NCBI GenBank assembly: GCA_016287765.1
Contig: JAEEWS010000008.1
Location: forward strand, 1 to 64,000
Direction: 5' to 3'
DNA from: Lachnospiraceae bacterium
GTDB taxonomy: Bacteria; Bacillota_A; Clostridia; Lachnospirales; Lachnospiraceae
DNA: 64,000 bases
In this document: in pieces, positions 1 to 64,000 of the stretch
Layout of the letters: each line of letters starts with the position of its first letter
Position numbering within the stretch: the stretch's first letter is position 1
Made by a program: the position numbers and the translations under genes
Notes under the pieces: model-generated
The model's input: only the letters and a program-made list of their open reading frames with translations
Told to the model about the DNA's origin: nothing
Database searches by the model: none

Positions 1-100
1 AGAATGCTTGCTCGAATGCTCGTGCGTGAAAACGCAGGTGTAGCGGGCTACTCCGAGGCTTTCATGTACGGGCAGTCGGGTAAGCAGGCAAGCATTCGGT
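1..100. other. Unidentified structured element at window edge
   Basis: Two perfect 10-base arms, positions 2-11 (gaatgcttgc) and 88-97 (gcaagcattc), are reverse complements and enclose about 76 bases with a smaller TGCG/CGCA hairpin near positions 25-38. This could be part of a structured RNA, a leader, or a terminator whose beginning lies outside the window. It carries no obvious T-box, cobalamin, SRP RNA or tmRNA motif. A reading frame runs through it into the next gene, but the peptide looks non-coding. Nothing further can be supported. Confidence 0.3.
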
Positions 101-144
101 CCAGTTATTTAATAACCGATGTACTAGAACAGAAAAGGAAAAAA

Positions 145-654
145 ATGGAGATTAAAAAGATATACTTTGATATGGACGGTGTACTGGCAGATTTTGAAAA
201 GGGCGTCAGAGAACTTTGCGGTATCGATGCCTACTCCCAGAATGTTAAGAGACCCAAGGGTTACGATGACCTTCTGTGGGAAAAGGTGAGAGGGGTCGAG
301 AATTTCTATGACCGGCTGGACATCCTGCCCGGTGCAAAGGAGATGTTTGACACCGTTAGAGGGATCTACGGCGACAGATGTGAGATCCTCACCGGGATCC
401 CAAAGCCTTACAAAGGGGTACTTACGGCTGCTGAAGACAAGATCTCCTGGATGAGAAGGCTGTTGTCTGAGGACATAGTCATGAACATCGTTTACAGGGA
501 TCAAAAGAAAGATTATTGTACCGGTCCCGATTGTATCCTTATCGATGATATGGTAAAGACCATAAAGCAGTGGAATGAACTCGGCGGAACGGGAGTTCTT
601 CACGTGAGCGTTGAAAAAACCATGGAGGAACTAAAAAAACTGGGCGTTTTGTAA
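145..654 (+). CDS. 5'-nucleotidase-like HAD hydrolase (NT5C type)
   Basis: A 169-residue cytoplasmic HAD-superfamily phosphatase. The N-terminus carries the catalytic motif FDMDGVLADF (Asp9 nucleophile, Asp11 acid/base), followed by the NT5C-like pattern in which a cap region (YDRLDILPGA) precedes a LTGIPKP segment and a late IDDM motif. The family dephosphorylates 5'-(deoxy)nucleotides. I chose the ATG at 145 because an AAAAGGAAAA ribosome binding site precedes it and the catalytic motif then falls at residues 8-13, as usual. The upstream in-frame extension overlaps a palindromic element and does not look like protein. A related domain is found fused to a kinase-like domain at 57029-58147. 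The exact substrate is unknown. Confidence 0.75.
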   Translation: MEIKKIYFDMDGVLADFEKGVRELCGIDAYSQNVKRPKGYDDLLWEKVRGVENFYDRLDILPGAKEMFDTVRGIYGDRCEILTGIPKPYKGVLTAAEDKISWMRRLLSEDIVMNIVYRDQKKDYCTGPDCILIDDMVKTIKQWNELGGTGVLHVSVEKTMEELKKLGVL

Positions 655-677
655 GAAAAAGGCATGAGGTGATAAAG

Positions 678-1580
678 ATGGACAACGAAGCAATGGACTC
701 CTTTGATGAGATCAGGGGGAAAAGCGATCTCGCGGCGGCATTCAGAAAGATATCCGTGGAATTATACAATAAGGAACACAATCCGGCTAAGGCACTGGAA
801 GCCATAAATCAGGCCTGCGCTCTGGATCCGGAAAACAGCCGGTATCTTTATGACAGGGATCGTATTCTTGAAAATGTGGGAGCGGATCCCTTGGTAAGGC
901 TTTCCATGCTGGAAGAAAAAAAGGAGCTGATAGATGAGAGAGATGATCTGAGCCTCAATTACATCAGTGTTTTGAGCAGAAACGGTCGTGAGGAAGAGGC
1001 GCTGGACCGGCTTATGGGCAGAAACTTTCATCTTGATGAGGAACTGCAGCCCAAGATCATTGCGGTTTATAAGGAATTATTGTTTGCTTTTGCGCTAAAA
1101 GAGATAAAAGAAGGAAATAAAGAAAGGGCTGCGGTGCTCTGCGAGCTCACCTTCACCTATCCCGACTGCCTGGGCGTCAACAAGGGGAAGACTTTGCCGG
1201 ACAACAAGGGCTGGTATCTTATCGGAGAGATAAAAAAGGATGAAGGAAAGGACGAAGAAGCGGAAGAAGCCTATAAAAAGGCAGCGGAAGGCTCCCCGGA
1301 ACCCGAGCTCTTAAAGAGTGTATCGGACTATCCTTCGGACAGCCTGTACTGGATAGGCCTTGCCAAAGCCCGTCTGGGACAGCAGAAGGAAGCGCTGGAC
1401 ATCATGCGTAAGCTCATGGATTTCGGAAGTGCCAATATGAAAGAGGAAACTTTCGGGGAGGACAAGGAAGAAGAGCTTCTTTACGAAACGTACAGGGATG
1501 AGCTGGTTACGAAAAACAATGAATATTGCAGGATGCTGATATCTCTGGGGGTTAAGGGCCTGGGAGAAGTGAACCGATAA
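678..1580 (+). CDS. TPR-repeat protein
   Basis: A soluble, acidic 300-residue protein with helical tetratricopeptide-like repeats. Clear TPR-type segments are NPAKALEAINQACALDPENSRYLYD near residues 36-60, a second around GREEEALDRLM, and ELIGEIKKDEGKDEEAEEAYKKAAEG-like text near 180-205. TPRs mediate protein-protein contacts; no catalytic motif is visible. The ATG at 678 follows a GAGGTG ribosome binding site with a 6-base spacer; a GTG nine bases earlier lies inside that site and is unlikely. It starts 23 bases after the nucleotidase gene and is probably cotranscribed with it. The role is unknown. Confidence 0.7.
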   Translation: MDNEAMDSFDEIRGKSDLAAAFRKISVELYNKEHNPAKALEAINQACALDPENSRYLYDRDRILENVGADPLVRLSMLEEKKELIDERDDLSLNYISVLSRNGREEEALDRLMGRNFHLDEELQPKIIAVYKELLFAFALKEIKEGNKERAAVLCELTFTYPDCLGVNKGKTLPDNKGWYLIGEIKKDEGKDEEAEEAYKKAAEGSPEPELLKSVSDYPSDSLYWIGLAKARLGQQKEALDIMRKLMDFGSANMKEETFGEDKEEELLYETYRDELVTKNNEYCRMLISLGVKGLGEVNR

Positions 1581-1649
1581 GGCATGCACAGCCTTAAGAT
1601 CTCCGGGCCTCAGGGTAGACCAAATACATTTTGAAAAGGATAAATTTAT

Positions 1650-2312
1650 ATGGAAAGATTAATATACGATAATCCATTAAGATCCGAAAAAGATATAGAA
1701 GGCTGGAGACTTGAAGGAAAGGCCAAGATAAGCTTTGAAAACGGAAAAATGAGACTTGAAAATGCCATGGCAGCGGAGAACGGCCAAAAGGCCAATTATG
1801 TGCTTTGGTGTGACAGGGATTTTCCGAAGGATCTTATGATCACCTGGAAGTTTAAGCCCATAAGAGAACCGGGCCTTGCCATCATGTTTTTTGCAGCCAA
1901 GGGAATAAACGGAGAAGACTTATTTGACGAAAAACTGCAAAAGAGAACGGGAGAGTACCCCTTATATCACCATGGGGATATAAATGCTTTTCATGTTTCC
2001 TACTTCAGAAGAAAAGAGCCGGATGAAAGACAGTTCCATACCTGTAACTTAAGAAAAAGCTACGGATTTAACCTGGTGGCTCAGGGAGCGGATCCCATTC
2101 CGGATGCAGATGATTGCGCGGACTTTTATGATATGAAAGTGGTTAAGAACAAGGGCAGAGTGGAATTCTATGTAAACGGCCTTATGAGCTTCTCCTTTGA
2201 TGATGACGGAAAGACCTACGGCGAGGTATTAAAAGAGGGCAAGATAGGCTTCCGCCAGCTTGCCCCCATGATCGGAGAATATTCCGATCTTAAAGTATAT
2301 GCTCTTGAATGA
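1650..2312 (+). CDS. yesU: YesU-like DUF1961 family protein
   Basis: A 220-residue protein without a signal peptide that matches the DUF1961 family as I remember it: an N-terminal MERLIYDNPL start, the EGWRLEGKAKISFENGKMRLEN strand region, and a C-terminal YDMKVVKNKGRVEFYVNGLMSFSFDDDG segment. The fold is a concanavalin-like beta sandwich. B. subtilis YesU belongs to this family and sits in the rhamnogalacturonan operon, so a carbohydrate-related intracellular role is likely, though no activity is established. An AAAAGGATAAA site precedes the ATG. It is convergent with the acetylesterase gene 26 bases downstream, consistent with membership of the pectin locus. Confidence 0.75.
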   Translation: MERLIYDNPLRSEKDIEGWRLEGKAKISFENGKMRLENAMAAENGQKANYVLWCDRDFPKDLMITWKFKPIREPGLAIMFFAAKGINGEDLFDEKLQKRTGEYPLYHHGDINAFHVSYFRRKEPDERQFHTCNLRKSYGFNLVAQGADPIPDADDCADFYDMKVVKNKGRVEFYVNGLMSFSFDDDGKTYGEVLKEGKIGFRQLAPMIGEYSDLKVYALE

Positions 2313-2338
2313 TTTTTTTAAAACAGAAAAAACTTTTA

Positions 2339-3967
2339 TCACGCTCTGAATTCGATGATACGGCTCTGAGCTCCTTCGCTTCCGTCTGCAAATTTAGCCG
2401 CAACGTAAACCTGATATACGTCGGAGGCGGGAATGGTGAAAGGCAGGACGGGAGAAGTCTTCTTTTCTTCTGCGGAAACGGTCTTTAAAGGGAAGAACTG
2501 GAAATCCACGGAACCTTTTCTGTAAACCGTATAAGAAACCGCACCTTCCACATCGTTCCAGATGAGAAGGAAGTTGGCCACACCATCCGCAATGTGAAGC
2601 TCCTGTAAAGCGAAGCCTGAAGGCTTGGTAGAATCTGCGGGCTCGGGATTTGCAACGGGAGCGGGCTTTGCAATCTTGAAATCCGTCGTGATGGCGGGTT
2701 TAAGAGGAGCAAGTTCCGGTCTGTCGGAATCCAGAATAGCCTGAGCTACCAGTTTTGCGAACATGGTGGCACCGTATTCCTGAAGATGGGTGTTGTCATG
2801 TACTCCGTCTGCGTAAGCGCCTTCGGGATAAGCACCGGGTGCTGCCCAGAGGTAGATGAGTTTTGATTCTTCGCTTCCGATGGAATTTAAGTATTCTACC
2901 GTAAGGTTGCAAAGATCGATATAAGGAACATTTTCCTCTTCTGCAACAGCCACCATGGCATCTCTGTATTTACCGAAGGAGGCGATGAAATTACCCTCAT
3001 GATCGTCACAGTTTCTTCTTGCGATGGGAGTTACCAGGACAAGGTTTACCTTTCTGGCTCTGCAGGAATAAATATATTTCTTGAGCCAGAAGCCGAAATC
3101 GGCTGTTGAAACGAAACGGTTGGGACGAACGGCGGTGGCATCGTTGTGACCCCACTGGATGAAGCAATAGTCTCCGGGGGCGGAGAGAGCAAGGAGTCTG
3201 TCCCATTTGCCTTCGTTAATGAAGGAGCGGGAGCTTCTTGCACCGATGGAACGGTTTTCTATGTTGAACATAGGCGTTTCGTAAATATGATTCTGAGGAT
3301 AACAAAGGTCGGGAGACTGGATCTCCGGTGTGTCTTTACCTCCGTTAAAGAATCTGTATAAAACCTGTCCCCAACCTGTCTGAGGATAGTAGAATCTTTC
3401 GTAGGACTGAACCGTAGAGTCGGAAGCCAGGAAAACAGTGGGCTTCTTCTTGGGAGCCTTAAGAGGAAGTTCCTCATAGGAGATGTTTGTAATGGTAAGG
3501 TTTGCCGGAACTGCATCTTCCTTTACTTTTGCCTCCGAGGGAACAAAAAACTGAAGCAGGGTTTCTTCTTCAACGGAGCAAAGGGTGAACTCCGTTGAAG
3601 CTTCCGAGCAGGCGGGAACAGCAAAGGCATTCAGCTTTAAAATGTTGTTTGCGAAACAGCTTACCTTCATCTCGTTTTCGGAAGCGTTCTTAAAGGTAAC
3701 GGTCCATTTACCGTCCTTAAGACCTGTTTTCTTTTTGAAGCCGAGACCTTCGGCGTAATTGTAAACTCCAAAACCTGAAACTTCCGTTTCGATCCAATTT
3801 AAAGAGGAAAGAGTAATGGCACTGTCTTTCACTGTAAAAGAAGGATCGACGTCATTCCATGATATTTCCCTGAAAACCGGTTTTCTCTCCGTGTAGACTC
3901 CGTTATTCCATCCGGCAGCGGGATCGGGATAGGTTACCAGAACGGGAATAAGATTTTCATAAAACAT
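2339..3967 (-). CDS. Rhamnogalacturonan acetylesterase-like SGNH hydrolase (CE12-like)
   Basis: A 542-residue protein with three regions. Residues 1-170 form a beta-rich, galactose-binding-like domain. Residues 176-412 are an SGNH esterase: nucleophile Ser184 in FLASDST (block I has SDS rather than GDS), the Asn block QWGHND at 271-276, and the Asp391/His394 pair in HDNTH. Residues about 450-541 resemble a fibronectin type III domain (GVANFLLIWNDVEGAVSYTVYRK). The CE12 family removes acetyl groups from rhamnogalacturonan. There is no signal peptide, so it should act in the cytoplasm on imported oligosaccharides. A GAGGTG site precedes the ATG. It is transcribed opposite to its neighbours and is divergent from the DUF624 genes. 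Confidence 0.85.
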   Translation of the reverse strand: MFYENLIPVLVTYPDPAAGWNNGVYTERKPVFREISWNDVDPSFTVKDSAITLSSLNWIETEVSGFGVYNYAEGLGFKKKTGLKDGKWTVTFKNASENEMKVSCFANNILKLNAFAVPACSEASTEFTLCSVEEETLLQFFVPSEAKVKEDAVPANLTITNISYEELPLKAPKKKPTVFLASDSTVQSYERFYYPQTGWGQVLYRFFNGGKDTPEIQSPDLCYPQNHIYETPMFNIENRSIGARSSRSFINEGKWDRLLALSAPGDYCFIQWGHNDATAVRPNRFVSTADFGFWLKKYIYSCRARKVNLVLVTPIARRNCDDHEGNFIASFGKYRDAMVAVAEEENVPYIDLCNLTVEYLNSIGSEESKLIYLWAAPGAYPEGAYADGVHDNTHLQEYGATMFAKLVAQAILDSDRPELAPLKPAITTDFKIAKPAPVANPEPADSTKPSGFALQELHIADGVANFLLIWNDVEGAVSYTVYRKGSVDFQFFPLKTVSAEEKKTSPVLPFTIPASDVYQVYVAAKFADGSEGAQSRIIEFRA

Positions 3968-4117
3968 AAGTACACCTCGTAAGTATAGTTTTTATTTTGG
4001 TAGGGATTATAACATTTCAACAAATCAAAAAAAAGTGTAAAACCCTGAATTAAGGAATTGACACTTTTATAAAAAGATGATACTTTTCGCTTTAAGTAAC
4101 TGAAAGGAAATAGATAA
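3968..4117. promoter_or_regulatory. Divergent intergenic region with promoter-like sites
   Basis: This AT-rich gap separates the minus-strand esterase from the plus-strand DUF624 genes. On the plus strand there is a perfect TTGACA at 4058-4063 followed 17 bases later by a weak TACTTT (4081-4086). On the minus strand a TATAAT lies at 4006-4011 with only a T-rich stretch at the -35 position. Both are reasonable sigma-A candidates but neither is complete. Confidence 0.4.
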
Positions 4118-4768
4118 ATGGCAACGGAATCCAAACTTTTTGACCCTGAAGGGCCCTTGATGACCGGCTTTGACACGGTTAAAGATCTGATAACTCTCAA
4201 TCTGCTCACGATAATCTGTTCTATCCCGGTAGTAACCATAGGCGCATCCTTTACGGCCATGCATTATACGGCTCTTAAAATGGTGAGGAACGAAGAAGGC
4301 TATATACATAAGACTTTTTTCAAGTCCTTTAAGGAAAATCTGAAGCAGGGCATAGGAGCTACCTTTATCATGGCTTTTGCCTTCGGATTTATAGGCCTTG
4401 ACTTTTGGGCAACACAGTGGTTTCAGGAGGATCCGGGCTTTGTAAAAGCGGCAATTGTACTCTTGATCCTTATGGCGGCGGTAACGATAACCACCGTGAC
4501 TTTTTTCTTCCCTGTCCAGGCAAAACTCAGTGCGACCCTTAAGCAGAATATTTCAAATGCGTTTAAGATGGCACTTTCCCATTTTCCCATGACATTACTC
4601 ATGATATTGTTTGATCTTTTACCCTTTATTATATGTTATTTCCTGCATTTCCTTATTCCCTTGCTTTTCATCTTCGGATTTTCTCTTCCCGCTTTTTGGG
4701 ATGCCAAACTTTACAATAAGATATTCATTAAAATAGAGGAGGCTGCACATGCAGGGAAGGATATTTGA
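4118..4768 (+). CDS. DUF624 membrane protein (YesL/YesV-like)
   Basis: A 216-residue integral membrane protein with about four or five hydrophobic segments. It has the DUF624 hallmarks: a start in which FDPEGPLMTGFDTVKDLITLNLL leads into CSIPVVTIGASFTAMHYTALKMVRNEEGYI, then KSFKENLKQG, and a central FFFPVQAKL segment. The family occurs in Firmicute carbohydrate loci (YesL and YesV in B. subtilis) and its function is unknown. A GAAAGGAAAT site precedes the ATG. It overlaps the next gene, a paralogue, by 20 bases, so the two are translationally coupled and may form a heteromer. Confidence 0.85.
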   Translation: MATESKLFDPEGPLMTGFDTVKDLITLNLLTIICSIPVVTIGASFTAMHYTALKMVRNEEGYIHKTFFKSFKENLKQGIGATFIMAFAFGFIGLDFWATQWFQEDPGFVKAAIVLLILMAAVTITTVTFFFPVQAKLSATLKQNISNAFKMALSHFPMTLLMILFDLLPFIICYFLHFLIPLLFIFGFSLPAFWDAKLYNKIFIKIEEAAHAGKDI

Positions 4769-5387
4769 TTACGGCGGACCTTTATTCGGCTTTTTAAACA
4801 CCTTTGCCAATATCATAGTTTTGAGCGTGGTTACCCTTGTGTGCTGTATCCCGGTGATCACCTTCGGACCTGCGGTAAGGGCTTTGTACGTCGTATGTCT
4901 TAAGATGGTCAGAAACGAAGAGAGCTATGTGGTAAGGGACTTTTTTAAGAGCTTTAAGTCCAATTTCGGACAAAATGTGTTCCTTGGTCTTTTAGTGCTT
5001 TCGGCCCTTGGAATCTTTGGCGGCGGACTGTATTCGTTGATACTGATAGGCGGAGCGTTTCATATCATAATAAAGATCGGCTTCGGAATGGCTGCTTTGA
5101 TAGTGATAGCCACCATTCTATGGATCTTTCCCATGCAGAGCCGTTTTAAAAACCCCATTAAACAGACTGTTAAGCTTTCCTTTTGGCTGGCGGTCACCAG
5201 GTTTCCCAAAACATTTCTGATGCTCATCATCTGGCTTTTTATACCGGCCTGTGTAGTCTTCATATCAGGTAACTTCGTCCCTCTGGTATTTCTGGCTGAG
5301 CTGGGAACGGCGGCCTATTTCTGCGCCGAAGTCTATGACGGCCTTTTTAAGGAACTGGAAGATAAGATCAACGGTAACGGAGAATGA
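4749..5387 (+). CDS. Second DUF624 membrane protein
   Basis: A 212-residue paralogue of the preceding protein with the same architecture: FDYGGPLFGFLNTFANIIVLSVVTLVCCIPVITFGPAVRALYVVCLKMVRNEESYV, then KSFKSNFGQN and a central WIFPMQSRF segment. Four or five membrane segments are visible. The start codon lies inside the upstream gene behind a GAGGAGG site, giving a 20-base overlap. The two stop 8 bases short of a convergent AraC regulator. Tandem DUF624 genes beside a regulator and transport genes suggest an accessory role in sugar uptake or sensing, but this is inference. Confidence 0.85.
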   Translation: MQGRIFDYGGPLFGFLNTFANIIVLSVVTLVCCIPVITFGPAVRALYVVCLKMVRNEESYVVRDFFKSFKSNFGQNVFLGLLVLSALGIFGGGLYSLILIGGAFHIIIKIGFGMAALIVIATILWIFPMQSRFKNPIKQTVKLSFWLAVTRFPKTFLMLIIWLFIPACVVFISGNFVPLVFLAELGTAAYFCAEVYDGLFKELEDKINGNGE

Positions 5388-5395
5388 TCATTATC

Positions 5396-6523
5396 CTATT
5401 CCGGTTTGTTTAAGCGGTAATTTCTTCTGTAGTTTTCCGGCGTTATGCCGAATTCATTCTTAAATACGTTTTGAAAATGTGACTGACTCTTCATCCCTAT
5501 TGCCTGGGAGATGGCGGAGACAGTCATTTTTTCGTCTCCCTGAAGGAGGCGGAGAGCAGTCTCAAGTCTCTTTTCTTTCAGATATTCCGTGAAATTCATT
5601 CCCATGTTTTTTTTAAACAGTCGGCAAAGGTAGGCATCGGTAAGATCGAAGTGGGCCGCAGTCTCCGAAAGAGATACGGTACTCAGGTTTTCGGAAATGT
5701 GGTTTAATATCTCCCTCATATTTCTTTGCTCACGTTCCGAGGCGGGGATACGCATGAAATTATCCCTGTACTTGGTGACGGAATCGGCAAAGAGCCTCAT
5801 GAGACCGGCGCATCCGTTGACATCAAAAAGAAGGTCGAAGATGTTTTTCTTTGCAAAGGAAAATTCATAGTTCTGTTTGGTGAAAAACAGCTTAAACACA
5901 GTGAGCATTTCTGCCGCATAGGCTATGATCCCGTTGTAATCGTAGGCATCACCGTTGTCGAACAGATTTGTGAAGTTTTGTTCCTGCCGGGAGAGATAAT
6001 CTATGACCCGGTCATATTTTTTCTCGACGAGATCATCATAGAGGAGTGAAGGCAGATCAAAAGGGAAGGTTGTCCTGCTGTCGTTCAGGCGGTGGAGTAG
6101 GGAACCGGTATAAGGTACGGCAGAACCCAGGATATATCCGTATTTTACCGCTTCCATGAGAAATACCGTTTCTTCGGACACCTTCCTTCTGTCCTGAAGA
6201 CCCTCGGAATAACAGACATAGGAACGGTTTTTCCGGGATATGGTATACATGGTCTGGCGAAGGGATCCCACAAAGGCACGGATACTGAATACGGCTGAAT
6301 CGTAATTAAGGAAGCATACTATCAGAGTTCCTGATTTTTCGCAGTAATGGTTAATATAAGAGGCTGACATCAGATTGGAACAGGCAGTGAGGACTTCATT
6401 GATCTCGGCCTCGGACGGTGTCTCTCCCTGCCGGTTTTTTATGGCTGTGATTATTATGGAATAGTCGGGAAATGATCCTTCCGCAAAAAGATCGTTAAGG
6501 CTGGTTTTGGTAAAATTGAACAA
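5396..6523 (-). CDS. AraC-family transcriptional regulator
   Basis: A 375-residue soluble protein. Residues about 278-372 form the AraC double helix-turn-helix: MREILNHISENLSTVSLSETAAHFDLTDAYLCRLFKKNMGMNFTEYLKEKRLETALRLL, then the second helix-turn-helix MTVSAISQAIGMKSQSHFQNVFKNEFGITPENYR. The N-terminal 270 residues are a sensor or dimerisation region without a clear cupin or membrane segment. The start is a TTG at 6523 (minus strand) with a GGAGGT site 7 bases before it; no better ATG is available in frame. It is divergent from the 983-residue binding protein gene, which it probably controls through the shared intergenic region. Confidence 0.85.
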   Translation of the reverse strand: MFNFTKTSLNDLFAEGSFPDYSIIITAIKNRQGETPSEAEINEVLTACSNLMSASYINHYCEKSGTLIVCFLNYDSAVFSIRAFVGSLRQTMYTISRKNRSYVCYSEGLQDRRKVSEETVFLMEAVKYGYILGSAVPYTGSLLHRLNDSRTTFPFDLPSLLYDDLVEKKYDRVIDYLSRQEQNFTNLFDNGDAYDYNGIIAYAAEMLTVFKLFFTKQNYEFSFAKKNIFDLLFDVNGCAGLMRLFADSVTKYRDNFMRIPASEREQRNMREILNHISENLSTVSLSETAAHFDLTDAYLCRLFKKNMGMNFTEYLKEKRLETALRLLQGDEKMTVSAISQAIGMKSQSHFQNVFKNEFGITPENYRRNYRLNKPE

Positions 6524-6674
6524 AAATGCTACCTCCGCTGAAAATTATCATTTTTTACTTTTATGGGCAAAATATAGCATAAATATCAAAATTACACAAT
6601 GATTTTTTGAGACGATAATAAATTGATTATCGCTGAACTTCAAAGAAACGCAAGAATGTCAAAAAATGGCAATT

Positions 6675-6723
6675 GTGCAAAGTGTACAACTATGTTAGCA
6701 TCGTGCCAAACAGTACAACTATG
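6675..6723 (+). promoter_or_regulatory. Direct-repeat operator candidate upstream of the large binding protein gene
   Basis: An exact 11-base direct repeat, gtacaactatg, occurs at 6684-6694 and 6713-6723, offset by 29 bases. Each copy is preceded by a related gtgc(a/c)aaa segment, so the similar units span about 6675-6694 and 6703-6723. Same-orientation repeats about three helical turns apart are typical of AraC-family binding sites, and the divergent gene encodes such a regulator. No convincing -35/-10 pair was found nearby. Confidence 0.5.
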
Positions 6724-6760
6724 ACTGAACTAAAAAAGCACTTTTTGGAGGAACTTTTTT

Positions 6761-9712
6761 ATGAAAAAGATCAAAGGCGGCTTTTCGGATAATTTAAAAA
6801 AAGTGATTGGCCTTTCTCTTGTTACCGCCATGACGATAACAAGTTTACCTTTTTCCCTTTCCCCGGCATTTGCTGCCGAAGGACAGGCTTTGAAGGATAA
6901 ATATATTGAATTTGACGGTCGCGACATTGATTGGAAGTACTCCATCGGTGAAAATGTCCTTTCATATTCCCAGACAAAACAGAATTATGCCGGCGTAAAG
7001 GCTGCCGAGAAGGAGATCGATGTGGATCTTTCTTCCGTATCCGATGTGAACGGCAGGATGAAGACCGTGGAATATGACGGAAGGACCGTTATCCTCAACG
7101 ATCTGGACGGAGAGTATATTGAGTTTAATATAAACGTTCCGGAGGATGCGGTTTACGGCTTTGAGATCGATTATCATATGGCCGGCACGGATTCAAGTGC
7201 AGCCAAGAGAAATCTTTTTATAGACGGAGAGTATCCCTTTACGGAAGCCTCCGATCTGGTGTTCTACAGATATTTCTGTGACGATGGTGAACCCATATTA
7301 AACAGTATAGGAGATGAGACCAGACCGAGACAGAAGGAGATTACCGGCTGGAGGACTCAGGGACTTAAAGATACCACCGGTATCTCTCCTGAGGATTACA
7401 GGATCTTCCTTGCTAAAGGAGCTCACACCGTAAAGTTTATGGCTTCCGGCGGTGATATGTACATATCCGCCATCCGTTTTACCGTTCCCGAGATCATAAA
7501 GACCTATGCGGAGGTTGAGGCTGAGTACAAGGCTAAGGGCTATAAGAATGTGAATTGCGAAAAGATCACCTTTCAGGCAGAGACCACAGCTGTAGAAAAG
7601 AACTCCACCACCTTAAGACGTGAGAATGACGGCGATCCCCTGGTAGAGCCTGCATCGGGCACCAGCAGACGCCTGAACGTTATAGGCGGTTCAAAATGGA
7701 GATACGGTAATCAGAGCATCACATGGGAATTTGAGGTTCCCGAAGACGGACTTTACAAGATAGGTTTATACGAGAAGCAGGCATGGAATGACGGCCTTCC
7801 TTCATACAGACAGATAATGATCGACGGCAAGGTACCGTTTGAAGAACTCAGCGCTTATAAATTTGAGTTCACGGGCGGCACCAAGTGGATAGTAAATCAG
7901 TTGGGACCCGAAGACGGAGATCCTTACAGATTCTACCTCACCAAGGGTAAGCACACCATCACAATGACGGTGAAGATGGGCAGCTTCGGCCCCATCATAG
8001 AATCCCTCAAGCAGGATATCACAGTGCTTTCCGATGTTATCCTTGATATCACCATGATCGCGGGAGCCAGCCCCGACCCCAACTATGATTACGGATTCTT
8101 TGAAAAGATCCCCGATCTTGAGGAAAATCTTAATTATCTGATCGACAGTCTTCAATACAAATACGAGCTGGCAAACAGCATGTCGAAAAAAACATCTGCT
8201 ATGGCAAATAACTTCCTGGCGGTTCAGGAAGACATCAAAGCTATGGTGGAAGATCCCTTCGTTATCGCAAAAAGATTTTCGCTTCTTGAGGATAACCAGA
8301 ACAAGCTCTCCGAATATTACCAGAACATTCAGTATCTGATGCTGGTGGTAGATGAGTTCTACGTTGGCAGTCCCGATGAAGAGTGGAAGAGTGTTTCTTC
8401 CAACTTCTTCCAGAGGTTCGGAGTTACCGTAAGGCAGTTCCTGCTTTCCTTCACAAAGGATTATGACAACATAGGAAGTGTACTTTCGGAGAATACGGTG
8501 GTTACGGATACTATCGATGTCTGGATCGCAAGAAGCACCGAATATGCCGAGATCATTAAGCAATTGGCGGATGAGACCTTTACTCCCGAACATGGAATAG
8601 CCATCAATGTAAACGTACTTCCGTCATCACAGCTTGATGCCGGACAGGTAAATGCCATCATGCTTGCCATCACTTCGGGGAAGGCTCCCGACGTGGCCCT
8701 GGGTGTGGATATCAAATCCCCTGTTGAATTCGCTATCCGCGATCAGGTATATGACCTTTCCAAAATGGACGGCTTTAACAGCATGAAGGGTAATTTTGTG
8801 GATGCCATATTCACTCCCTACATATATCGGGGCGGCATCTATGCCATACCTGAGACCATGAATTTCAATGTCCTTTTCTACAGAAAGGATATCCTTAATA
8901 ATTTCGGCATAGATCTGCCCGATACATGGGACGATCTGTATGAATATGTTCTTCCCGCTCTTTATCAGAACGGACTTGAATTCTACTTTGGTCGTGAATT
9001 CAGTCAGTTCCTTTTCCAGAACGGAGGAGAATACTATACGGAAGACGGCCTCAGATCTGCGCTGGATACTCCGGAAGCCTATAAGGCGTTTAAGGAGTAT
9101 ACGGAGCTGTTCACAAACTACGGCGTGGACAAGACAGCCAATTTCTATCAATATTTCCGCTCCGGCCTCATGCCTCTCGGTGTTGCCGATTTTAACACGT
9201 TCATGCAACTTTCGGCAGCTGCACCTGAGCTGGCCGGAAAGTGGGGCATAGTTTCCCTTCCCGGTCATCTTAAGGCTGACGGAACCATTGACAGGACCGC
9301 AGGCGCCATCACTCAGACCGGCGATGTCATCCTGAAGCAGTCCGATAAGCCTGAAGAGAGCTGGAAATTCCTTAAATGGTGGACAAGCACGGAGACTCAG
9401 ACTCAGTTTGCGAAGGAAGTCGAAGCTACCATCGGTACGGAAGCAAGATGGAACACCGCAAACAAAGAAGCGTTTTTGAATCTTTCCTGGAGCAGGGAAG
9501 ACATTGCTGCTCTTAAAGAGGAATGGAGCTTTGCGAAAGAAACTCCTTACGTTCTCGGCGGCTATATGACGGAACGTCACCTGACCAATGCATGGACCAG
9601 CGTTGTAATGAGCGGTATGGATGTAAGAGAAGCCCTCGAGAGAGCGGTTAAAGATATAAACAGAGAGTTACGAATGAAACAGGAAGAGTACGGGGTAAAG
9701 ACCAATGAGTAA
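6761..9712 (+). CDS. Very large extracellular solute-binding protein with N-terminal lectin-like domains
   Basis: A 983-residue secreted protein, about twice the usual length of a family 1 sugar-binding protein. Residues 1-39 are a Sec signal ending in SPAFA-AE, with no lipobox cysteine. Residues roughly 45-250 and 260-430 are two beta-rich regions resembling galactose-binding or lectin-like modules (GEYIEFNINVPEDAVYGFEIDYH; QSITWEFEVPEDGLYKIGLYEKQ), each ending in a KGAHTVKF or KGKHTITM strand. Residues about 430-580 look helical. The substrate-binding domain runs from about 580 to 960 (SGKAPDVALG, YAIPETMNFNVLFYRKDIL, TWDDLYEY). A GGAGGAAC site precedes the ATG. It overlaps the next permease gene by 8 bases. 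The ligand is unknown; RG-I oligosaccharide is inferred from context. How it stays at the cell surface is unclear. Confidence 0.85.
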   Translation: MKKIKGGFSDNLKKVIGLSLVTAMTITSLPFSLSPAFAAEGQALKDKYIEFDGRDIDWKYSIGENVLSYSQTKQNYAGVKAAEKEIDVDLSSVSDVNGRMKTVEYDGRTVILNDLDGEYIEFNINVPEDAVYGFEIDYHMAGTDSSAAKRNLFIDGEYPFTEASDLVFYRYFCDDGEPILNSIGDETRPRQKEITGWRTQGLKDTTGISPEDYRIFLAKGAHTVKFMASGGDMYISAIRFTVPEIIKTYAEVEAEYKAKGYKNVNCEKITFQAETTAVEKNSTTLRRENDGDPLVEPASGTSRRLNVIGGSKWRYGNQSITWEFEVPEDGLYKIGLYEKQAWNDGLPSYRQIMIDGKVPFEELSAYKFEFTGGTKWIVNQLGPEDGDPYRFYLTKGKHTITMTVKMGSFGPIIESLKQDITVLSDVILDITMIAGASPDPNYDYGFFEKIPDLEENLNYLIDSLQYKYELANSMSKKTSAMANNFLAVQEDIKAMVEDPFVIAKRFSLLEDNQNKLSEYYQNIQYLMLVVDEFYVGSPDEEWKSVSSNFFQRFGVTVRQFLLSFTKDYDNIGSVLSENTVVTDTIDVWIARSTEYAEIIKQLADETFTPEHGIAINVNVLPSSQLDAGQVNAIMLAITSGKAPDVALGVDIKSPVEFAIRDQVYDLSKMDGFNSMKGNFVDAIFTPYIYRGGIYAIPETMNFNVLFYRKDILNNFGIDLPDTWDDLYEYVLPALYQNGLEFYFGREFSQFLFQNGGEYYTEDGLRSALDTPEAYKAFKEYTELFTNYGVDKTANFYQYFRSGLMPLGVADFNTFMQLSAAAPELAGKWGIVSLPGHLKADGTIDRTAGAITQTGDVILKQSDKPEESWKFLKWWTSTETQTQFAKEVEATIGTEARWNTANKEAFLNLSWSREDIAALKEEWSFAKETPYVLGGYMTERHLTNAWTSVVMSGMDVREALERAVKDINRELRMKQEEYGVKTNE

Positions 9713-10655
9713 GAAAAAAGTGGTTATTGCCGAAAACAGCCTTTATAAGAACTACACGAAGTGGCAGCGTTTTAAGAAATTCTGGCACAAGAACTGGATG
9801 GGATACGGGTTTATGGCCCCCTTCGTTATCCTTTTCGTTGTTTTCGTTGTAGCTCCGGTGTTCACTGCAATAGGCTTGAGCTTTACAGATTACAACATGA
9901 TGCAAAAGCCCGATTTTGTCGGCTTTAACAACTACAAGCTCCTTTTCCTTGATGATGATGTATTTAAGATCTCTATAGCAAACACGGTTAAATTTGCGGT
10001 TATCACAGGCCCTGCGGGATATCTCCTTTCCTTCTTCGCAGCCTGGGTGATAAATCAATTGAAGGCAAAGAGAGCGTTTGCCCTTGCCTTCTACGCACCC
10101 TCCATTCTTTCCGGCGTGGCCATGTCCAATGTCTGGCTGGTCATCTTCTCCGGCGATAAGAGAGGTATCATCAACTATTGGCTCATCCAATGGGGCATCA
10201 TAGATGAACCCATACTTTGGAACACAGACCCCAACCACATCATGGGAGTTGTAATGTTCATTCAGTTGTGGATGAGCATGGGTACCGGCTTCCTGGTATT
10301 CCTGGCAGGTCTGCAGAACATGGACAGATCTCTTTATGAGGCAGGTGCCATTGACGGTGTAAAGAACAAGTTCCAGGAACTGTTCTATATCACCCTTCCA
10401 GCCATGAAGCCTCAGCTTTTGTTCGGTGCCATCAATACCATCACAAGTTCCTTTGCGGTGTTCGATATTGCGGTAAACGTTGCCGGAATGCCCAGCCCGA
10501 ACTATTCGGCGCACACCATTGTGGCTCACCTTTACGATTACGCGTTCATACGATTCCAGATGGGTTACGCATCAGCCGTAGCCGTGGTGCTCTTCCTTGT
10601 TACCTTTATTCTCGGTAAGGTCGTTATGAAGGCACTTTCCTCCAGGGAAGAATAA
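9705..10655 (+). CDS. Sugar ABC transporter permease (UgpA/LplB type)
   Basis: A 316-residue protein with six predicted membrane helices, beginning at WMGYGFMAPFVILFVVFVVAPVFTAIGLSFTDY. The binding-protein-dependent transporter signature is LYEAGAIDGVKNKFQELFYITLPAMKP near residues 206-232 (EAA loop, contacts the ATPase). Overlap of 8 bases with the upstream binding protein indicates coupling. It pairs with the following permease gene to form the membrane channel. No ATP-binding subunit is encoded nearby, which is common for this importer class in Firmicutes because one multitask ATPase serves many systems. Confidence 0.9.
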   Translation: MSKKKVVIAENSLYKNYTKWQRFKKFWHKNWMGYGFMAPFVILFVVFVVAPVFTAIGLSFTDYNMMQKPDFVGFNNYKLLFLDDDVFKISIANTVKFAVITGPAGYLLSFFAAWVINQLKAKRAFALAFYAPSILSGVAMSNVWLVIFSGDKRGIINYWLIQWGIIDEPILWNTDPNHIMGVVMFIQLWMSMGTGFLVFLAGLQNMDRSLYEAGAIDGVKNKFQELFYITLPAMKPQLLFGAINTITSSFAVFDIAVNVAGMPSPNYSAHTIVAHLYDYAFIRFQMGYASAVAVVLFLVTFILGKVVMKALSSREE

Positions 10656-10701
10656 AAAAAGCCTTGGAAAGATCAGACTGACAAAAAGAGAGGAACATGT
10701 A

Positions 10702-11568
10702 ATGATAAAGATAAAATGGTTTAAGGGACAATGGTTGCATATAACCTTCGGCAAAACGTTGTTGTACATCGTTATGCTTGCTCTTGTAGCCTTCACTGCA
10801 CTGCCCCTGGTTTATGTTGTTGTAACGGCGTTTAAACCTCTGGATGAGTTGTTTGTTTATCCTCCCAGGTTTTATGTTAAGAACCCCACAACACAGAACT
10901 TCTCGGACCTGGTGGTTTCCCTGGGAAGTTCCACGGTGCCTTTTACGAGATACATATTCAACAGTATTTTGATCACCATAGTGGTAGTAATGCTCACGGT
11001 CATCGTTTGCTCACTTGCAGCCTACTCACTGGTCAAGTTTAAGCCTAAGGGAGGCAAGGTGCTCTTTGACCTTATCCTTGTAGCCCTTATGTTCTCGCCC
11101 CACGTTACCAAGATACCCAGTTACCTGATCATTAACGGTCTGAACATGGTAAATACCTACTGGGCATTGATCCTTCCCAGCATAGCGGTGGCATACAACT
11201 GCTTCCTTATGCGACAGTTCATTCAGCAGTATCCCGATGAGCTCATCGAGGCTGCAAGGATCGACGGAGCGGGAGAGTTCAAGATCTTCATTAAGATGGT
11301 TATGCCGGCTCTTGCACCGGCTTGGTCCACATTAGTTGTTTTCTCCTTTGTAAGTAACTGGAATGATTACTTTTCACCTCTTATTTACATCACCAGCCAG
11401 GCAATGAAAACCCTTCCCCTCGCCTTAAAGACGATCGGAACGGGTATTGCCCGTGCGGGTGCCATGAATGCGGCTTCACTTCTTACGGCAGCACCTACGA
11501 TCATTCTTTTTACGATCATGCAGGGCCATGTCATGGAGACTATGACTTATTCGGGAATTAAAGGTTGA
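10702..11568 (+). CDS. Sugar ABC transporter permease (UgpE/MalG type)
   Basis: A 288-residue permease with six predicted helices. It has an N-terminal helix with ALPLVYVVVTAFKPLDELFVYPP, typical of the MalG/UgpE branch, and the EAA loop DELIEAARIDGAGEFKIFIKMVMPALAPA near residues 178-206. A GAGAGGAAC site lies before the ATG. It follows the first permease by 46 bases and precedes the NHL-Yip1 gene by 16 bases, so the whole block is one transcription unit. Confidence 0.9.
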   Translation: MIKIKWFKGQWLHITFGKTLLYIVMLALVAFTALPLVYVVVTAFKPLDELFVYPPRFYVKNPTTQNFSDLVVSLGSSTVPFTRYIFNSILITIVVVMLTVIVCSLAAYSLVKFKPKGGKVLFDLILVALMFSPHVTKIPSYLIINGLNMVNTYWALILPSIAVAYNCFLMRQFIQQYPDELIEAARIDGAGEFKIFIKMVMPALAPAWSTLVVFSFVSNWNDYFSPLIYITSQAMKTLPLALKTIGTGIARAGAMNAASLLTAAPTIILFTIMQGHVMETMTYSGIKG

Positions 11569-11584
11569 TGAGCAGGAGGAAAAT

Positions 11585-13765
11585 ATGAGATCAATCAAAA
11601 AAATCGGTATTTGCCTGCTGGCTGCGTTGATAACAGTATCGGGAACCGCAACAAATGCGGTTTATGCTGCAAATACAGGATCGTCTTTAAGTTATGTTAC
11701 GGGAGATGACAATGGCAGACAGCCGGTACCGGAATGTTACATCATATCGGATACGATCTATAACCTGGGTGATTTTGAGGGAAAAGCCGGCAGTAAGACG
11801 GCCAAGACCTTTAACAGCCCTCAGGATCTTTTTATAGACGACAACGATAACATCTATGTTGTTGATACGGGAAACAACAGGATCGTCAAGTTCGACAGCG
11901 AACATAAACCCGTAGGAGTGTTTGAAGGGCCGGATAAGGCTTTCAAAAAGCCTCAGGGTATCTTTGTTGATAAAGACGGCGATATGTATGTGGCCGACAC
12001 CGATAACAACAGGATCGTTCATATGGGAAGTGACGGTGCGCTGGTCGAGGTTTTCACCAATCCCGAAAGCAGCCTTTCCACAGGCGATGTTTTTTCACCT
12101 TCAAAACTCATCATCAATGACACGGGTTACATTTACGTTATCCGCGGTGAAAATATCATGGCCATAGACGGAAACGGCACCTTCAGAGGTTACTACGGTC
12201 AGACCAACATCGGCTTCAGCCTTACGGATCTTCTGATCAGAATGTTCGCTTCGGAACAGCAGAAGCGGTTTGTTGCCAAGAGACTTGCATCCTCTTATAT
12301 AAACCTTACATACGGTGATGATGGAATGATCTATGCCACCAGTATGGAAAGAGAAGAGGGTGAGATCAAGAAACTCAATTCCATCGGTACCAATATATAT
12401 CGAAAATATAAGACCATCGGCAATTCCTTACAGAATCCCATCACTGCCTGGATAAACAGAGCTCTCAAGTCTGTGGTTGCCGGCAGAAGCTTCAGGTTCG
12501 GTGAATACTTTGATGATGAAGGCATGTACATGGAACCTTTGTTCATGGACATATGCGTTGACAATGACGGCATCGTGACCATAATCGAGCGACTGAACGG
12601 AAGAGTTTATCAATATGATCAGGACGGAAGGATGCTTGTGGCCTTCGGCGGTCAGGGTAAAAAGAAGGGTACTTTCCAAAGCCCCATTGCCATTGATGTG
12701 GACAGCAAGGGAAATCTTTATATCCTCGATCAGAACGACAACAGCATTCAGATCTTTGAACCTACGGAATTCATACAGAACATACATGACGCCACCTCCA
12801 CCTATAACAACGGTGATTATCAGGCGTCCTATGAGCTTTGGAGAAAGGTGCTTGCCACAGATGAAAACTATGATCTGGCACACGTAGGTATAGCCAATGC
12901 TTATTACAAGCAGGGCAAGTATAAGGAAGCAATGGAAGAAGCCAAGATCGTCGGCGACAGAGATGTTTACACTCTGGCCTTCGATGAATACAAGTATGAA
13001 GTCCTTCGGGCTCACTTTTTCCCCATTGTCCTTTTGGCACTGGCCATCGTGCTGGGGGTTATCTTCTTTGTCAAGTTTTTTGTAAAGCATGCAAAGAACG
13101 GTTATTGGAAATTCCTGAAGGAAAAGAACAAGAAGATGACTGTGGGATCGGGACTCATGTACTCCTTCTATGTTATCTTCCATCCGATCGATGCTTATGA
13201 AGGCCTAAAGAATAACAGAGACAGGATCAATCCTGTAGTCCCTTTCATCATCCTTACAATAGCTTACGCAGTCAGGATCGCATATCTTTACATAGTGCAT
13301 TTTCCTCTTGCTTCTATGGAGAAGGAGAATATCAACCTTTTGATTGAACTTGCGAAGTTGTGGATCGTTCCCCTTTCCTGGATTCCCGCTTCATTCATGG
13401 CAACGAGTATTTCCGGCGGTGAAAGTAAGACCAGGGAGATCACCTTTGCTTCGGCAACTTCACTCACACCCTACATCGTTATCATGACACCGCTTATGTT
13501 CCTGTCAAACGTAATGTCCAAGACACAGCAGTCCTGGTACGGACTGTTTGAGGTGCTTGCCACTGTAGGAATGGTCCTGCTGATGTTTGCCGCAATGATG
13601 GCATTAAACAATTATACCTTCGGTAAGACCTTGAAGATGATGTTTGTATCTGCTTTTCTCATGGCTGTTTTGTGGCTGGTAATGCTGCTTTGCTACGTGT
13701 TGACGGGAAGAATGATACAGTTCGTTTTGCAATTGCTTGAAGAATTCAGACTCAATTTCCTGTGA
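11585..13765 (+). CDS. NHL-repeat, TPR and Yip1-domain membrane protein
   Basis: A 726-residue protein with an unusual architecture. Residues 1-29 are a Sec signal peptide (VYAA). Residues about 60-395 are NHL beta-propeller repeats (FNSPQDLFIDDNDNIYVVDTGNNRIVKFD; FKKPQGIFVDKDGDMYVADTDNNRIVHM; FQSPIAIDVDSKGNLYILDQNDNSIQIF). Residues about 400-465 hold TPR-like helices (YQASYELWRKVLATDENYDLAHVGIANAYYKQGKYKEAMEEA). A membrane helix lies at about 476-500, and a Yip1-like bundle of four or five helices fills 530-720. The propeller and TPR should be outside the membrane. I recall YIP1-annotated genes next to DUF5696 genes in sugar ABC loci of Firmicutes, but no function is established. It is preceded by AGCAGGAGGAAAAT and is embedded between permease genes, so it is probably a transporter-associated component. 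Confidence 0.8.
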   Translation: MRSIKKIGICLLAALITVSGTATNAVYAANTGSSLSYVTGDDNGRQPVPECYIISDTIYNLGDFEGKAGSKTAKTFNSPQDLFIDDNDNIYVVDTGNNRIVKFDSEHKPVGVFEGPDKAFKKPQGIFVDKDGDMYVADTDNNRIVHMGSDGALVEVFTNPESSLSTGDVFSPSKLIINDTGYIYVIRGENIMAIDGNGTFRGYYGQTNIGFSLTDLLIRMFASEQQKRFVAKRLASSYINLTYGDDGMIYATSMEREEGEIKKLNSIGTNIYRKYKTIGNSLQNPITAWINRALKSVVAGRSFRFGEYFDDEGMYMEPLFMDICVDNDGIVTIIERLNGRVYQYDQDGRMLVAFGGQGKKKGTFQSPIAIDVDSKGNLYILDQNDNSIQIFEPTEFIQNIHDATSTYNNGDYQASYELWRKVLATDENYDLAHVGIANAYYKQGKYKEAMEEAKIVGDRDVYTLAFDEYKYEVLRAHFFPIVLLALAIVLGVIFFVKFFVKHAKNGYWKFLKEKNKKMTVGSGLMYSFYVIFHPIDAYEGLKNNRDRINPVVPFIILTIAYAVRIAYLYIVHFPLASMEKENINLLIELAKLWIVPLSWIPASFMATSISGGESKTREITFASATSLTPYIVIMTPLMFLSNVMSKTQQSWYGLFEVLATVGMVLLMFAAMMALNNYTFGKTLKMMFVSAFLMAVLWLVMLLCYVLTGRMIQFVLQLLEEFRLNFL

Positions 13766-13792
13766 TCGTCGGGGAATTAAAGGAGAGATTTT

Positions 13793-16186
13793 ATGCTTAG
13801 AAAGTTTTTAAACAGAATAAAGGGTTTCTTCAAGAACCTTCCTGCAAGGCTGAAACGCTGGTGGAAGGGTGAGATGATGGACTTCAAAAGAAAAACGGCT
13901 ACCTTTCCGGACGATTTTAAAGCCTGGGCAAAGAGCAAGATAGGCTCAGCTGTTGTTCTTGTGATCCTGGCGATATTCATTATCGTCGGAATGAATGCGA
14001 TAAAGAAGGCAAGACTTAATGCCATTGTCTTTGTGGATGATTATGAGGCTCCGGAAGCTACAGTTAATCTTTTTTCGGCAGGAGAATTCGTACCGGTTGC
14101 GAAGAACGATAAGCTGGAACTGCTTTTTTGCGAAGAAAAAGGTGCTATCAAGGTTAAAGATCTGCAAAACGGTTTCGTCTGGAGCTCCATCGTTGATGAA
14201 GAGATCTGTGATATAAGCGGATATAAAAAGTCACAGCTCAGAGAAATGCAAAATGCTCTGACAGTTTCCTACTACGATCTTAAAAAGCGTGATTCAAAGG
14301 TTCAGGAACTTCTTGCCAGCAAGGACTGCGGAAGTCTTGAAGTGGAATACATTGACAACGGCATATCCTTAACCTACGGCTTTCTGAAGAGGGGTATCTA
14401 CGTAAATGTGGAATACTTCCTTGACGGCGATAACCTGGTGGTAAGGGTTCCCTGGGAAAAGATCGAAGAAAAGACCAAATATGCCGTTTCTTCGATCAAG
14501 GTGGTACCTTATTTCGGAGCATGTGACAACACTTCCGACGGTTATCTTTTTTACCCTGACGGCTGTGGGGCTATCACCTGCTTTGACAGGGCTGACAGAC
14601 GTAATTCCAATGTATCTGTGGCCCAGTACTATACCTACTCGGACAGAATTGTTCAGATGCAGAAATTCTTTTCCGAGAACATGAAACGCTATGTGGCTTA
14701 TATGCCTGTTTTCGGTATAAAGAACGGAAATAATGCCCTGCTGGCTTTCGCTACCGAGGGCGCGGCAAACACAGGTATCACCGTATCACCTGCTGGAACG
14801 AGCATGCTGGCGATAAACCGTATCTGCTTTGATATCTTTACAAGAAATATATTTAACGTAAGTCTGGGAACAGCAGCGGCCGGAGATTCGAGTGCATCGG
14901 GTGCGGTCATACAGCGTGTTGACAAATATCTGATCCATGAGGACAAGGAGATAAGGTTTGCTTTTCTCAACGGAGACAAAGCCGATTATTCAGGTATGGC
15001 TGCCGTGTACAGAGATTACCTTATCGAAAACGGTCTGCTGCATGATGTGATCACCGAAGAGGAAGACTATCCCGTGGCATTGAGGATGCTGATGGGAACC
15101 ACCAAGGCGGGAGTTGCTTTTGACGAATACATTGCCATGACTACCTTCGGACAGGTCAGAGATATGCTGGAAGAACTGGAAAGCATGAAGGTTTCGTCAC
15201 AAAAAGTGGTCCTTGATGAGTGGTGCAGAAAAAGCGAAGACTATAACTATTGGGGGCCGGAAGGTCGTCTTGGAGGAAAAAGCGGGCTTAAAAAGCTTGG
15301 AGCTTACGCAGAAGAAAACCCCGGAACAGACATTTTCCTGCAGCAGTCCACAGCGTTGTGTACGGCCGACACAAAAGGGATCAAGGAAGCAAAGGATGTT
15401 GTTTACGACGGCCTTGCGGTTGAGGTTTCCATTGACATGTATAAGGTGGGAATGACCTATCTCCTTAATCCCGCCGTTATCCTGAAACGTAACGGAGAGA
15501 TGCTTAAAAAGCTTAAGAGTTACGATGGCATCGACATTGCCTATGATAATCTGGGAAAGTTTGTCTACGCGGATTACAATGAAAATCATCCCTATACCAA
15601 GAATGAAAGTGTTACCGAGCTCAGAAATGTTCTTAAAGAGACCAAAGAGAAAGACAAAAACATCGCTGTCAGCGGCTCAAACCAGTATGTTTTCTCTTAT
15701 GCCGATTATCTTTACGAACTGAGCGAGAATTCATACGGACTTGCAATTACGGACTTTTCGGTTCCCTTCGTACAGATGGTTGTTTCCGGCTGTATCCCCT
15801 ATGCTACACAGGGGGCCGGAAATCTGGCCTACGACATGGACATACAGAAGCTTAAATGGATCGAATTCGGTTCGATCCCCTACTTCCGTGTAACACACGA
15901 ATCGGCTCTGAATCTCAGAGATACGGACCATGATATGCTTTTCAGCTCCACCTGGGATGATTGGAAATCGACCATTGCCGATACCTATTCGGAATTCAAA
16001 GAGAATCTGGGATGTGTATACGGAAAACAGATGATCGAACACAGGATCATTTCAGACCGGTTATATGCAGTCACATACGAGAACGGCGTAAAGATCTATA
16101 TAAACTACGATAAAAACGAAGCGCACATCGACGGATTAACCATCCCGGCAAAGGGATATGTGGTTACGGGAGGTTCTTCAAAGTGA
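13793..16186 (+). CDS. Membrane-anchored DUF5696 protein, glycosidase-like
   Basis: A 797-residue protein. Residues 1-49 are basic and cytoplasmic, one helix at about 50-68 (SAVVLVILAIFIIVGM) spans the membrane, and the remaining 730 residues are extracellular. The region about 450-700 alternates strands and helices like a TIM barrel (VVLDEWCRKSEDYNYWGPEGRLGG; GIDIAYDNLGKFVYADY; YGLAITDFSVPFVQMVVSG), and the end (RLYAVTYENGVKIYINYDKN, LTIPAKGYVVTGG) resembles the C-terminal beta sandwich of some glycosidases. Naming as DUF5696 is from memory. Enzymatic activity is inference; conserved acids such as Asp and Glu in LDEWCR or Asp in AYDNLG are candidates only. AAAGGAGAGA precedes the ATG; the 3' end overlaps the next permease by 4 bases. 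Confidence 0.7.
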   Translation: MLRKFLNRIKGFFKNLPARLKRWWKGEMMDFKRKTATFPDDFKAWAKSKIGSAVVLVILAIFIIVGMNAIKKARLNAIVFVDDYEAPEATVNLFSAGEFVPVAKNDKLELLFCEEKGAIKVKDLQNGFVWSSIVDEEICDISGYKKSQLREMQNALTVSYYDLKKRDSKVQELLASKDCGSLEVEYIDNGISLTYGFLKRGIYVNVEYFLDGDNLVVRVPWEKIEEKTKYAVSSIKVVPYFGACDNTSDGYLFYPDGCGAITCFDRADRRNSNVSVAQYYTYSDRIVQMQKFFSENMKRYVAYMPVFGIKNGNNALLAFATEGAANTGITVSPAGTSMLAINRICFDIFTRNIFNVSLGTAAAGDSSASGAVIQRVDKYLIHEDKEIRFAFLNGDKADYSGMAAVYRDYLIENGLLHDVITEEEDYPVALRMLMGTTKAGVAFDEYIAMTTFGQVRDMLEELESMKVSSQKVVLDEWCRKSEDYNYWGPEGRLGGKSGLKKLGAYAEENPGTDIFLQQSTALCTADTKGIKEAKDVVYDGLAVEVSIDMYKVGMTYLLNPAVILKRNGEMLKKLKSYDGIDIAYDNLGKFVYADYNENHPYTKNESVTELRNVLKETKEKDKNIAVSGSNQYVFSYADYLYELSENSYGLAITDFSVPFVQMVVSGCIPYATQGAGNLAYDMDIQKLKWIEFGSIPYFRVTHESALNLRDTDHDMLFSSTWDDWKSTIADTYSEFKENLGCVYGKQMIEHRIISDRLYAVTYENGVKIYINYDKNEAHIDGLTIPAKGYVVTGGSSK

Positions 16187-17151
16187 AAAAAACAGCTGAA
16201 AATAAAAAAAGGAAGATCAAGATAACCCTGGAAAGACGAAATCAGTTGAAAGGGCTGGTATTTGTACTGCCTTTCATCATCGGTGTTTTATGCTTCTTTC
16301 TGTATCCCATCCTGTTTTCCGTCAGACTCAGCTTTGCTACCGATATCAAGATAATCGGCATGAAGCTTTCCGGATGGAACATAGAGTACTATAAAAAAGC
16401 TTTCATTGTAGATACGAATTTCCTTCCGGAATTTAAGAACACTGTGGTGTTCACACTTACGAAATTCCCGCTTACCATCATACTTTCACTGATCATTTCG
16501 ATCCTGCTTAACAATAAGATAAAGGGAAGAGGATTTTTCAGAGTTATATTCTTCATTCCTTTTCTTTTGGGAAGCGGGGAGATCATGAAGCAGATCCTGA
16601 ATCTGGGTGTTGAAAGGGCAGTGCTCAACGTTTCGGATGGAAAACTGATCCCTTACAACGTTCTGAGCTATTTCGGACCCACGGTCATGGACACTGTGTT
16701 CAATGTTTTCGGTAACCTTGTAAGTATCCTGTGGGGCTGCGGTGTTCAGATCCTGCTTTTCCTGGCCGGGTTACAGAGCATTTCACCTTCCCTGTATGAA
16801 GCCGCAAAGATCGACGGAGCCACCGAGTGGGAGATATTCTGGAAGGTAACTGTTCCCATGATCTCGCCCATGATGCTGTTGAATATAGTTTATACTCTGG
16901 TTGATTCTTTTACAAGTATCGACAATACCCTTTTGCAGTATATAAGGACTTACGGTTTCAACAATAACCAGTTCCAGTATGCTGCAGCCATGGGCTGGGT
17001 ATACTTCCTGTTTATAGGCATCGTTGTCGGTATCGCTTTCGGAATAATGAAGAAATATATGCACACAAATGAGATCGAGGAGGTAAGAAAACGTGAGCGC
17101 AAACACAAGGTCTTCACAATTGAAAAAGCTCCCAGACGAACTTTTGAGTAA
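16183..17151 (+). CDS. Sugar ABC transporter permease (UgpA/LplB type), second pair
   Basis: A 322-residue permease with six predicted helices, from GLVFVLPFIIGVLCFFLYPILFSVRLSFA onwards. The EAA loop is SLYEAAKIDGATEWEIFWKVTVPMISPMML near residues 203-232. The start is a GTG overlapping the stop of the DUF5696 gene (GTGA, 4-base overlap), indicating translational coupling. A basic cytoplasmic tail (VRKRERKHKVFTIEKAPRR) follows the last helix. It belongs to the second permease pair of the operon. Confidence 0.88.
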   Translation: MKKTAENKKRKIKITLERRNQLKGLVFVLPFIIGVLCFFLYPILFSVRLSFATDIKIIGMKLSGWNIEYYKKAFIVDTNFLPEFKNTVVFTLTKFPLTIILSLIISILLNNKIKGRGFFRVIFFIPFLLGSGEIMKQILNLGVERAVLNVSDGKLIPYNVLSYFGPTVMDTVFNVFGNLVSILWGCGVQILLFLAGLQSISPSLYEAAKIDGATEWEIFWKVTVPMISPMMLLNIVYTLVDSFTSIDNTLLQYIRTYGFNNNQFQYAAAMGWVYFLFIGIVVGIAFGIMKKYMHTNEIEEVRKRERKHKVFTIEKAPRRTFE

Positions 17152-18235
17152 TCTTTCTCTGAGATTCAGACTGTTTAAAAGAAAGTATTCCAATCCCACA
17201 AGTTACAAGCGTTTGTTTGTCAGGATAGTTATGTATCTTCTGGTCATGGGGCTGGCATTTGTATTTGCTTATCCTTTTCTGTACATGCTTGTTACATCGC
17301 TGATGTCAAACTCCGACCTTAACAGTTCATCCGTAAACTGGCTGCCTACGGAATTCAAATTTGAAAACTTTACTCTGGCTTCAAACCTGATAAACGGCAA
17401 GCAGGCAGTAAAACTGACTTTCCGTGAATTTATCGATAAGTCTCTTGCGAACGGAGAGGAACTGAGCACTTTCAAACTGTTTACACAATGGGTCAACAAT
17501 AATATCGGCAACAAAAAATATATTGTCAATTCGGCTTTTGTTACTGTATTCGCCACTTTCGGGCATGTTATAGCCTGCTCTTTTATAGGCTATGGATTTG
17601 CGAGATATCGTTTTCCTTTAAAGAAGGTCTTGTTTGCCCTGGTCATACTTGCGTTCATTGTGCCCACTCAGACGATCATCATCCCGTCCTATCTTATGTA
17701 TTCGAATGTGAAGCTGAACGGAGCCAGCCTGATAAACACCTATGTTCCGCTGATCCTTCCCACATTCTTCGGGTTCGGCCTCAGGGGAGCGCTTTACATC
17801 TTCCTGTTCCGACAGTTTTATATGACTGTTCCCAGGAGTCTTGAAGAAGCGGCAAGGATAGACGGCTGCGGCTTCATGAAGACCTATTGGAAGATCGTAT
17901 TCCCCCTGGCAAAGGCTACACTGGTAGTGGCAATCGTTCTTTCCATTGTTTGGCACTGGAATGATTCCTATGAACCGAGCATATACGTGAACAGTCCCAG
18001 CAAGCAGTTCCTGCCGCCCCGTATAAATGCGATCATCACTGCTGCCAACGCTCTTCCCGAACAGCAGCAGGAGCTTATGAGACAGCTTGGTCTTGAGGAC
18101 GGTGAAGATACACTTAACGATGCGGTCGTTATGGCAGGGGCAACTATAATCAGTGCACCTGTCCTCATATTCTTTGCATTTGCTCAGAGTCAGTTCATGC
18201 AGGGTATTGAGCGATCCGGTATCACCGGTGAATAG
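17093..18235 (+). CDS. Sugar ABC transporter permease (UgpE/MalG type), second pair
   Basis: A 380-residue permease, longer than the usual 275-300 because of an N-terminal cytoplasmic extension of about 40 residues and an extra 60-residue segment (ASNLINGKQAVKLTFREFIDKSLANGEELSTFKLFTQW) between helix 1 and helix 2. The EAA loop is SLEEAARIDGCGFMKTYWKIVFPLAKATL. The start is GTG at 17093 behind a GAGGAGGT site, overlapping the previous gene by 59 bases. The inserted region probably faces outside and could contact the binding protein or the DUF5696/NHL components. Confidence 0.85.
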   Translation: MSANTRSSQLKKLPDELLSNLSLRFRLFKRKYSNPTSYKRLFVRIVMYLLVMGLAFVFAYPFLYMLVTSLMSNSDLNSSSVNWLPTEFKFENFTLASNLINGKQAVKLTFREFIDKSLANGEELSTFKLFTQWVNNNIGNKKYIVNSAFVTVFATFGHVIACSFIGYGFARYRFPLKKVLFALVILAFIVPTQTIIIPSYLMYSNVKLNGASLINTYVPLILPTFFGFGLRGALYIFLFRQFYMTVPRSLEEAARIDGCGFMKTYWKIVFPLAKATLVVAIVLSIVWHWNDSYEPSIYVNSPSKQFLPPRINAIITAANALPEQQQELMRQLGLEDGEDTLNDAVVMAGATIISAPVLIFFAFAQSQFMQGIERSGITGE

Positions 18236-18260
18236 CTCCGGTTTGTTATTTACGGTAACT

Positions 18261-18284
18261 ACGCGCTGTGCGTTGTTATATAAT
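18261..18284 (+). promoter_or_regulatory. Possible internal promoter and small hairpin before the binding protein gene
   Basis: A TATAAT lies at 18279-18284, 28 bases before the start codon of the binding protein gene, but the -35 position (TAACTA) is poor. A small ACGC/GCGT hairpin at 18261-18273 precedes it. Either could raise the amount of binding protein relative to the permeases. Confidence 0.3.
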
Positions 18285-18311
18285 TCAAAAATTTGAATGG
18301 AGGAAAGAATT

Positions 18312-19979
18312 ATGAAGAAACTCAACAAAGTTCTTGCGCTTGCGCTGGCAGCTTCTATGGTAGTAAGCCTTGCCGCATGTGGCAAAGACAAGAACGAGTC
18401 AGCCGGAAAGACGGCTTCAACACCTACTCCCGCGACAGTTGCCAAGGCAACTTCCACACCTACTGTCACACCTACTCCCGCTCCTCTTAAGATCACAGTA
18501 TCTCTGCCTTCCGATGATGAGCATCTTGAAGCTAACGAGTGGTACGACAAGATGGTTGCAGCGATCAATGATTACACAAACATGGACGTGACCTACGAGT
18601 GGAGTGATATCTCCACATACTATGATGATGAGCATCTCGGCCTCAAGCTTTCTACCGCCGATGTGGCTGATGTTCTTGTAGTAGGTCCTACAGATGCATT
18701 CTATAAGGCAGCTGAAGAAGGACTTTTCTGGGATCTCGCTCCTTATCTTAAGGACTATGACAACCTGGCATGCATCCCTGAGACAGATATCCTTGCAAAC
18801 ACAAAGAACGGCAAGATGTTCGGTATTCCCCGTTCAAGAAACCTCGGACGTGCAGGAATGGGTTATCGTCTTGACTGGTTGAACAAGCTTGGTCTTGATG
18901 AGCCTACAACATGGGCAGCTTACAAGGAAATGCTCCGTGCATTTACCGAAAACGATCCCGACGGAAACGGACTCAACGATACAGTAGGTCTCGGCCTTGA
19001 TAAGTGGGATGTTGCCTGGGACATCATGGGACTTTGGTTCGGCGTTCCCAACAGATGGGGCATTGATTCCAAGGGAGATCTCGTTTTCAAGATCAATACT
19101 CCCGAATACAAGACATTCCTTAAGGAAATGAAGGAACTCTATTCCAAGGGTTACATCAACAACGGATCCATCGAAGGTATTCCTGATTTCACAGAGATCA
19201 ATGCAGGTAGAGCACACAATACACTTACAAAGGCTGAAAAGTCCGGCGCTTCCGTACAGGTTCTTGACGATTGCCGTAAGGTTGAAACAAGCTTAGAGGC
19301 TACATACGGCGAGCCTGATTCCGAAGAAGATCTTATGTACACTCTTGCAAGCGGTGTTGATACCGGTTTGGGTCTTCGCACCTATCCTTGGGGCGCTGCT
19401 GCTTCCAACTGTGTAGCTATCTCCACCATCAATATCAAGACAGAAGCTCAGCTTCGTCAGGTACTTCAGTTCCTGAACGATCTTAACGACGGCGAGATGC
19501 TTAACCTTATCGATTACGGTTTCAAGGATGTTACATGGCATGTAACCGACGAAGAGAACAAATATCTCGAAATGTATGACGCTGACACCATCAGTGCCAA
19601 CCTTAACGGAGCTTCCGAGAAGTTCAGAAACGGTTTCAACCAGATCCTCGGTTACTACACGGCAGATGCTAACGCAAGAGAGTATATCGTTGCTCCTTCA
19701 GAGGCACCTATCAGAGTACTTGAGAACAGACTTTACACAGAGAACCTTGATTATCTTGTTCCCAACTACGGTCTTGCATATGAAAGCTCAACCGCTACAT
19801 ACAACACCGAAGGTCTTATCAGCCAGCTTAATACAATGGTATGGGATTCTCTCGTATCATATGTTAAGGGTGAGATCGATGACTCCGGTCTTGCAGAATC
19901 CATAAACCAGTGGAACAAGGCAGGCGGCGCTCAGCTTACAAAGGAAATGAACGAGCTTTATCATAAGGCCGGCAAGTAA
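18312..19979 (+). CDS. Sugar-binding lipoprotein of an ABC importer
   Basis: A 555-residue extracellular solute-binding protein. The signal peptide ends in the lipobox SLAAC with lipidated Cys23, followed by a Thr/Pro-rich linker (TPTPATVAKATSTPTVTPTPAP). The mature part is of the LplA/YtcQ type, with a PRSRNLGRAGMGYRLDWLNKLGLDEPTTW segment and a DPDGNGLNDTVGL loop. The ATG at 18312 has a GGAGG site 9 bases upstream; the in-frame ATG at 18297 is part of that site. It follows the second permease pair and ends the operon before a strong terminator. It is paralogous to the protein at 25024-26565. Confidence 0.9.
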   Translation: MKKLNKVLALALAASMVVSLAACGKDKNESAGKTASTPTPATVAKATSTPTVTPTPAPLKITVSLPSDDEHLEANEWYDKMVAAINDYTNMDVTYEWSDISTYYDDEHLGLKLSTADVADVLVVGPTDAFYKAAEEGLFWDLAPYLKDYDNLACIPETDILANTKNGKMFGIPRSRNLGRAGMGYRLDWLNKLGLDEPTTWAAYKEMLRAFTENDPDGNGLNDTVGLGLDKWDVAWDIMGLWFGVPNRWGIDSKGDLVFKINTPEYKTFLKEMKELYSKGYINNGSIEGIPDFTEINAGRAHNTLTKAEKSGASVQVLDDCRKVETSLEATYGEPDSEEDLMYTLASGVDTGLGLRTYPWGAAASNCVAISTINIKTEAQLRQVLQFLNDLNDGEMLNLIDYGFKDVTWHVTDEENKYLEMYDADTISANLNGASEKFRNGFNQILGYYTADANAREYIVAPSEAPIRVLENRLYTENLDYLVPNYGLAYESSTATYNTEGLISQLNTMVWDSLVSYVKGEIDDSGLAESINQWNKAGGAQLTKEMNELYHKAGK

Positions 19980-20045
19980 TAGGTTTTAAAGAGTTTTGAA
20001 TTAACAGCATAAAGGCGTTTTTAACGACAGAGTGCTAAAAGTACC

Positions 20046-20087
20046 ACAGACACACGGGCTTTTACAGTCCGTGTGTCTGTTTTTTTG
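20046..20087 (+). terminator. Strong intrinsic terminator
   Basis: A perfect 12-bp stem (20046-20057 with 20069-20080) with an 11-base loop is followed by seven T residues. It closes the 6.8-20.0 kb transport operon. Confidence 0.92.
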
Positions 20088-20127
20088 TTTTAATTCCCTC
20101 ACTTCTCCAAAACAAAAGGAAAAAAAG

Positions 20128-22548
20128 ATGAAGATAACAGTTAAAAATATAACCAGAGATCAGATCGTTTTAGAGTGGGATAAGGCGGACGGAGCGGATG
20201 AATATGCTCTGTACTATTCGGACAGTGATTCCGAGACCATGGTTTACTCCCAAAAGTACAGGGGTAAAGACAATGCCTTTTTGATAAAGAGATCCACTCA
20301 TGTGCCTCATTTCTTTTACGCGGAGGCCTATTCAAACGGAAAATTACTTGAAAGAAGCGAAAAGCTGAAGACAAGTGTAACATATAAAAAAGAAGAACAG
20401 AGAGAAAAGCTGGACAGAGGTCTCATTGCGGTTAAGACCAAAGACGGTGTTTATCTTGGCTGGCGTCTCTTTATAGACGAAGTTACCGGAAGTACCGAAA
20501 CCGGTCTTACGGGTACAGACTTTAACATTTATAAAAATGGTAAGAAGCTTGCTTTTGTAAATGACAGCACCAACTTCCTGGATAAGGACGGTAAAGCAGA
20601 AGACGAGTACTGTGTTGCTGCGGTAAGGGACGGCAAAGAACTTCCCGCCTGTGCCGGTGTCAAGGCCTGGAAGAACGATAAGAATTATCTTGAGATCCCT
20701 ATGAAGAAACCCGAAGGGGGAGTAACTCCGGCAGGACAGGAGTACACTTACTCCGTAAACGATATGAGTATCGGCGATGTGGACGGAGACGGAGAACTGG
20801 AGTTCTTCGTTAAATGGGATCCTTCAAATTCTCATGACGTTTCCCACAGAGGCTATACGGGAAACTGTTATGTGGATTGCTATAAGATAGATGGACAACT
20901 CCTCTGGAGACTGGACATGGGTAAGAACATCCGCGCAGGCGCTCATTACACCCAGTTCATGGTATATGATTTCGACGGAGACGGAAAAGCCGAGATGTCC
21001 GTAAAGACTGCTCCCGGCACTAAGATGACCCGTTTTGACGAAAACGGAAATGTTATATCCGAAAAGTATATAACCATTCCCGAAAAGGATGTTAAGAACG
21101 GAGTCACCAATGAGGACAACTATGTTTGCTCCGCTTCCGATTTCTATGATTACACGGTAAACCGTTTCAGAAGCTGGCACAAGCATCCGGAGGTAGTGAA
21201 CGGTCATTGGCCCGCTACTCTTGAGGAATGCTTCGGCATCGAAAAGAAGTATGATTATCCTCTTTCTCTTGAAGATGCATGTGAGCTTACCGACTATTTT
21301 ATGGATGTATTTGCCCCCGCAAGGAGTGACAAGAACAAACTCCGTGAGTTTGAAGGCTTCATCTATGAGGGCCCCGAATATCTCACAATGTTTGAAGGAC
21401 TGGGAGAGGAGATCGAGACCATCGATTTCCCCGTTCCCCGTGACGATGACGGAATGATGTGGGGAGACTATGCCTGGAAGAGGATCGAGCCCTGCAACAG
21501 AGTGGACAGATTTAATTCCGCTGTGGGTTACTTAGACGGAAAACATCCTTACCTCATCATCTGCAGAGGTTACTATACAAGAGCGACCATCACGGCATAT
21601 GATTTCTCGACCCGTAAGCACAAGCTGTATTTCAAGATCGATTCGGGATATGTTCTTATGGATAATCCCTTCATGCATCACTGTGCAGTGGACGGTACGG
21701 ATCCTGTTTACGGCTGTATCGCCGGACAGGGAGACCACAGCCTTTCGGTTGCGGATGTGGACGGAGACGGCTGTCATGAGATCATCTACGGTGCCTGCAC
21801 CATAGATCACGACGGAACAGTCCTTTATTCCTCCGCAGATAAGATGGAAGACGGCAGGATGGTAAAACTGGGACATGGTGATGCCATGCATGTGGCACGT
21901 ATCGATCCTGATGCGCCGGGCTTTAATATATTCAACGTATTTGAAGGCGGAGTTTCCGTTCCCTGGGGGTTTGCTTACAGAGATGCGGAAACAGGAAAAG
22001 TATTATTTGCCGAAAGAGGAGACAGGGATCTGGGGCGTTGCATGATCGGAGACATCGTTCCCGGTGTAAGAGGACTTCAGATGTGGGTTTACGATGTTCG
22101 TGACACCAAGGGCAACATCCTTCCCGTAAAGCCTCTGGGAACCAATTTCAATATCAAGTGGGCTGCGGATCTCACAACTCAGGTTACAGACGGAGTTGAT
22201 TATGTGGGAGGACACCATATCGGAGTTATAGGTGATCATACCCATGGAGTGATGCTGGCTCCCGAGAATACATCTACCAATAACGGAACCAAAGGAAATC
22301 CGTGTCTGGTTGCCGATATCTTCGGTGATTTCCGTGAGGAACTGGTTTTAAGAACGGAAGACAGCAGCGCCGTAAGGATATATACAAATACGGACATTAC
22401 AAAACACAAGCTGTTTACACTTTTGCATGATACCATGTATCGCTGCGGAGTGGCCTGGCAGAACAATGTATATAATCAGCCCTGCTACACTTCCTTCTAT
22501 TACGCAAGCGACATGGATTTCCGCAAGGTTTTGCCTGAGCTTTCATAA
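20128..22548 (+). CDS. Rhamnogalacturonan lyase (PL11, YesW/YesX-like)
   Basis: An 806-residue polysaccharide lyase family 11 enzyme, which cleaves the GalA-Rha backbone of RG-I by beta-elimination and leaves an unsaturated uronate end. Residues 1-95 form a fibronectin III-like domain (ITRDQIVLEWDKADGADEYALYYSD). The catalytic beta-propeller follows, with calcium-binding DxDGDG-type motifs (SIGDVDGDGELEFFVKWDPSNSHD; VYDFDGDGKAEMSVKTAPGT; SVADVDGDGCHEIIYGACTIDHDG). The start at 20128 has an AAAAGGAAAAAA site. There is no signal peptide, so this copy should be cytoplasmic and act on imported oligosaccharides. It lies just after the transporter terminator and before the YesS-like regulator. Confidence 0.9.
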   Translation: MKITVKNITRDQIVLEWDKADGADEYALYYSDSDSETMVYSQKYRGKDNAFLIKRSTHVPHFFYAEAYSNGKLLERSEKLKTSVTYKKEEQREKLDRGLIAVKTKDGVYLGWRLFIDEVTGSTETGLTGTDFNIYKNGKKLAFVNDSTNFLDKDGKAEDEYCVAAVRDGKELPACAGVKAWKNDKNYLEIPMKKPEGGVTPAGQEYTYSVNDMSIGDVDGDGELEFFVKWDPSNSHDVSHRGYTGNCYVDCYKIDGQLLWRLDMGKNIRAGAHYTQFMVYDFDGDGKAEMSVKTAPGTKMTRFDENGNVISEKYITIPEKDVKNGVTNEDNYVCSASDFYDYTVNRFRSWHKHPEVVNGHWPATLEECFGIEKKYDYPLSLEDACELTDYFMDVFAPARSDKNKLREFEGFIYEGPEYLTMFEGLGEEIETIDFPVPRDDDGMMWGDYAWKRIEPCNRVDRFNSAVGYLDGKHPYLIICRGYYTRATITAYDFSTRKHKLYFKIDSGYVLMDNPFMHHCAVDGTDPVYGCIAGQGDHSLSVADVDGDGCHEIIYGACTIDHDGTVLYSSADKMEDGRMVKLGHGDAMHVARIDPDAPGFNIFNVFEGGVSVPWGFAYRDAETGKVLFAERGDRDLGRCMIGDIVPGVRGLQMWVYDVRDTKGNILPVKPLGTNFNIKWAADLTTQVTDGVDYVGGHHIGVIGDHTHGVMLAPENTSTNNGTKGNPCLVADIFGDFREELVLRTEDSSAVRIYTNTDITKHKLFTLLHDTMYRCGVAWQNNVYNQPCYTSFYYASDMDFRKVLPELS

Positions 22549-22572
22549 TTAAGTATTTCCCTTAGATAATTT

Positions 22573-22602
22573 ATCCCGCCTCCCGTTATTGGGGGGCGGG
22601 AT
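22573..22602 (+). terminator. GC-rich hairpin after the lyase gene
   Basis: A 12-bp stem (22573-22584 with 22591-22602, one G-U pair) closes a 6-base loop. Only a short T-poor tail follows, so termination may be partial. Confidence 0.55.
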
Positions 22603-22610
22603 GAATTTGG

Positions 22611-22640
22611 TTAGACAATACAGAAATTTTGTGCTAATCT
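22611..22640 (+). promoter_or_regulatory. Candidate promoter of the membrane AraC regulator
   Basis: TTAGAC at 22611-22616 and TAATCT at 22635-22640 are separated by 18 bases and lie 44 bases before the start codon. The match to consensus is modest. Confidence 0.35.
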
Positions 22641-22683
22641 TTTAGGAGATGAAGATCTCTTTAAGAGAATTGGAGGATTATCA

Positions 22684-25011
22684 ATGGCACGGCGTTTAAG
22701 GGAAAAGCTTTCCGGAATATCCTACAGATATATGCTTACTATGGGAAGCGTTATTTTTGTATGTATATTGGCAGCTGTCTTTTTCGGATACACTGCCGGC
22801 GGGAATTTAAGAGAATATAGGGAAGAAGCCGGACAGAGAACGGAATTTCTGTCAGGACAGATGGCTGACCAGATAGACAATAAGCTTTCCATATTTGAAA
22901 AGTACTATATAGCATCCATGGATGAGGAAGAAGTGGACTGGATTCTGCAGAATGATTTCACTTATTCGGATTACAGCCGCTACAGATCCGTCATGGATAT
23001 CATGAGTACAAGAAAAATGTTCCTGGACTATGTGGACAGTTATACTCTTGTACTTTATAAATCCGGCTGGGTAATAAGCAGTAAAGGGCTAATGAGACTG
23101 GAGGATCTTAGCGACAGGATGATCCTTTCCGAACTTTACAGAAAAAGTCGTGAAGTTGGAAAGAGACATTTCTGGAATTACATAAAAGAAACGGAAAAAC
23201 AAAATACAACAGCGGTGGATGCGGATGAGAGGACCAAAGTGGATACCTCCGGGCTTACTCTTGTAATGCGTTTGCCCTTTGACTCCATGAGTACCAATGC
23301 ACTGGCTATCATAAAAGTAAACATGAACACTCTTAAAGGATGGGTCAGGGACCTTCTGGAGGATGATGAGCATGTTGTGATCACCGATGGGGACGGCAAT
23401 GTTGTATATTCCGATGACGGACGCTTTGAGCGGGCAGTCACGGAGTTTTTAGATAAGGATATTAACGGATATATAAGGATCGAAGATAAGGAATTCGGAG
23501 AATGCATGGCTGCGGAGACCTTTTCCTTTTCAACCGGATGGCATTATTATGCATTTACCGAACTGGCAGGGAACGGGGTATTCGGTTCCGGAGGCTACAG
23601 AAGCTGGACCGGTCCCATGATCCTTCTGATCATGGTCGTACTCATGATAGTGACTCTCACCTACTTCATCTACAAACCCGTAGGCGGTCTGGTCAGGGAG
23701 TTTGCAGAGAATGCGGATATAAAGGGTAATGAATTCGAGTTTATTTCCGGCCATCTTTCGAACCTTCTGGAAGACAGGACGGTACTGGAAAAGATGGTGG
23801 CCGGTCAGGAAAATAAGATCCGTGAGATGTTTGAACGTCGCCTGATCAATGAAGGTATTAAATCGGAAGATGAGTGGGAGGATTATTTTAAAGGCTTCAG
23901 GCTTCCGGACTATCCCTGCTTCGCCACAGGCGTTATGGTACTGGATCTGAGGCTCTATCCCGATCCTCAGAGCACGATCAATGAAGATGCCATCTGCCTC
24001 CAGATCATCGATTCCATGCCTGAGAGCATCAAAAAGCTTTTGTGGATGCCTCCTTTCTATAACTCCTATGCCATTGTTGTTATTTTCGGAGCGGAGGATG
24101 AGGATAAACTCCTGGAGAATATTCTTAGGTTCCACGAAGAGATACAGAAATTTACTTTTGAACATACAGGCTATCATATGCTGGAGGGCATCAGCAGTAC
24201 CTGCCATGACCACAGGCATTTCAGAAGAGCCTACAGAGAGAGCGTCAAAGCTCTCACCAAACAGGGCTATGAAGACCTTTCACCCAATACGGAGAGCATA
24301 AACAATACCGATGCTCCGGAGCTTAGGTTTTATACCGCTTCCAAGCCCTCCATAAAGGGTGAATCCTACAGTAATGACTTTGAAAACGATGTGCGGGTGG
24401 CTGTAAAAGAAGCGGACAAACACAAGGCCTACCAGCTCACGGACCGCTTTGCGGAGCATCTGGCAACGGTGACTCAGAGCGACATCTCCGTTCTTTACAT
24501 TATGCGCTATGTTAACAGCATTGTGCTTACGGGGATGGAGACAGGACTTGCTCTTGAGGAAGTATTCCCTGAGGGTGTGCGTCCCGCTTACGCAGAGCTG
24601 CTTTCCGAGATCGAGCCAAGAAAGGTAAGAAAGAGGATAAAGAGGATCTTTATAGATCCCATAGTGGATAAAATTTCCGAAAAGATGCAGGACGACTCCT
24701 ATAATGTAATGGAGTCCATAGACAAACTGATGGATAAGACCAAGGGAAACATACTGCTTTCGGAATGTGCGGATGAGCTGGGAGTTCACCAGACCTACAT
24801 CTGGAAGATACTTAAGATGGAAAAGGGCAAATCCTTTACGGAATATGCGGAAAAGTACAAGATCGAAGAGGCCAAGAAGCTGCTTCTTCAGACCAATATG
24901 TCCGTGCAGGAGATAGCCGCTTCTCTGGATTATGCCAACGCCCAGAATTTTATACGTTTCTTCAGTAAGGTTACCGGTGTTACACCCGGTAAATTCAGAA
25001 AGCTGTATTAA
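22684..25011 (+). CDS. Membrane-bound AraC-family regulator with extracellular sensor (YesS-like)
   Basis: A 775-residue protein of the size and layout of B. subtilis YesS. One helix at about residues 17-38, an extracellular region to about 305 resembling a dCACHE sensor, a second helix at about 309-331 (PMILLIMVVLMIVTLTYFIY), a cytoplasmic linker of about 340 residues, and a C-terminal AraC double helix-turn-helix at about 672-775 (LLSECADELGVHQTYIWKILKMEKGKSFTEYAEKYKIEEAKKLLLQTNMSVQEIAASLDYANAQNFIRFFSKVTGVTPGKFRKL). It should sense an extracellular sugar signal and activate pectin genes. A GGAGGATT site precedes the ATG. The adjacent gene 12 bases downstream encodes a solute-binding protein, which may deliver the ligand. 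Confidence 0.88.
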   Translation: MARRLREKLSGISYRYMLTMGSVIFVCILAAVFFGYTAGGNLREYREEAGQRTEFLSGQMADQIDNKLSIFEKYYIASMDEEEVDWILQNDFTYSDYSRYRSVMDIMSTRKMFLDYVDSYTLVLYKSGWVISSKGLMRLEDLSDRMILSELYRKSREVGKRHFWNYIKETEKQNTTAVDADERTKVDTSGLTLVMRLPFDSMSTNALAIIKVNMNTLKGWVRDLLEDDEHVVITDGDGNVVYSDDGRFERAVTEFLDKDINGYIRIEDKEFGECMAAETFSFSTGWHYYAFTELAGNGVFGSGGYRSWTGPMILLIMVVLMIVTLTYFIYKPVGGLVREFAENADIKGNEFEFISGHLSNLLEDRTVLEKMVAGQENKIREMFERRLINEGIKSEDEWEDYFKGFRLPDYPCFATGVMVLDLRLYPDPQSTINEDAICLQIIDSMPESIKKLLWMPPFYNSYAIVVIFGAEDEDKLLENILRFHEEIQKFTFEHTGYHMLEGISSTCHDHRHFRRAYRESVKALTKQGYEDLSPNTESINNTDAPELRFYTASKPSIKGESYSNDFENDVRVAVKEADKHKAYQLTDRFAEHLATVTQSDISVLYIMRYVNSIVLTGMETGLALEEVFPEGVRPAYAELLSEIEPRKVRKRIKRIFIDPIVDKISEKMQDDSYNVMESIDKLMDKTKGNILLSECADELGVHQTYIWKILKMEKGKSFTEYAEKYKIEEAKKLLLQTNMSVQEIAASLDYANAQNFIRFFSKVTGVTPGKFRKLY

Positions 25012-25023
25012 GGGGTTTTATGT

Positions 25024-26565
25024 ATGAAAAGAACTATTATAAGATCAATCGCTCTTTTTCTGGCCGGAGCGATCATTCTGACCGAGAACGGTTGTTCTCC
25101 GGGAGGCAATGATAAGGAAGAGCCCCGGGAAAAAGTGACTATAATGACCATAAGCTTTAATCCCGGTAAATCCAATACCGGTGAGTATGCAGAGGAGATC
25201 AGGAAAAGAATAGAGGATTATTGCGACTGTGAGCTTGAGATAATATGGGTCAGTAACGACCTTATGGAAGAAAAAGCCGATCTGGCTCTGGCATCTCCCG
25301 ATACCATGCCCATGATAATGACCTATGGCGGTGCAGTGACGGCTAAAACCATATCAGCAGCCAAGAACGGCCTTTTTGTGAATCTGAATGATTATATCTG
25401 GGATAGTGAGAAGTATCCCAATCTTTCCCGGATACTGCCTTCGGTAGCGGCAAGCCTTTCCGTGGACGGTCAGCTGATAGCCATTCCCAGGGCAAGAGCA
25501 GTGGGGCGTTACGGCCTCTGTTACCGTACAGACTGGGCGGAGAAACTTGGCTTAAAGGAGCCCGCAACTCCCAAGGATGTTTATGACATGCTCTATGCCT
25601 TTACCTACGGAGATCCGGACGGAAACGGCAAAGATGATACAGTAGGGCTCGAAATGTGCAATTATACGGGACCCTTCGATATTATCCAGACATGGTTCGG
25701 ATGCGGAAACGGATGGGCGGATGTGAACGGATATCTGATACCCGTGCATATGCAGCCTGAATATGTGGAAGCCCTGGATTATATCAAGAAATTATATGAT
25801 GACGGGCTCATGCCCGCCGACTGGGCAGCAAGACCTACGGAAACCTGGGCCGACGGCTGCAAAACAGGAAAAAACGGTATGTTCATAGATGTAATGGACT
25901 CCGGCAGAAGGATATGGGACTATTTTGTGGCGGATACCACCTTTACACCTTCGGTCACAGATCCGGAAAAGCCCGCTTCCATGACACTCTACGGAGCTGT
26001 GAACGGGCACACCCTTGCTACCTCCGGCTATAACGGTTATTTTACCCTGTCATCCTCTTCCTGCGATACACCGGATAAGGTGGATGCGGCTCTCAGGTTC
26101 CTGGACAGGCTTTGTGACGATGAGATGCTGATCCTTACCCAATATGGTATTGAGGGAGTTAACTATACGGTTAACGGGGATATCATTGAAATGAAGGATG
26201 CGGGAAATCCCACGCTTATAAACAATTACGCAGATCTTAATCAGATGCTGGCCTATCTTCCTTCCACGGAACATGTTACCACACCCCACGTAAAGGATAC
26301 GGAAAGGCTCACTGCTCAAAAACAGGCCTATGAAAAGGCGGCTACAGCAGCAGTTTCAAACCCTGCTTCCGTCTATCTTGTGAACTCGGCAACCTATGCG
26401 GAGGTCGGGACCAGCCTTCAGGAAAGCATTGACACTGCCAGGACCAGATATATTTACGGAGAGATCACCAAAGAGGAACTTCTCAAAGTAAACAATGAAT
26501 GGTTGAAACGCGGTGGACAGAGCATACTGAACGAAGTGAACGCTCTTTACAGATCTGATCATTAA
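25024..26565 (+). CDS. Solute-binding protein adjacent to the sensor-regulator
   Basis: A 513-residue solute-binding protein related to the one at 18312-19979; both share a PRARAVGRYGLCYRTDWAEKLGL-type segment and a DPDGNG(K/L)(D/N)DTVGL loop. The N-terminal signal ends at Cys24 in ILTENGC, but the -3 residue is Glu, which is a poor lipobox. There is no permease gene next to it; it follows the YesS-like regulator by 12 bases and precedes the GH2-like gene. It may feed an importer elsewhere in the locus, or act as a sensing partner of the regulator. The start ATG has only a weak AAGGGG site. Confidence 0.85.
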   Translation: MKRTIIRSIALFLAGAIILTENGCSPGGNDKEEPREKVTIMTISFNPGKSNTGEYAEEIRKRIEDYCDCELEIIWVSNDLMEEKADLALASPDTMPMIMTYGGAVTAKTISAAKNGLFVNLNDYIWDSEKYPNLSRILPSVAASLSVDGQLIAIPRARAVGRYGLCYRTDWAEKLGLKEPATPKDVYDMLYAFTYGDPDGNGKDDTVGLEMCNYTGPFDIIQTWFGCGNGWADVNGYLIPVHMQPEYVEALDYIKKLYDDGLMPADWAARPTETWADGCKTGKNGMFIDVMDSGRRIWDYFVADTTFTPSVTDPEKPASMTLYGAVNGHTLATSGYNGYFTLSSSSCDTPDKVDAALRFLDRLCDDEMLILTQYGIEGVNYTVNGDIIEMKDAGNPTLINNYADLNQMLAYLPSTEHVTTPHVKDTERLTAQKQAYEKAATAAVSNPASVYLVNSATYAEVGTSLQESIDTARTRYIYGEITKEELLKVNNEWLKRGGQSILNEVNALYRSDH

Positions 26566-26574
26566 CGCACAAAA

Positions 26575-26606
26575 GGGTATAGGACCCGATACAGGGCCTT
26601 ATACCC
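26575..26606 (+). other. Intergenic hairpin before the GH2-like gene
   Basis: GGGTAT (26575-26580) pairs with ATACCC (26601-26606), extended by interrupted GG/CC pairs inside. There is no T-run, and the GAGG ribosome binding site lies just downstream, so it is more likely an mRNA-stability or attenuation element than a terminator. Confidence 0.35.
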
Positions 26607-26625
26607 ATAAACATGAGGTATAAAT

Positions 26626-29592
26626 ATGATAAATCTTGCCGGAACCTGGCATGTCAGAGCCAACGAACAGGAGGGAGAAGTCGTTCTTCCCGGAATCCTT
26701 CAGATGCAGGGATTTGGAGAGGAAGTGACTCCGGATACAGAGTTCGTAAGCGGACTGCACAATCCTTTTTGGAATGAAAGAGAAGAGTATTCTTTTGCTC
26801 AGGACGAGGGGTGCAAAGTTCCCTTTCTTTCCCAGCCCCAAAGGGTCTTCAGAGGCGAAGCCGTTTACGAAAAGGAGATCGAAGTCGGGGAAGACTGCCG
26901 TTGGTTCCTTTTTATTGAGCTTACCAGATGGAAAGTAACCGCTTATATAGATGACAAAAAGGCAGGAGAAAAGATCGCTCTTTTTACTCCCTTTGTTTTT
27001 GATCTCGGTGAATTGAGCGCGGGCAAACATAAGATCCGCGTAACTGTGGATAACAGCATGATATACCCTTATCGCCCCGACGGTCACGGAGTTTCCGATG
27101 CGCTTGGAGCCACATGGAATGGAATGGGCGGCAGAATAGCGCTTTTAACCGGCGATGAACTTAAGGCACTTGAAGATGCCAAGAAAACATATGCCTTACA
27201 GCACCCCAGAAATATAAAGGTGGAAGAGGGCAATTTTGTGATCGACCAAAAAGCGGAGTATATGCGAGGCATACATTTCGGCGGCGATTACCCTCATACC
27301 GGCCTTCCGGATACCACCGAAGAGTTTTGGGATCGTATCATGGATAAAGTAAAGGAATGGGGCTTTAATTTCATCCGCTGTCATTCCTATTGCCCTCCGG
27401 AAGCAGCATTTGCGGCCGCAGACAGAGCAGGGATCTTTCTTCAGATAGAATGCGGCATGTGGAATGTGTTTAATGACGACATCCCTATGCTTAAGGTGTT
27501 GGAAGAAGAAACGATAAACATTCTTAAGGCCTTCGGACATCACCCTTCCTTTGTGCTCTTTTCTTCGGGAAACGAGCCAAGCGGTGAATGGTACAACAGC
27601 CTTAGAAAATGGGTGAGCTTTGCAAGAAAAGAGGATGAGAAGCTGGGCTTCAAGGGAAGAAGAGTCTATACGGCTCAGTCCGGCTGGTTCTATGATGTGC
27701 CTCCTGCTGAGATCACGGGAACGGATTACATCTATTTCCATCGCTCCGGTTACGGGCCCTTACCCGGCGGAGTGATCAGAAATTTTAAGGGATGGAAGGG
27801 TAAGGATTACGATCCCTCCCTGGTGGACTGCAAACTTCCCGTTATCTGTCATGAAATGGGGCAGTGGTGCTCCTATCCGGATTTTGATATCATAGACAAG
27901 TTTTCCGGATATATGACTCCAAGTAATTACGAGATATTTAAGGCCTGCGCCGAAGACAGGAAGGTATTGGGCTTTAACAAGTCCTTTACCTATTGCTCGG
28001 GAAGAAATCAGGTCAGGTTCCTAAAAGAAGATATAGAAGCCAATTACAGAACGAAAGCCCTTCGCGGATACGAATACCTGGATCTTCACGATTATCTGGG
28101 ACAGGGCGGTGCTTTTGTGGGGCTGTTGGATGCCTTTTGGGACAATAAGGGCTATGTGACTCCCGGGGAAGTAAGAGAGTTCATAGGTGACAGAGTACTT
28201 CTTACAAGATTGCCTTCCTATGTTTATAAAAAGGGCGAAAGTCTTAAGACCCCTGTGGAACTCTGCAATTTCAGCGATGCTGACGTAGAAGATGCCACGC
28301 TTTACGTAAGGCTGGTGCTTAACGGCAAAAGGGTCTTTGAGAGGAATTATACCGGTATTTCTGCGAAAAAGGGGGGAAATACCCGGCTCACAGAGCTCGA
28401 GATACCGATGGATCTTATCGAAGGGAACGGTGCCGGTAAGCTCATCATATGTATGGGCAGGGATAATACCTGCATCACGGAAAACCAATGGGAGATATAT
28501 GTTTTTGACAAGATGGAGGCAGATCCCAAAGATGTGCTTTATACCAGGGATCTGACTGAGGCTCTTTCTGCCCTTGATCGGGGCAGAAAGGTTATCTACA
28601 GCCCTTATCTCACGGATCTGGATTACGAGTGTCCGAATCTGGGGATGAGAAACATTTTCTGGAACGATCAGATGGGGCCCAACTGGTCCAGACCTTTAGG
28701 CCTGGTCTGCGACGACAGACATCCGCTGTTCAAGTATTTTCCGAGCGATGTTTCGGGTGGCTGGCAGTGGGAGGACATTCTCGGGAATGCCAGAGGTTTT
28801 TCGATCTCTCCCGAATACAGGAATATTGTGAGAGCTGTAGACTGCTGGAACAGAAACCAGCCCCTTTCTTTGATATTTGAGGGAAGAGTGGGAGAAGGAA
28901 AGCTGATCGTGGTATCTGCCGGACTGGAAGGAAGCTTTGAGGATAGACCTGCGGCATTTGCTCTTAAACAGGCACTTATAAGATATGCGGCTTCCGAGGA
29001 ATTTGATCCCCAATACAGGGTAGCCCCCGAGAATCTAAAAAAACACGTGTTCCCCGTTACCACCGGCAGCGAGATCATAAAAAGCATAGCTATAAAGGGC
29101 TGCAATACTCCTTCGGAGGAACTCTTTAATATAAATCCCAATACAGCCTGGGAGGCTGAAGGGTTTGAAAAGTTCCCCATAGAGTTTAGTATCAGATTTA
29201 AGGAAAGGGTGAAGGTTAAAGGTTTAAGATACCTGCCTCCCCAGAATGACAGAGATTTCAGAGGCTGTCTGAAAGACTACAGGATCCTGATCGGAGACAG
29301 GGAAGTGGCAAAGGGACGTGTTGCGAACCGTCTTTTGGGAGATGTGATAGAGATCCCGGAAACGGAAACCGCGGAACTTACTCTTCTTTGCGAAAGCGTT
29401 TACGGCAGCGGCACAGCTACACGCTGGGATGAAAACCGTGAGGGCTGGTTTAAGACTACGGCTAAGGAAAAGAACGTTCTTTCCGTTGCGGGTCTTCAGA
29501 TCATCTTTGAAGGCAATTTTGAAGGTGAAAGGGGAGATCTGAGGTTCTGGGCAGGAGAGATAAAGAACAGGCATAAGGAGATCGAAGCCTGA
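26626..29592 (+). CDS. GH2-like glycoside hydrolase
   Basis: A 988-residue intracellular protein (no signal peptide) with GH2-like organisation. It has an N-terminal sugar-binding jelly roll (INLAGTWHVRANEQEGEVVLPGILQMQGFG, residues 2-180) and a TIM barrel of about 220-520 starting with AEYMRGIHFGGDYPHTGLPDTTEEFWDRIMDKVKEWGFNFIRCHSYCPPEAAFAAADRAGIFLQIE. The likely acid/base is Glu317 (FSSGNEPSG) and the likely nucleophile Glu410 (VICHEMGQW). Beta domains follow, with an F5/8 type C-like end (SIRFKERVKVKGLRYLPP). GH2 enzymes are beta-galactosidases, glucuronidases or mannosidases; a beta-galactosidase or other side-chain enzyme for RG-I is plausible but not shown. It is followed 31 bases later by the YetA-like gene. 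Confidence 0.75.
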   Translation: MINLAGTWHVRANEQEGEVVLPGILQMQGFGEEVTPDTEFVSGLHNPFWNEREEYSFAQDEGCKVPFLSQPQRVFRGEAVYEKEIEVGEDCRWFLFIELTRWKVTAYIDDKKAGEKIALFTPFVFDLGELSAGKHKIRVTVDNSMIYPYRPDGHGVSDALGATWNGMGGRIALLTGDELKALEDAKKTYALQHPRNIKVEEGNFVIDQKAEYMRGIHFGGDYPHTGLPDTTEEFWDRIMDKVKEWGFNFIRCHSYCPPEAAFAAADRAGIFLQIECGMWNVFNDDIPMLKVLEEETINILKAFGHHPSFVLFSSGNEPSGEWYNSLRKWVSFARKEDEKLGFKGRRVYTAQSGWFYDVPPAEITGTDYIYFHRSGYGPLPGGVIRNFKGWKGKDYDPSLVDCKLPVICHEMGQWCSYPDFDIIDKFSGYMTPSNYEIFKACAEDRKVLGFNKSFTYCSGRNQVRFLKEDIEANYRTKALRGYEYLDLHDYLGQGGAFVGLLDAFWDNKGYVTPGEVREFIGDRVLLTRLPSYVYKKGESLKTPVELCNFSDADVEDATLYVRLVLNGKRVFERNYTGISAKKGGNTRLTELEIPMDLIEGNGAGKLIICMGRDNTCITENQWEIYVFDKMEADPKDVLYTRDLTEALSALDRGRKVIYSPYLTDLDYECPNLGMRNIFWNDQMGPNWSRPLGLVCDDRHPLFKYFPSDVSGGWQWEDILGNARGFSISPEYRNIVRAVDCWNRNQPLSLIFEGRVGEGKLIVVSAGLEGSFEDRPAAFALKQALIRYAASEEFDPQYRVAPENLKKHVFPVTTGSEIIKSIAIKGCNTPSEELFNINPNTAWEAEGFEKFPIEFSIRFKERVKVKGLRYLPPQNDRDFRGCLKDYRILIGDREVAKGRVANRLLGDVIEIPETETAELTLLCESVYGSGTATRWDENREGWFKTTAKEKNVLSVAGLQIIFEGNFEGERGDLRFWAGEIKNRHKEIEA

Positions 29593-29623
29593 TCTTTTAC
29601 GGATGAAGACGGGAGAAGAGAAG

Positions 29624-32242
29624 ATGAGATTAAAAAGACTAAAAGGCGGTATGGGATATACCACCTTCGGATGTATGTGGAAAAAGGGCGAATGTAAGCC
29701 CGGACAGACTTTTAACTGTGTGGGGGATTCGGGAAATTCCGTCCCCCTGCAGTCAAGGATAACTGCCTTCTGGCCCGACGGTTCCGTAAAGTGGACCGCT
29801 CATACCGCAAACTCTGCTCTTTTGGGGGACTTTGCGGAAGTAAGGATGGGGGAGGAGACTAAGGCAGCAAAAGGAATGAAGGTAAAAGAAACTCCGGACT
29901 CCTTTATTGTGGATAACGGACTCTTTGAGACAGAGATACCCAAAAGAGGAAACTGCCTTTTTAACAAGATCCAAAGGGGCGGTCTGACCGTGGCAAAGAA
30001 TGCGGTTCCGGAGCTGATCCTTCAAAACCCTGTGGAGATCGAAGGGATGAAGGGCTTTATCGATCATCCTTATAAGGGATGGACAGAAAAAGCAGAACTT
30101 GAAGAACAGGGCGATCTTCAGTGCATTTTTAAATTTCTTGGAACTCATAAGGATGTTAAGGGAGAAGAGAGACTTGGGTTCGTTATAAGGATGAGGATAA
30201 ATCTTTTATCCGAAGAACTCTTGTTCACTCACACCTTTATCTATGACGGTGATGAAAACAGGGACTATCTTAAGGGCTTGGGTATTTCCTTTGAGATGCC
30301 CTTGTCAGGTGAATATTACAACAGACACATAAAGTTTATGGGGGATCACGGTATCTTCCACGAATCTTCCATGACCATGGTGAGCTGGAGACCCAGGACT
30401 CCTGAGGGCTATGCCGAAGCACAGATGAGAGGAGAAATCCTTTCTCCCGAGGGACCTGACAAAGAGACCATGGACAAGATCCTTAAAGATATTCCTTTTT
30501 GGGATACCTATGATATTTGTCAGGACAGTGCATCTCATTTCATGATACAAAAGAAACTTAAAGGAGAAGCTCTCTGCTATATAGAGGCTCTTCACGGCCG
30601 GAGAGCCGGTGGTACACTTGCTTTCGGAAGTCCTGCCTGCAGTGCGCTTGTGGGAATAAGAGATTTTTGGGAAAAGTATCCGAGCGGATACACGGTTTCG
30701 GACCTTACGGAGGATACTGCCAAATGCTGCATATGGCTTTGGAGCCCTGAAGCACGTCCCATGGACTTTAGGCATTATGCCGAAAGAGGTTATAATCAGG
30801 TGTGCTATGAAGGATATGACTACAAGGGAGCGGATCCCGACGGAATAGCCTGCACCAATGAGATATCCATGAGGTTCAGTGATAAGATGATAGCAACCGA
30901 CGAGGATATATATGCCTTTAATGCGGTTTACTCAGATCCTCCGGTATTTACCGGAACGCCCGAGTTTTATCACGATATGAGAGCCTTTGGCTACTGGTCG
31001 TTGCCTTCGGATGATACGGAGACCTCAAAGTGGCTGGAGAGACAGTTGGATAAGGCCTTTGAGTTTTATAAGAATGAGGTGGAGCAGAGAAATTGGTACG
31101 GAATGTTCAACTACGGTGATTTCATGCACACTTACGATCCTGCCCGTCACAATTGGCGTTATGATGTGGGAGGATATGCCTGGGATAATACGGAACTGGT
31201 GCCCACCCTCTGGCTCTGGCTTATGTTTATGAGGACCGGCAGAGCGGATGTGTTTGAACTGGCGGAGAAGCTTTCCCGTCACGCATCCGAGGTGGATGTA
31301 TATCACATAGGAAAGTACAAGGGCATGGGTTCCAGACACAATGTACGCCATTGGGGATGTCCCTGCAAGGAAGCAAGGATAGCCATGGCAGGTCATCACA
31401 GGTATTATTACTACCTGACCGGTGACAGAAGACTGGAAGATATATTTGATGAGCTTAAGGATAATGAAAAGACCTTTTTGAACAGGGATCCTTTGGGGGA
31501 TTTCTATGATAAAGCAGCCATGAAGATGCCTTCCCATGCACGAACCGGCCCTGACTGGTCTTCACTTTGCTCCAACTGGCTTACCGAGTGGGAAAGAAAG
31601 AACGATAAGACCTATCTGCGGAAGATAGAGATAGGCTCCGAAGATATTAAAAAGGCTCCTTTAAAGCTGGTTTCCGGACCTGACTTTGAGTTTGATCCCG
31701 ATACTCTTCATCTTGGATATATAGGGGAACGTACCACAGGCGGAACTCATCTTCAGATCTGTATGGGAGCGCCCTCCATTTGGATGGAGATGGCCGATCT
31801 CATGGAGGACGAGGAATGGAAGGATATGATCGCCGATTACGGAAGGATCTACTTCCTGTCCAAAGAGCAGAGAAGTAAAGAGACTAACGGCATGGTAGGT
31901 AACAGAGAGTTCAGTCTTCCCATGTTTGCCTGCTGTATGGGGGCATACGGGGCTAAAAAGACCGGAGATAAGGAACTTGCTTCAAACGTCTGGAGAATAT
32001 TATTGAATTCCCTTGTGAGTCTTGATAATACGGAAGGGTTCTCGTTCCGGGAACTTCCCGATACCGGAAATCTTGCATCTCTTAACGAGATCCCCTGGAT
32101 CAGCACCAACTTTGTGGCTCAATTCTGTTTAAATGTGATCATGACTCTGGATTTCATTAAAGATTCACTTCCCAAGACTCTTAAAGAGGTCCGTGACATG
32201 ATAAAAGAAAATGAAAATGCAAGTACCTTCAGGAAAGCATGA
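29624..32242 (+). CDS. YetA-like protein (RIFT-barrel/toroid type)
   Basis: An 872-residue protein without signal peptide. Its start (RLKGGMGYTTFGCMWKKGECKPGQTFNCVGDSGNSVPLQSRITAFWPDGSVKWTAHTA) is the beta domain I associate with B. subtilis YetA, which lies beside lplABCD and the yes genes. The C-terminal half looks alpha-helical with many aromatic residues (HNWRYDVGGYAWDNTELVPTLWLWLMFMRTGRADVFELAEKLSRHASEVDVYHIG; RHNVRHWGCPCKEARIAMAGHHRYYYYLTGDRRLEDIFDEL), resembling an alpha/alpha toroid of lyases and hydrolases. The function is not established; a pectin-oligosaccharide enzyme is likely. I chose ATG 29624 because GGGAGAAGAG lies directly before it; an ATG at 29603 lacks a site. Confidence 0.7.
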   Translation: MRLKRLKGGMGYTTFGCMWKKGECKPGQTFNCVGDSGNSVPLQSRITAFWPDGSVKWTAHTANSALLGDFAEVRMGEETKAAKGMKVKETPDSFIVDNGLFETEIPKRGNCLFNKIQRGGLTVAKNAVPELILQNPVEIEGMKGFIDHPYKGWTEKAELEEQGDLQCIFKFLGTHKDVKGEERLGFVIRMRINLLSEELLFTHTFIYDGDENRDYLKGLGISFEMPLSGEYYNRHIKFMGDHGIFHESSMTMVSWRPRTPEGYAEAQMRGEILSPEGPDKETMDKILKDIPFWDTYDICQDSASHFMIQKKLKGEALCYIEALHGRRAGGTLAFGSPACSALVGIRDFWEKYPSGYTVSDLTEDTAKCCIWLWSPEARPMDFRHYAERGYNQVCYEGYDYKGADPDGIACTNEISMRFSDKMIATDEDIYAFNAVYSDPPVFTGTPEFYHDMRAFGYWSLPSDDTETSKWLERQLDKAFEFYKNEVEQRNWYGMFNYGDFMHTYDPARHNWRYDVGGYAWDNTELVPTLWLWLMFMRTGRADVFELAEKLSRHASEVDVYHIGKYKGMGSRHNVRHWGCPCKEARIAMAGHHRYYYYLTGDRRLEDIFDELKDNEKTFLNRDPLGDFYDKAAMKMPSHARTGPDWSSLCSNWLTEWERKNDKTYLRKIEIGSEDIKKAPLKLVSGPDFEFDPDTLHLGYIGERTTGGTHLQICMGAPSIWMEMADLMEDEEWKDMIADYGRIYFLSKEQRSKETNGMVGNREFSLPMFACCMGAYGAKKTGDKELASNVWRILLNSLVSLDNTEGFSFRELPDTGNLASLNEIPWISTNFVAQFCLNVIMTLDFIKDSLPKTLKEVRDMIKENENASTFRKA

Positions 32243-32271
32243 TAATAAATATAATATACGGAGGATAAAAA

Positions 32272-32583
32272 ATGATCAAAGGTTTTAAGATGAAACTGTT
32301 TCCCGGACAGGAGGCAGAATATGAGAGAAGGCACAATCTTCTCTGGCCCGAAATGAAGGACATGATCCATGAGCACGGAGGAAAGAATTATACTATCTTC
32401 TTAGATAAAGAAACCCTCACCCTCTTCGGTTATATCGAGATAGAGGATGAGGAACTTTGGGCAAAGGGCGCCGACACTGCCATTAATCGTAAATGGTGGG
32501 ATTTCATGGCTGATATCATGGAAACTAATCCCGACAACAGCCCGGTAGCAATAGACCTTAAGAATGTGTTTCACCTGGATTGA
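32272..32583 (+). CDS. rhaM: L-rhamnose mutarotase
   Basis: A 103-residue cytoplasmic protein that interconverts the alpha and beta anomers of L-rhamnose, supplying the form used by the isomerase. Family features: an N-terminal FKMKLFPGQEAEYERRHNLLWPEM with the conserved His in RRH, a central LDKETLTLFGYIEIED strand pair, and the C-terminal NRKWWDFMADIMETNPDNSP with the paired tryptophans. Length is typical. A CGGAGGATAA site precedes the ATG. Its last 13 bases overlap the end of the convergent AraC gene. Confidence 0.93.
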   Translation: MIKGFKMKLFPGQEAEYERRHNLLWPEMKDMIHEHGGKNYTIFLDKETLTLFGYIEIEDEELWAKGADTAINRKWWDFMADIMETNPDNSPVAIDLKNVFHLD

Positions 32584-33572
32584 TCGTTGTAAGGGGCAGG
32601 GGACTCCGGATGCTTTTCCGGATACATCCAGCCCTTATACTGTCGGATCTGATATTTTTCGGTATTTTCTTTTTGAGTCAACGTCTCGTAACGGTAGTTA
32701 CGGGGCGTTGTTTTTATGGTTTCGGAAAAGTGGCGGTTAAAACTGGAGACCGAGTGGAACCCCACAGCTTCCGAAATGTCCAGAATGGAATCCTCCGTAC
32801 TTCTTAACAGATCGCAGGCTTTGGTTATCCTGGTGCTGTTTATAAAGTCCAGGGGACTGGTGCCCATAATGGAATGAAAAAGACGTCTGAAATGTGTGGG
32901 GCTTAAGTGACAGATCTCTGCCAGGTAATCCACGTCGATCTGCTTTGGATAATTGTCTTCGATATAGTCCAGGACAGGAGATATGACCATGGCATTTTCG
33001 GGAGGATTTTCCGAGGCTGTCACCAGAACACCGCCTTCACTCTGGATCCTTGTGAGCTTTACTATAAGGGACATGAGCAGCCCTGCGGCGCAGACCCTGT
33101 AATGGGGCTTTTGGGCCTCGATCTCATGAACCGTGTCCATAGCCAGCTGATAGATCTCGGGATAGTTATCACGGCTAAGGATATACTTGTAATCCTTATA
33201 GGCTGAAACCGAGAGATCGTAGTTCTTGACAGTGGCATTGGGGATAAGGTTTTTCATAAATTCCTCAACATTTATGAAAAGATAGGACCAATGACTTTCC
33301 GTGCCTTCGCCGGACCAGGTGGTGTGGGGAATGTTCCTTGGAACACAGGTTACATCACCGGCCTTAAAGAAAAGGGGCTCCTTTCGACCGTTAAAGGCCA
33401 TATAACCGCTGTCGGAATGGCAGATACCGATCTCCAGGCAATTATGAAAATGAAGATTGGGACTGGGAGTGCTGGATATCCTCCAATAGTCTCCCGAAAG
33501 AAGGAGAACGGGAAAGTCATGGGGAAGATAATAGTTTCTGTATTCTGCGACTGCATTTTTGGGTTTTGGCAT
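32571..33572 (-). CDS. AraC-family regulator with cupin sensor domain
   Basis: A 333-residue soluble regulator. The N-terminal half (about 20-180) resembles a cupin sugar-sensing domain (NLHFHNCLEIGICHSDSGYMAFNGRKEPLFFKAGDVTCVPRNIPHTTWS). The C-terminal double helix-turn-helix spans about 210-310 (VLDYIEDNYPKQIDVDYLAEICHLSPTHFRRLFHSIMGTSPLDFINSTRITKACDLLRSTEDSILDISEAVGFHSVSSFNRHFSETIKTTPRNYR). It resembles RhaS/RhaR-type regulators. AGAGGTG precedes the ATG with a short spacer. It is divergent from the LplB-type permease operon and convergent with rhaM, so it probably controls uptake or rhamnose genes. Confidence 0.88.
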   Translation of the reverse strand: MPKPKNAVAEYRNYYLPHDFPVLLLSGDYWRISSTPSPNLHFHNCLEIGICHSDSGYMAFNGRKEPLFFKAGDVTCVPRNIPHTTWSGEGTESHWSYLFINVEEFMKNLIPNATVKNYDLSVSAYKDYKYILSRDNYPEIYQLAMDTVHEIEAQKPHYRVCAAGLLMSLIVKLTRIQSEGGVLVTASENPPENAMVISPVLDYIEDNYPKQIDVDYLAEICHLSPTHFRRLFHSIMGTSPLDFINSTRITKACDLLRSTEDSILDISEAVGFHSVSSFNRHFSETIKTTPRNYRYETLTQKENTEKYQIRQYKGWMYPEKHPESPAPYNDQSR

Positions 33573-33882
33573 TGCACACCTCTGTACGTTTTGTAATTTG
33601 TAGATTTTGACCTTTTATTATCACATTTGAATGAACAATAACAAAAAAATACGTAAAAAAAATACTTTTATTTCAATATCCTATAAAACATTACTAAAAA
33701 GCAGTGAAATGGTAAAGGGGATTTAGTAGAAAATTCCTATACATAACCGGGAATATTTTAACATAAATGGTTGAAAATGCATAGTTTTATTTTTGCTATG
33801 ATTAGAAAATCATTAAAAAAAGGATAATAATTAAGATCAAGGTCCCTCGGGATCTCATGTGAAGTGTTAAGGAGAAACAACA
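33573..33882. promoter_or_regulatory. 310-bp AT-rich divergent control region with extended -10 promoter
   Basis: This gap between the AraC gene and the permease operon holds no gene. On the plus strand an extended -10 site TGCTATGAT lies at 33794-33802, with TTGAAA at 33771-33776 (20-base spacing, too long to be a good -35). The rest is AT-rich with long A and T tracts suited to regulator binding. No clear inverted repeat operator was found. Confidence 0.5.
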
Positions 33883-34827
33883 ATGGCAAAAAACAGAGCA
33901 GCTTCGATAAGAGCAAGAAGAGAGACCAAAAAAGCTGTAAAAAGGGATTGGCAGCTTTATCTCATGTTGCTGATACCGGTAGCATTGGTAGTGATCTTCA
34001 GCTATGCATCCTATCCGGGTTTACGCATGGCATTTATGAATTATAAACCGGCTAAGGGCTATTCGGGCAGTGAATGGGTCGGAATGGGGATGTTCAAAAA
34101 GATCTTTAATGATTCGGACTTTATCAGAGCATTAAGAAACTCCCTTTGCTTTAACCTCCTGGATCTGTTTGTGGGATTTCCTGTTCCCATTATCCTGGCA
34201 CTTATGTTAAATGAACTCAGACTTTTAAGGTTCAAGAAGGTATCTCAAACGATCCTCTACCTTCCGCACTTTCTTTCCTGGGCGATCATCGGCTCCGTGG
34301 CTTACACCATGTTCCGTCCTTCATCGGGCCTTGTAAATATGGTCCTCATGAAGGCAGGGCTCATAGGATCCGGTATTCCCTTCCTGACAGAAAAATGGCA
34401 TTGGGCGGTAAGCTATCTGCTCATAGGTGTATGGCAGGGAATGGGATGGGGCACCATCCTTTATCTGGCGGCTATCACCAGTATCAACGGAGAATTGTAT
34501 GAAGCGGCAATGATAGACGGTGCCGGAAGATGGAAGAGAATGTGGCACATCACGTTACCGGGTATAAAAGGAACCATAGTTACACTTCTTATCATGAATC
34601 TGGGAAGAGTAATGGGAAGTAACCTGGAAAGACTTACGGCATTGGATAATACTCAGGTCAGAGATTTCGAGTATCAGCTCGCGGTTTACATTTATGAAAA
34701 AGGTCTCGGCAGCGGTAAATTCTCTCAAGGCACCGCAGTGGGACTGTTCCAGTCATTGGTCGGTCTGATCCTTGTTCTTGTGGCGGACAGGGTTGCCAAG
34801 TGGCTTGGAGAAGAAGGCTTATTATAA
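33883..34827 (+). CDS. Oligosaccharide ABC transporter permease (LplB/YtcP type)
   Basis: A 314-residue permease of the LplB group, recognised by KRDWQLYLMLLIPVALVVIFSYASYPGLRMAFMNYKPAKGYSGSEWVGM at the start, then LYLPHFLSWAIIGSVAYTMFRPSSGLVN. The EAA loop is ELYEAAMIDGAGRWKRMWHITLPGIKGT near residues 206-233. Six helices are predicted. AAGGAGAAAC precedes the ATG. It is the first gene of the third importer set, followed by an LplC-type permease and a binding lipoprotein. Confidence 0.92.
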   Translation: MAKNRAASIRARRETKKAVKRDWQLYLMLLIPVALVVIFSYASYPGLRMAFMNYKPAKGYSGSEWVGMGMFKKIFNDSDFIRALRNSLCFNLLDLFVGFPVPIILALMLNELRLLRFKKVSQTILYLPHFLSWAIIGSVAYTMFRPSSGLVNMVLMKAGLIGSGIPFLTEKWHWAVSYLLIGVWQGMGWGTILYLAAITSINGELYEAAMIDGAGRWKRMWHITLPGIKGTIVTLLIMNLGRVMGSNLERLTALDNTQVRDFEYQLAVYIYEKGLGSGKFSQGTAVGLFQSLVGLILVLVADRVAKWLGEEGLL

Positions 34828-34846
34828 ACGGAGCGTGGATCATATT

Positions 34847-35776
34847 ATGAGTATTTTTAAGAAAAAAGAAGAATCGAACAGTTCATCCGACGGAAGCAGA
34901 GCGATAGTTAAGCTTCATGTCAGTGACTTCGTAATAGTTTTTGTTTTGATATTGCTTTGTGCTACCTGTATCTTTCCCTTTTGGCACGTGCTGGTAAAGT
35001 CCATTTCCGGCAACGGAGCGGTAATGGCCAAGGAAGTTTACTTCTGGCCCAAGGATTTTTCCCTGGAAGCCTATTCCTCTGTTTTTGGAAATTCATCCAT
35101 GACCAGATCCATGTTGTACAGCGCGGGAGTTACCCTGATCTTCACCTTACTGGGAATGATAGTCTGCACATGTGCCGCTTATCCTCTTTCCAAAAAGAGA
35201 CTTAAGGGAAAAAGGTTTTTCACTTTCGTCCTCATGGTACCCATGTACTTTTCAGCCGGAATGATACCCGCCTATCTCCTCATGAATGACCTTCATCTGA
35301 TAGATACCATGTGGGTACTTATCCTGCCCCTGATCTATTCACCTTACAACATGCTTGTAATGAAGACCTATTTTCAGGGTTCCATCCCCGATTCACTTGA
35401 GGAATCTGCGTTTTTGGATGGAGCAACCAATATGCAGATATTGGGAAAGATCGTGATCCCATTAAGTAAGCCCATCATTGCCACACTTTCATTGTTCTAT
35501 GCTGTGGGACGTTGGAATTCCTATGCGGATAATATGTACTATATCACTTCGGATAAATTGAGACTTATCCAGTATAAGCTCTATCTCCTTGTAAAAGGAG
35601 CGGAGGCTTCCATAAACACATCTCTGGGAGATGTGGGAGGAGCCACCAATACGGCAACTCCTGAAGTGCTTCAGGCAGCTTGCATCATGTTTGTTACCAT
35701 TCCCATCATTATCATTTACCCTTTCCTTCAGAAATATTTTGTTAAGGGTGCTATGATCGGAGCGGTAAAAGGTTGA
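34847..35776 (+). CDS. Oligosaccharide ABC transporter permease (LplC type)
   Basis: A 309-residue permease with six helices, beginning MSIFKKKEESNSSSDGSRAIVKLHVSDFVIVFVLILLCATCIFPFWHVLVKSISG. The EAA loop is DSLEESAFLDGATNMQILGKIVIPLSKPIIATL. The C-terminal end (YFVKGAMIGAVKG) matches the LplC group. The ATG at 34847 lies after the upstream stop; its GGAG site is 13 bases away, weaker than neighbours. A further upstream start would overlap the previous gene and is less likely. Confidence 0.9.
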   Translation: MSIFKKKEESNSSSDGSRAIVKLHVSDFVIVFVLILLCATCIFPFWHVLVKSISGNGAVMAKEVYFWPKDFSLEAYSSVFGNSSMTRSMLYSAGVTLIFTLLGMIVCTCAAYPLSKKRLKGKRFFTFVLMVPMYFSAGMIPAYLLMNDLHLIDTMWVLILPLIYSPYNMLVMKTYFQGSIPDSLEESAFLDGATNMQILGKIVIPLSKPIIATLSLFYAVGRWNSYADNMYYITSDKLRLIQYKLYLLVKGAEASINTSLGDVGGATNTATPEVLQAACIMFVTIPIIIIYPFLQKYFVKGAMIGAVKG

Positions 35777-35781
35777 TGTTT

Positions 35782-35798
35782 ACCTGCATAGTGCAGGT
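35782..35798 (+). other. Small hairpin between permease and binding protein genes
   Basis: A perfect 7-bp stem (ACCTGCA, 35782-35788, with TGCAGGT, 35792-35798) closes a 3-base loop. It has no strong T-run. It may stabilise the downstream binding-protein message after processing, or cause weak attenuation. Confidence 0.4.
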
Positions 35799-35842
35799 TT
35801 ACATATCGTGACTACACACGAAAATACAGGAGGAAAATATTT

Positions 35843-37507
35843 ATGAAGAAAAGCTTCAAGAGACTCCTTACCGCAGCGCTTACCGGAGCATTGGCCGTTT
35901 CAATGCTTGCAGGATGCGGTAAGGATAAGACAAACGGCGGAACGGTGGATAACATTTCCAAAACCGTTGCCGGAATTGAGGGATGGTCGGCATTTAAGGA
36001 CAAGGTTACCTTAAGGATCCCCGTATATCAGCGTGCTACTCCCAACGGTGCAGCTGATGCCGCAAATAACTACTGGACTAAGTGGGTTCAGAAGGAATTC
36101 GGCGACAAGTACAATATCAATGTGGAATATGTAGCTCTTGCCCGCGGACAGGAGAATGAACTCTATGCTGCGAAGGCAGCTGCAAAGCAGCTTCCCGTTT
36201 GCTGCTTCGAGTATGACTATCCCGACGTTACTCTTTATCAGAGTGAAGGTTACTTCTCGGAGTATGATAAGGACTGGTTCGCACATATTGCACCTACCTA
36301 TTGGAAGGCTATGACAGACAACGGTCTTGATAAGTACACAGACATCAACGGTGAGACAGTACTCCTTATCGGTACAAGACCTTACGGTAAGACCAATTAT
36401 CAGTTCGTTACGTTCTATCGTGCAGACTGGGTAAAGGCTGCAGGTTATGATGAGTATCCCGAAGATCCCGATGAACTTCTCAAGATGTATGAAAAGATCA
36501 AGAAGCTGGGCCTCGGCGGCGAGCATCTTCTCGGCGGTACAAAGGTTGAAGGCAACGGCGTAGATCAGAACTATCCTTACAGAACCTATCCTCAGGATAA
36601 GCTCCTCTGGGCTACAACCGGTGACTATTCCATTCCCGCTCTTTCAACAGAAGCTCAGAAAGCTTTCCTTAAGTGGCAGAACAAGCTTTATAATCTGGGA
36701 TACATCGATGACGAGTACAATACAAGAACTTCCGACTATGCTATCAGTGATTTCGTAAGCGGAAAGACTCTTACCTACAGCTGCTATGCTACAAACAATG
36801 TAGATGTTTTAAATCAGTTCTATAAAGCAAATCCCAATGCTTCTCTCGGTATTGTTGTTAACCACGGTCCTAAGACATTTGCTGACGGCACCTGCAATGC
36901 ATTCCGTCCCAACGGTATCTTCGGTGAGTACATCGGATTCTCTTCACAGGCTACAGAAGAAGAGAAGACAGCATTTGCTATGTACCTTGAGTGGATGAGC
37001 CAGCCCGATATTCTCTTCACCTTACAGTGGGGCTTTGAAGGCGTAAACTTCAATTATGTTAACGGTACACCCGTTTCCGTAGCAGATCAGTCAGGTATTC
37101 TTGAGCAGCAGAGCCACAACAACAACGTTGATATGTGGTGCCTCGTAACAGCTACCAGATCTCTCGGAAATGTTGACAAGGATATCCAGGCCATTACTCC
37201 TACAGGTTACAAGGATTCCGATGCTTTCCTTAAGCAGATCAAGGCCAACTACGAGGGTCAGCTTGCCTGCTATGAAGCAGGTCTTGCATCACCCGATTGT
37301 ATGTTCCAGGTATCCATCGCATCTTCCGATGAATACAAGAACACCCTTCTTTCCAAGTACGCTGAACTCCGCGATAAGATCGTTATGGGGTCCGAAGCGG
37401 ATTTCGAAAAGAATTATAAGGCAGCCAGCGATGAGTACCTTAAGGCAGGCTACCAGGCTATCATTGATGAGAAGACAAAAGCTTTCAATGAAGGCAAATA
37501 TAACTAA
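35843..37507 (+). CDS. Oligosaccharide-binding lipoprotein (LplA/YtcQ type)
   Basis: A 554-residue extracellular solute-binding protein. The signal peptide ends in SMLAGC with lipidated Cys25. The mature part has the LplA-type fold, with TKWVQKEFGDKYNINVEYVALARGQENELYAAKAAAKQLPVCCF and a later QPDILFTLQWGFEGVNFNYVNG segment. CAGGAGGAAAAT precedes the ATG. With the two preceding permeases it completes the third importer set; only the ATPase is missing. It probably binds RG-I-derived oligosaccharides, given the GH105/CE12/GH112 genes that follow. Confidence 0.92.
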   Translation: MKKSFKRLLTAALTGALAVSMLAGCGKDKTNGGTVDNISKTVAGIEGWSAFKDKVTLRIPVYQRATPNGAADAANNYWTKWVQKEFGDKYNINVEYVALARGQENELYAAKAAAKQLPVCCFEYDYPDVTLYQSEGYFSEYDKDWFAHIAPTYWKAMTDNGLDKYTDINGETVLLIGTRPYGKTNYQFVTFYRADWVKAAGYDEYPEDPDELLKMYEKIKKLGLGGEHLLGGTKVEGNGVDQNYPYRTYPQDKLLWATTGDYSIPALSTEAQKAFLKWQNKLYNLGYIDDEYNTRTSDYAISDFVSGKTLTYSCYATNNVDVLNQFYKANPNASLGIVVNHGPKTFADGTCNAFRPNGIFGEYIGFSSQATEEEKTAFAMYLEWMSQPDILFTLQWGFEGVNFNYVNGTPVSVADQSGILEQQSHNNNVDMWCLVTATRSLGNVDKDIQAITPTGYKDSDAFLKQIKANYEGQLACYEAGLASPDCMFQVSIASSDEYKNTLLSKYAELRDKIVMGSEADFEKNYKAASDEYLKAGYQAIIDEKTKAFNEGKYN

Positions 37508-37529
37508 GTTTAATATTCTTAGGTTCATG

Positions 37530-37557
37530 CAGACCTCCCTGGCCATTGGGAGGTCTG
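37530..37557 (+). terminator. Terminator-like hairpin after the third importer set
   Basis: A perfect 10-bp stem (37530-37539 with 37548-37557) closes an 8-base loop. The following bases (tgttgt) are only moderately T-rich, so it may be a partial terminator between the importer and the catabolic genes. Confidence 0.6.
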
Positions 37558-37693
37558 TGTTGTAAAGGGGAGAAAAACGGCTTTTCTTCCCTTCAGAGCA
37601 CAGAAAAATATGAAGTGATTATAGAGATTATTGAGGTTTTGAGATAAAATAAGATCAGCAAATTGCCCCTTAAGGGCGGAAACGGAGAAGCAT

Positions 37694-38743
37694 ATGAATT
37701 TAGAGATGAATGAACAAGAGATCAGGGACGTCATTGACAAGATCGTTAAACGTACAATGAAAATGGACCTTACCTGGGACTGGCCCTGTGGAGTAGCTTA
37801 TTACGGCATCGCGGATGCATATGAAAAAACAGGAAACGAGGAGTATCTTAAACTTCTTAAAGACAGAATAGATGAACTAATCGATCTTGGACTTCCCAAG
37901 GTCTGGACGGTAAACGCCTGTGCCATGGGACATTGCCTTGTAAGCCTTTATAAGGCTACAGGCGAGCAGAAGTACTGGGACATCGTTATGAGCAAGATCG
38001 AGTACTTAAGGAAAGATGCCCTGAGATTCGGAGATAATGTTTTACAGCACACAGTATCAGCAAACAACGATTTCCCGGAACAGTGCTGGGCAGATACTCT
38101 CTTTATGGCAGCATTTTTGCTTCTCAGGGTGGGAGTTGAGCTTAAGGATGAGGATATAATAAATGATGCTTTAAATCAGTGGTATTGGCACATCAAGTTC
38201 CTGCAGGATCCGGAAACAGGCCTTTATTATCACGGTTGGGATAATATCGCGGGCAATCATATGTCCGGCTTCTATTGGGGAAGAGCCAATGCATGGGCTG
38301 CCTTCACCATGTCTCAGGTAGGAGAGATACTTCCCAAGTGCTATCTCTATCCCAAGTACATGGATGTGGCAGGTTCTTTAAACGAGCAATTGGGAGCAAT
38401 AAAGCTTCTTCAGACTGAAAACGGACTTTGGAGAACCATCCTGGACGATGAAGAATCCTACGAAGAGATCTCAGCTTCCGCAGGTATCGGAGCGGCCATG
38501 GTTTCAAGAGGAAATCCTCTCCATACAAAATATATCAATAAGACCATTAAGGGAATGCTGGCAAACATCAGCCCCGACGGCAGAGTGTTGAACGTTTCCG
38601 GAGGAACTGCCGTAATGAGAGACAGAGACGGCTACAGAAACATTTCCAAGGATTGGATCCAGGGATGGGGGCAGGGACTTGCTTTGGCATTTTTTGACAG
38701 AGTGCTGATCTCAGGAAAGATCGCTAAGGATGGAGCACTGTAA
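37694..38743 (+). CDS. Unsaturated rhamnogalacturonyl hydrolase (GH105, YesR/YteR-like)
   Basis: A 349-residue cytoplasmic enzyme that removes the unsaturated galacturonate left on oligosaccharide ends by the PL11 lyase, by hydrating its double bond. The alpha/alpha-barrel features are visible: TWDWPCGVAYYGIADAYEKTG, then the catalytic Asp134 in QCWADTLFMAAFLLLRVG (equivalent to Asp143 of YteR), YYHGWDNIAGNHMSGFYWGRANAWAAFTMSQ, and the C-terminal GWGQGLALAFFDRVL. Length is close to the family norm. GGAGAAGC precedes the ATG. It overlaps no gene but the next start is only 2 bases away. Confidence 0.93.
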   Translation: MNLEMNEQEIRDVIDKIVKRTMKMDLTWDWPCGVAYYGIADAYEKTGNEEYLKLLKDRIDELIDLGLPKVWTVNACAMGHCLVSLYKATGEQKYWDIVMSKIEYLRKDALRFGDNVLQHTVSANNDFPEQCWADTLFMAAFLLLRVGVELKDEDIINDALNQWYWHIKFLQDPETGLYYHGWDNIAGNHMSGFYWGRANAWAAFTMSQVGEILPKCYLYPKYMDVAGSLNEQLGAIKLLQTENGLWRTILDDEESYEEISASAGIGAAMVSRGNPLHTKYINKTIKGMLANISPDGRVLNVSGGTAVMRDRDGYRNISKDWIQGWGQGLALAFFDRVLISGKIAKDGAL

Positions 38744-38744
38744 T

Positions 38745-40457
38745 ATGTTGCATTTTGCTTTTAATGAGATAGAAAAAGGGAAAAGGGTAAGAAACAGTGA
38801 CCTGTATGACAAGACCCGGGGTTACGGATTCATTACGGACAAGAATGAGCCTGTGCCCGGACTCGGGAACCATTTCACCCTTCCCTCTTACTATAAAGAT
38901 GAAGATGTGGTAAAGATATCAGAGACAAAGGAGGGAGTCTGCATAGATCAGGCTGAGAGCTGTAAAAGGCTGGAAGCGGCTGAGGGCAGACTCATTCCCC
39001 TTATGTTTGCCGCAGATGTACCCGAATACGGAAATTACAGGGTGAGAGTCAAGTTTACCGCCACCGGCGAGGTGCTGGTTTTCACCGGCAGCAGAAGACT
39101 GTCTTTCAGGCAGGATATCCTTGTGAGAACAACGGTAAATGTTTGTTTTGATGTCAACGTGAGTCGGATCATTCCCCGAGGTAAGACGGAACCCGGAGAA
39201 AGAAGGACTGTATTTGTTTCACTTTTGGGACAGGATGCGGTACTTTCAGAGATAGAGATAGATAAAGCGGATACCCCCACCGTATTTATTTACGGTGATT
39301 CCACCGTAACGGATCAGCCCGCCGATTATCCCTGGGCACCCGGAAGCAGTTATTCCGGCTGGGGACAGATGCTATCCGATCATCTGCAAAATGTGGCGGT
39401 ATCCAATCATGCTCACTCAGGTCTTACCACGGAGTCCTTCAGAAGCGAGGGCCATTACGATATAGCCCGTAAGATGCTTAAGGCCGGTGATTATGTTATG
39501 ATGCAGTTTGCACACAACGATCAGAAGCTTGCTCACTTAAAGGCCGGGGAGGGTTACAGAGACAGGATAGTGGCCTATATAAACGAAACCCGTGAGGCAG
39601 GAGCCTTCCCCATCATAGTGACACCTCTTGCAAGAAACACCTGGAAACCTGATAAAGGCGGATATAACGATCTTTTGAAGGAATATGCCGAGGAGTGTAT
39701 AAATATCGGTAAGGAGTTTAATGTTCCGGTGGTGGATCTTCACGGATTCAGCATGAATGAGATCCTAAGGGACGGACTGGAATCCTCCAAGAGATTCTAT
39801 TTCCCCAAGGATTATACTCACACCAATGACTACGGTGCTTATAAAATGTCCCGTTATATAGCGGGAGAACTGGAAAAGCTTACCGGAGATTACGCTCCCC
39901 TTGCCAAGGCTGTAACCGTGGATGACACGGAATGGAAAACAGATGAGATACCTGTTGTGCCTGAGGTCCCGGAGAGATTTAAGAACAGGGAAAAGCAGGA
40001 AGATGTCCCGGGCACATTTTCGGATGTGGAAAGACCCGATGACAGGCTTTTGAGAGCAGAAGCTCTGGACATGGTCATAAAGGCCGCCAAGTTCTTCCCT
40101 ACCAACGTGTTTAATGATATTTACGACGATATAGTGGGACATGAATGGTATGCGGGAACGGTACAATGTGCTTTCCAGAATGGTATCATTCCCAAGGGGA
40201 TGATAAAAGACGGAAAGTTCAGACCTGAAGAAGAGATAACTCTGGAAGATCTTATGTGCTTTACGGTTTCGGCCTGTGGAAGCAGAAAATCTCTGCCTGC
40301 GGCCAAAAAGAGTAAGTATGACAGTGTTTGCAATGAATATGCAAAGGAATATATGGGAGTAGCGGTTGCCCTGGGTCTTATAGGTGAAGATGAAGATCCC
40401 AAGAGGACTGTAATAAGAAAGGATGCGGCTAAGATGTGTTCGCATCTCGGTCTTTAA
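38745..40457 (+). CDS. SGNH rhamnogalacturonan acetylesterase with SLH-like C-terminal region
   Basis: A 570-residue protein with no signal peptide. Residues 1-175 form a beta-rich sugar-binding-like domain. Residues 178-380 are the SGNH esterase: Ser186 in FIYGDSTVTD, Asn258 in QFAHNDQ, and Asp356/His359 in KDYTHTND. Residues about 431-570 resemble S-layer homology repeats (RAEALDMVIKAAKFFP; NDIYDDIVGHEWYAGTVQCAFQNGIIPKGMIKDGKFRPEEEITLEDLM), a domain normally found on the cell surface. A GGAG site lies 9 bases before ATG 38745; an ATG 15 bases upstream lies inside the GH105 gene and lacks a site. The enzyme probably deacetylates imported RG-I fragments. Confidence 0.85.
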   Translation: MLHFAFNEIEKGKRVRNSDLYDKTRGYGFITDKNEPVPGLGNHFTLPSYYKDEDVVKISETKEGVCIDQAESCKRLEAAEGRLIPLMFAADVPEYGNYRVRVKFTATGEVLVFTGSRRLSFRQDILVRTTVNVCFDVNVSRIIPRGKTEPGERRTVFVSLLGQDAVLSEIEIDKADTPTVFIYGDSTVTDQPADYPWAPGSSYSGWGQMLSDHLQNVAVSNHAHSGLTTESFRSEGHYDIARKMLKAGDYVMMQFAHNDQKLAHLKAGEGYRDRIVAYINETREAGAFPIIVTPLARNTWKPDKGGYNDLLKEYAEECINIGKEFNVPVVDLHGFSMNEILRDGLESSKRFYFPKDYTHTNDYGAYKMSRYIAGELEKLTGDYAPLAKAVTVDDTEWKTDEIPVVPEVPERFKNREKQEDVPGTFSDVERPDDRLLRAEALDMVIKAAKFFPTNVFNDIYDDIVGHEWYAGTVQCAFQNGIIPKGMIKDGKFRPEEEITLEDLMCFTVSACGSRKSLPAAKKSKYDSVCNEYAKEYMGVAVALGLIGEDEDPKRTVIRKDAAKMCSHLGL

Positions 40458-40470
40458 AGGAGAGAAATAG

Positions 40471-42624
40471 ATGAAAAAAGGAAGTTTTACACTGCCCGGA
40501 GAGGCAGGCTTTGAAAAGCTGACCCTGGAGTTGGCTGACAGATGGGGAGCAGATGTTATCAGAGACAGCGACGGTACCAAGCTTTCCGATGAGATAACCA
40601 ATGCGGGTTACGGTATTTATTCCACGATCTGCATTATCAGAGATCATAACGAGTGGGCAAAAAAGAATCTTGATAAGCTTCAGCAGACATTCCTCTGCAC
40701 TGAGCCCGTAATGGCAAAGGGAACCGATCTTAAGATAGAGATCATGAAGGATTTCTTTGAAGAGCAGTTCAGCGTGAACGATACCGAAAGAGCCATGAAG
40801 TACTGGCAGGTATATGACAGGACCACTGACTGTGAGGTCGACAAAGACAATTGGAAATACGATCCCTTATCAAGATCCGTATGCATAAAGAACGTTACAC
40901 CCTGGCATGAATATACGGTGAGTTTCCTGGCATATAGGATCTGGGAAGAGATCTCCATGTATAACCACACCACCAATAATTGGGACAAGGAACATCTGAT
41001 GCAGATAGATCCCATCTATCCCGAGACCAGAAAATACCTTAAGGACTGGATGGATAACTGGTGCAAGGAGCATCCCACCACAACGGTTGTCAGATTTACT
41101 TCCATGTTCTATAATTTCGTATGGATCTGGGGCAGCAACGAGAGAAACAGAAATCTCTACACCGACTGGGCGTCCTACGACTTCACCGTCAGCGATCTGG
41201 CTCTTGACGAATTTGCAAAGAAATTCGGATACAGCATGACAGCGGAAGATTTCATCAACAAGGGCAGGCTTCATGTTACTCACACACCCGGCAATAAGAA
41301 AAAAGCCGATTGGATGAGCTTTGTAAATGACAATGTTATAAGCTTCGGCCGTGAACTGGTGGATCTGGTCCACAGCTACGGCAAGAAGGCATATATGTTC
41401 TATGATGACAGCTGGGTAGGCACTGAACCTTACAATGAGAGATTCTCGGAGTTCGGCTTTGACGGTATCATAAAGTGCATCTTTTCCGGCTTTGAGATCC
41501 GTCTTTGCGCAGGCGTTAAGGCAGAGACCCATGAGATCAGGCTCCATCCCTATCTCTTCCCTGTGGGACTGGGCGGACTTCCTACCTTTGCACCCGGCGG
41601 AGACCCTGCAAGAGATGCAAGAAAGTATTGGATAAATGCACGCCGCGCTTTGCTCCGTGCAAAGATCGACCGTATCGGACTGGGAGGATATCTTCATCTG
41701 GTACAGGAATATCCTGACTTTGTACAGTGCATAGAGGACATCGGCGATGAATTCAGGACCATTAAGGAACTTCATGAAGCGGGAGCACCTTATGTTATAA
41801 AGACCAGGGTAGCTGTCCTGCACTATTGGGGCAAGCTTCGTTCCTGGACTCTTTCCGGTCACTTCCATGAGACTTATATGAATGATCTTATCCATGTAAA
41901 TGAGGCACTTTCGGGACTTCCCGTTGATGTTTCCTTTATAAACTTTGAAGATGTTAAAAACGGCTGCTTAAAAGACTATGACGTGGTGATCAATGCCGGT
42001 GCCGAGAACAGTGCCTGGAGCGGCGGAGAAGCATGGAACGATCCCGAGATCGTGAGCCTCATAAATGAGTGGGTATATAACGGCGGTACCTTTATCGGTG
42101 TCAATGAGCCTTCAGCTACCGAGGGAGGTCAGCATGTCTTTAAGACAGCAGGTCTTCTGGGTGTAGATGAAGACACCATCGAGAGGATATGTCACGGAAA
42201 ATGGGCATTTGAGGTTGACAAAAAGACCGGAGATAAGTATATTCCCAATGGTGGCTTTGTTAAACTTCGGGCCAAGGTTCATCTGACTGACGGTGTTGCG
42301 AATGTATATGCCTCGGAAGACGGTTTCCCCGTATTCACGGAGCACAAGTTCGGAATGGGCAGAGGCTTCTGGCTTTCTTCCTTTGAAACCACACCCGAGA
42401 ACAACCGAATGCTTTTGAACCTGCTGCTGGACTGCCAAAAGGACGGTTCGGACAAGTACATTACAGACAACCTTCATACAGAATGCGCTTTCTATCCTGC
42501 TGGAAATGTGCTTGTGGTCATCAATAACACGGAAGAGGAGCAGAGCACTGAGATCAAGACGGATTTCGGTACACAGAGCTTCAACTTAAAGCCCTGTGAG
42601 ACCAGGATCGTAAAACTTAAATAG
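40471..42624 (+). CDS. GH112 phosphorylase, probably galactosyl-rhamnose phosphorylase
   Basis: A 717-residue member of the lacto-N-biose/galacto-N-biose phosphorylase family (GH112). It has the family start (FTLPGEAGFEKLTLELADRWGADVIRDSDGTKLSDEI) and the motif YDDSWVGTEPYNERF, in which Asp313 is at the position of the catalytic acid known from the bifidobacterial enzyme. The barrel continues with GGLPTFAPGGDPARDARKYWINARRALLRAKIDRIGLGGYLHL, and a C-terminal beta domain ends FNLKPCETRIVKLK. GH112 also contains D-galactosyl-beta-1,4-L-rhamnose phosphorylases. The adjacent rhamnokinase and rhamnose isomerase genes favour that activity, giving galactose-1-phosphate and L-rhamnose. AAAGGAGAG precedes the ATG. 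Confidence 0.88.
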   Translation: MKKGSFTLPGEAGFEKLTLELADRWGADVIRDSDGTKLSDEITNAGYGIYSTICIIRDHNEWAKKNLDKLQQTFLCTEPVMAKGTDLKIEIMKDFFEEQFSVNDTERAMKYWQVYDRTTDCEVDKDNWKYDPLSRSVCIKNVTPWHEYTVSFLAYRIWEEISMYNHTTNNWDKEHLMQIDPIYPETRKYLKDWMDNWCKEHPTTTVVRFTSMFYNFVWIWGSNERNRNLYTDWASYDFTVSDLALDEFAKKFGYSMTAEDFINKGRLHVTHTPGNKKKADWMSFVNDNVISFGRELVDLVHSYGKKAYMFYDDSWVGTEPYNERFSEFGFDGIIKCIFSGFEIRLCAGVKAETHEIRLHPYLFPVGLGGLPTFAPGGDPARDARKYWINARRALLRAKIDRIGLGGYLHLVQEYPDFVQCIEDIGDEFRTIKELHEAGAPYVIKTRVAVLHYWGKLRSWTLSGHFHETYMNDLIHVNEALSGLPVDVSFINFEDVKNGCLKDYDVVINAGAENSAWSGGEAWNDPEIVSLINEWVYNGGTFIGVNEPSATEGGQHVFKTAGLLGVDEDTIERICHGKWAFEVDKKTGDKYIPNGGFVKLRAKVHLTDGVANVYASEDGFPVFTEHKFGMGRGFWLSSFETTPENNRMLLNLLLDCQKDGSDKYITDNLHTECAFYPAGNVLVVINNTEEEQSTEIKTDFGTQSFNLKPCETRIVKLK

Positions 42625-42635
42625 GAGGATATTTA

Positions 42636-43961
42636 ATGATATATCTTGCCATTGATATCGGAGCTTCCTCCGGCAGGCATATAGTTGCCCGGAGGGAAAA
42701 TGGACAGATCGTGATGAAAGAGGTTTACCGTTTCAAAAACGGACCTGTCAAAAAAGACGGCGCGCTGAACTGGGATCTCAACAATCTTTGCAATGAAGTG
42801 GTAAACGGACTAAAAGCAGCCAATGATGCGGGCTTCAAGCCGGACTGTGTGGGCATAGACACCTGGGGCGTTGATTACGTGCTCCTGGATAAAAAGGATG
42901 AGCCCATCCTTCCCGTTTATTGTTACAGAGATGAGAGAGGTGCCGTTGCGGCTGAGAAGGTTCATAAGATCCTTCCCTTTAAGGAACTTTATAACCATAC
43001 AGGTATTCAGTTCCAGCCCTTTAATACCATATATCAGATGTTCTGGGACAAGGAAGCGGGCAGACTTGATAAGGCTTCGGATTTCCTGCTCTTACCCGAG
43101 TATATCGGATTCTATCTGACAGGATCCAAGGCTCATGAATATACCAATTGCAGTACCACAGGACTGGTAAAAGCGGATACCAAAAAGTGGGATAAGGAGC
43201 TTGTTGAGAAGTTAAATCTTCCTTTAAGTTTCTTTGAAAGCCAGCCGGTTACCGCTCCCATCAAGCTTGGTAAGCTGAAAGAGGATATAGTGAAAAAGGT
43301 GGGATTTAATTGTGACTTTATTCTTCCCGCCACACATGATACAGGTTCGGCAGTAGCTTCTTTAAGAGAAACGAAGGCTGAAAATGCCATCTTTATTTCC
43401 AGCGGTACCTGGAGCCTTATGGGCGTTGAACTATCAAAGCCCCTTACAGGCGAAAAGGCCCTGGCTGCAAACTTCTCCAATGAGGGAGGTCTCGGAACCA
43501 TAAGGTTTTTAAAGAACATTATGGGACTTTGGCTGGTTCAGTGCTTAAAGAAAGAGCTGAATGACAAGTACTCCTTTGCGGAACTTGCAAAAATGGCTTC
43601 GGAAGCGGAAGGCTTTGATTACAGGCTGGATGTAAATGCCGAAAAGTACATGGCTCCGGAATCCATGACAGACACCATAAAGGCTGAGTGCAAAGAGAAA
43701 AACTGGCCTGTTCCGGAAACACCCGGTGAACTGGCAAATGCCATATATGTGAGCCTTGCCCATTGCTATGACGAGGCGGCAAAGGAGCTGGAGGCCATTA
43801 CCGGAGAGAAATTCGAAAATATATGTATTATCGGAGGCGGCTCCAATAATACATATTTAAATGATCTGACAGAGAAGATCACAGGGAAAAAGGTGATTTT
43901 GGGAAGCCCCGAAGCAACCGCCCTGGGAAATATACTTTTACAGGAGGAATGCTATGTATAA
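42636..43961 (+). CDS. rhaB: Rhamnulokinase
   Basis: A 441-residue FGGY-family sugar kinase that phosphorylates L-rhamnulose to rhamnulose-1-phosphate. The N-terminal phosphate-binding motif is LAIDIGASSGRHIVARR; then CVGIDTWGVDYVLLD, CYRDERGAVAAEKV and GIQFQPFNTIYQMFWDKE, which are typical of RhaB. The second domain has PATHDTGSAVASLRE, FISSGTWSLMGVEL and, near the C-terminus, ICIIGGGSNNTYLNDLTEKITGKKVILGSPEATALGNIL. The start has a TAGGAGGAT site. It overlaps rhaA by 8 bases. Confidence 0.95.
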   Translation: MIYLAIDIGASSGRHIVARRENGQIVMKEVYRFKNGPVKKDGALNWDLNNLCNEVVNGLKAANDAGFKPDCVGIDTWGVDYVLLDKKDEPILPVYCYRDERGAVAAEKVHKILPFKELYNHTGIQFQPFNTIYQMFWDKEAGRLDKASDFLLLPEYIGFYLTGSKAHEYTNCSTTGLVKADTKKWDKELVEKLNLPLSFFESQPVTAPIKLGKLKEDIVKKVGFNCDFILPATHDTGSAVASLRETKAENAIFISSGTWSLMGVELSKPLTGEKALAANFSNEGGLGTIRFLKNIMGLWLVQCLKKELNDKYSFAELAKMASEAEGFDYRLDVNAEKYMAPESMTDTIKAECKEKNWPVPETPGELANAIYVSLAHCYDEAAKELEAITGEKFENICIIGGGSNNTYLNDLTEKITGKKVILGSPEATALGNILLQEECYV

Positions 43962-45186
43962 TGAGGCAAAAGAAGCTTATAAAAAGCTTGGCGTTGACAC
44001 TGAGAAGGCGCTTGACACATTAAAGAATATTACAGTTTCCGTTCATTGCTGGCAGGGCGATGACGTGGTAGGTTTCGATTCCAAGGAGGCTCTTTCCGGA
44101 GGTATCCAGACCACAGGTAACTATCCCGGAAAGGCAAGAACACCCGAAGAGCTTATGGCGGACTTTGATAAGGTGCTGGAGCTTACACCCGGTAAGAAGA
44201 AGCTGAACCTTCATGCCTGCTATGCCATCTTTAAGGACGGAGAGTTTGCTGACCGTGACGTTATCGAGCCCAAGCACTTCGAGACATGGGTAAAGTACGC
44301 TAAGGAGAGAAAGATCGGTATCGACTTTAACCCCACATTCTTCTCACATCCCATGGTTAAGGACGGACTTACACTTACTTCTCCCGATGATGAGGTGCGT
44401 AAGTTCTGGATCAACCACGGTAAGCAGTGCCTTAAGATCTCCGAGTATTTTGCAAACGAGACCGGTATTCCCTGCGTTATGAACATCTGGATCCCCGACG
44501 GCTTCAAGGATTATCCCGCCGATCGTCTGGGACCTCGTAAGCGTTACATGGAATCACTGGACGAGATCCTTTCCGTTCCTTTTGATAAGACCAAGGTATT
44601 TGTTACTCTTGAGTCCAAGGTATTCGGTATCGGAGTGGAAGCTTATACCGCAGGTTCAGCAGAATTCTGCATGAACTACGTTAATTCTCGCCATATAACT
44701 CCTCTCATGGATAATGGACATTATCATCCTACAGAGATGGTATCTGATAAGATATCTTCCATGTTGCTGTTCAATGACAAAATTGCTCTTCATGTAACCC
44801 GTCCCATGAGATGGGATTCAGACCATGTAGTCCTTCTGGATGATGAGACCAGAGAGATCATGAAAGAGATCGTTCGCGCAAATGCTACAGACAGAGTATT
44901 TATCGCAACAGATTACTTTGATGCTTCCATTAACCGTATCAGCGCATGGGTAACAGGGCTTCGTTCCGTTCAGAAGGCACTTCTTTATGCACTTCTCGAG
45001 CCCGCAAGCTTCAAGGCACTGCAGGATAAGGGTAACTTCACTGAACTCATGGTACGTCAGGAAGAGCTTAAGACCATGCCTTTCGGCAGCGTATGGGAAG
45101 AGTATCTTAAGCGTGAGAACATGGTTTCCGATTACTACAGTGTTATAAAGAAGTATGAGGATGAGGTTCTTTCCAAGAGAAATTAA
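43954..45186 (+). CDS. rhaA: L-rhamnose isomerase
   Basis: A 410-residue metal-dependent isomerase of L-rhamnose to L-rhamnulose, of normal length. Family motifs include VSVHCWQGDDVVGFD, ALSGGIQTTGNYPGKARTPEEL, LHACYAIFKDG, GIDFNPTFFSHPM, MNIWIPDGFKDYPADRLGPRKRY, LESKVFGIGVEAYTAGSAEF, MDNGHYHPTEMVSDKISSML and LHVTRPMRWDSDHVV. These contain the metal-binding Glu, Asp and His residues. CAGGAGGAATGCT precedes the ATG, within the end of rhaB. A strong terminator lies 10 bases after the stop. Confidence 0.96.
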   Translation: MYNEAKEAYKKLGVDTEKALDTLKNITVSVHCWQGDDVVGFDSKEALSGGIQTTGNYPGKARTPEELMADFDKVLELTPGKKKLNLHACYAIFKDGEFADRDVIEPKHFETWVKYAKERKIGIDFNPTFFSHPMVKDGLTLTSPDDEVRKFWINHGKQCLKISEYFANETGIPCVMNIWIPDGFKDYPADRLGPRKRYMESLDEILSVPFDKTKVFVTLESKVFGIGVEAYTAGSAEFCMNYVNSRHITPLMDNGHYHPTEMVSDKISSMLLFNDKIALHVTRPMRWDSDHVVLLDDETREIMKEIVRANATDRVFIATDYFDASINRISAWVTGLRSVQKALLYALLEPASFKALQDKGNFTELMVRQEELKTMPFGSVWEEYLKRENMVSDYYSVIKKYEDEVLSKRN

Positions 45187-45196
45187 TTCTGATCTT

Positions 45197-45230
45197 AAGA
45201 ATGCCCTTGCTTTAAGGGTATTCTTTTTTT
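45197..45230 (+). terminator. Intrinsic terminator of the rhamnose operon
   Basis: A 12-bp stem (45197-45208 with 45214-45225, one G-U pair), a 5-base loop and a run of seven T residues. Confidence 0.93.
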
Positions 45231-45261
45231 ATAATTCATAGATGATCTTATCTGTATTTAT

Positions 45262-45289
45262 TTGCTTTTTTGGATAAATGTGATACAAT
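45262..45289 (+). promoter_or_regulatory. Sigma-A promoter of the alcohol dehydrogenase gene
   Basis: TTGCTT (45262-45267) and TACAAT (45284-45289) are separated by 16 bases and lie about 45 bases upstream of the start codon, after the previous terminator. Confidence 0.7.
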
Positions 45290-45334
45290 AAAACAAGACG
45301 TGAACAAGAATTCACGACGCAGGAGAGGAAAAAA

Positions 45335-46534
45335 ATGAATACTTTAAGAAAAATCTGGTGTAGAACATTTCAGGCAGGCATGAACGTGGTATTACCCCTT
45401 ATGCCTTACAGAGAACCCAAGCTTCTTGACGGGGTAAAGGCTATTCCCGAGTGCCTTAAGGAGCATGGAGTGGACAATTGTATCCTTGTAACAGATAAGG
45501 GCATACGTGGTCTCGGCCTTACACAGCCTCTTGAGGATTGCCTTAAGGAAGCAGGGATCAAATGCACGGTTTACGATGAGACCGTAGCCAATCCCACTAT
45601 AGCAAATGTGGAAGCTGCAAGAGAACTGTATGTAAATAACGGATGTAAGGGCATCATCGCTTTCGGCGGCGGTTCATCTATGGATTGTGCCAAGGGAGTG
45701 GGAGCCAGGATAGCAAGACCCAATACTTCATTAAAGAAGATGAAGGGTATAATGAAGGTGCGTAAAAAACTGCCTTTACTTATTGCCGTACCCACCACAG
45801 CCGGAACGGGAAGTGAGACCACCGTCAGTGCGGTCATCACGGACGGTGAGACCCATTATAAATATGTGATAAATGATTTCCCTTTGATACCTGAGTATGC
45901 GGCACTTGAGCCTGAGGTTACTCTGGGACTTCCCGGAAGTCTTACCTCCACCACAGGTATGGATGCCATGACTCATTCCGTGGAAGCATTTATTGGACAT
46001 GCAACCACGAAGAAGACAAGAGCAGCAGCCATCGAGTCGGTAAGGCTGATCCTGGAAAACCTCGAGAAAGCCTATGCCAACGGACAGGACAGAGAGGCAA
46101 GAGCAAAGATGTTAAGGGCTTCTTACCTTGCAGGTTGTGCATTTACAAGAAGCTATGTGGGCTATGTTCACGCTGTGGCTCACAGTCTGGGAGGACAGTA
46201 CGGTATACCTCACGGACTTGCCAATGCGGTCCTTCTTCCTCATGTACTTGAAATGTACGGAAAATCCGCCCATAAGAAGCTGGCTAAGCTGGCAAAGGCT
46301 GTGGGACTTGTTCCTGAAAGCACAGATACGGCAGAAGCTGCCCACATCTTTATAGAAAAGATCAGACAGATGAACAGGGACATGAACATCCCCATCACTC
46401 TTAAAGGCATTAAGGAAGAGGATATCCCGTTGATGGCAGATCATGCGGACAAGGAGGGCAATCCCCTTTATCCCGTACCCACTTTATGGAACAAGGAAGA
46501 ACTTGAAAAGGTGTACAGGAGAGTAATGGAGTAA
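45335..46534 (+). CDS. Iron-containing alcohol dehydrogenase (possible lactaldehyde reductase)
   Basis: A 399-residue group III alcohol dehydrogenase. The NAD(P)-binding motif is IIAFGGGSSMDCAKGVGARIA, followed by LIAVPTTAGTGSETTVSAVITD. The metal site is in GMDAMTHSVEAFIG, HAVAHSLGGQYGIPHGLANAVLLPHVLEMYG and the later His. Length is typical. It lies next to rhaA but has its own promoter and is separated by a terminator. Reduction of lactaldehyde to 1,2-propanediol would fit rhamnose fermentation, but butanol or other aldehyde activities are equally compatible. AGGAGAGGAAAAA precedes the ATG. Confidence 0.85.
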   Translation: MNTLRKIWCRTFQAGMNVVLPLMPYREPKLLDGVKAIPECLKEHGVDNCILVTDKGIRGLGLTQPLEDCLKEAGIKCTVYDETVANPTIANVEAARELYVNNGCKGIIAFGGGSSMDCAKGVGARIARPNTSLKKMKGIMKVRKKLPLLIAVPTTAGTGSETTVSAVITDGETHYKYVINDFPLIPEYAALEPEVTLGLPGSLTSTTGMDAMTHSVEAFIGHATTKKTRAAAIESVRLILENLEKAYANGQDREARAKMLRASYLAGCAFTRSYVGYVHAVAHSLGGQYGIPHGLANAVLLPHVLEMYGKSAHKKLAKLAKAVGLVPESTDTAEAAHIFIEKIRQMNRDMNIPITLKGIKEEDIPLMADHADKEGNPLYPVPTLWNKEELEKVYRRVME

Positions 46535-46542
46535 ATAAGTCC

Positions 46543-46571
46543 TTGACTTTTTACGAACATTATTGTATTCT
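46543..46571 (+). promoter_or_regulatory. Sigma-A promoter of the T-box/pheST operon
   Basis: TTGACT (46543-46548) and TATTCT (46566-46571) are separated by 17 bases, with transcription expected to start just before the T-box leader. Confidence 0.75.
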
Positions 46572-46580
46572 GTCAAAAAT

Positions 46581-46787
46581 AGCGATGAGGATGCGTAAGT
46601 AGTTTTCACGGAGAGCAAAAGCAGAGAGCCTGTGGTCGGTGCGAACAGGTCGGAGACGGGAAAATGAATTTCAACATCGGAGCAAAAATTAAATCCCAAT
46701 GAGAGCAGGCGTCAGCCTGAAGATGGGTGGTACCGCGGGTAGATCTCGTCCCATATGAGTTTAGGCTCATATGGGACTTATTTATTT
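46581..46787 (+). promoter_or_regulatory. Phenylalanine T-box riboswitch
   Basis: A T-box leader regulating the phenylalanyl-tRNA synthetase genes by sensing uncharged tRNA-Phe. The stem I GA motif (gcgatgagga) begins near 46582. The specifier loop at about 46666-46675 reads gaatTTCaac, with TTC (46670-46672) specifying phenylalanine. The conserved T-box sequence tgggtggtaccgcg lies at 46724-46737, and the terminator stem is 46748-46759 with 46766-46777, followed by a T-rich tail. Confidence 0.95.
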
Positions 46788-46814
46788 ATCATTTAATTTT
46801 TTACGGAGGACGAC

Positions 46815-47864
46815 ATGCAGAACTTAGAAGAGTTGAAGGCCAGCATAACAGCTATTAAGGACGAGATCCTTAAAGGTGCTGCGGATCTTAAAAATTCCAA
46901 GGAGGTATATGAGTTCAAGAAGAACTTCCTTGATCCCAAGGCCGGCAAGATCAGCCAGCTCATGAAGGGAATGAAGGATATTCCCGGAGAGATGAGAGCG
47001 GATTTCGGTAAGGGAGTTAACGAACTCAAGAATTGGGCAGGCGAACGCTTTAACGAAATGGACGAAAAGATGAAGGCTGCTGAGGCCAAGCTTCGTTACG
47101 AAAGCGAGAAGATCGATGTTACCATGCCCGCAACTCATTCCATGAAGGGCTATCTTCATCCCGTAACACAGATCAGAAACAGAGTGATAGACATCTTTGC
47201 CTCCATGGGCTTCGAAGTGGTGGAGACCAGGGAGATAGAGAACGATTACTATAACTTTACCGCCCTGAACACACCTCAGGATCACCCGGCAAGAGATATG
47301 CAGGATACATTTTATCTCTCTCCCGGATTCCTTCTTGCTACCCAGACTTCGGCAGCGCAGATCCATACCATGGAGAAGAAGAAACCGCCCATTAAGATGG
47401 TGGCAGCTCCCGGTAAGGTGTTCCGTTCGGACGATGATGCTACCCATTCTCCCATGTTCCATCAGATCGAGGGTCTGGTAGTCGACAAGAAGATCACTCT
47501 CTGCGACCTGCAGGGTATGCTGGACGTGCTTGTGGCAAATCTCTTCGGAGAAGGCACCAAGACAAGACTTCGTCCTTCCTATTTCCCTTTCACCGAGCCC
47601 TCCGTAGAAGTGGATGTCAGCTGCTTCGAGTGTGGCGGCAAGGGGTGCAGACTTTGTAAGGGTACGGGCTGGATCGAGGTTCTCGGTGCAGGTATCGTAA
47701 ACAGAAAGGTCCTCGAAAACTGCAACATCGATCCCGATGAGTATTCCGGACTTGCTTTCGGATGCGGTCTTGAAAGACTTGCAATGTTGAAATACGGCAT
47801 TAACAACATTAAGATGCTCTACGAATCGGATCTTAGAGTGCTTGAACAGATCGATGATAAATAA
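46815..47864 (+). CDS. pheS: Phenylalanine--tRNA ligase alpha subunit
   Basis: A 349-residue class II synthetase subunit. Residues 1-100 form the coiled-coil N-terminus that contacts tRNA. Motif 2 lies around [32 protein letters not shown], and motif 3 in [19 protein letters not shown] four-cysteine segment ([17 protein letters not shown]) is typical of this branch of PheS and is not a fusion. ACGGAGGACGAC precedes the ATG. It is controlled by the T-box leader and followed 45 bases later by pheT. Confidence 0.97.
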
Positions 47865-47909
47865 ACAGGCATATATTTTGTCCACAATTAAATGCAGGAG
47901 GATTAGAAA

Positions 47910-50330
47910 ATGTTAGTACCGCTTAGCTGGTTAAAAGATTATGTAGATATAGATGTTACCCCTCAGGTGCTGGAAGAAAAGCTCTTCGGCTGCGGCTTCG
48001 AGGTGGAAGAGCTTAATGAAGTCGGAAAGGATATTTCCGATGTTGTTGTAGGACTTGTTACAGAGTGCGATCCCATTCCCGACACCCATCTTCATGTGTG
48101 CAAGGTGGATCTGGGAGAGGGTGAACCTGTTCAGATCTGTTGCGGAGCAGACAATGTGTGTGCAGGAAAGAAATTCCCCGTGGCAAAGGTGGGCGCTCAG
48201 GTTTATGCCACAGCCAAGGACCATGTTACGATTGAAGGCGTTATGAAGATCGGTAAGGGAAAGCTGAGAGGCTATGATTCCTTCGGAATGCTCTGCTCCG
48301 GAACGGAGTTGGGCGTAAGCGAAGACATGTATCCGGGAGCAGGCTATAACGGACTTCTGGTGCTTCCCGATGATGCAAAGGTGGGAAGCGATGTGAAGCC
48401 CATCCTGGGACTTGACGATTGGATCTTTGATATTTCCGTTACCGCCAACAGACCCGATTGCCAGAGTATCTTCGGTATAGCAAGAGAAGTGGCCGCTGTT
48501 CTTGAAAAGCCTCTTAAGACCCCGGATCTTTCCTATACCGAAAGCGGAGTGAAGAAGGAAGGCTTCAAGGTTACTGTGGAAGCACCTGAGCTTTGCCCCA
48601 GATATATAGGACATTATGTTTCAGACGTTAAGATAGCAGAGTCTCCCGCCTGGATGAAGAGGAGACTGGCCCTTGTGGGAATAAATGCCATTTCCAATAT
48701 CGTTGATATCACAAATTATATCCTTATCGAGTTGGGACAGCCTATGCATGCATTTGATGAAGCTTTCCTTGAAAAGGGTGAGATCTGTGTCAGAAGAGCA
48801 AAGGATAAGGAAAAGATCGTTACCCTGGATGAGAAGGAATTTGAACTTACACCCAATAACCTGGTGATCTGCGACGGTGTTAAGCCTGTGGCTCTTGCGG
48901 GAGTTATGGGAGGACTCAATTCCGAGATCCGTGACACCACCACCGGAGTTGTTTTTGAGGCTGCAAAGTTCATGCGTGACAACATCCGTAAGACTTCCAG
49001 AGCTTTGGGACAGGCATCCGATTCATCTGCCCGTTTCGCTAAGGGCGTGGACGAGTACACCACCATCATGGCTATGAAGAGAGCTCTTCATCTGGTGGAA
49101 AAACTGGGGTGCGGTAAAGTCTCATCCACTCATGTGGACCAAAACTGCGGGAATTCCGTAGAACCCCGTGAGATGAAGGCTTCCCTTAAGAAGGTAAACG
49201 ATGTTCTTGGTATAGAAGTTCCCACAGATGATGTTAAACGTATACTTACAAATCTGAACTTTGCTCCGGTTATAAGCGGAGATGAGCTTACCATACAGGT
49301 TCCCGCCTATCGTGAGGATATGGAGAGCTTCCCCGATATATCCGAGGAACTTATCCGTATGTACGGTTACGATCACGTGGTTCCCACCTTCCTGGCGGAG
49401 GCTACCGTTACCAGCGGAGGCATGAACTTAAAGCAGAAGACGGAACTCAAGATCAAGAGGACGCTGTGCGCAATGGGAGCTTCCGAAGGTATACATTATT
49501 CCTTCATTTCTCCCGCGGATCTTGACCTCATTGCTCTGCCCGAAGATGCGGAAGAAAGAAAGGCCATAAGGATCTTAAATCCCATAAACGAGGACCTTTC
49601 TGTTATGAGAACAACTCTTGTTCCTCAGATGATCCATGCTATGGGCAGAAATGAAAAGAGGGGCAGGCTTTACGGAAGGATCTTTGAACTTGGAAACCGT
49701 TTTATTGCCAAGGAACTTCCCTTAAAGGATTATCCCGATGAGAGAGCCACTCTTTCCATCGGAGCTTTCGGAGACAGCGAATCCTTCTTCACCTTAAAGG
49801 CTATGGTTGAAGCTGTTGCAGATACATTGAACCTTACATTTACATATGAAGCTTCCGAGAAGCCGTATCTTCATCCCTACAGGACAGCAAAGATCCTTTG
49901 CAACGGTGAAGAGATCGGTTTCATGGGTCAGATAACCTATGAGATCCAGAAGGCCGAGGATATGAGAACACCCGGATTTGTGGCTCAGATAGATCTTAAG
50001 AGTATTGAGAAATACTATGCGATCGAGCCCAAATTTATTCCCCTTCCCAGGTTTGACATCGAGAAGCGTGATCTGGCTATCGTTATGGATAAGACAGTCA
50101 CCTGCGGTCAGGCTGAAGAGGTTATAAAGAATGCCTGCCGTTTCGTTACCGATGTTCAGCTCTTCGATGTATTTGAAGGCGCACAGATCGGAACGGATAA
50201 GAAGTCTCTTGCCTTCACGGTCACCTTCACTCCCGGAGATGAAGCCTTCGGAGCAGGTGCGGTTGACGGCTATGTATCAAAAATATTAAAGAATCTTAAG
50301 TTCCACTTAAATGCAGAGCTTCGTTCATAG
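47910..50330 (+). CDS. pheT: Phenylalanine--tRNA ligase beta subunit
   Basis: An 806-residue beta subunit with the standard domain series: EMAP-like tRNA-binding domain at about 40-155 (VVVGLVTECDPIPDTHLHVCKVDLG; GYDSFGMLCSGTELG), B3/4 editing domain at about 200-380 (NIVDITNYILIELGQPMHAFDE), B5 domain at about 400-475, core domain, and a C-terminal ferredoxin-fold anticodon-binding domain (FIPLPRFDIEKRDLAIVMDKTVTCGQAEEVI ... AFTVTFTPGDEAFGAGAVDGYVSKILKNLK). It forms the alpha2beta2 enzyme with PheS. CAGGAGGATTAG precedes the ATG. Confidence 0.97.
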   Translation: MLVPLSWLKDYVDIDVTPQVLEEKLFGCGFEVEELNEVGKDISDVVVGLVTECDPIPDTHLHVCKVDLGEGEPVQICCGADNVCAGKKFPVAKVGAQVYATAKDHVTIEGVMKIGKGKLRGYDSFGMLCSGTELGVSEDMYPGAGYNGLLVLPDDAKVGSDVKPILGLDDWIFDISVTANRPDCQSIFGIAREVAAVLEKPLKTPDLSYTESGVKKEGFKVTVEAPELCPRYIGHYVSDVKIAESPAWMKRRLALVGINAISNIVDITNYILIELGQPMHAFDEAFLEKGEICVRRAKDKEKIVTLDEKEFELTPNNLVICDGVKPVALAGVMGGLNSEIRDTTTGVVFEAAKFMRDNIRKTSRALGQASDSSARFAKGVDEYTTIMAMKRALHLVEKLGCGKVSSTHVDQNCGNSVEPREMKASLKKVNDVLGIEVPTDDVKRILTNLNFAPVISGDELTIQVPAYREDMESFPDISEELIRMYGYDHVVPTFLAEATVTSGGMNLKQKTELKIKRTLCAMGASEGIHYSFISPADLDLIALPEDAEERKAIRILNPINEDLSVMRTTLVPQMIHAMGRNEKRGRLYGRIFELGNRFIAKELPLKDYPDERATLSIGAFGDSESFFTLKAMVEAVADTLNLTFTYEASEKPYLHPYRTAKILCNGEEIGFMGQITYEIQKAEDMRTPGFVAQIDLKSIEKYYAIEPKFIPLPRFDIEKRDLAIVMDKTVTCGQAEEVIKNACRFVTDVQLFDVFEGAQIGTDKKSLAFTVTFTPGDEAFGAGAVDGYVSKILKNLKFHLNAELRS

Positions 50331-50339
50331 GAGATACAG

Positions 50340-50960
50340 ATGATAGTACACACTATGACGCTGAATGCGTTGCTCACGCATACTTACTTCATTTTTAACG
50401 AAGAGACGCTGGAAACCCTGATCGTGGATCCGGCATGGGATACTAAGGCCATTCCGGATTACATCGACGAAAACGGGCTTAAGCCCGTGGCGGTACTTCT
50501 TACCCATGGGCATTTTGACCACATTTACGGCGTACAGATGCTGAAAGACAGGGGAATTAAGGTTATAGCTCCCGAAAAGGAAAGAGAACTTCTGGGAGAT
50601 ATAGAGATGAACCTTTCCAAAAGGTTTAAAAGACCGGTTTCCGTAGTACCGGATGAGACTGTGGTTGACGGAGATGTGCTGGAACTGGCGGGATTTAAGA
50701 TCCGTGTGATCGAGACTCCCGGGCACACTTCAGGCTCAGTTTGCTATGAGTTTGAGAAAGAGAATGTTATATTTACGGGAGATACCCTGTTTAATGGAAC
50801 CATCGGAAGAACGGATGTGCCCACGGGGGATTGGGAGACGGAGTGCGTTTCCGTAAAAACCAGGCTTTTCTGCCTTCCGGAAGATATGATATGCTATCCC
50901 GGACACGGAACCACCACTACCATCGGCCGGGAAAAATTGTATAATACTGCGGTTGAATAG
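50340..50960 (+). CDS. Metallo-beta-lactamase-fold hydrolase (glyoxalase II-like)
   Basis: A 206-residue cytoplasmic hydrolase of the hydroxyacylglutathione hydrolase-like group. The zinc motif THGHFDHIYGV contains HxHxDH at about residues 59-64; the other ligands are His in TPGHTSGS, Asp in FTGDTLFNGTIGRTD and His in CYPGHGTTTT. The substrate is not determined; thioester or similar hydrolysis is usual. It begins 9 bases after pheT with a TAGGAGATAC site and is probably cotranscribed with pheST. It lies ahead of a strong terminator. Confidence 0.88.
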   Translation: MIVHTMTLNALLTHTYFIFNEETLETLIVDPAWDTKAIPDYIDENGLKPVAVLLTHGHFDHIYGVQMLKDRGIKVIAPEKERELLGDIEMNLSKRFKRPVSVVPDETVVDGDVLELAGFKIRVIETPGHTSGSVCYEFEKENVIFTGDTLFNGTIGRTDVPTGDWETECVSVKTRLFCLPEDMICYPGHGTTTTIGREKLYNTAVE

Positions 50961-50965
50961 CATTA

Positions 50966-51004
50966 AAAGAGAGGATATACATGGGTATAATCCTCTCTTT
51001 CTTT
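50966..51004 (+). terminator. Intrinsic terminator of the pheST operon
   Basis: An 11-bp stem (50966-50976 with 50990-51000) with a 13-base loop, ending in a T-rich stretch. Confidence 0.85.
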
Positions 51005-51005
51005 G

Positions 51006-51034
51006 TTGATTTAAGGCTGTTTAAGGTATATAAT
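51006..51034 (+). promoter_or_regulatory. Strong sigma-A promoter
   Basis: TTGATT (51006-51011) and a perfect TATAAT (51029-51034) are separated by exactly 17 bases. The -10 overlaps the ATG at 51033, so that codon cannot be the translation start. Confidence 0.85.
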
Positions 51035-51059
51035 GGGGAAAAGAAGGGAGAAGATCACT

Positions 51060-52367
51060 ATGATAAATGAGATCAGAAAGACAATAGATGATGCAGTCAA
51101 TAAGATCAAAAAGGATGTTGTTCCTACCATAAAGAATGATTATTATCCCAAGTTTAAAGACGGGCTGGATAAGGCCTATGATAAGACCATGGAGACGGTT
51201 GACGGACTTATGGGAAGTGCTGCGAGAAACAGCAGCTTCAGTGCTTCCGATCTTTCCAGAGACGAATTCATGCTTAAGGGGCGGTTTGCAAATAACGGAT
51301 ATGATTGGTGGTGGCACAGCTTTACCGGGCATGATAAGGAAACCGGTGAAGAAAAATCCTTCTTTGTAGAGTATTTTACGGTGAATCCCGCTTTGGCCGA
51401 GGATGAGCCGGTTCTTGGACAGGATCCCGATAACCAGGAGATGGGAAAGAAACCTTCTTATGTCATGGTCAAGTGCGGTGCCTGGGGACCGGGGGCAAAG
51501 CAGCTTCATAGGTATTTCCCCTGGAAGGATGTTAAGATCAATCCCAATGCTCCTTTTTCTCTGGAAGCTGAGGATTGCTACTGCTCAGAGGGCAGGATAG
51601 CAGGCAGCGTTGAGATAGAAGAAGAGGAAAACAAGCTTCATCCCGAGTGGATGTGTGATGCGGGCAAGATGAAATGGAATCTTTCCGTGGATAAGAAGAT
51701 AGCCTTTAACGTGGGTTACGGTGCATCGAAGCCGGTACGTATGTCTGAAGCATTTGAGATGTTCTGGCATGCAGAGGGCATGAAGACAGAGTACACGGGC
51801 ATGGTGGAATATGAAGGAAGAGAGTATGTGGTAAGAGCAGAGGATTCCTTCGGTTATGCCGACAAGAACTGGGGCTCTGATTTTACATCACCCTGGATCT
51901 GGCTTTCATCAAATAACCTTACCTCAAAGAAGACAGGAAAGCGTCTTACAAATTCCGTATTTGACATAGGCGGAGGAAGTCCGGGTATCGCAGGCTTCGA
52001 ATTCCCCGATAAGCTTTTGGGTGCCTTCTATTATGAAGGTACGGAGATCGAGTTCAACTTTACCAAGGTCTGGACAGAACCCAAGACACGTTTCGATTGC
52101 AAGGAAACCGATACTGACATCATCTGGCATATAGAGCTTCAAAACGCAGCTTATGTCATGCTGGTAAATGCCAAGTGCAAAAAAGAGGATATGCTTCTTA
52201 TAAATTATGAATCCCCCGACGGACTTAAACTCCATGACCGTCTTTGGAACGGAGGCAACGGCGAGGGTATCATCAAGCTCTACAGTAAAAACGGAGACAG
52301 TAAGGAACCGATCGACGAGATATATGCCCGGAATATGGGCTGCGAATGGGGCGAATACGATATCTAA
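51060..52367 (+). CDS. Tocopherol cyclase-like / lipocalin-like protein of unknown function
   Basis: A 435-residue soluble protein. After a helical N-terminus of about 65 residues comes a beta-rich, Trp-rich body: FMLKGRFANNGYDWWWHSFTGHDKETGEEKSFFVEYFTVNPAL, then GAWGPGAKQLHRYFPWKDVKIN, EMFWHAEGMKTEYTGMVEYEGREYVV, SFGYADKNWGSDFTSPWIWLSSNNL. This pattern reminds me of the tocopherol cyclase/AttH lipocalin-like group, in which a WGxxFxxPWxW segment is characteristic. A tocopherol role is not expected in an anaerobe, so the family match only suggests binding of a hydrophobic ligand. ATG 51060 follows AAGGGAG by 9 bases and lies downstream of its own promoter. Confidence 0.55.
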   Translation: MINEIRKTIDDAVNKIKKDVVPTIKNDYYPKFKDGLDKAYDKTMETVDGLMGSAARNSSFSASDLSRDEFMLKGRFANNGYDWWWHSFTGHDKETGEEKSFFVEYFTVNPALAEDEPVLGQDPDNQEMGKKPSYVMVKCGAWGPGAKQLHRYFPWKDVKINPNAPFSLEAEDCYCSEGRIAGSVEIEEEENKLHPEWMCDAGKMKWNLSVDKKIAFNVGYGASKPVRMSEAFEMFWHAEGMKTEYTGMVEYEGREYVVRAEDSFGYADKNWGSDFTSPWIWLSSNNLTSKKTGKRLTNSVFDIGGGSPGIAGFEFPDKLLGAFYYEGTEIEFNFTKVWTEPKTRFDCKETDTDIIWHIELQNAAYVMLVNAKCKKEDMLLINYESPDGLKLHDRLWNGGNGEGIIKLYSKNGDSKEPIDEIYARNMGCEWGEYDI

Positions 52368-52372
52368 GAAAC

Positions 52373-52408
52373 AAAAGACCAACAGAGACGAGCTCTGTTG
52401 GTCTTTTT
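52373..52408 (+). terminator. Intrinsic terminator
   Basis: A 15-bp stem (52373-52387 with 52393-52407) with a 5-base loop ends in five T residues, just after the preceding stop codon. Confidence 0.93.
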
Positions 52409-52436
52409 AATGAAAAATTATCCCAAGAAAGAGGAG

Positions 52437-52478
52437 AAGCCGGGACAGAGGGGAGGGGGAACTGTACCGGCTTTTTTT
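52437..52478 (+). terminator. Second terminator-like hairpin
   Basis: AAGCCGG (52437-52443) pairs with CCGGCTT (52467-52473), extended inward by ACAG/CTGT, with an A/G-rich loop and a T-run to 52478. It repeats termination in the same orientation; only 28 bases separate it from the first. Confidence 0.65.
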
Positions 52479-52606
52479 ATGAAAAAATGTTCTTATTTGC
52501 TTGTTTTGTTTTACTGACTTTAGTATACAAAAAAAATGTGTCCCCCGTATGTTAAAAAATTGAACGTTTTAAGAACAATTGCCAACAAAAGTCCAACACT
52601 TGAGGC

Positions 52607-53155
52607 TTAAAATTTGTGCCTTTTTTTAATCTTCATCTCGATGAAATACTTGAGGGGAGTGCCCAGGAAGGCGTCGGTCAGAGTTTTATGTTCCCAGGGT
52701 TCCACCTTTTTGCCGTTACCCATTATGGAATAAGTTATCATATCCTCCTGAAGCTGATAGGGAAGATCATGAAAGCCGCAAAATTGATAAAAATCATGTC
52801 TTTTTATCCTCTGTTCTTTGTTGGCGCAGTCCACCCTCCAGTCTTCCAGAGCGAGATAGACTCTTTTACCTTTATATTTTTCAAGGATCATTTTTATAGC
52901 GTGGGTTCCGTGATGGCCGCCCCGGTATTTTGCGGCTATGGCGAATAAGAAGATATAGGCGAGATCGTTGTGAGTCATGATGTAAGCGAAGCCCACCAGA
53001 GCTCCTTCATCCATCACTTTTAGAAAATCAGCTTTACCGTGTTGGTATTTTAGTTTTAAAAACAAAAAAGGAGATCGTTCCTTGAGGGGAAAAGCCTCGT
53101 GGTAGATCTTTTTAATATCCGGGTAATCGGAAGCTTCAACATTTAGCAAATCCAT
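52607..53155 (-). CDS. GNAT-family N-acetyltransferase
   Basis: A 182-residue acetyltransferase. The acetyl-CoA-binding region is visible as LAYIFLFAIAAKYRGGHHGTHAIKMILEKYKGKRVYLALED at about residues 68-105, where the (R/Q)xxGxG/A loop reads YRGGHHGTH. The end is basic (MKIKKRHKF). The substrate is unknown; polyamine, peptide or drug acetylation cannot be distinguished. It starts after an AAAGGC site and has its own promoter on the minus strand with a palindrome in the early transcript. Confidence 0.75.
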   Translation of the reverse strand: MDLLNVEASDYPDIKKIYHEAFPLKERSPFLFLKLKYQHGKADFLKVMDEGALVGFAYIMTHNDLAYIFLFAIAAKYRGGHHGTHAIKMILEKYKGKRVYLALEDWRVDCANKEQRIKRHDFYQFCGFHDLPYQLQEDMITYSIMGNGKKVEPWEHKTLTDAFLGTPLKYFIEMKIKKRHKF

Positions 53156-53198
53156 AGGATTCAGCCTTTCTGAATAATCTGTTCAATATGAATTTGTA

Positions 53199-53214
53199 TT
53201 GATACATTTATCAA
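53199..53214. promoter_or_regulatory. Palindrome near the acetyltransferase transcription start
   Basis: TTGATA-CATT-TATCAA is a perfect 6+6 inverted repeat located just downstream of the minus-strand promoter, a common position for a repressor operator. Confidence 0.4.
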
Positions 53215-53223
53215 TGCCGCTGA

Positions 53224-53252
53224 ATTATACTCCCATTGTCGGGTTTATACAA
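53224..53252 (-). promoter_or_regulatory. Sigma-A promoter of the acetyltransferase gene
   Basis: On the minus strand TTGTAT (53252-53247) and a perfect TATAAT (53229-53224) are separated by 17 bases, 69 bases before the start codon. Confidence 0.75.
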
Positions 53253-53269
53253 TATAGATTTTGAGAATT

Positions 53270-53368
53270 AAAAAGAAAAAAATTCCCGTTCACGTTTATG
53301 TGGCCGGATGAAACACTTTAAAAGCGGGCTTTCAGTGTTTCATTCGGCCACATAAACGTGAACGGGAA
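53270..53368 (-). terminator. Exceptionally long terminator hairpin of the carboxylesterase gene
   Basis: Arms 53283-53317 and 53334-53368 are 35 bases each and fully complementary except for one G-U pair, enclosing a 16-base loop that itself holds a small AAAG/CTTT stem. On the minus strand the stem is followed by a run of T residues (TTTTTTTCTTTTT, from 53282 down to 53270), the layout of a Rho-independent terminator, placed after the carboxylesterase and before the acetyltransferase promoter. A 35-bp stem is far longer than the usual 8-15. Confidence 0.85.
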
Positions 53369-53414
53369 ATCTATTACCGGAGTGCTTGGGATACTCCGGA
53401 AGGGGAGGGCGGTG

Positions 53415-54740
53415 TTAATCCTGATCCTTAAGAAGGATCCCGGACCCGGTATCCGGATCGTAAGGTTTCCACTCGGGTAAAGGAAGGCCGGCAAAGCCGG
53501 GGCCGTTGGGAGTACCGTATTTTACGAAGTTGGCAAAGTAGTCGCTCATGCGGCGGGCCAGTTCGTAATGGCTTCCCACAAAGGGCCTTACGCATTTATG
53601 TATGTTTTCGAACCAGAACCAGAGATCTACGGAATGGAAAGTGCCGGGGTGATCAGCTCCGGGGATGTCCGGATCGAAACAATAGTAGTAGCATTTTCTA
53701 TCGGGGCAGTTTTTAAGGGCAAGATCAAAGGTGGACTTTACAGTGTGCTCCACAATGTTTATACCACCGTCCTTAAACTCGTCAGAGGTGTTTCCGGCCA
53801 GGATCGGGACCTTGGGACAATTTCCAGAAATGAAGCGTTCCAGGGGATCGCCTTTACAAAACCGGCCGTCTGTTATGGTATACATCCTGGGGTGAGTCTT
53901 TACATATTCCCCATAGGAGGCTCTGAGCTCAAAAGCGTTTATCTTTCTTGCTTCTTCCAGGCTTTTTACACCAATATGATCAAAGAAGTCTTTGCCCCTT
54001 TCTTCGGCTTCTTTAAGGGTAAGAGGCTTAAATGAGCTGTCCTTGGGATTTCTTATCATGCCGCTGAAAACCACGGCACCGTTAATTATATCTTTATTGT
54101 CATCACAGGTAAATTGGTGCATTACTGACGCACCGCCTGCGGACTGGCCTGCTATGGTGATCCGGGCAGGGTCTCCTCCGAAGGCGGCGATATTTCTGTA
54201 TACCCACTTGAGTCCCGCCTGCTGGTCCAGAAGACCAAAATTGGCGGGAGCATCGGGTGCTTCTGCGGTGATCTCCGGATGGGACAAAAAGCCGAAAAGA
54301 CCCAGGCGGTAATTAACGCTTACTACTATTATGCCTCTCTTTGCCAGGTGTTCACCGTCAAATTCCATTTCGGAGGTATAACCCCATTGAAAACCGCCCC
54401 CGAAGAACCACACAAGTACCGGAAGCTTTTCGTCTTTGGTTTTGGCGGGGGTCCAGATGTTAAGGTACAGACAGTCTTCACTGATGGGGACCTCCGAATC
54501 CACATGCCATTCCCTGCAATATATGTCCGTGCCCAGGCCCGGAGTGTCCTGCACGGAGATCGGAGCGAAGGTGAAAGCATCCAACACCCCTTCCCAATTA
54601 AAGCAGGGTTGCGGAGCACGCCATCTGTTTTTGCCCACAGGCGGTGCTGCAAAGGGCACACCCTTATAGGCTGTGATCCTGGGATCAGATCCCGGAAGGC
54701 CGCGGACTTTGCCGTTTTCTGTTTCGGTTTGTCTAAGCAT
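53415..54740 (-). CDS. Carboxylesterase, type B family
   Basis: A 441-residue alpha/beta hydrolase of the carboxylesterase B family, somewhat shorter than the usual 480-550. Motifs: VRGLPGSDPRITAYKGVPFAAPPVGKNRWRAP, SEDCLYLNIWTP, the oxyanion segment VLVWFFGGGFQWG (the usual HGGGF has Phe instead of His), nucleophile Ser200 in IAGQSAGGAS, the acid in AGNTSDEF, and His in GTFHSVDLWFWFEN. No signal peptide is present, so it acts inside the cell. Substrate unknown; an acyl ester on plant-derived sugar is plausible. CGGAGGTAAA precedes the ATG. It is divergent from the GH43 gene. Confidence 0.85.
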   Translation of the reverse strand: MLRQTETENGKVRGLPGSDPRITAYKGVPFAAPPVGKNRWRAPQPCFNWEGVLDAFTFAPISVQDTPGLGTDIYCREWHVDSEVPISEDCLYLNIWTPAKTKDEKLPVLVWFFGGGFQWGYTSEMEFDGEHLAKRGIIVVSVNYRLGLFGFLSHPEITAEAPDAPANFGLLDQQAGLKWVYRNIAAFGGDPARITIAGQSAGGASVMHQFTCDDNKDIINGAVVFSGMIRNPKDSSFKPLTLKEAEERGKDFFDHIGVKSLEEARKINAFELRASYGEYVKTHPRMYTITDGRFCKGDPLERFISGNCPKVPILAGNTSDEFKDGGINIVEHTVKSTFDLALKNCPDRKCYYYCFDPDIPGADHPGTFHSVDLWFWFENIHKCVRPFVGSHYELARRMSDYFANFVKYGTPNGPGFAGLPLPEWKPYDPDTGSGILLKDQD

Positions 54741-54899
54741 AGGTTTTACCTCCGTCTCATCTTGTATAATTATCTTACAATATTTAAAAGCAGATTTCTT
54801 TTATTTTTTTGCTGTTTATTACCCAATCATTGCAACTGATATCTTGTAATGATCTCATGCATATATAAGATAATATAAATCCAATATTTGTGCAATATA

Positions 54900-54908
54900 T
54901 GCTATAAT
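54900..54908 (+). promoter_or_regulatory. Extended -10 promoter before the GH43 gene
   Basis: TGCTATAAT is a perfect extended -10 element about 75 bases before the GH43 start codon; no good -35 lies at the right distance. Confidence 0.55.
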
Positions 54909-54982
54909 GAGGACAATATAAAAGAGGAAGGGTTACATATTTTTTGTTATCATTTATCGCATAGGATGAAGAGGAAAAGATC

Positions 54983-56590
54983 ATGAAGAATAAAGCTTTC
55001 AGAATAGGGATATTGATCTTCGGCGGGCTGTTGAGCATATATATGCTCGGCTGCGGAAAGACAGGCAAAAAAGGTAGTGAAACAGAGCCGACACCGGAAA
55101 CACAAGATGCAGGAGAAAACAGTATGGCAAAGACAGAATTTGAATCATTATTTAAAGGGATCAAGACAGAGAAATTCATAAAGAACATTTTGGAAAACAA
55201 CCCCATTATGCTACAAAGGTTCGGAGCCGATCCCTATGCCATGGTTTACGACGGAAGAGTGTATATATACATGACCGGAGACACTCCCATGTATGATGCA
55301 AACGGTAAACTTAAGGAAAATGATTACTCAAACATATATACCATCAACGTGATCTCATCTGCCGACCTGGTGAACTGGACGGATCACGGGACCATATATG
55401 CCGCATCTCCCAAAGGCGCCTCCAAATGGGGGAAGAATTCCTGGGCACCGGCAGCTGCCTGGAAAAACATAAACGGTAAAGATAAGTTTTTCCTGTATTT
55501 TGCAAACGGAGGAAACGGTATAGCAGTGGTAACGGGTGATTCACCTATAGGACCCTTTACGGATGTCTTCGGCAAAGCTTTGATCTCCAGATCCACACCC
55601 AACTGCAGTAACGTTACCTGGCTCTTTGACCCGGCAGTGCTGGTGGATGATGACGGACAGGCCTATATCTATTTCGGAGGAGGAGTGCCGGACGGCAAGG
55701 CAGAAAACCCGGGAACAGCCAGAGTGGCAAAACTGTCGGAAAGCATGATATCTCTTGACGGAGACCCCATTGTGATAGAAAATGTGCCCCATCTTTTTGA
55801 GGATTCCGGGATAAATAAGATAAACGGAAAATATTATTATTCCTATTGCTCAAATTTCAGCATGAATGCGGAAACGAAGAAAAAATACGGGTTCGATCAG
55901 GGACAGATAATCACCATGGTATCGGATAACCCCATGGGACCCTTTGAACTATGTAATGCGGTTCTGAAGAATCCCGGAAACTACTTCGGAAAAGGCGGTA
56001 ATAACCACCATTGTCTCTTTGAATTTAAGGGAGAATGGTACATTACCTATCATGCAAGGCTTTTGGAAACAGCTCTCGGAATGGATGGTAATTACAGGAG
56101 CACCAATATAGATAAGCTTAAAATGTCGGAAACCGGAGATCCTTTAATGTCTTTGGGCACAAGAACCGGTGTGGCAGCGGTGGACACCCTGGATCCTTAC
56201 GGCGAAGTGGAGGCTGTTACCCTTGCCAATGCGGCGGGAATAGAAACAGTACAGTACGGAGAAACGGCAGTAAAATACGGCTCCGGACAGATGATACTTA
56301 CAGGTATACATGACGGAAGCTTTACCGCAGTCTATAATGCGGATTTCGGTACCGGCAGTGCAAAGGATATCGTATTTAAAGTAAGGGGACAGGGAAATGG
56401 TGCCATAAAAGTGAGCCTTGATACACCCGGAAGCGACGCGATAGCCTATGCCTTGATCGAGGCTCCGGGAGAAGAGTTCACAGAAGTAAGAGCACAGCTT
56501 TTAAGCGTTCCGGAAGGGATCCACAAGATCTTCTTTGTGTATGCGGGAAAGGACTATGACATACTTTCCTGGAAATTTGAACAAAATTGA
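54983..56590 (+). CDS. GH43-family glycosidase lipoprotein with CBM6-like module
   Basis: A 535-residue surface lipoprotein. The signal peptide ends in the lipobox YMLGC (Cys24), followed by an acidic linker. The five-bladed propeller of GH43 spans about 75-400: general base Asp83 in FGADPYAMVYDGRVYIYMTGD, the SWAPAAAWKNINGKDKFFLYFA blade, the pKa-modulating Asp in WLFDPAVLVDDDGQAYIYFGG, and the probable acid Glu in HLFEDSGINKINGKYYYSYCSNF. A C-terminal CBM6-like module (about 405-535) includes DFGTGSAKDIVFKVRGQGNGAIKVSLDTP. GH43 enzymes cleave arabinan, xylan or galactan chains; an extracellular role on plant side chains is expected. AGAGGAAAAG precedes the ATG. Confidence 0.87.
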   Translation: MKNKAFRIGILIFGGLLSIYMLGCGKTGKKGSETEPTPETQDAGENSMAKTEFESLFKGIKTEKFIKNILENNPIMLQRFGADPYAMVYDGRVYIYMTGDTPMYDANGKLKENDYSNIYTINVISSADLVNWTDHGTIYAASPKGASKWGKNSWAPAAAWKNINGKDKFFLYFANGGNGIAVVTGDSPIGPFTDVFGKALISRSTPNCSNVTWLFDPAVLVDDDGQAYIYFGGGVPDGKAENPGTARVAKLSESMISLDGDPIVIENVPHLFEDSGINKINGKYYYSYCSNFSMNAETKKKYGFDQGQIITMVSDNPMGPFELCNAVLKNPGNYFGKGGNNHHCLFEFKGEWYITYHARLLETALGMDGNYRSTNIDKLKMSETGDPLMSLGTRTGVAAVDTLDPYGEVEAVTLANAAGIETVQYGETAVKYGSGQMILTGIHDGSFTAVYNADFGTGSAKDIVFKVRGQGNGAIKVSLDTPGSDAIAYALIEAPGEEFTEVRAQLLSVPEGIHKIFFVYAGKDYDILSWKFEQN

Positions 56591-56636
56591 ACAAAACAGG
56601 TGATGATGAACCTTTTGTGAATTTATTGTTCTTTTA

Positions 56637-56665
56637 TTGAAATATTCACTGTCAGGTGTTAGAAT
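56637..56665 (+). promoter_or_regulatory. Sigma-A promoter of the YjfB-like gene
   Basis: TTGAAA (56637-56642) and TAGAAT (56660-56665) are separated by 17 bases. I looked for a motility sigma factor motif because YjfB is flagellum-associated in other species and did not find one. Confidence 0.65.
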
Positions 56666-56719
56666 GCAGACAACCAAGATGAGTTTCAGCCCGAAGGATC
56701 GGACAGAGAGGTGGTTTAT

Positions 56720-56896
56720 ATGGATATAGCAGCAATGTCCATGTCATTAAATCAAATTAATACATCCAGTGATATCGGTGTGGCAATGCTTTCAAAGGCT
56801 TTGGACACTCAGGAGACCATGGGTGCGGAAATGGTAAAGATGATGGAGCAGTCAGTTAATCCTCATATCGGTGCCAATATCGATGTTTCCGTATAA
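56720..56896 (+). CDS. YjfB-family small protein
   Basis: A 58-residue protein (MDIAAMSMSLNQINTSSDI ... AMLSKALDTQETMGAEMVKMMEQSVNPHIGANIDVSV), matching the small YjfB family annotated as putative motility proteins. It is amphipathic and lacks a signal peptide. AGAGAGGTG lies before the ATG at 56720; the in-frame GTG at 56711 is part of that site. It is a monocistronic gene with its own promoter and a strong terminator. A motility or sporulation-related function is only inferred from the family. Confidence 0.78.
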   Translation: MDIAAMSMSLNQINTSSDIGVAMLSKALDTQETMGAEMVKMMEQSVNPHIGANIDVSV

Positions 56897-56907
56897 AATT
56901 GATTTTT

Positions 56908-56933
56908 ACCTGCCGGTTTCGGCAGGTTTTTTT
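56908..56933 (+). terminator. Intrinsic terminator after the YjfB-like gene
   Basis: A perfect 8-bp GC-rich stem (56908-56915 with 56920-56927), a 4-base loop and seven T residues. Confidence 0.95.
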
Positions 56934-56958
56934 ATTCCTGACCCGTCTGTTATCTTCC

Positions 56959-56987
56959 TTGAAAAACATAGGGTTTTTTGGTATAAT
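56959..56987 (+). promoter_or_regulatory. Sigma-A promoter of the fusion protein/DHH gene cluster
   Basis: TTGAAA (56959-56964) and a perfect TATAAT (56982-56987) are separated by 17 bases, 42 bases before the start codon. Confidence 0.85.
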
Positions 56988-57028
56988 TTTCTATTACCAC
57001 GCTATGTGGTTTGGAGGTCAAGAGAAAT

Positions 57029-58147
57029 ATGAGAAGATATCGTTTAAGGATCGGTCTTGATGTGGATGACACATTATATGACTGCAACGCCTATGCATTG
57101 TCCATAGTGAACAAGAATCACCCCGATGAGGACCCGGTCAGCATCAATGAGATCAAAGGCTGGGGAAATTACGGAAGGCATTTTGACGAAAGGATCGCAT
57201 TATACTCCGATCCTGAGTTTGTTCGCACTCAGCCCATCCTGCCGGGAGCTCAGAAATTTGTCAGAGAGCTTTCAAAGCAGGCCGACGTTTTCTTTGTAAC
57301 GGCTGTGCCCGCAGCATGCATGAGCGCCAGAGCTGAGAGACTGCTTAAAGACTTTCCCGAGATCCCTTCCCAGAATATTATTATAGGTACACGTAAAGAT
57401 GTGTTTGCGCTGGACATGCTGCTGGATGACGGCGCTCACAACATTTCAAATTCAAAGGCGGTTTACCCGGTTCTTTTCCGTAAGCCCTGGAATATGGATA
57501 TGTCAGGCATACTTGCTGTCAACAGCTATTCGGATTTCATGCAGCTTTTCAGAATGGTGAGAAATTCCTTTGTGGAAAAGGCTCCGGATCTTTCCGACGG
57601 AGGCGTTATATGCCTGGTGGGACCTTCCGGTTCTTTAAAGAATGAGATAGCTTACGAGCTTACCAAGGATTCTCTGGAATTTAAGAAGCCCCTCACATCC
57701 ACCACCAGACCCAAGAATCCGGGAGAAAGCGAAACTGCTTATCGTTTTATCGATGAGGAACAGTTCCTAGAGGAGAAAGAAGACGGAAGGTTTCTTGAAA
57801 CTACCGTATACTCTAAATTCCATTTCGGAACACCAACCAATGAGATACAGCAGATAGTTAACGAGGGAAACTATGCAGTGCTTCCCATAGACATCTGTGG
57901 TGCGCTTACCATCAGGAATTCCTACAGAGGCAGAACTCTTATGGTATTTGTTAACAGAGAGAAGACAGCGGTTTTAAAGAATATCATCGCACGTAAATCC
58001 GATGAGGATGACAAGGTCAGAAGGATCATGTCTCTGGATTTTGAATACAGAAATGCGGAGATCTGCGATATCGAGCTTAAATGCGAGGATAATGCCGTGA
58101 GAGCGGCAGAAGAGCTTAAAAAGATCATTGCCGCCGGTAACAGATAA
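57029..58147 (+). CDS. HAD 5'-nucleotidase and guanylate-kinase-like fusion protein
   Basis: A 372-residue soluble protein with two domains. Residues 1-180 are an NT5C-like HAD phosphatase: IGLDVDDTLYDCNAYALSIVN with the catalytic DxD pair (Asp11, Asp13), PILPGAQKFVRELSKQADVFFVTAVP, and the late LDMLLDDGAHN. Residues about 195-370 are guanylate-kinase-like: GPSGSLKN in place of the P-loop, TSTTRPKNPGESETAYRFIDEEQFLEEKE, YSKFHFGTPTNEI, LPIDICGALTIRNSYRGRTLMVFVN. The P-loop is degenerate: the GK pair normally ending GxGK(S/T) reads GSLKN, so ATP binding may be lost. GGAGG lies 11 bases before ATG 57029. It is followed by two DHH genes, suggesting nucleotide turnover or signalling. Confidence 0.8.
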   Translation: MRRYRLRIGLDVDDTLYDCNAYALSIVNKNHPDEDPVSINEIKGWGNYGRHFDERIALYSDPEFVRTQPILPGAQKFVRELSKQADVFFVTAVPAACMSARAERLLKDFPEIPSQNIIIGTRKDVFALDMLLDDGAHNISNSKAVYPVLFRKPWNMDMSGILAVNSYSDFMQLFRMVRNSFVEKAPDLSDGGVICLVGPSGSLKNEIAYELTKDSLEFKKPLTSTTRPKNPGESETAYRFIDEEQFLEEKEDGRFLETTVYSKFHFGTPTNEIQQIVNEGNYAVLPIDICGALTIRNSYRGRTLMVFVNREKTAVLKNIIARKSDEDDKVRRIMSLDFEYRNAEICDIELKCEDNAVRAAEELKKIIAAGNR

Positions 58148-58184
58148 AATTTGGATCAGTTCTTAAATACAGATGAGGTAGAAA

Positions 58185-59138
58185 ATGTATAAGGCTTTAA
58201 TCGACGAGATCAAAAAGTACGATACGATCATCATTCACAGACATTCAAATCCCGACGGAGACGCCATCGGCAGTCAGATCGGAATGAAGCATCTTATAAT
58301 GGTGAATTTCCCCGAAAAAAAGGTATATACCGTGGGAGACGAAGCGGGAAGATACTCTTTTATGGACGAGTCCGTAATGGATGAGGTTGAGGATGATACT
58401 TTTAAAAATGCCCTGTCCATTATCCTGGACTGTGGCGGCGCAAACATGGTAAATGATGAAAGATATAAGGTGGCAAAGGCCAATGCCAGAGTGGATCATC
58501 ACATGTTTACAGGAAAGTTCACCGGAACCGAGGTCATCGATACCACCTTTGAAAGCTGCTGCGGTATCATTGCAGACATTATAAGGACCGAAGGCCTTGA
58601 GATCGATGAGATCGGAGCAAAATCCCTCTTTACGGGCATGGTAACGGATTCGGGAAGATTCCGCTATGACTCCACAAACGAAAGGACATTTGAACTTGCA
58701 GCTTTTCTGATGAGAAAAGGAAAGATCGACTTTAACGATCTCTATTCCAAGATGTATGCAGAGGATTTTGAAGGTCTTAAGAGAAAGTCGGAATTCATAC
58801 TTAAGATCCGTTTTACCGAGCACAATGTGGCCTATATCTACACCGATGCGAAAGAGGTGGCTGAGCGTATCGCTCAGGGCATGACTCCCTTCGGGATATC
58901 CAGAGGCATGGTGGGAACCATGGGAGATATCAAAGGTGTCGATATTTGGGTAAACTTCACGGAAAGCGAAGGAAAGGTGCTTTGCGAGCTTCGTTCGAGC
59001 AAGTACAACATTAATCCTATAGCAGTCAAGTACGGCGGAGGCGGTCATGAAAAGGCCAGCGGTGCCACGGTGGCTGACAGAGAGACTGCAATGGCCATGC
59101 TGGCAGATCTTGATGCTATGATGATAAAGCAGGATTAA
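58185..59138 (+). CDS. DHH/DHHA1 phosphoesterase (NrnA-like)
   Basis: A 317-residue phosphoesterase of the DHH superfamily (nanoRNase/pAp phosphatase or cyclic dinucleotide group). Visible motifs are IIIHRHSNPDGDAIGSQIGM (metal-binding His and Asp pair), LSIILDCGGANMV, the signature RVDHHMF, FTGMVTDSGRFRYDSTNERTF and the C-terminal DHHA1 glycine-rich YGGGGHEKASGATV. No membrane or GGDEF part, unlike GdpP. It likely degrades short oligoribonucleotides or pAp. A GATGAGGTAG site precedes the ATG. The next gene is a paralogue. Confidence 0.88.
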   Translation: MYKALIDEIKKYDTIIIHRHSNPDGDAIGSQIGMKHLIMVNFPEKKVYTVGDEAGRYSFMDESVMDEVEDDTFKNALSIILDCGGANMVNDERYKVAKANARVDHHMFTGKFTGTEVIDTTFESCCGIIADIIRTEGLEIDEIGAKSLFTGMVTDSGRFRYDSTNERTFELAAFLMRKGKIDFNDLYSKMYAEDFEGLKRKSEFILKIRFTEHNVAYIYTDAKEVAERIAQGMTPFGISRGMVGTMGDIKGVDIWVNFTESEGKVLCELRSSKYNINPIAVKYGGGGHEKASGATVADRETAMAMLADLDAMMIKQD

Positions 59139-59165
59139 GCTTATATAAAGTTGAAAGGAAAACAT

Positions 59166-60158
59166 ATGGATAATAACAACCCGGAGTTAAAGAAACAGAT
59201 CCTGGATAAGATCAAAGCCTATGACAGGATCATCATCGGACGTCATTTCAGACCCGACGGAGATGCAGTAGGTTCCACCATGGGACTTGCCACTGTTTTA
59301 AGAGAGTCTTTCCCAAAGAAGGAGATCTATGTGGTAAATGAGGACTATTCCGATTATGTGGCGTTCCTGGACGATGATAAGACCGTACTGGCTGACGAAA
59401 TGTATGCAGATGCGCTTTTTATCGCTGTTGATACGGGAACAAAGGACAGACTTTCCAATAAGAAGTATGAATTGGCCAAGGAGCTTGTTAAGATCGATCA
59501 TCATGTGGACAATGCACCCTATGGGGACATTTCCTGGGTGGAGGATTGGCGTTCTTCAGCCTGCGAGATGATCGTGGATTTCGCCATCACCTTTAAGGAT
59601 GAGCTTAAAGTTACCAAGAGAGCGGCAGAGTGCCTTTTCACAGGTATGGTGACCGACTCCGGACGCTTCCGTTTCTCTTCCACTAACGGAGAGACCATGA
59701 GAATGGCCGGATATCTTTTGGATTTTGGATTGGATCTTGAAACCATCTACTCCAATCTTTATCTTGAGGACTTTGATTACTACAAGTTCCAGGCATATAT
59801 TTTCGGACAGATGAAGCGCACGGAAAACGGAGTTGCCTATATCGTGGTTACCAGAGAGATGCAAAAGGAATGGGAACTTACCAATGAGCAGGCAAGTAAT
59901 GTGATCACCATGCTGAATGCCATCAAGGGTTCCATCATCTGGCTGGCTTTCATCGAAAATCCCTACGATGATGAGATACGTGTGAGACTGCGTTCCAGAT
60001 TTGTTACCATCAATAAGCTGGCAGAAAACTACAGCGGCGGAGGCCATGAATGTGCTGCGGGCGCTACGGTCCACTCACAGGAAGAGATGATGCAGCTGAT
60101 AGAAGACGCGGATCTGATCTCAAAGGAGTACAAGGAAAATAATACCGGCTGGATGTAA
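59166..60158 (+). CDS. Second DHH/DHHA1 phosphoesterase
   Basis: A 330-residue paralogue of the preceding protein. The motifs are IIIGRHFRPDGDAVGSTMGL, LFIAVDTGTKDRLSN, KIDHHVDNAPYGDI, FTGMVTDSGRFRFSSTNGETM and YSGGGHECAAGATV. The first motif retains His and the Asp pair but lacks the Asn seen in the neighbour (FRPDGD versus SNPDGD). The ATG at 59166 follows a GAAAGGAA site. Tandem duplication suggests division of substrates or a heteromeric enzyme. A bidirectional terminator lies beyond the end. Confidence 0.87.
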   Translation: MDNNNPELKKQILDKIKAYDRIIIGRHFRPDGDAVGSTMGLATVLRESFPKKEIYVVNEDYSDYVAFLDDDKTVLADEMYADALFIAVDTGTKDRLSNKKYELAKELVKIDHHVDNAPYGDISWVEDWRSSACEMIVDFAITFKDELKVTKRAAECLFTGMVTDSGRFRFSSTNGETMRMAGYLLDFGLDLETIYSNLYLEDFDYYKFQAYIFGQMKRTENGVAYIVVTREMQKEWELTNEQASNVITMLNAIKGSIIWLAFIENPYDDEIRVRLRSRFVTINKLAENYSGGGHECAAGATVHSQEEMMQLIEDADLISKEYKENNTGWM

Positions 60159-60245
60159 AAATGAAAAAGCTCTTTTTGCAATAATCTATTGTATATTGGC
60201 GGCAGCTTTTACGGTTTACGTGGAAGTAAATGACGAAGACACAAA

Positions 60246-60285
60246 AAAGGTCCCCCGGATCACTCCGAAGGACCTTTATTTTTTT
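60246..60285. terminator. Bidirectional terminator between convergent genes
   Basis: AAAGGTCC (60246-60253) pairs with GGACCTTT (60270-60277), with an inner CCGG-like pairing, flanked by an A-run on the left and a T-run (60279-60285) on the right, so it can act on both strands between the DHH gene and the convergent repeat lipoprotein gene. Confidence 0.85.
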
Positions 60286-60308
60286 GCGTTTAAGCTGTTT
60301 TACAACGA

Positions 60309-62696
60309 TCAGCGTGCTCTTTTCTTGGAAACGCTCATCATTGTGAAGGAAGCAGCTGCCATAAGAAGAAGCATGATCATGATCATCATGGAGCCGTCAC
60401 CTGTCTTGGGTGTTGTATCTGCGGAAGCCTTGGTGTAAGTGCATCCCTTATCAAATTCAACTGTGCCCTTGTAGTTCTTGATGTTACCAGTAACTGTGAT
60501 AACATCGCCAACCTGGATGTCAGCACCGCCTGCAAGACGATATGCTTCGATCTCGTAGTCACCGACCTTCATCATGAGAGTGATGTTATCGTACTTCTCA
60601 GCGTAAGCGCTTACGATGGAGGATACTGTACCGGTTACTTCCTGGATGCCGGGCATTGTCTCGCCGTCAGCAAGAGCGAAAGCCTTTTCCATTACCAGAA
60701 GATCCTTAGCGTATGCAAGCTTCTGACCCTTAACATAGGTGCATCCCTTATCGAATTCAATGGTGCCCTTGTAGTTCTTAAGAGTACCTGTAACTGTGAT
60801 AACGTCGCCAACCTTGATGTCAGCACCGCCTGTGAGACGATATGCCTGGATGGTCTTGTCACCGACTGTCATGTTAACGGTGATGTTACCGTACTTATCA
60901 GAGTAAGCGGAAACGATCTCTGTAACCTTACCGGAGAGAACCTGAGTGCCGGGCATTGTTTCGCCGTCAGCGAGTGCATATGCCTTCTCAACGGTGATGA
61001 GCTGCTTAGCTTCGTCAACGGAGAGAGTCTTGGAATAGGTGCATCCCTTATCGAACTCAAGTGTGCCCTTGTAGTTCTTAAGAGTACCTGTAACTGTGAT
61101 AACGTCGCCAACCTTGATGTCAGCACCGCCTGTGAGACGATATGCCTGAACTGTTGTGTCGCCGACCTTCATGTTAACGGTGATGTTGCCGTACTTCTCG
61201 GAGTACTCGGAAACGATCTCTGTAACTGTTCCGCGAAGAACCTGAGTTCCGGACATTGTTTCGCCGTCTGCAAGAGCAGCAAGCTTAGCAAGAACTTCTG
61301 CTTCGCAAAGATCGGAAGCCTTAGCTTCAACAGCGATCTCGATGGTAGCTGTATCTGTAGCATCGTTGCACTTAAGAGTAGCAACAACTGTAACTGTCTG
61401 AGCCTTCTCTGTCTGAACAAGAGGAAGCTTGCCGTCTGCAACGGTAGCGCCTGTTACAACATAGGTGATCTCAACATCTGTGTAAGTAGCACCTGTAGGA
61501 TTAAGAGTAACAGAGGTATCTTCCTGAACCTTTGCGGGGATTCCGAGGTTAGCCTTTTCGTAAGCTACCTTCTCTGCATCAGTCCTCTTGGGAAGCTGGA
61601 AGTTAGAGAATGCATCTGCACTTACGGGAGAGAGGTAGAATGCTCCGTCGTAAAGTGTAAGGATACCTGTTGCATCTGCAAGGTAACCCTTGTGAGATGT
61701 GAATGCTGTCTTGAAGGTTTCCTGTTCATCCTTGGTGATAGGGCAAACGGAAGAGGAGAGTCTTTCGTAGGACTGCTTGTCACCGAGCTGGAACATGAAG
61801 TAGGTGGGATCGGAACCAACGCCGATGATCTCAACGCCCTTAACGGTTACGAGAAGACCCTGTTTAGCGGTAAGGTTCTTATCCTTTAAGCTTTCAGCCT
61901 TTGTGTAAAGGTCTGTGTAATCAGCGGGAGCAACTGTCTTGATGGAGGAATCAACGATCTCAACGCTGGAGTTGATGATCTCATAGGTTCCTGAATAAGT
62001 GGAACGCTCACCGGTAGCCTGAACTGTCATACCTTCCTTGATACCGAGATCGGTAACGGGGTCGGAGGACATATTGTAAACATAGTAACCGCCGTCGTTG
62101 TCCTGGAAGTAGAGAGCGTTGGAGGAGTTACCCTTTGACTTAGCAATGATAGCTGTAACAACACCCTTTACAACAACTGTTGTTCCGTCTGCAGCAGCAG
62201 CGTACTCAGCCCAGGTGAATTCCTTGTAAGCGGGTACGAAATGCTTGAAGGAAGCGGAAGCAGTGTTTCCGTTGGCATCCTTAAGTGTAGCGGTAAGAGT
62301 GTAATCAACCTGAGAAGAGGTCTTTTCATCTACATCGATGGTTACCATCTTCTTGGAGTTCATAGCCCCTACTGTAACGCCGGACTTAACATCAACCGAC
62401 CAGTTAACATCATATGTAACGCCGTCGATCTTAACAACTCCGACAACTGTGTAATCGGATGCGGTAGCAGTAGCGCTGCCGTCCTTAGAAGCATACATAC
62501 TGTTGAGATAATCCTTAGCTGCGGTAACACCCTTTGTATCAGCAACAGGGGCCGTGGTAGGAGCAGTGGTAGGTGTCTGTACTACAGGAGCGGGAGTGGG
62601 GGTGGGGTCAGCTTCCTTATCTTTTCCGCAGGCTGTAAGGCAGGTAATGCTCATTGCTGCAACAAGCAGTAATGAAAGAAGTTTTTTACTCTTCAT
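60309..62696 (-). CDS. Surface lipoprotein with three OB-like repeats and a C-terminal sorting-like tail
   Basis: A 795-residue exported protein. The signal peptide ends in the lipobox CLTAC (Cys23), then a Thr/Pro linker. The middle has OB-fold-like segments (WAEYAAAADGTTVVVKGVVTAIIAKSKGNSSNALYFQDNDGGYYVY; GMTVQATGERSTYSGTYEI) and an Ig-like region near residues 400-470. The last 330 residues hold three near-identical units, each 100 residues (DGETM.GTQVLxGTV.. EAYRL.GGADIKVGDVITVTG.LKNYKG). The tail TPKTGDGSMMIMIMLLLMAAASFTMMSVSKKRAR resembles a degenerate LPxTG signal with helix and basic end. GGAAGG precedes the ATG. The neighbour is a thermonuclease-like protein, so an extracellular nucleic-acid role is possible but unproven. 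Confidence 0.8.
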   Translation of the reverse strand: MKSKKLLSLLLVAAMSITCLTACGKDKEADPTPTPAPVVQTPTTAPTTAPVADTKGVTAAKDYLNSMYASKDGSATATASDYTVVGVVKIDGVTYDVNWSVDVKSGVTVGAMNSKKMVTIDVDEKTSSQVDYTLTATLKDANGNTASASFKHFVPAYKEFTWAEYAAAADGTTVVVKGVVTAIIAKSKGNSSNALYFQDNDGGYYVYNMSSDPVTDLGIKEGMTVQATGERSTYSGTYEIINSSVEIVDSSIKTVAPADYTDLYTKAESLKDKNLTAKQGLLVTVKGVEIIGVGSDPTYFMFQLGDKQSYERLSSSVCPITKDEQETFKTAFTSHKGYLADATGILTLYDGAFYLSPVSADAFSNFQLPKRTDAEKVAYEKANLGIPAKVQEDTSVTLNPTGATYTDVEITYVVTGATVADGKLPLVQTEKAQTVTVVATLKCNDATDTATIEIAVEAKASDLCEAEVLAKLAALADGETMSGTQVLRGTVTEIVSEYSEKYGNITVNMKVGDTTVQAYRLTGGADIKVGDVITVTGTLKNYKGTLEFDKGCTYSKTLSVDEAKQLITVEKAYALADGETMPGTQVLSGKVTEIVSAYSDKYGNITVNMTVGDKTIQAYRLTGGADIKVGDVITVTGTLKNYKGTIEFDKGCTYVKGQKLAYAKDLLVMEKAFALADGETMPGIQEVTGTVSSIVSAYAEKYDNITLMMKVGDYEIEAYRLAGGADIQVGDVITVTGNIKNYKGTVEFDKGCTYTKASADTTPKTGDGSMMIMIMLLLMAAASFTMMSVSKKRAR
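60430..61274 (-). repeat. Three tandem 300-bp repeats encoding OB-like units
   Basis: Units start near 60430, 60730 and 61030 with an exact period of 300 bp (100 codons): the same gcatccctta word occurs at 60441, 60741 and 61041. The second and third units share an identical run of 86 bases (60763-60848 and 61063-61148), indicating recent duplication or gene conversion. The first-listed unit (protein C-terminal end) is the most diverged. Confidence 0.95.
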
Positions 62697-62716
62697 CTTT
62701 TTTTCCTTCCCTTTGT

Positions 62717-64000
62717 TTAATGGTTGATAGTTATATATTCTTTAGATAATACCTTGATCTGGTAAGAGCCGTCGAAGTATTCCACTATGCCTTTTACGGA
62801 GATGTTTCTGTCTTCGTAGGCATCGGCTTTTATAAGATTACGGTTATCATCATAAAGTACTACGGTTCTGACATCGATCTCCGTACCACCCTGGGTAGCG
62901 CAGTGCAATGTCATGGCTCCGTTGGAGGAGCTGGCAGGATTTGAAGTGGTGTAGATGCTGAGCACATCCAGATCGCTTACGGAAACTGTGGTTCCCTGGA
63001 TCAGGTCTGCATAGGCATATGTTTTCTTGACGGTTGTAACTGTACCGTCCTCCGCTTCAACATCATAGGAGACTGTTCTCTTACCGCTTACGAATTCGTC
63101 GGGATCGATCTCGATGAAGGAAGCGGAGTAGCCTGTGCCTATAAGCTGAAGATTTGAAGGATCGTTTGGTTTCATAACCTTGTACTGTACGTCGGCTATC
63201 TGGTAAGTGCCGCCTGCTTCATAGAACTGACAGGAACCTACCACTCTGACGCGGTTGCCTACATGAAGGATCTCAAGTCCGGCACCGCTCAGGTTATAAC
63301 CGTAGAAGATGGATATGCCGTAGTAAAGATCTGTCTCGGCATCATATTCTTCCACATAGACCGTACTGTCTGAGTTAACGGTCACAACACCTTCGAAAGC
63401 CACTTTCTGTCCGTTATAATCGGCTATGTTCAGTCTGAGTTCCTTTAATGTGAGCTCGTGAGCATCGCCGTAGAAGAAATCGGGATCTTTTTCACCCGAA
63501 TAAAGATTTAACCTGCAAGCTTTAGCGTTCATGAGAGCGGACATTGCAAGATCGCCGTAGCGGTTGTTGGCTGTTGAGGAAGCCAGGGCAAGTCCGTTCT
63601 GAAGAAGCTCCACGTTCAGATTCCTGTATGTGTCGCTTTCTGCTGTTTTGTACCAGATCCACACCAGATATCTTCCTCCCGTGGAATCCAGATTCCATTT
63701 GGAGTCGTCGGATTCAAGGATGATGGAAGTGGCCTTGGAAAGGGCGTTTCTTGTGTACTTGGAAGCGGCTTTGCCGTATTCCTCGATCTTTCCTGTGGAT
63801 TCGGGAGTGTTCACCGCAAGAAAACGGGCTTTAAGAAGTCCCGTATCAACTACGGAAGTGGGGACATCAAAGTGCACCGTATCTCCGTCAACATATGATC
63901 TGACGGTAGCTTTGGTCTTAACAGATTCCGAATTTTCGTTGAGAATGAGCTGAGCTGCATAATCAATGAATTCAGGTTCCGGAGTAGCGGTGGGAGAGGG
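62717..64000 (-). CDS. Thermonuclease-like protein with OB-fold domains (partial)
   Basis: The gene enters from beyond the right edge, so its start is missing; at least 427 residues are visible. The first part is a Pro/Thr linker (PSPTATPEPEFIDYAAQL), then a staphylococcal nuclease domain: RSYVDGDTVHFD, LKARFLAVNTPESTGKIEEYGKAASKYTRNAL, GGRYLVWIWYKTAESDTYRNLNVELLQNGLAL. Compared with staphylococcal nuclease the Asp of VDTPE is Asn (VNTPE). OB-like domains follow (YNGQKVAFEGVVTVNSDSTVYVEEYD; VGNRVRVVGSCQFYEAGGTYQIADVQY) and the protein ends GIVEYFDGSYQIKVLSKEYITINH. It is probably exported. It lies 20 bases upstream of the repeat lipoprotein gene and is likely in one operon with it. Confidence 0.82.
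   Translation of the reverse strand, partial: PSPTATPEPEFIDYAAQLILNENSESVKTKATVRSYVDGDTVHFDVPTSVVDTGLLKARFLAVNTPESTGKIEEYGKAASKYTRNALSKATSIILESDDSKWNLDSTGGRYLVWIWYKTAESDTYRNLNVELLQNGLALASSTANNRYGDLAMSALMNAKACRLNLYSGEKDPDFFYGDAHELTLKELRLNIADYNGQKVAFEGVVTVNSDSTVYVEEYDAETDLYYGISIFYGYNLSGAGLEILHVGNRVRVVGSCQFYEAGGTYQIADVQYKVMKPNDPSNLQLIGTGYSASFIEIDPDEFVSGKRTVSYDVEAEDGTVTTVKKTYAYADLIQGTTVSVSDLDVLSIYTTSNPASSSNGAMTLHCATQGGTEIDVRTVVLYDDNRNLIKADAYEDRNISVKGIVEYFDGSYQIKVLSKEYITINH

What the first reader, a model, noticed from the sequence alone, without database searches (positions are those of the whole stretch)
6761..18235. Importer operon with two uncharacterised extracellular partners (NHL-TPR-Yip1 and DUF5696)
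A giant binding protein, permease pair 1, an NHL-propeller/TPR/Yip1 membrane protein, a membrane-anchored DUF5696 protein and permease pair 2 are coupled by overlaps or short gaps (8, 46, 16, 27, -4 and -59 bases). Placing two non-transport proteins between two permease pairs suggests a single surface complex that captures, perhaps trims, and imports large oligosaccharides. The family names come from memory; the complex is inference.
Basis: partly seen in the sequence, partly recalled or inferred. Interest (0 to 1): 0.75.

Follow-up and report, generated by a model that had tools for sequence, protein, structure and literature searches.

The report
Sugar importer with two extra subunits
Two odd surface proteins, one of them shaped like a sugar-cutting enzyme that has probably lost its cutting residues, sit beside one particular pair of sugar-channel genes in nearly every genome neighbourhood examined, so they are probably unrecognised parts of a widespread bacterial sugar importer.

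Summary
The gene order is real. Window 6761-19979 is a packed run of eight genes: giant binding protein, P1a, P1b, NHL-TPR-Yip1, DUF5696, P2a, P2b and the lipoprotein SBP2, followed by a strong terminator-like hairpin at 20046-20080.

Surveys support the core idea but change its shape. In 80 named loci NHL/Yip1 is directly upstream of DUF5696 in 79 of 79 with DNA there, and P2a directly downstream in 79 of 79. In 47 places from 299 genomes the counts are 44 of 45 and 43 of 43, but P1b lies upstream in only 20 of 40. So the two odd proteins go with permease pair 2. Residual coevolution mostly agrees, with three exceptions.

Best reading: an ABC importer variant with two extra membrane subunits. 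No biochemistry exists.

The parts
6761..9712 (+). Giant solute-binding protein (983 aa), SBP domain in the C-terminal part; first gene of module 1
   Evidence: PDB relative 5ysb (Lin1841) 7.4e-14
9705..10655 (+). Permease P1a (module 1)
   Evidence: BPD_transp_1 1.6e-12; conserved EAA-type loop
10702..11568 (+). Permease P1b (module 1)
   Evidence: BPD_transp_1 7.3e-16; conserved EAA-type loop
11585..13765 (+). NHL propeller - TPR - Yip1-type membrane protein (726 aa), core gene 1
13793..16186 (+). DUF5696 protein (797 aa), N-terminal anchor at about residues 52-70, GH129-type fold, N586 and S627 in place of the catalytic Asp and Glu; core gene 2
16183..17151 (+). Permease P2a (GTG start), core gene 3
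   Evidence: BPD_transp_1 1.7e-7; conserved EAA-type loop
17093..18235 (+). Permease P2b (GTG start), core gene 4
   Evidence: BPD_transp_1 2e-15; conserved EAA-type loop
18297..19979 (+). SBP2, lipoprotein-type solute-binding protein; likelier start ATG 18312
   Evidence: PDB relatives 6fth 6.7e-13 and AlgQ2 2.7e-7; sequence
20046..20080 (+). Intrinsic-terminator-like hairpin (15 pairs, T run) that closes the unit
5396..6523 (-). Divergent AraC-family regulator, a possible regulator of the unit
   Evidence: HTH_18 7.8e-22; the role is inferred from position

Best explanation
The unit encodes two importers. The core of the finding is the second: NHL-TPR-Yip1 + DUF5696 + P2a + P2b, served by the lipoprotein SBP2. 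It is a carbohydrate ABC importer with two extra, nearly inseparable membrane-anchored subunits. DUF5696 is a tethered protein with a GH129-type glycosidase fold that has usually lost the catalytic acids; it probably holds a glycan chain beside the channel and does not cut it. NHL-TPR-Yip1 is probably the docking subunit: propeller and TPR outside, toward DUF5696 and SBP2, and the Yip1 domain against the permeases, as the Yip1-family protein YknW does in another ABC complex. SBP2 hands the oligosaccharide to P2a/P2b, powered by an ATPase encoded elsewhere. The giant SBP with P1a/P1b is a companion importer that usually travels with the core but can be missing or moved. Shown: genes, order, conservation, modularity, fold, missing catalytic pair. 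Inferred: physical complex, glycan binding, hand-over, shared ATPase. In this window the substrate is probably rhamnogalacturonan I.
For: Adjacency: 79 of 79 and 79 of 79 in 80 named loci; 44 of 45 and 43 of 43 in the 299-genome survey; of 43 NHL-Yip1 places of 260 bits or more, 42 have DUF5696 in the same fetched stretch and the other (L162) is cut by a contig end (counted by hand). Core without P1: 17 of 40 places. Residual coevolution within the core: NHLYip-DUF5696 0.32, NHLYip-P2b 0.26, DUF5696-P2a 0.24, NHLYip-P2a 0.22, each 0 of 2000 permutations. GH129-type fold. Catalytic Asp in 60, Glu in 28, both in 5 of 133, while W477, N630, Y632 and N677 are kept in 119 to 132 of 133. N-terminal hydrophobic segment in 128 of 129. 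EAA-type loops kept in all four permeases. Yip1-family YknW is needed by an ABC pump (PMC4887032 passages). RG-I enzymes downstream.
Against: No interaction or binding data. Cross-module signals: SBPgiant-DUF5696 0.23 (0 of 2000) and P1b-NHLYip 0.16 (2 of 2000); DUF5696-P2b is weak, 0.11 (25 of 2000). All 17 places without P1 come from two unnamed families, so the split may be few events. The catalytic Asp is still present in 60 of 133, and 5 keep both acids. The authors of DagB, an active relative, state that it shares only Asp435 of NagBb's two catalytic residues (PMC5698469 passages), so lack of the Glu alone does not prove inactivity. Exceptions to the order: L127, L152. No ATPase among 40 window ORFs scanned.
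Confidence: 0.55

Rival explanations
1. One reading: giant SBP, both permease pairs, NHL-Yip1 and DUF5696 form one surface complex that acts on the same large oligosaccharide.
For: Seven-gene order in 64 of 64 named loci with room; residual coevolution SBPgiant-DUF5696 0.23 and P1b-NHLYip 0.16.
Against: P1 module not in the fetched stretch in 17 of 40 places, downstream in 3, divergent in L078; P1a shows no residual coevolution with DUF5696 or NHLYip (0.02, 0.03).
Confidence: 0.17
2. DUF5696 is an active, membrane-bound glycosidase or a related enzyme that trims oligosaccharides at the channel mouth, perhaps with a changed catalytic set.
For: GH129-type fold; Asp kept in 60 of 133, both acids in 5; the active relative DagB has its own set of acidic residues (PMC5698469 passages).
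Against: Neither column acidic in 39 of 133; both in only 5; window N586 and S627; in the 23 sequences of the RG-I group the Glu is kept in 1.
Confidence: 0.13
3. NHL-TPR-Yip1 and DUF5696 are sensors that report glycan at the importer and control uptake or gene expression, with no part in moving the sugar.
For: Outward propeller plus membrane domain; AraC regulators near the operon; a histidine kinase beside one cassette, L041.
Against: The tight link is with permeases P2a/P2b and not with one regulator type; AraC hits are scattered in position and absent from many listed loci.
Confidence: 0.12
4. The core works in the other direction, exporting or anchoring a surface glycan.
For: YknW, the studied Yip1-family partner, serves an efflux pump.
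Against: P2a/P2b are BPD_transp_1 permeases like UgpA/E and MalF/G, lie beside a solute-binding lipoprotein and often beside polysaccharide-degrading enzymes.
Confidence: 0.03

Closest known systems
YknWXYZ of Bacillus: Yip1-family YknW with an ABC efflux pump (passages of PMC4887032)
   Same: A Yip1-family membrane protein as accessory subunit of an ABC complex; there it modulates assembly and the pump depends on it.
   Different: Efflux pump with a MacB-like permease and a membrane-fusion protein; no NHL-TPR part, no DUF5696, no binding protein.
GH129 alpha-N-acetylgalactosaminidase NagBb and GH129-like DagB (PDB 5wzn, 5opq)
   Different: DUF5696 is membrane-anchored, sits in a transport operon, and keeps the Asp and Glu together in only 5 of 133.
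Alginate importer with binding proteins AlgQ1/AlgQ2
   Same: SBP2 is related to AlgQ2 (2.7e-7), a binding protein for large oligosaccharides (the role is recalled).
   Different: No Yip1 or DUF5696 partner is known to me in that system (recalled).
MusEFGK2I maltose importer with the extra membrane protein MusI (recalled; only search listings seen)
   Same: A sugar ABC importer with an additional integral membrane protein.
   Different: MusI is a DUF624 protein, another family than Yip1; two DUF624 genes lie at 4118-5387, below the MusI cut-off.

Membership tests
Carbohydrate ABC importer (binding-protein-dependent) | Two permeases with BPD_transp_1 domain and EAA-type loop | tested here: met
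   for both pairs (that the loop is the ATPase contact is recalled)
Carbohydrate ABC importer (binding-protein-dependent) | Solute-binding protein | tested here: met
   giant SBP; SBP2 by PDB relatives
Carbohydrate ABC importer (binding-protein-dependent) | ATPase subunit | tested here: inconclusive
   no ATPase among 40 window ORFs scanned; the window's assembly is not held, so a shared ATPase could not be sought
DUF5696 (PF18952) | Score over Pfam cut-off 25.6 | tested here: met
   470.3 bits, 1.3e-140
GH129 glycosidase | Fold: beta-sandwich plus TIM barrel plus C-terminal domain | tested here: met
GH129 glycosidase | Catalytic Asp (NagBb D435) | tested here: not met
   window N586; Asp in 60 of 133 cassette members
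GH129 glycosidase | Catalytic Glu (NagBb E478, role recalled) | tested here: not met
   window S627; Glu in 28 of 133
Yip1 (PF04893) | Score over Pfam cut-off | tested here: inconclusive
   no match by the window protein at E 0.1; 16 of 16 split homologues match at E 0.01 or better; 2 of 120 listed homologues carry PF04893
YknWXYZ-type transporter | Membrane-fusion protein YknX and MacB-like permease YknZ | tested here: not met
   none among the unit's genes by Pfam
MusI (NF052431), for the upstream DUF624 genes | Score over curated cut-off 160 | tested here: not met
   119 and 122.7 bits

The most novel reading that the evidence does not exclude
A widespread, undescribed class of ABC importer in which a catalytically dead GH129-fold protein is an obligate, membrane-tethered glycan receptor and an NHL-TPR-Yip1 protein docks it to the channel, so that these bacteria hold polysaccharide ends at the pore, a functional parallel to SusCD. 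One genome can carry several versions for different polysaccharides.
Probability: 0.42. Interest if true: 0.8.

Novelty: new variant of a known kind. Interest (0 to 1): 0.64.

Why it matters
26 of 299 genomes drawn from the phylum carry DUF5696 over the cut-off, several of them in more than one place (only the best few candidates per genome were scored, so copy numbers are lower bounds). Polysaccharide-degrading enzymes often lie beside the cassette (10 of 20 neighbouring proteins scanned are glycoside hydrolases). Where sources name the two proteins, in the best 120 hits listed for each, they write names such as hypothetical protein, DUF5696 domain-containing protein, SMP-30/gluconolactonase or YncE-type propeller, none as a transporter part. 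If they are importer subunits, current models of Gram-positive glycan uptake lack two parts, and single-gene deletions can test this directly. A glycosidase fold reused as a receptor in transport would also be a clear pseudoenzyme case.

Tried and rejected
Rejected: DUF5696 as an ordinary GH129 enzyme. Rejected: chance neighbourhood. Rejected: a degenerate second permease pair. Set aside: low-scoring NHL hits, with short matches, which I take for other propeller proteins; two were fetched, L160 (117 bits) and L161 (158 bits, at a contig end), and show no DUF5696; the rest were not checked.

Limits: ORFs are mechanical. The 80 named loci are the best of 456 relatives of one pattern, hence close kin; the 299-genome survey is fairer, but the tool scored at most 3-4 candidates in each genome. 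'Absent P1' means not detected (P1b) in the fetched stretch, which reaches 4.0 to 7.1 kb upstream in those 17; L118 has a P1a-like fragment at its far end and L142 a weak giant-SBP-like fragment. Coevolution used 82 thinned loci of the 90 with all seven genes, out of 138 held (80 named, 58 fetched), with simple distances; shared ancestry is not fully removed. The catalytic counts use 133 proteins of 690 residues or more; shorter and cut ones were dropped. The barrel-end position of W477, N630, Y632 and N677 is read from the secondary structure, not from coordinates.
Full report
What is there. Window 6761-19979 holds eight tightly packed + strand genes: giant solute-binding protein, permeases P1a and P1b, NHL-TPR-Yip1, DUF5696, permeases P2a and P2b, and SBP2. 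SBP2 is a lipoprotein-type binding protein (likelier start 18312) with PDB relatives 6fth (6.7e-13) and AlgQ2 (2.7e-7). A 15-pair hairpin with a T run follows at 20046-20080. The PL11 ORF 20032-22548 overlaps it, so its start is probably the ATG at 20128. Further on lie a PL11-type and a PcRGLX-type rhamnogalacturonan lyase, a GH88-family protein, a GDSL protein, a lacto-N-biose-phosphorylase-type protein, an FGGY kinase and L-rhamnose isomerase. RG-I is therefore the likely substrate of this copy (inference from these families).

Named genomes. A scan of one genome per species with a DUF5696 alignment found 456 relatives; the tool kept the best 80. NHL/Yip1 is directly upstream of DUF5696 in 79 of 79 loci with upstream DNA, and P2a directly downstream in 79 of 79 with downstream DNA; one locus ends just upstream and in L061 DUF5696 is cut. 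The seven-gene order holds in 64 of the 64 loci with enough flank. Titles name Lachnospiraceae, Oscillospiraceae, Paenibacillus, Cohnella and one Spirochaetes MAG, among others. In that MAG (L078) the giant SBP and P1 pair are on the opposite strand; its flank was too short to count among the 64. NHL-TPR and Yip1 are one gene in 45 loci, two adjacent genes in 29, undetermined in 6.

A fairer sample. Of 299 genomes drawn evenly from the phylum, 26 have DUF5696 over the cut-off, in 47 places. All 47 neighbourhoods were fetched. NHL/Yip1 is directly upstream in 44 of 45 with room (exception L127) and P2a directly downstream in 43 of 43. With 8 more DUF5696 stretches found through NHL hits the counts are 51 of 53 and 50 of 50; in L152 NHL-Yip1 comes after P2b. 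P1b lies upstream in 20 of 40 places with at least 3.8 kb upstream; in 3 of the other 20 the module is downstream, and in 17 P1b is not in the stretch. Those 17 all come from genomes of two unnamed families, f69 and f84, which also hold copies with the module (for example L125 and L140). From the other side, 42 of 43 NHL-Yip1 places of 260 bits or more have DUF5696 in the fetched stretch; L162 is cut by a contig end (counted by hand). The unit that stays together is NHL-TPR-Yip1, DUF5696, P2a, P2b.

Coevolution. For 82 loci with all seven genes, pairwise distances were compared after regressing out the mean of the other five genes, with 2000 permutations (a first run without permutations is). 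Module 1: SBPgiant-P1a 0.34, SBPgiant-P1b 0.27, P1a-P1b 0.49. Core: P2a-P2b 0.43, NHLYip-DUF5696 0.32, NHLYip-P2b 0.26, DUF5696-P2a 0.24, NHLYip-P2a 0.22 (each 0 of 2000), DUF5696-P2b 0.11 (25 of 2000). Between modules: P1a-NHLYip 0.03, P1a-DUF5696 0.02, P1a-P2a -0.06, P1a-P2b -0.04, P1b-DUF5696 -0.01, P1b-P2a 0.05, P1b-P2b 0.02, SBPgiant-P2a 0.00, SBPgiant-P2b 0.10 (85 of 2000). Against strict separation: SBPgiant-DUF5696 0.23 (0 of 2000), P1b-NHLYip 0.16 (2 of 2000), SBPgiant-NHLYip 0.12 (52 of 2000).

Mechanism. DUF5696 holds a chain, NHL-TPR-Yip1 couples it and SBP2 to P2a/P2b, and P2 imports; the P1 module is a second importer. EAA-type loops are kept in all four permeases. No ABC ATPase occurs among 40 window ORFs scanned, so a shared one is inferred. 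Linkage, fold, residue loss and modularity are shown; complex, binding and hand-over are inference.

Range. Twenty large neighbouring ORFs from 20 cassettes, picked by hand from the list, were scanned: 10 are glycoside hydrolases (GH78-type, GH106 twice, GH35, GH26 with CBM27 and CBM6, GH3 twice, GH42, GH5-type, GH28); the others gave a histidine kinase, ricin-type lectin, HEAT repeats, SLH with DUF4901, CARDB, beta-helix or weak hits, and 2 gave nothing. The architecture is thus not confined to RG-I.

Novelty. In the held open-access library no paper contains 'DUF5696', none holds both 'NHL repeat' and 'sugar ABC transporter', and of 7 papers with 'YIP1 family protein' and 'ABC transporter' none looks to be about sugar import, judged from titles and the starts of abstracts. 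Subscription papers are mostly not held, so an earlier description cannot be excluded.

Noticed in passing
window 20032-22548: The first start of the PL11 ORF overlaps the terminator-like hairpin at 20046-20080; the ATG at 20128 is a likelier start, so the lyase is probably a separate transcript.
   Followed up: partly
window 4118-5387: Two overlapping DUF624 genes, MusI-like but below the MusI cut-off, sit before the divergent AraC gene.
   Followed up: no
window 33883-37507: A further permease pair with a possible binding protein (20% identical to SBP2 in a three-sequence alignment) downstream of the lyases: a third importer in one cluster.
   Followed up: no
window 40471-45186: Lacto-N-biose-phosphorylase-type protein followed by an FGGY kinase and rhamnose isomerase: fits phosphorolysis of a galactosyl-rhamnose unit from RG-I (inference).
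   Followed up: no
L014-L016: Soluble DUF5696 relatives very like NagBb, with the catalytic pair intact, in genomes of the same family or order.
   Followed up: partly
genome G007: Eleven DUF5696 matches in one 3.0-Mb genome, ten over the cut-off (one of them a contig-end fragment).
   Followed up: no
L127, L152: Exceptions to the order: no NHL-Yip1 within the 1.0 kb upstream on a 6.3-kb contig (L127); NHL-Yip1 after P2b (L152).
   Followed up: no
window 57011-58147: Protein joining an NT5C nucleotidase domain and a guanylate kinase domain.
   Followed up: no
L125:14022-17114: A 1030-aa HEAT-repeat protein beside a cassette.
   Followed up: no
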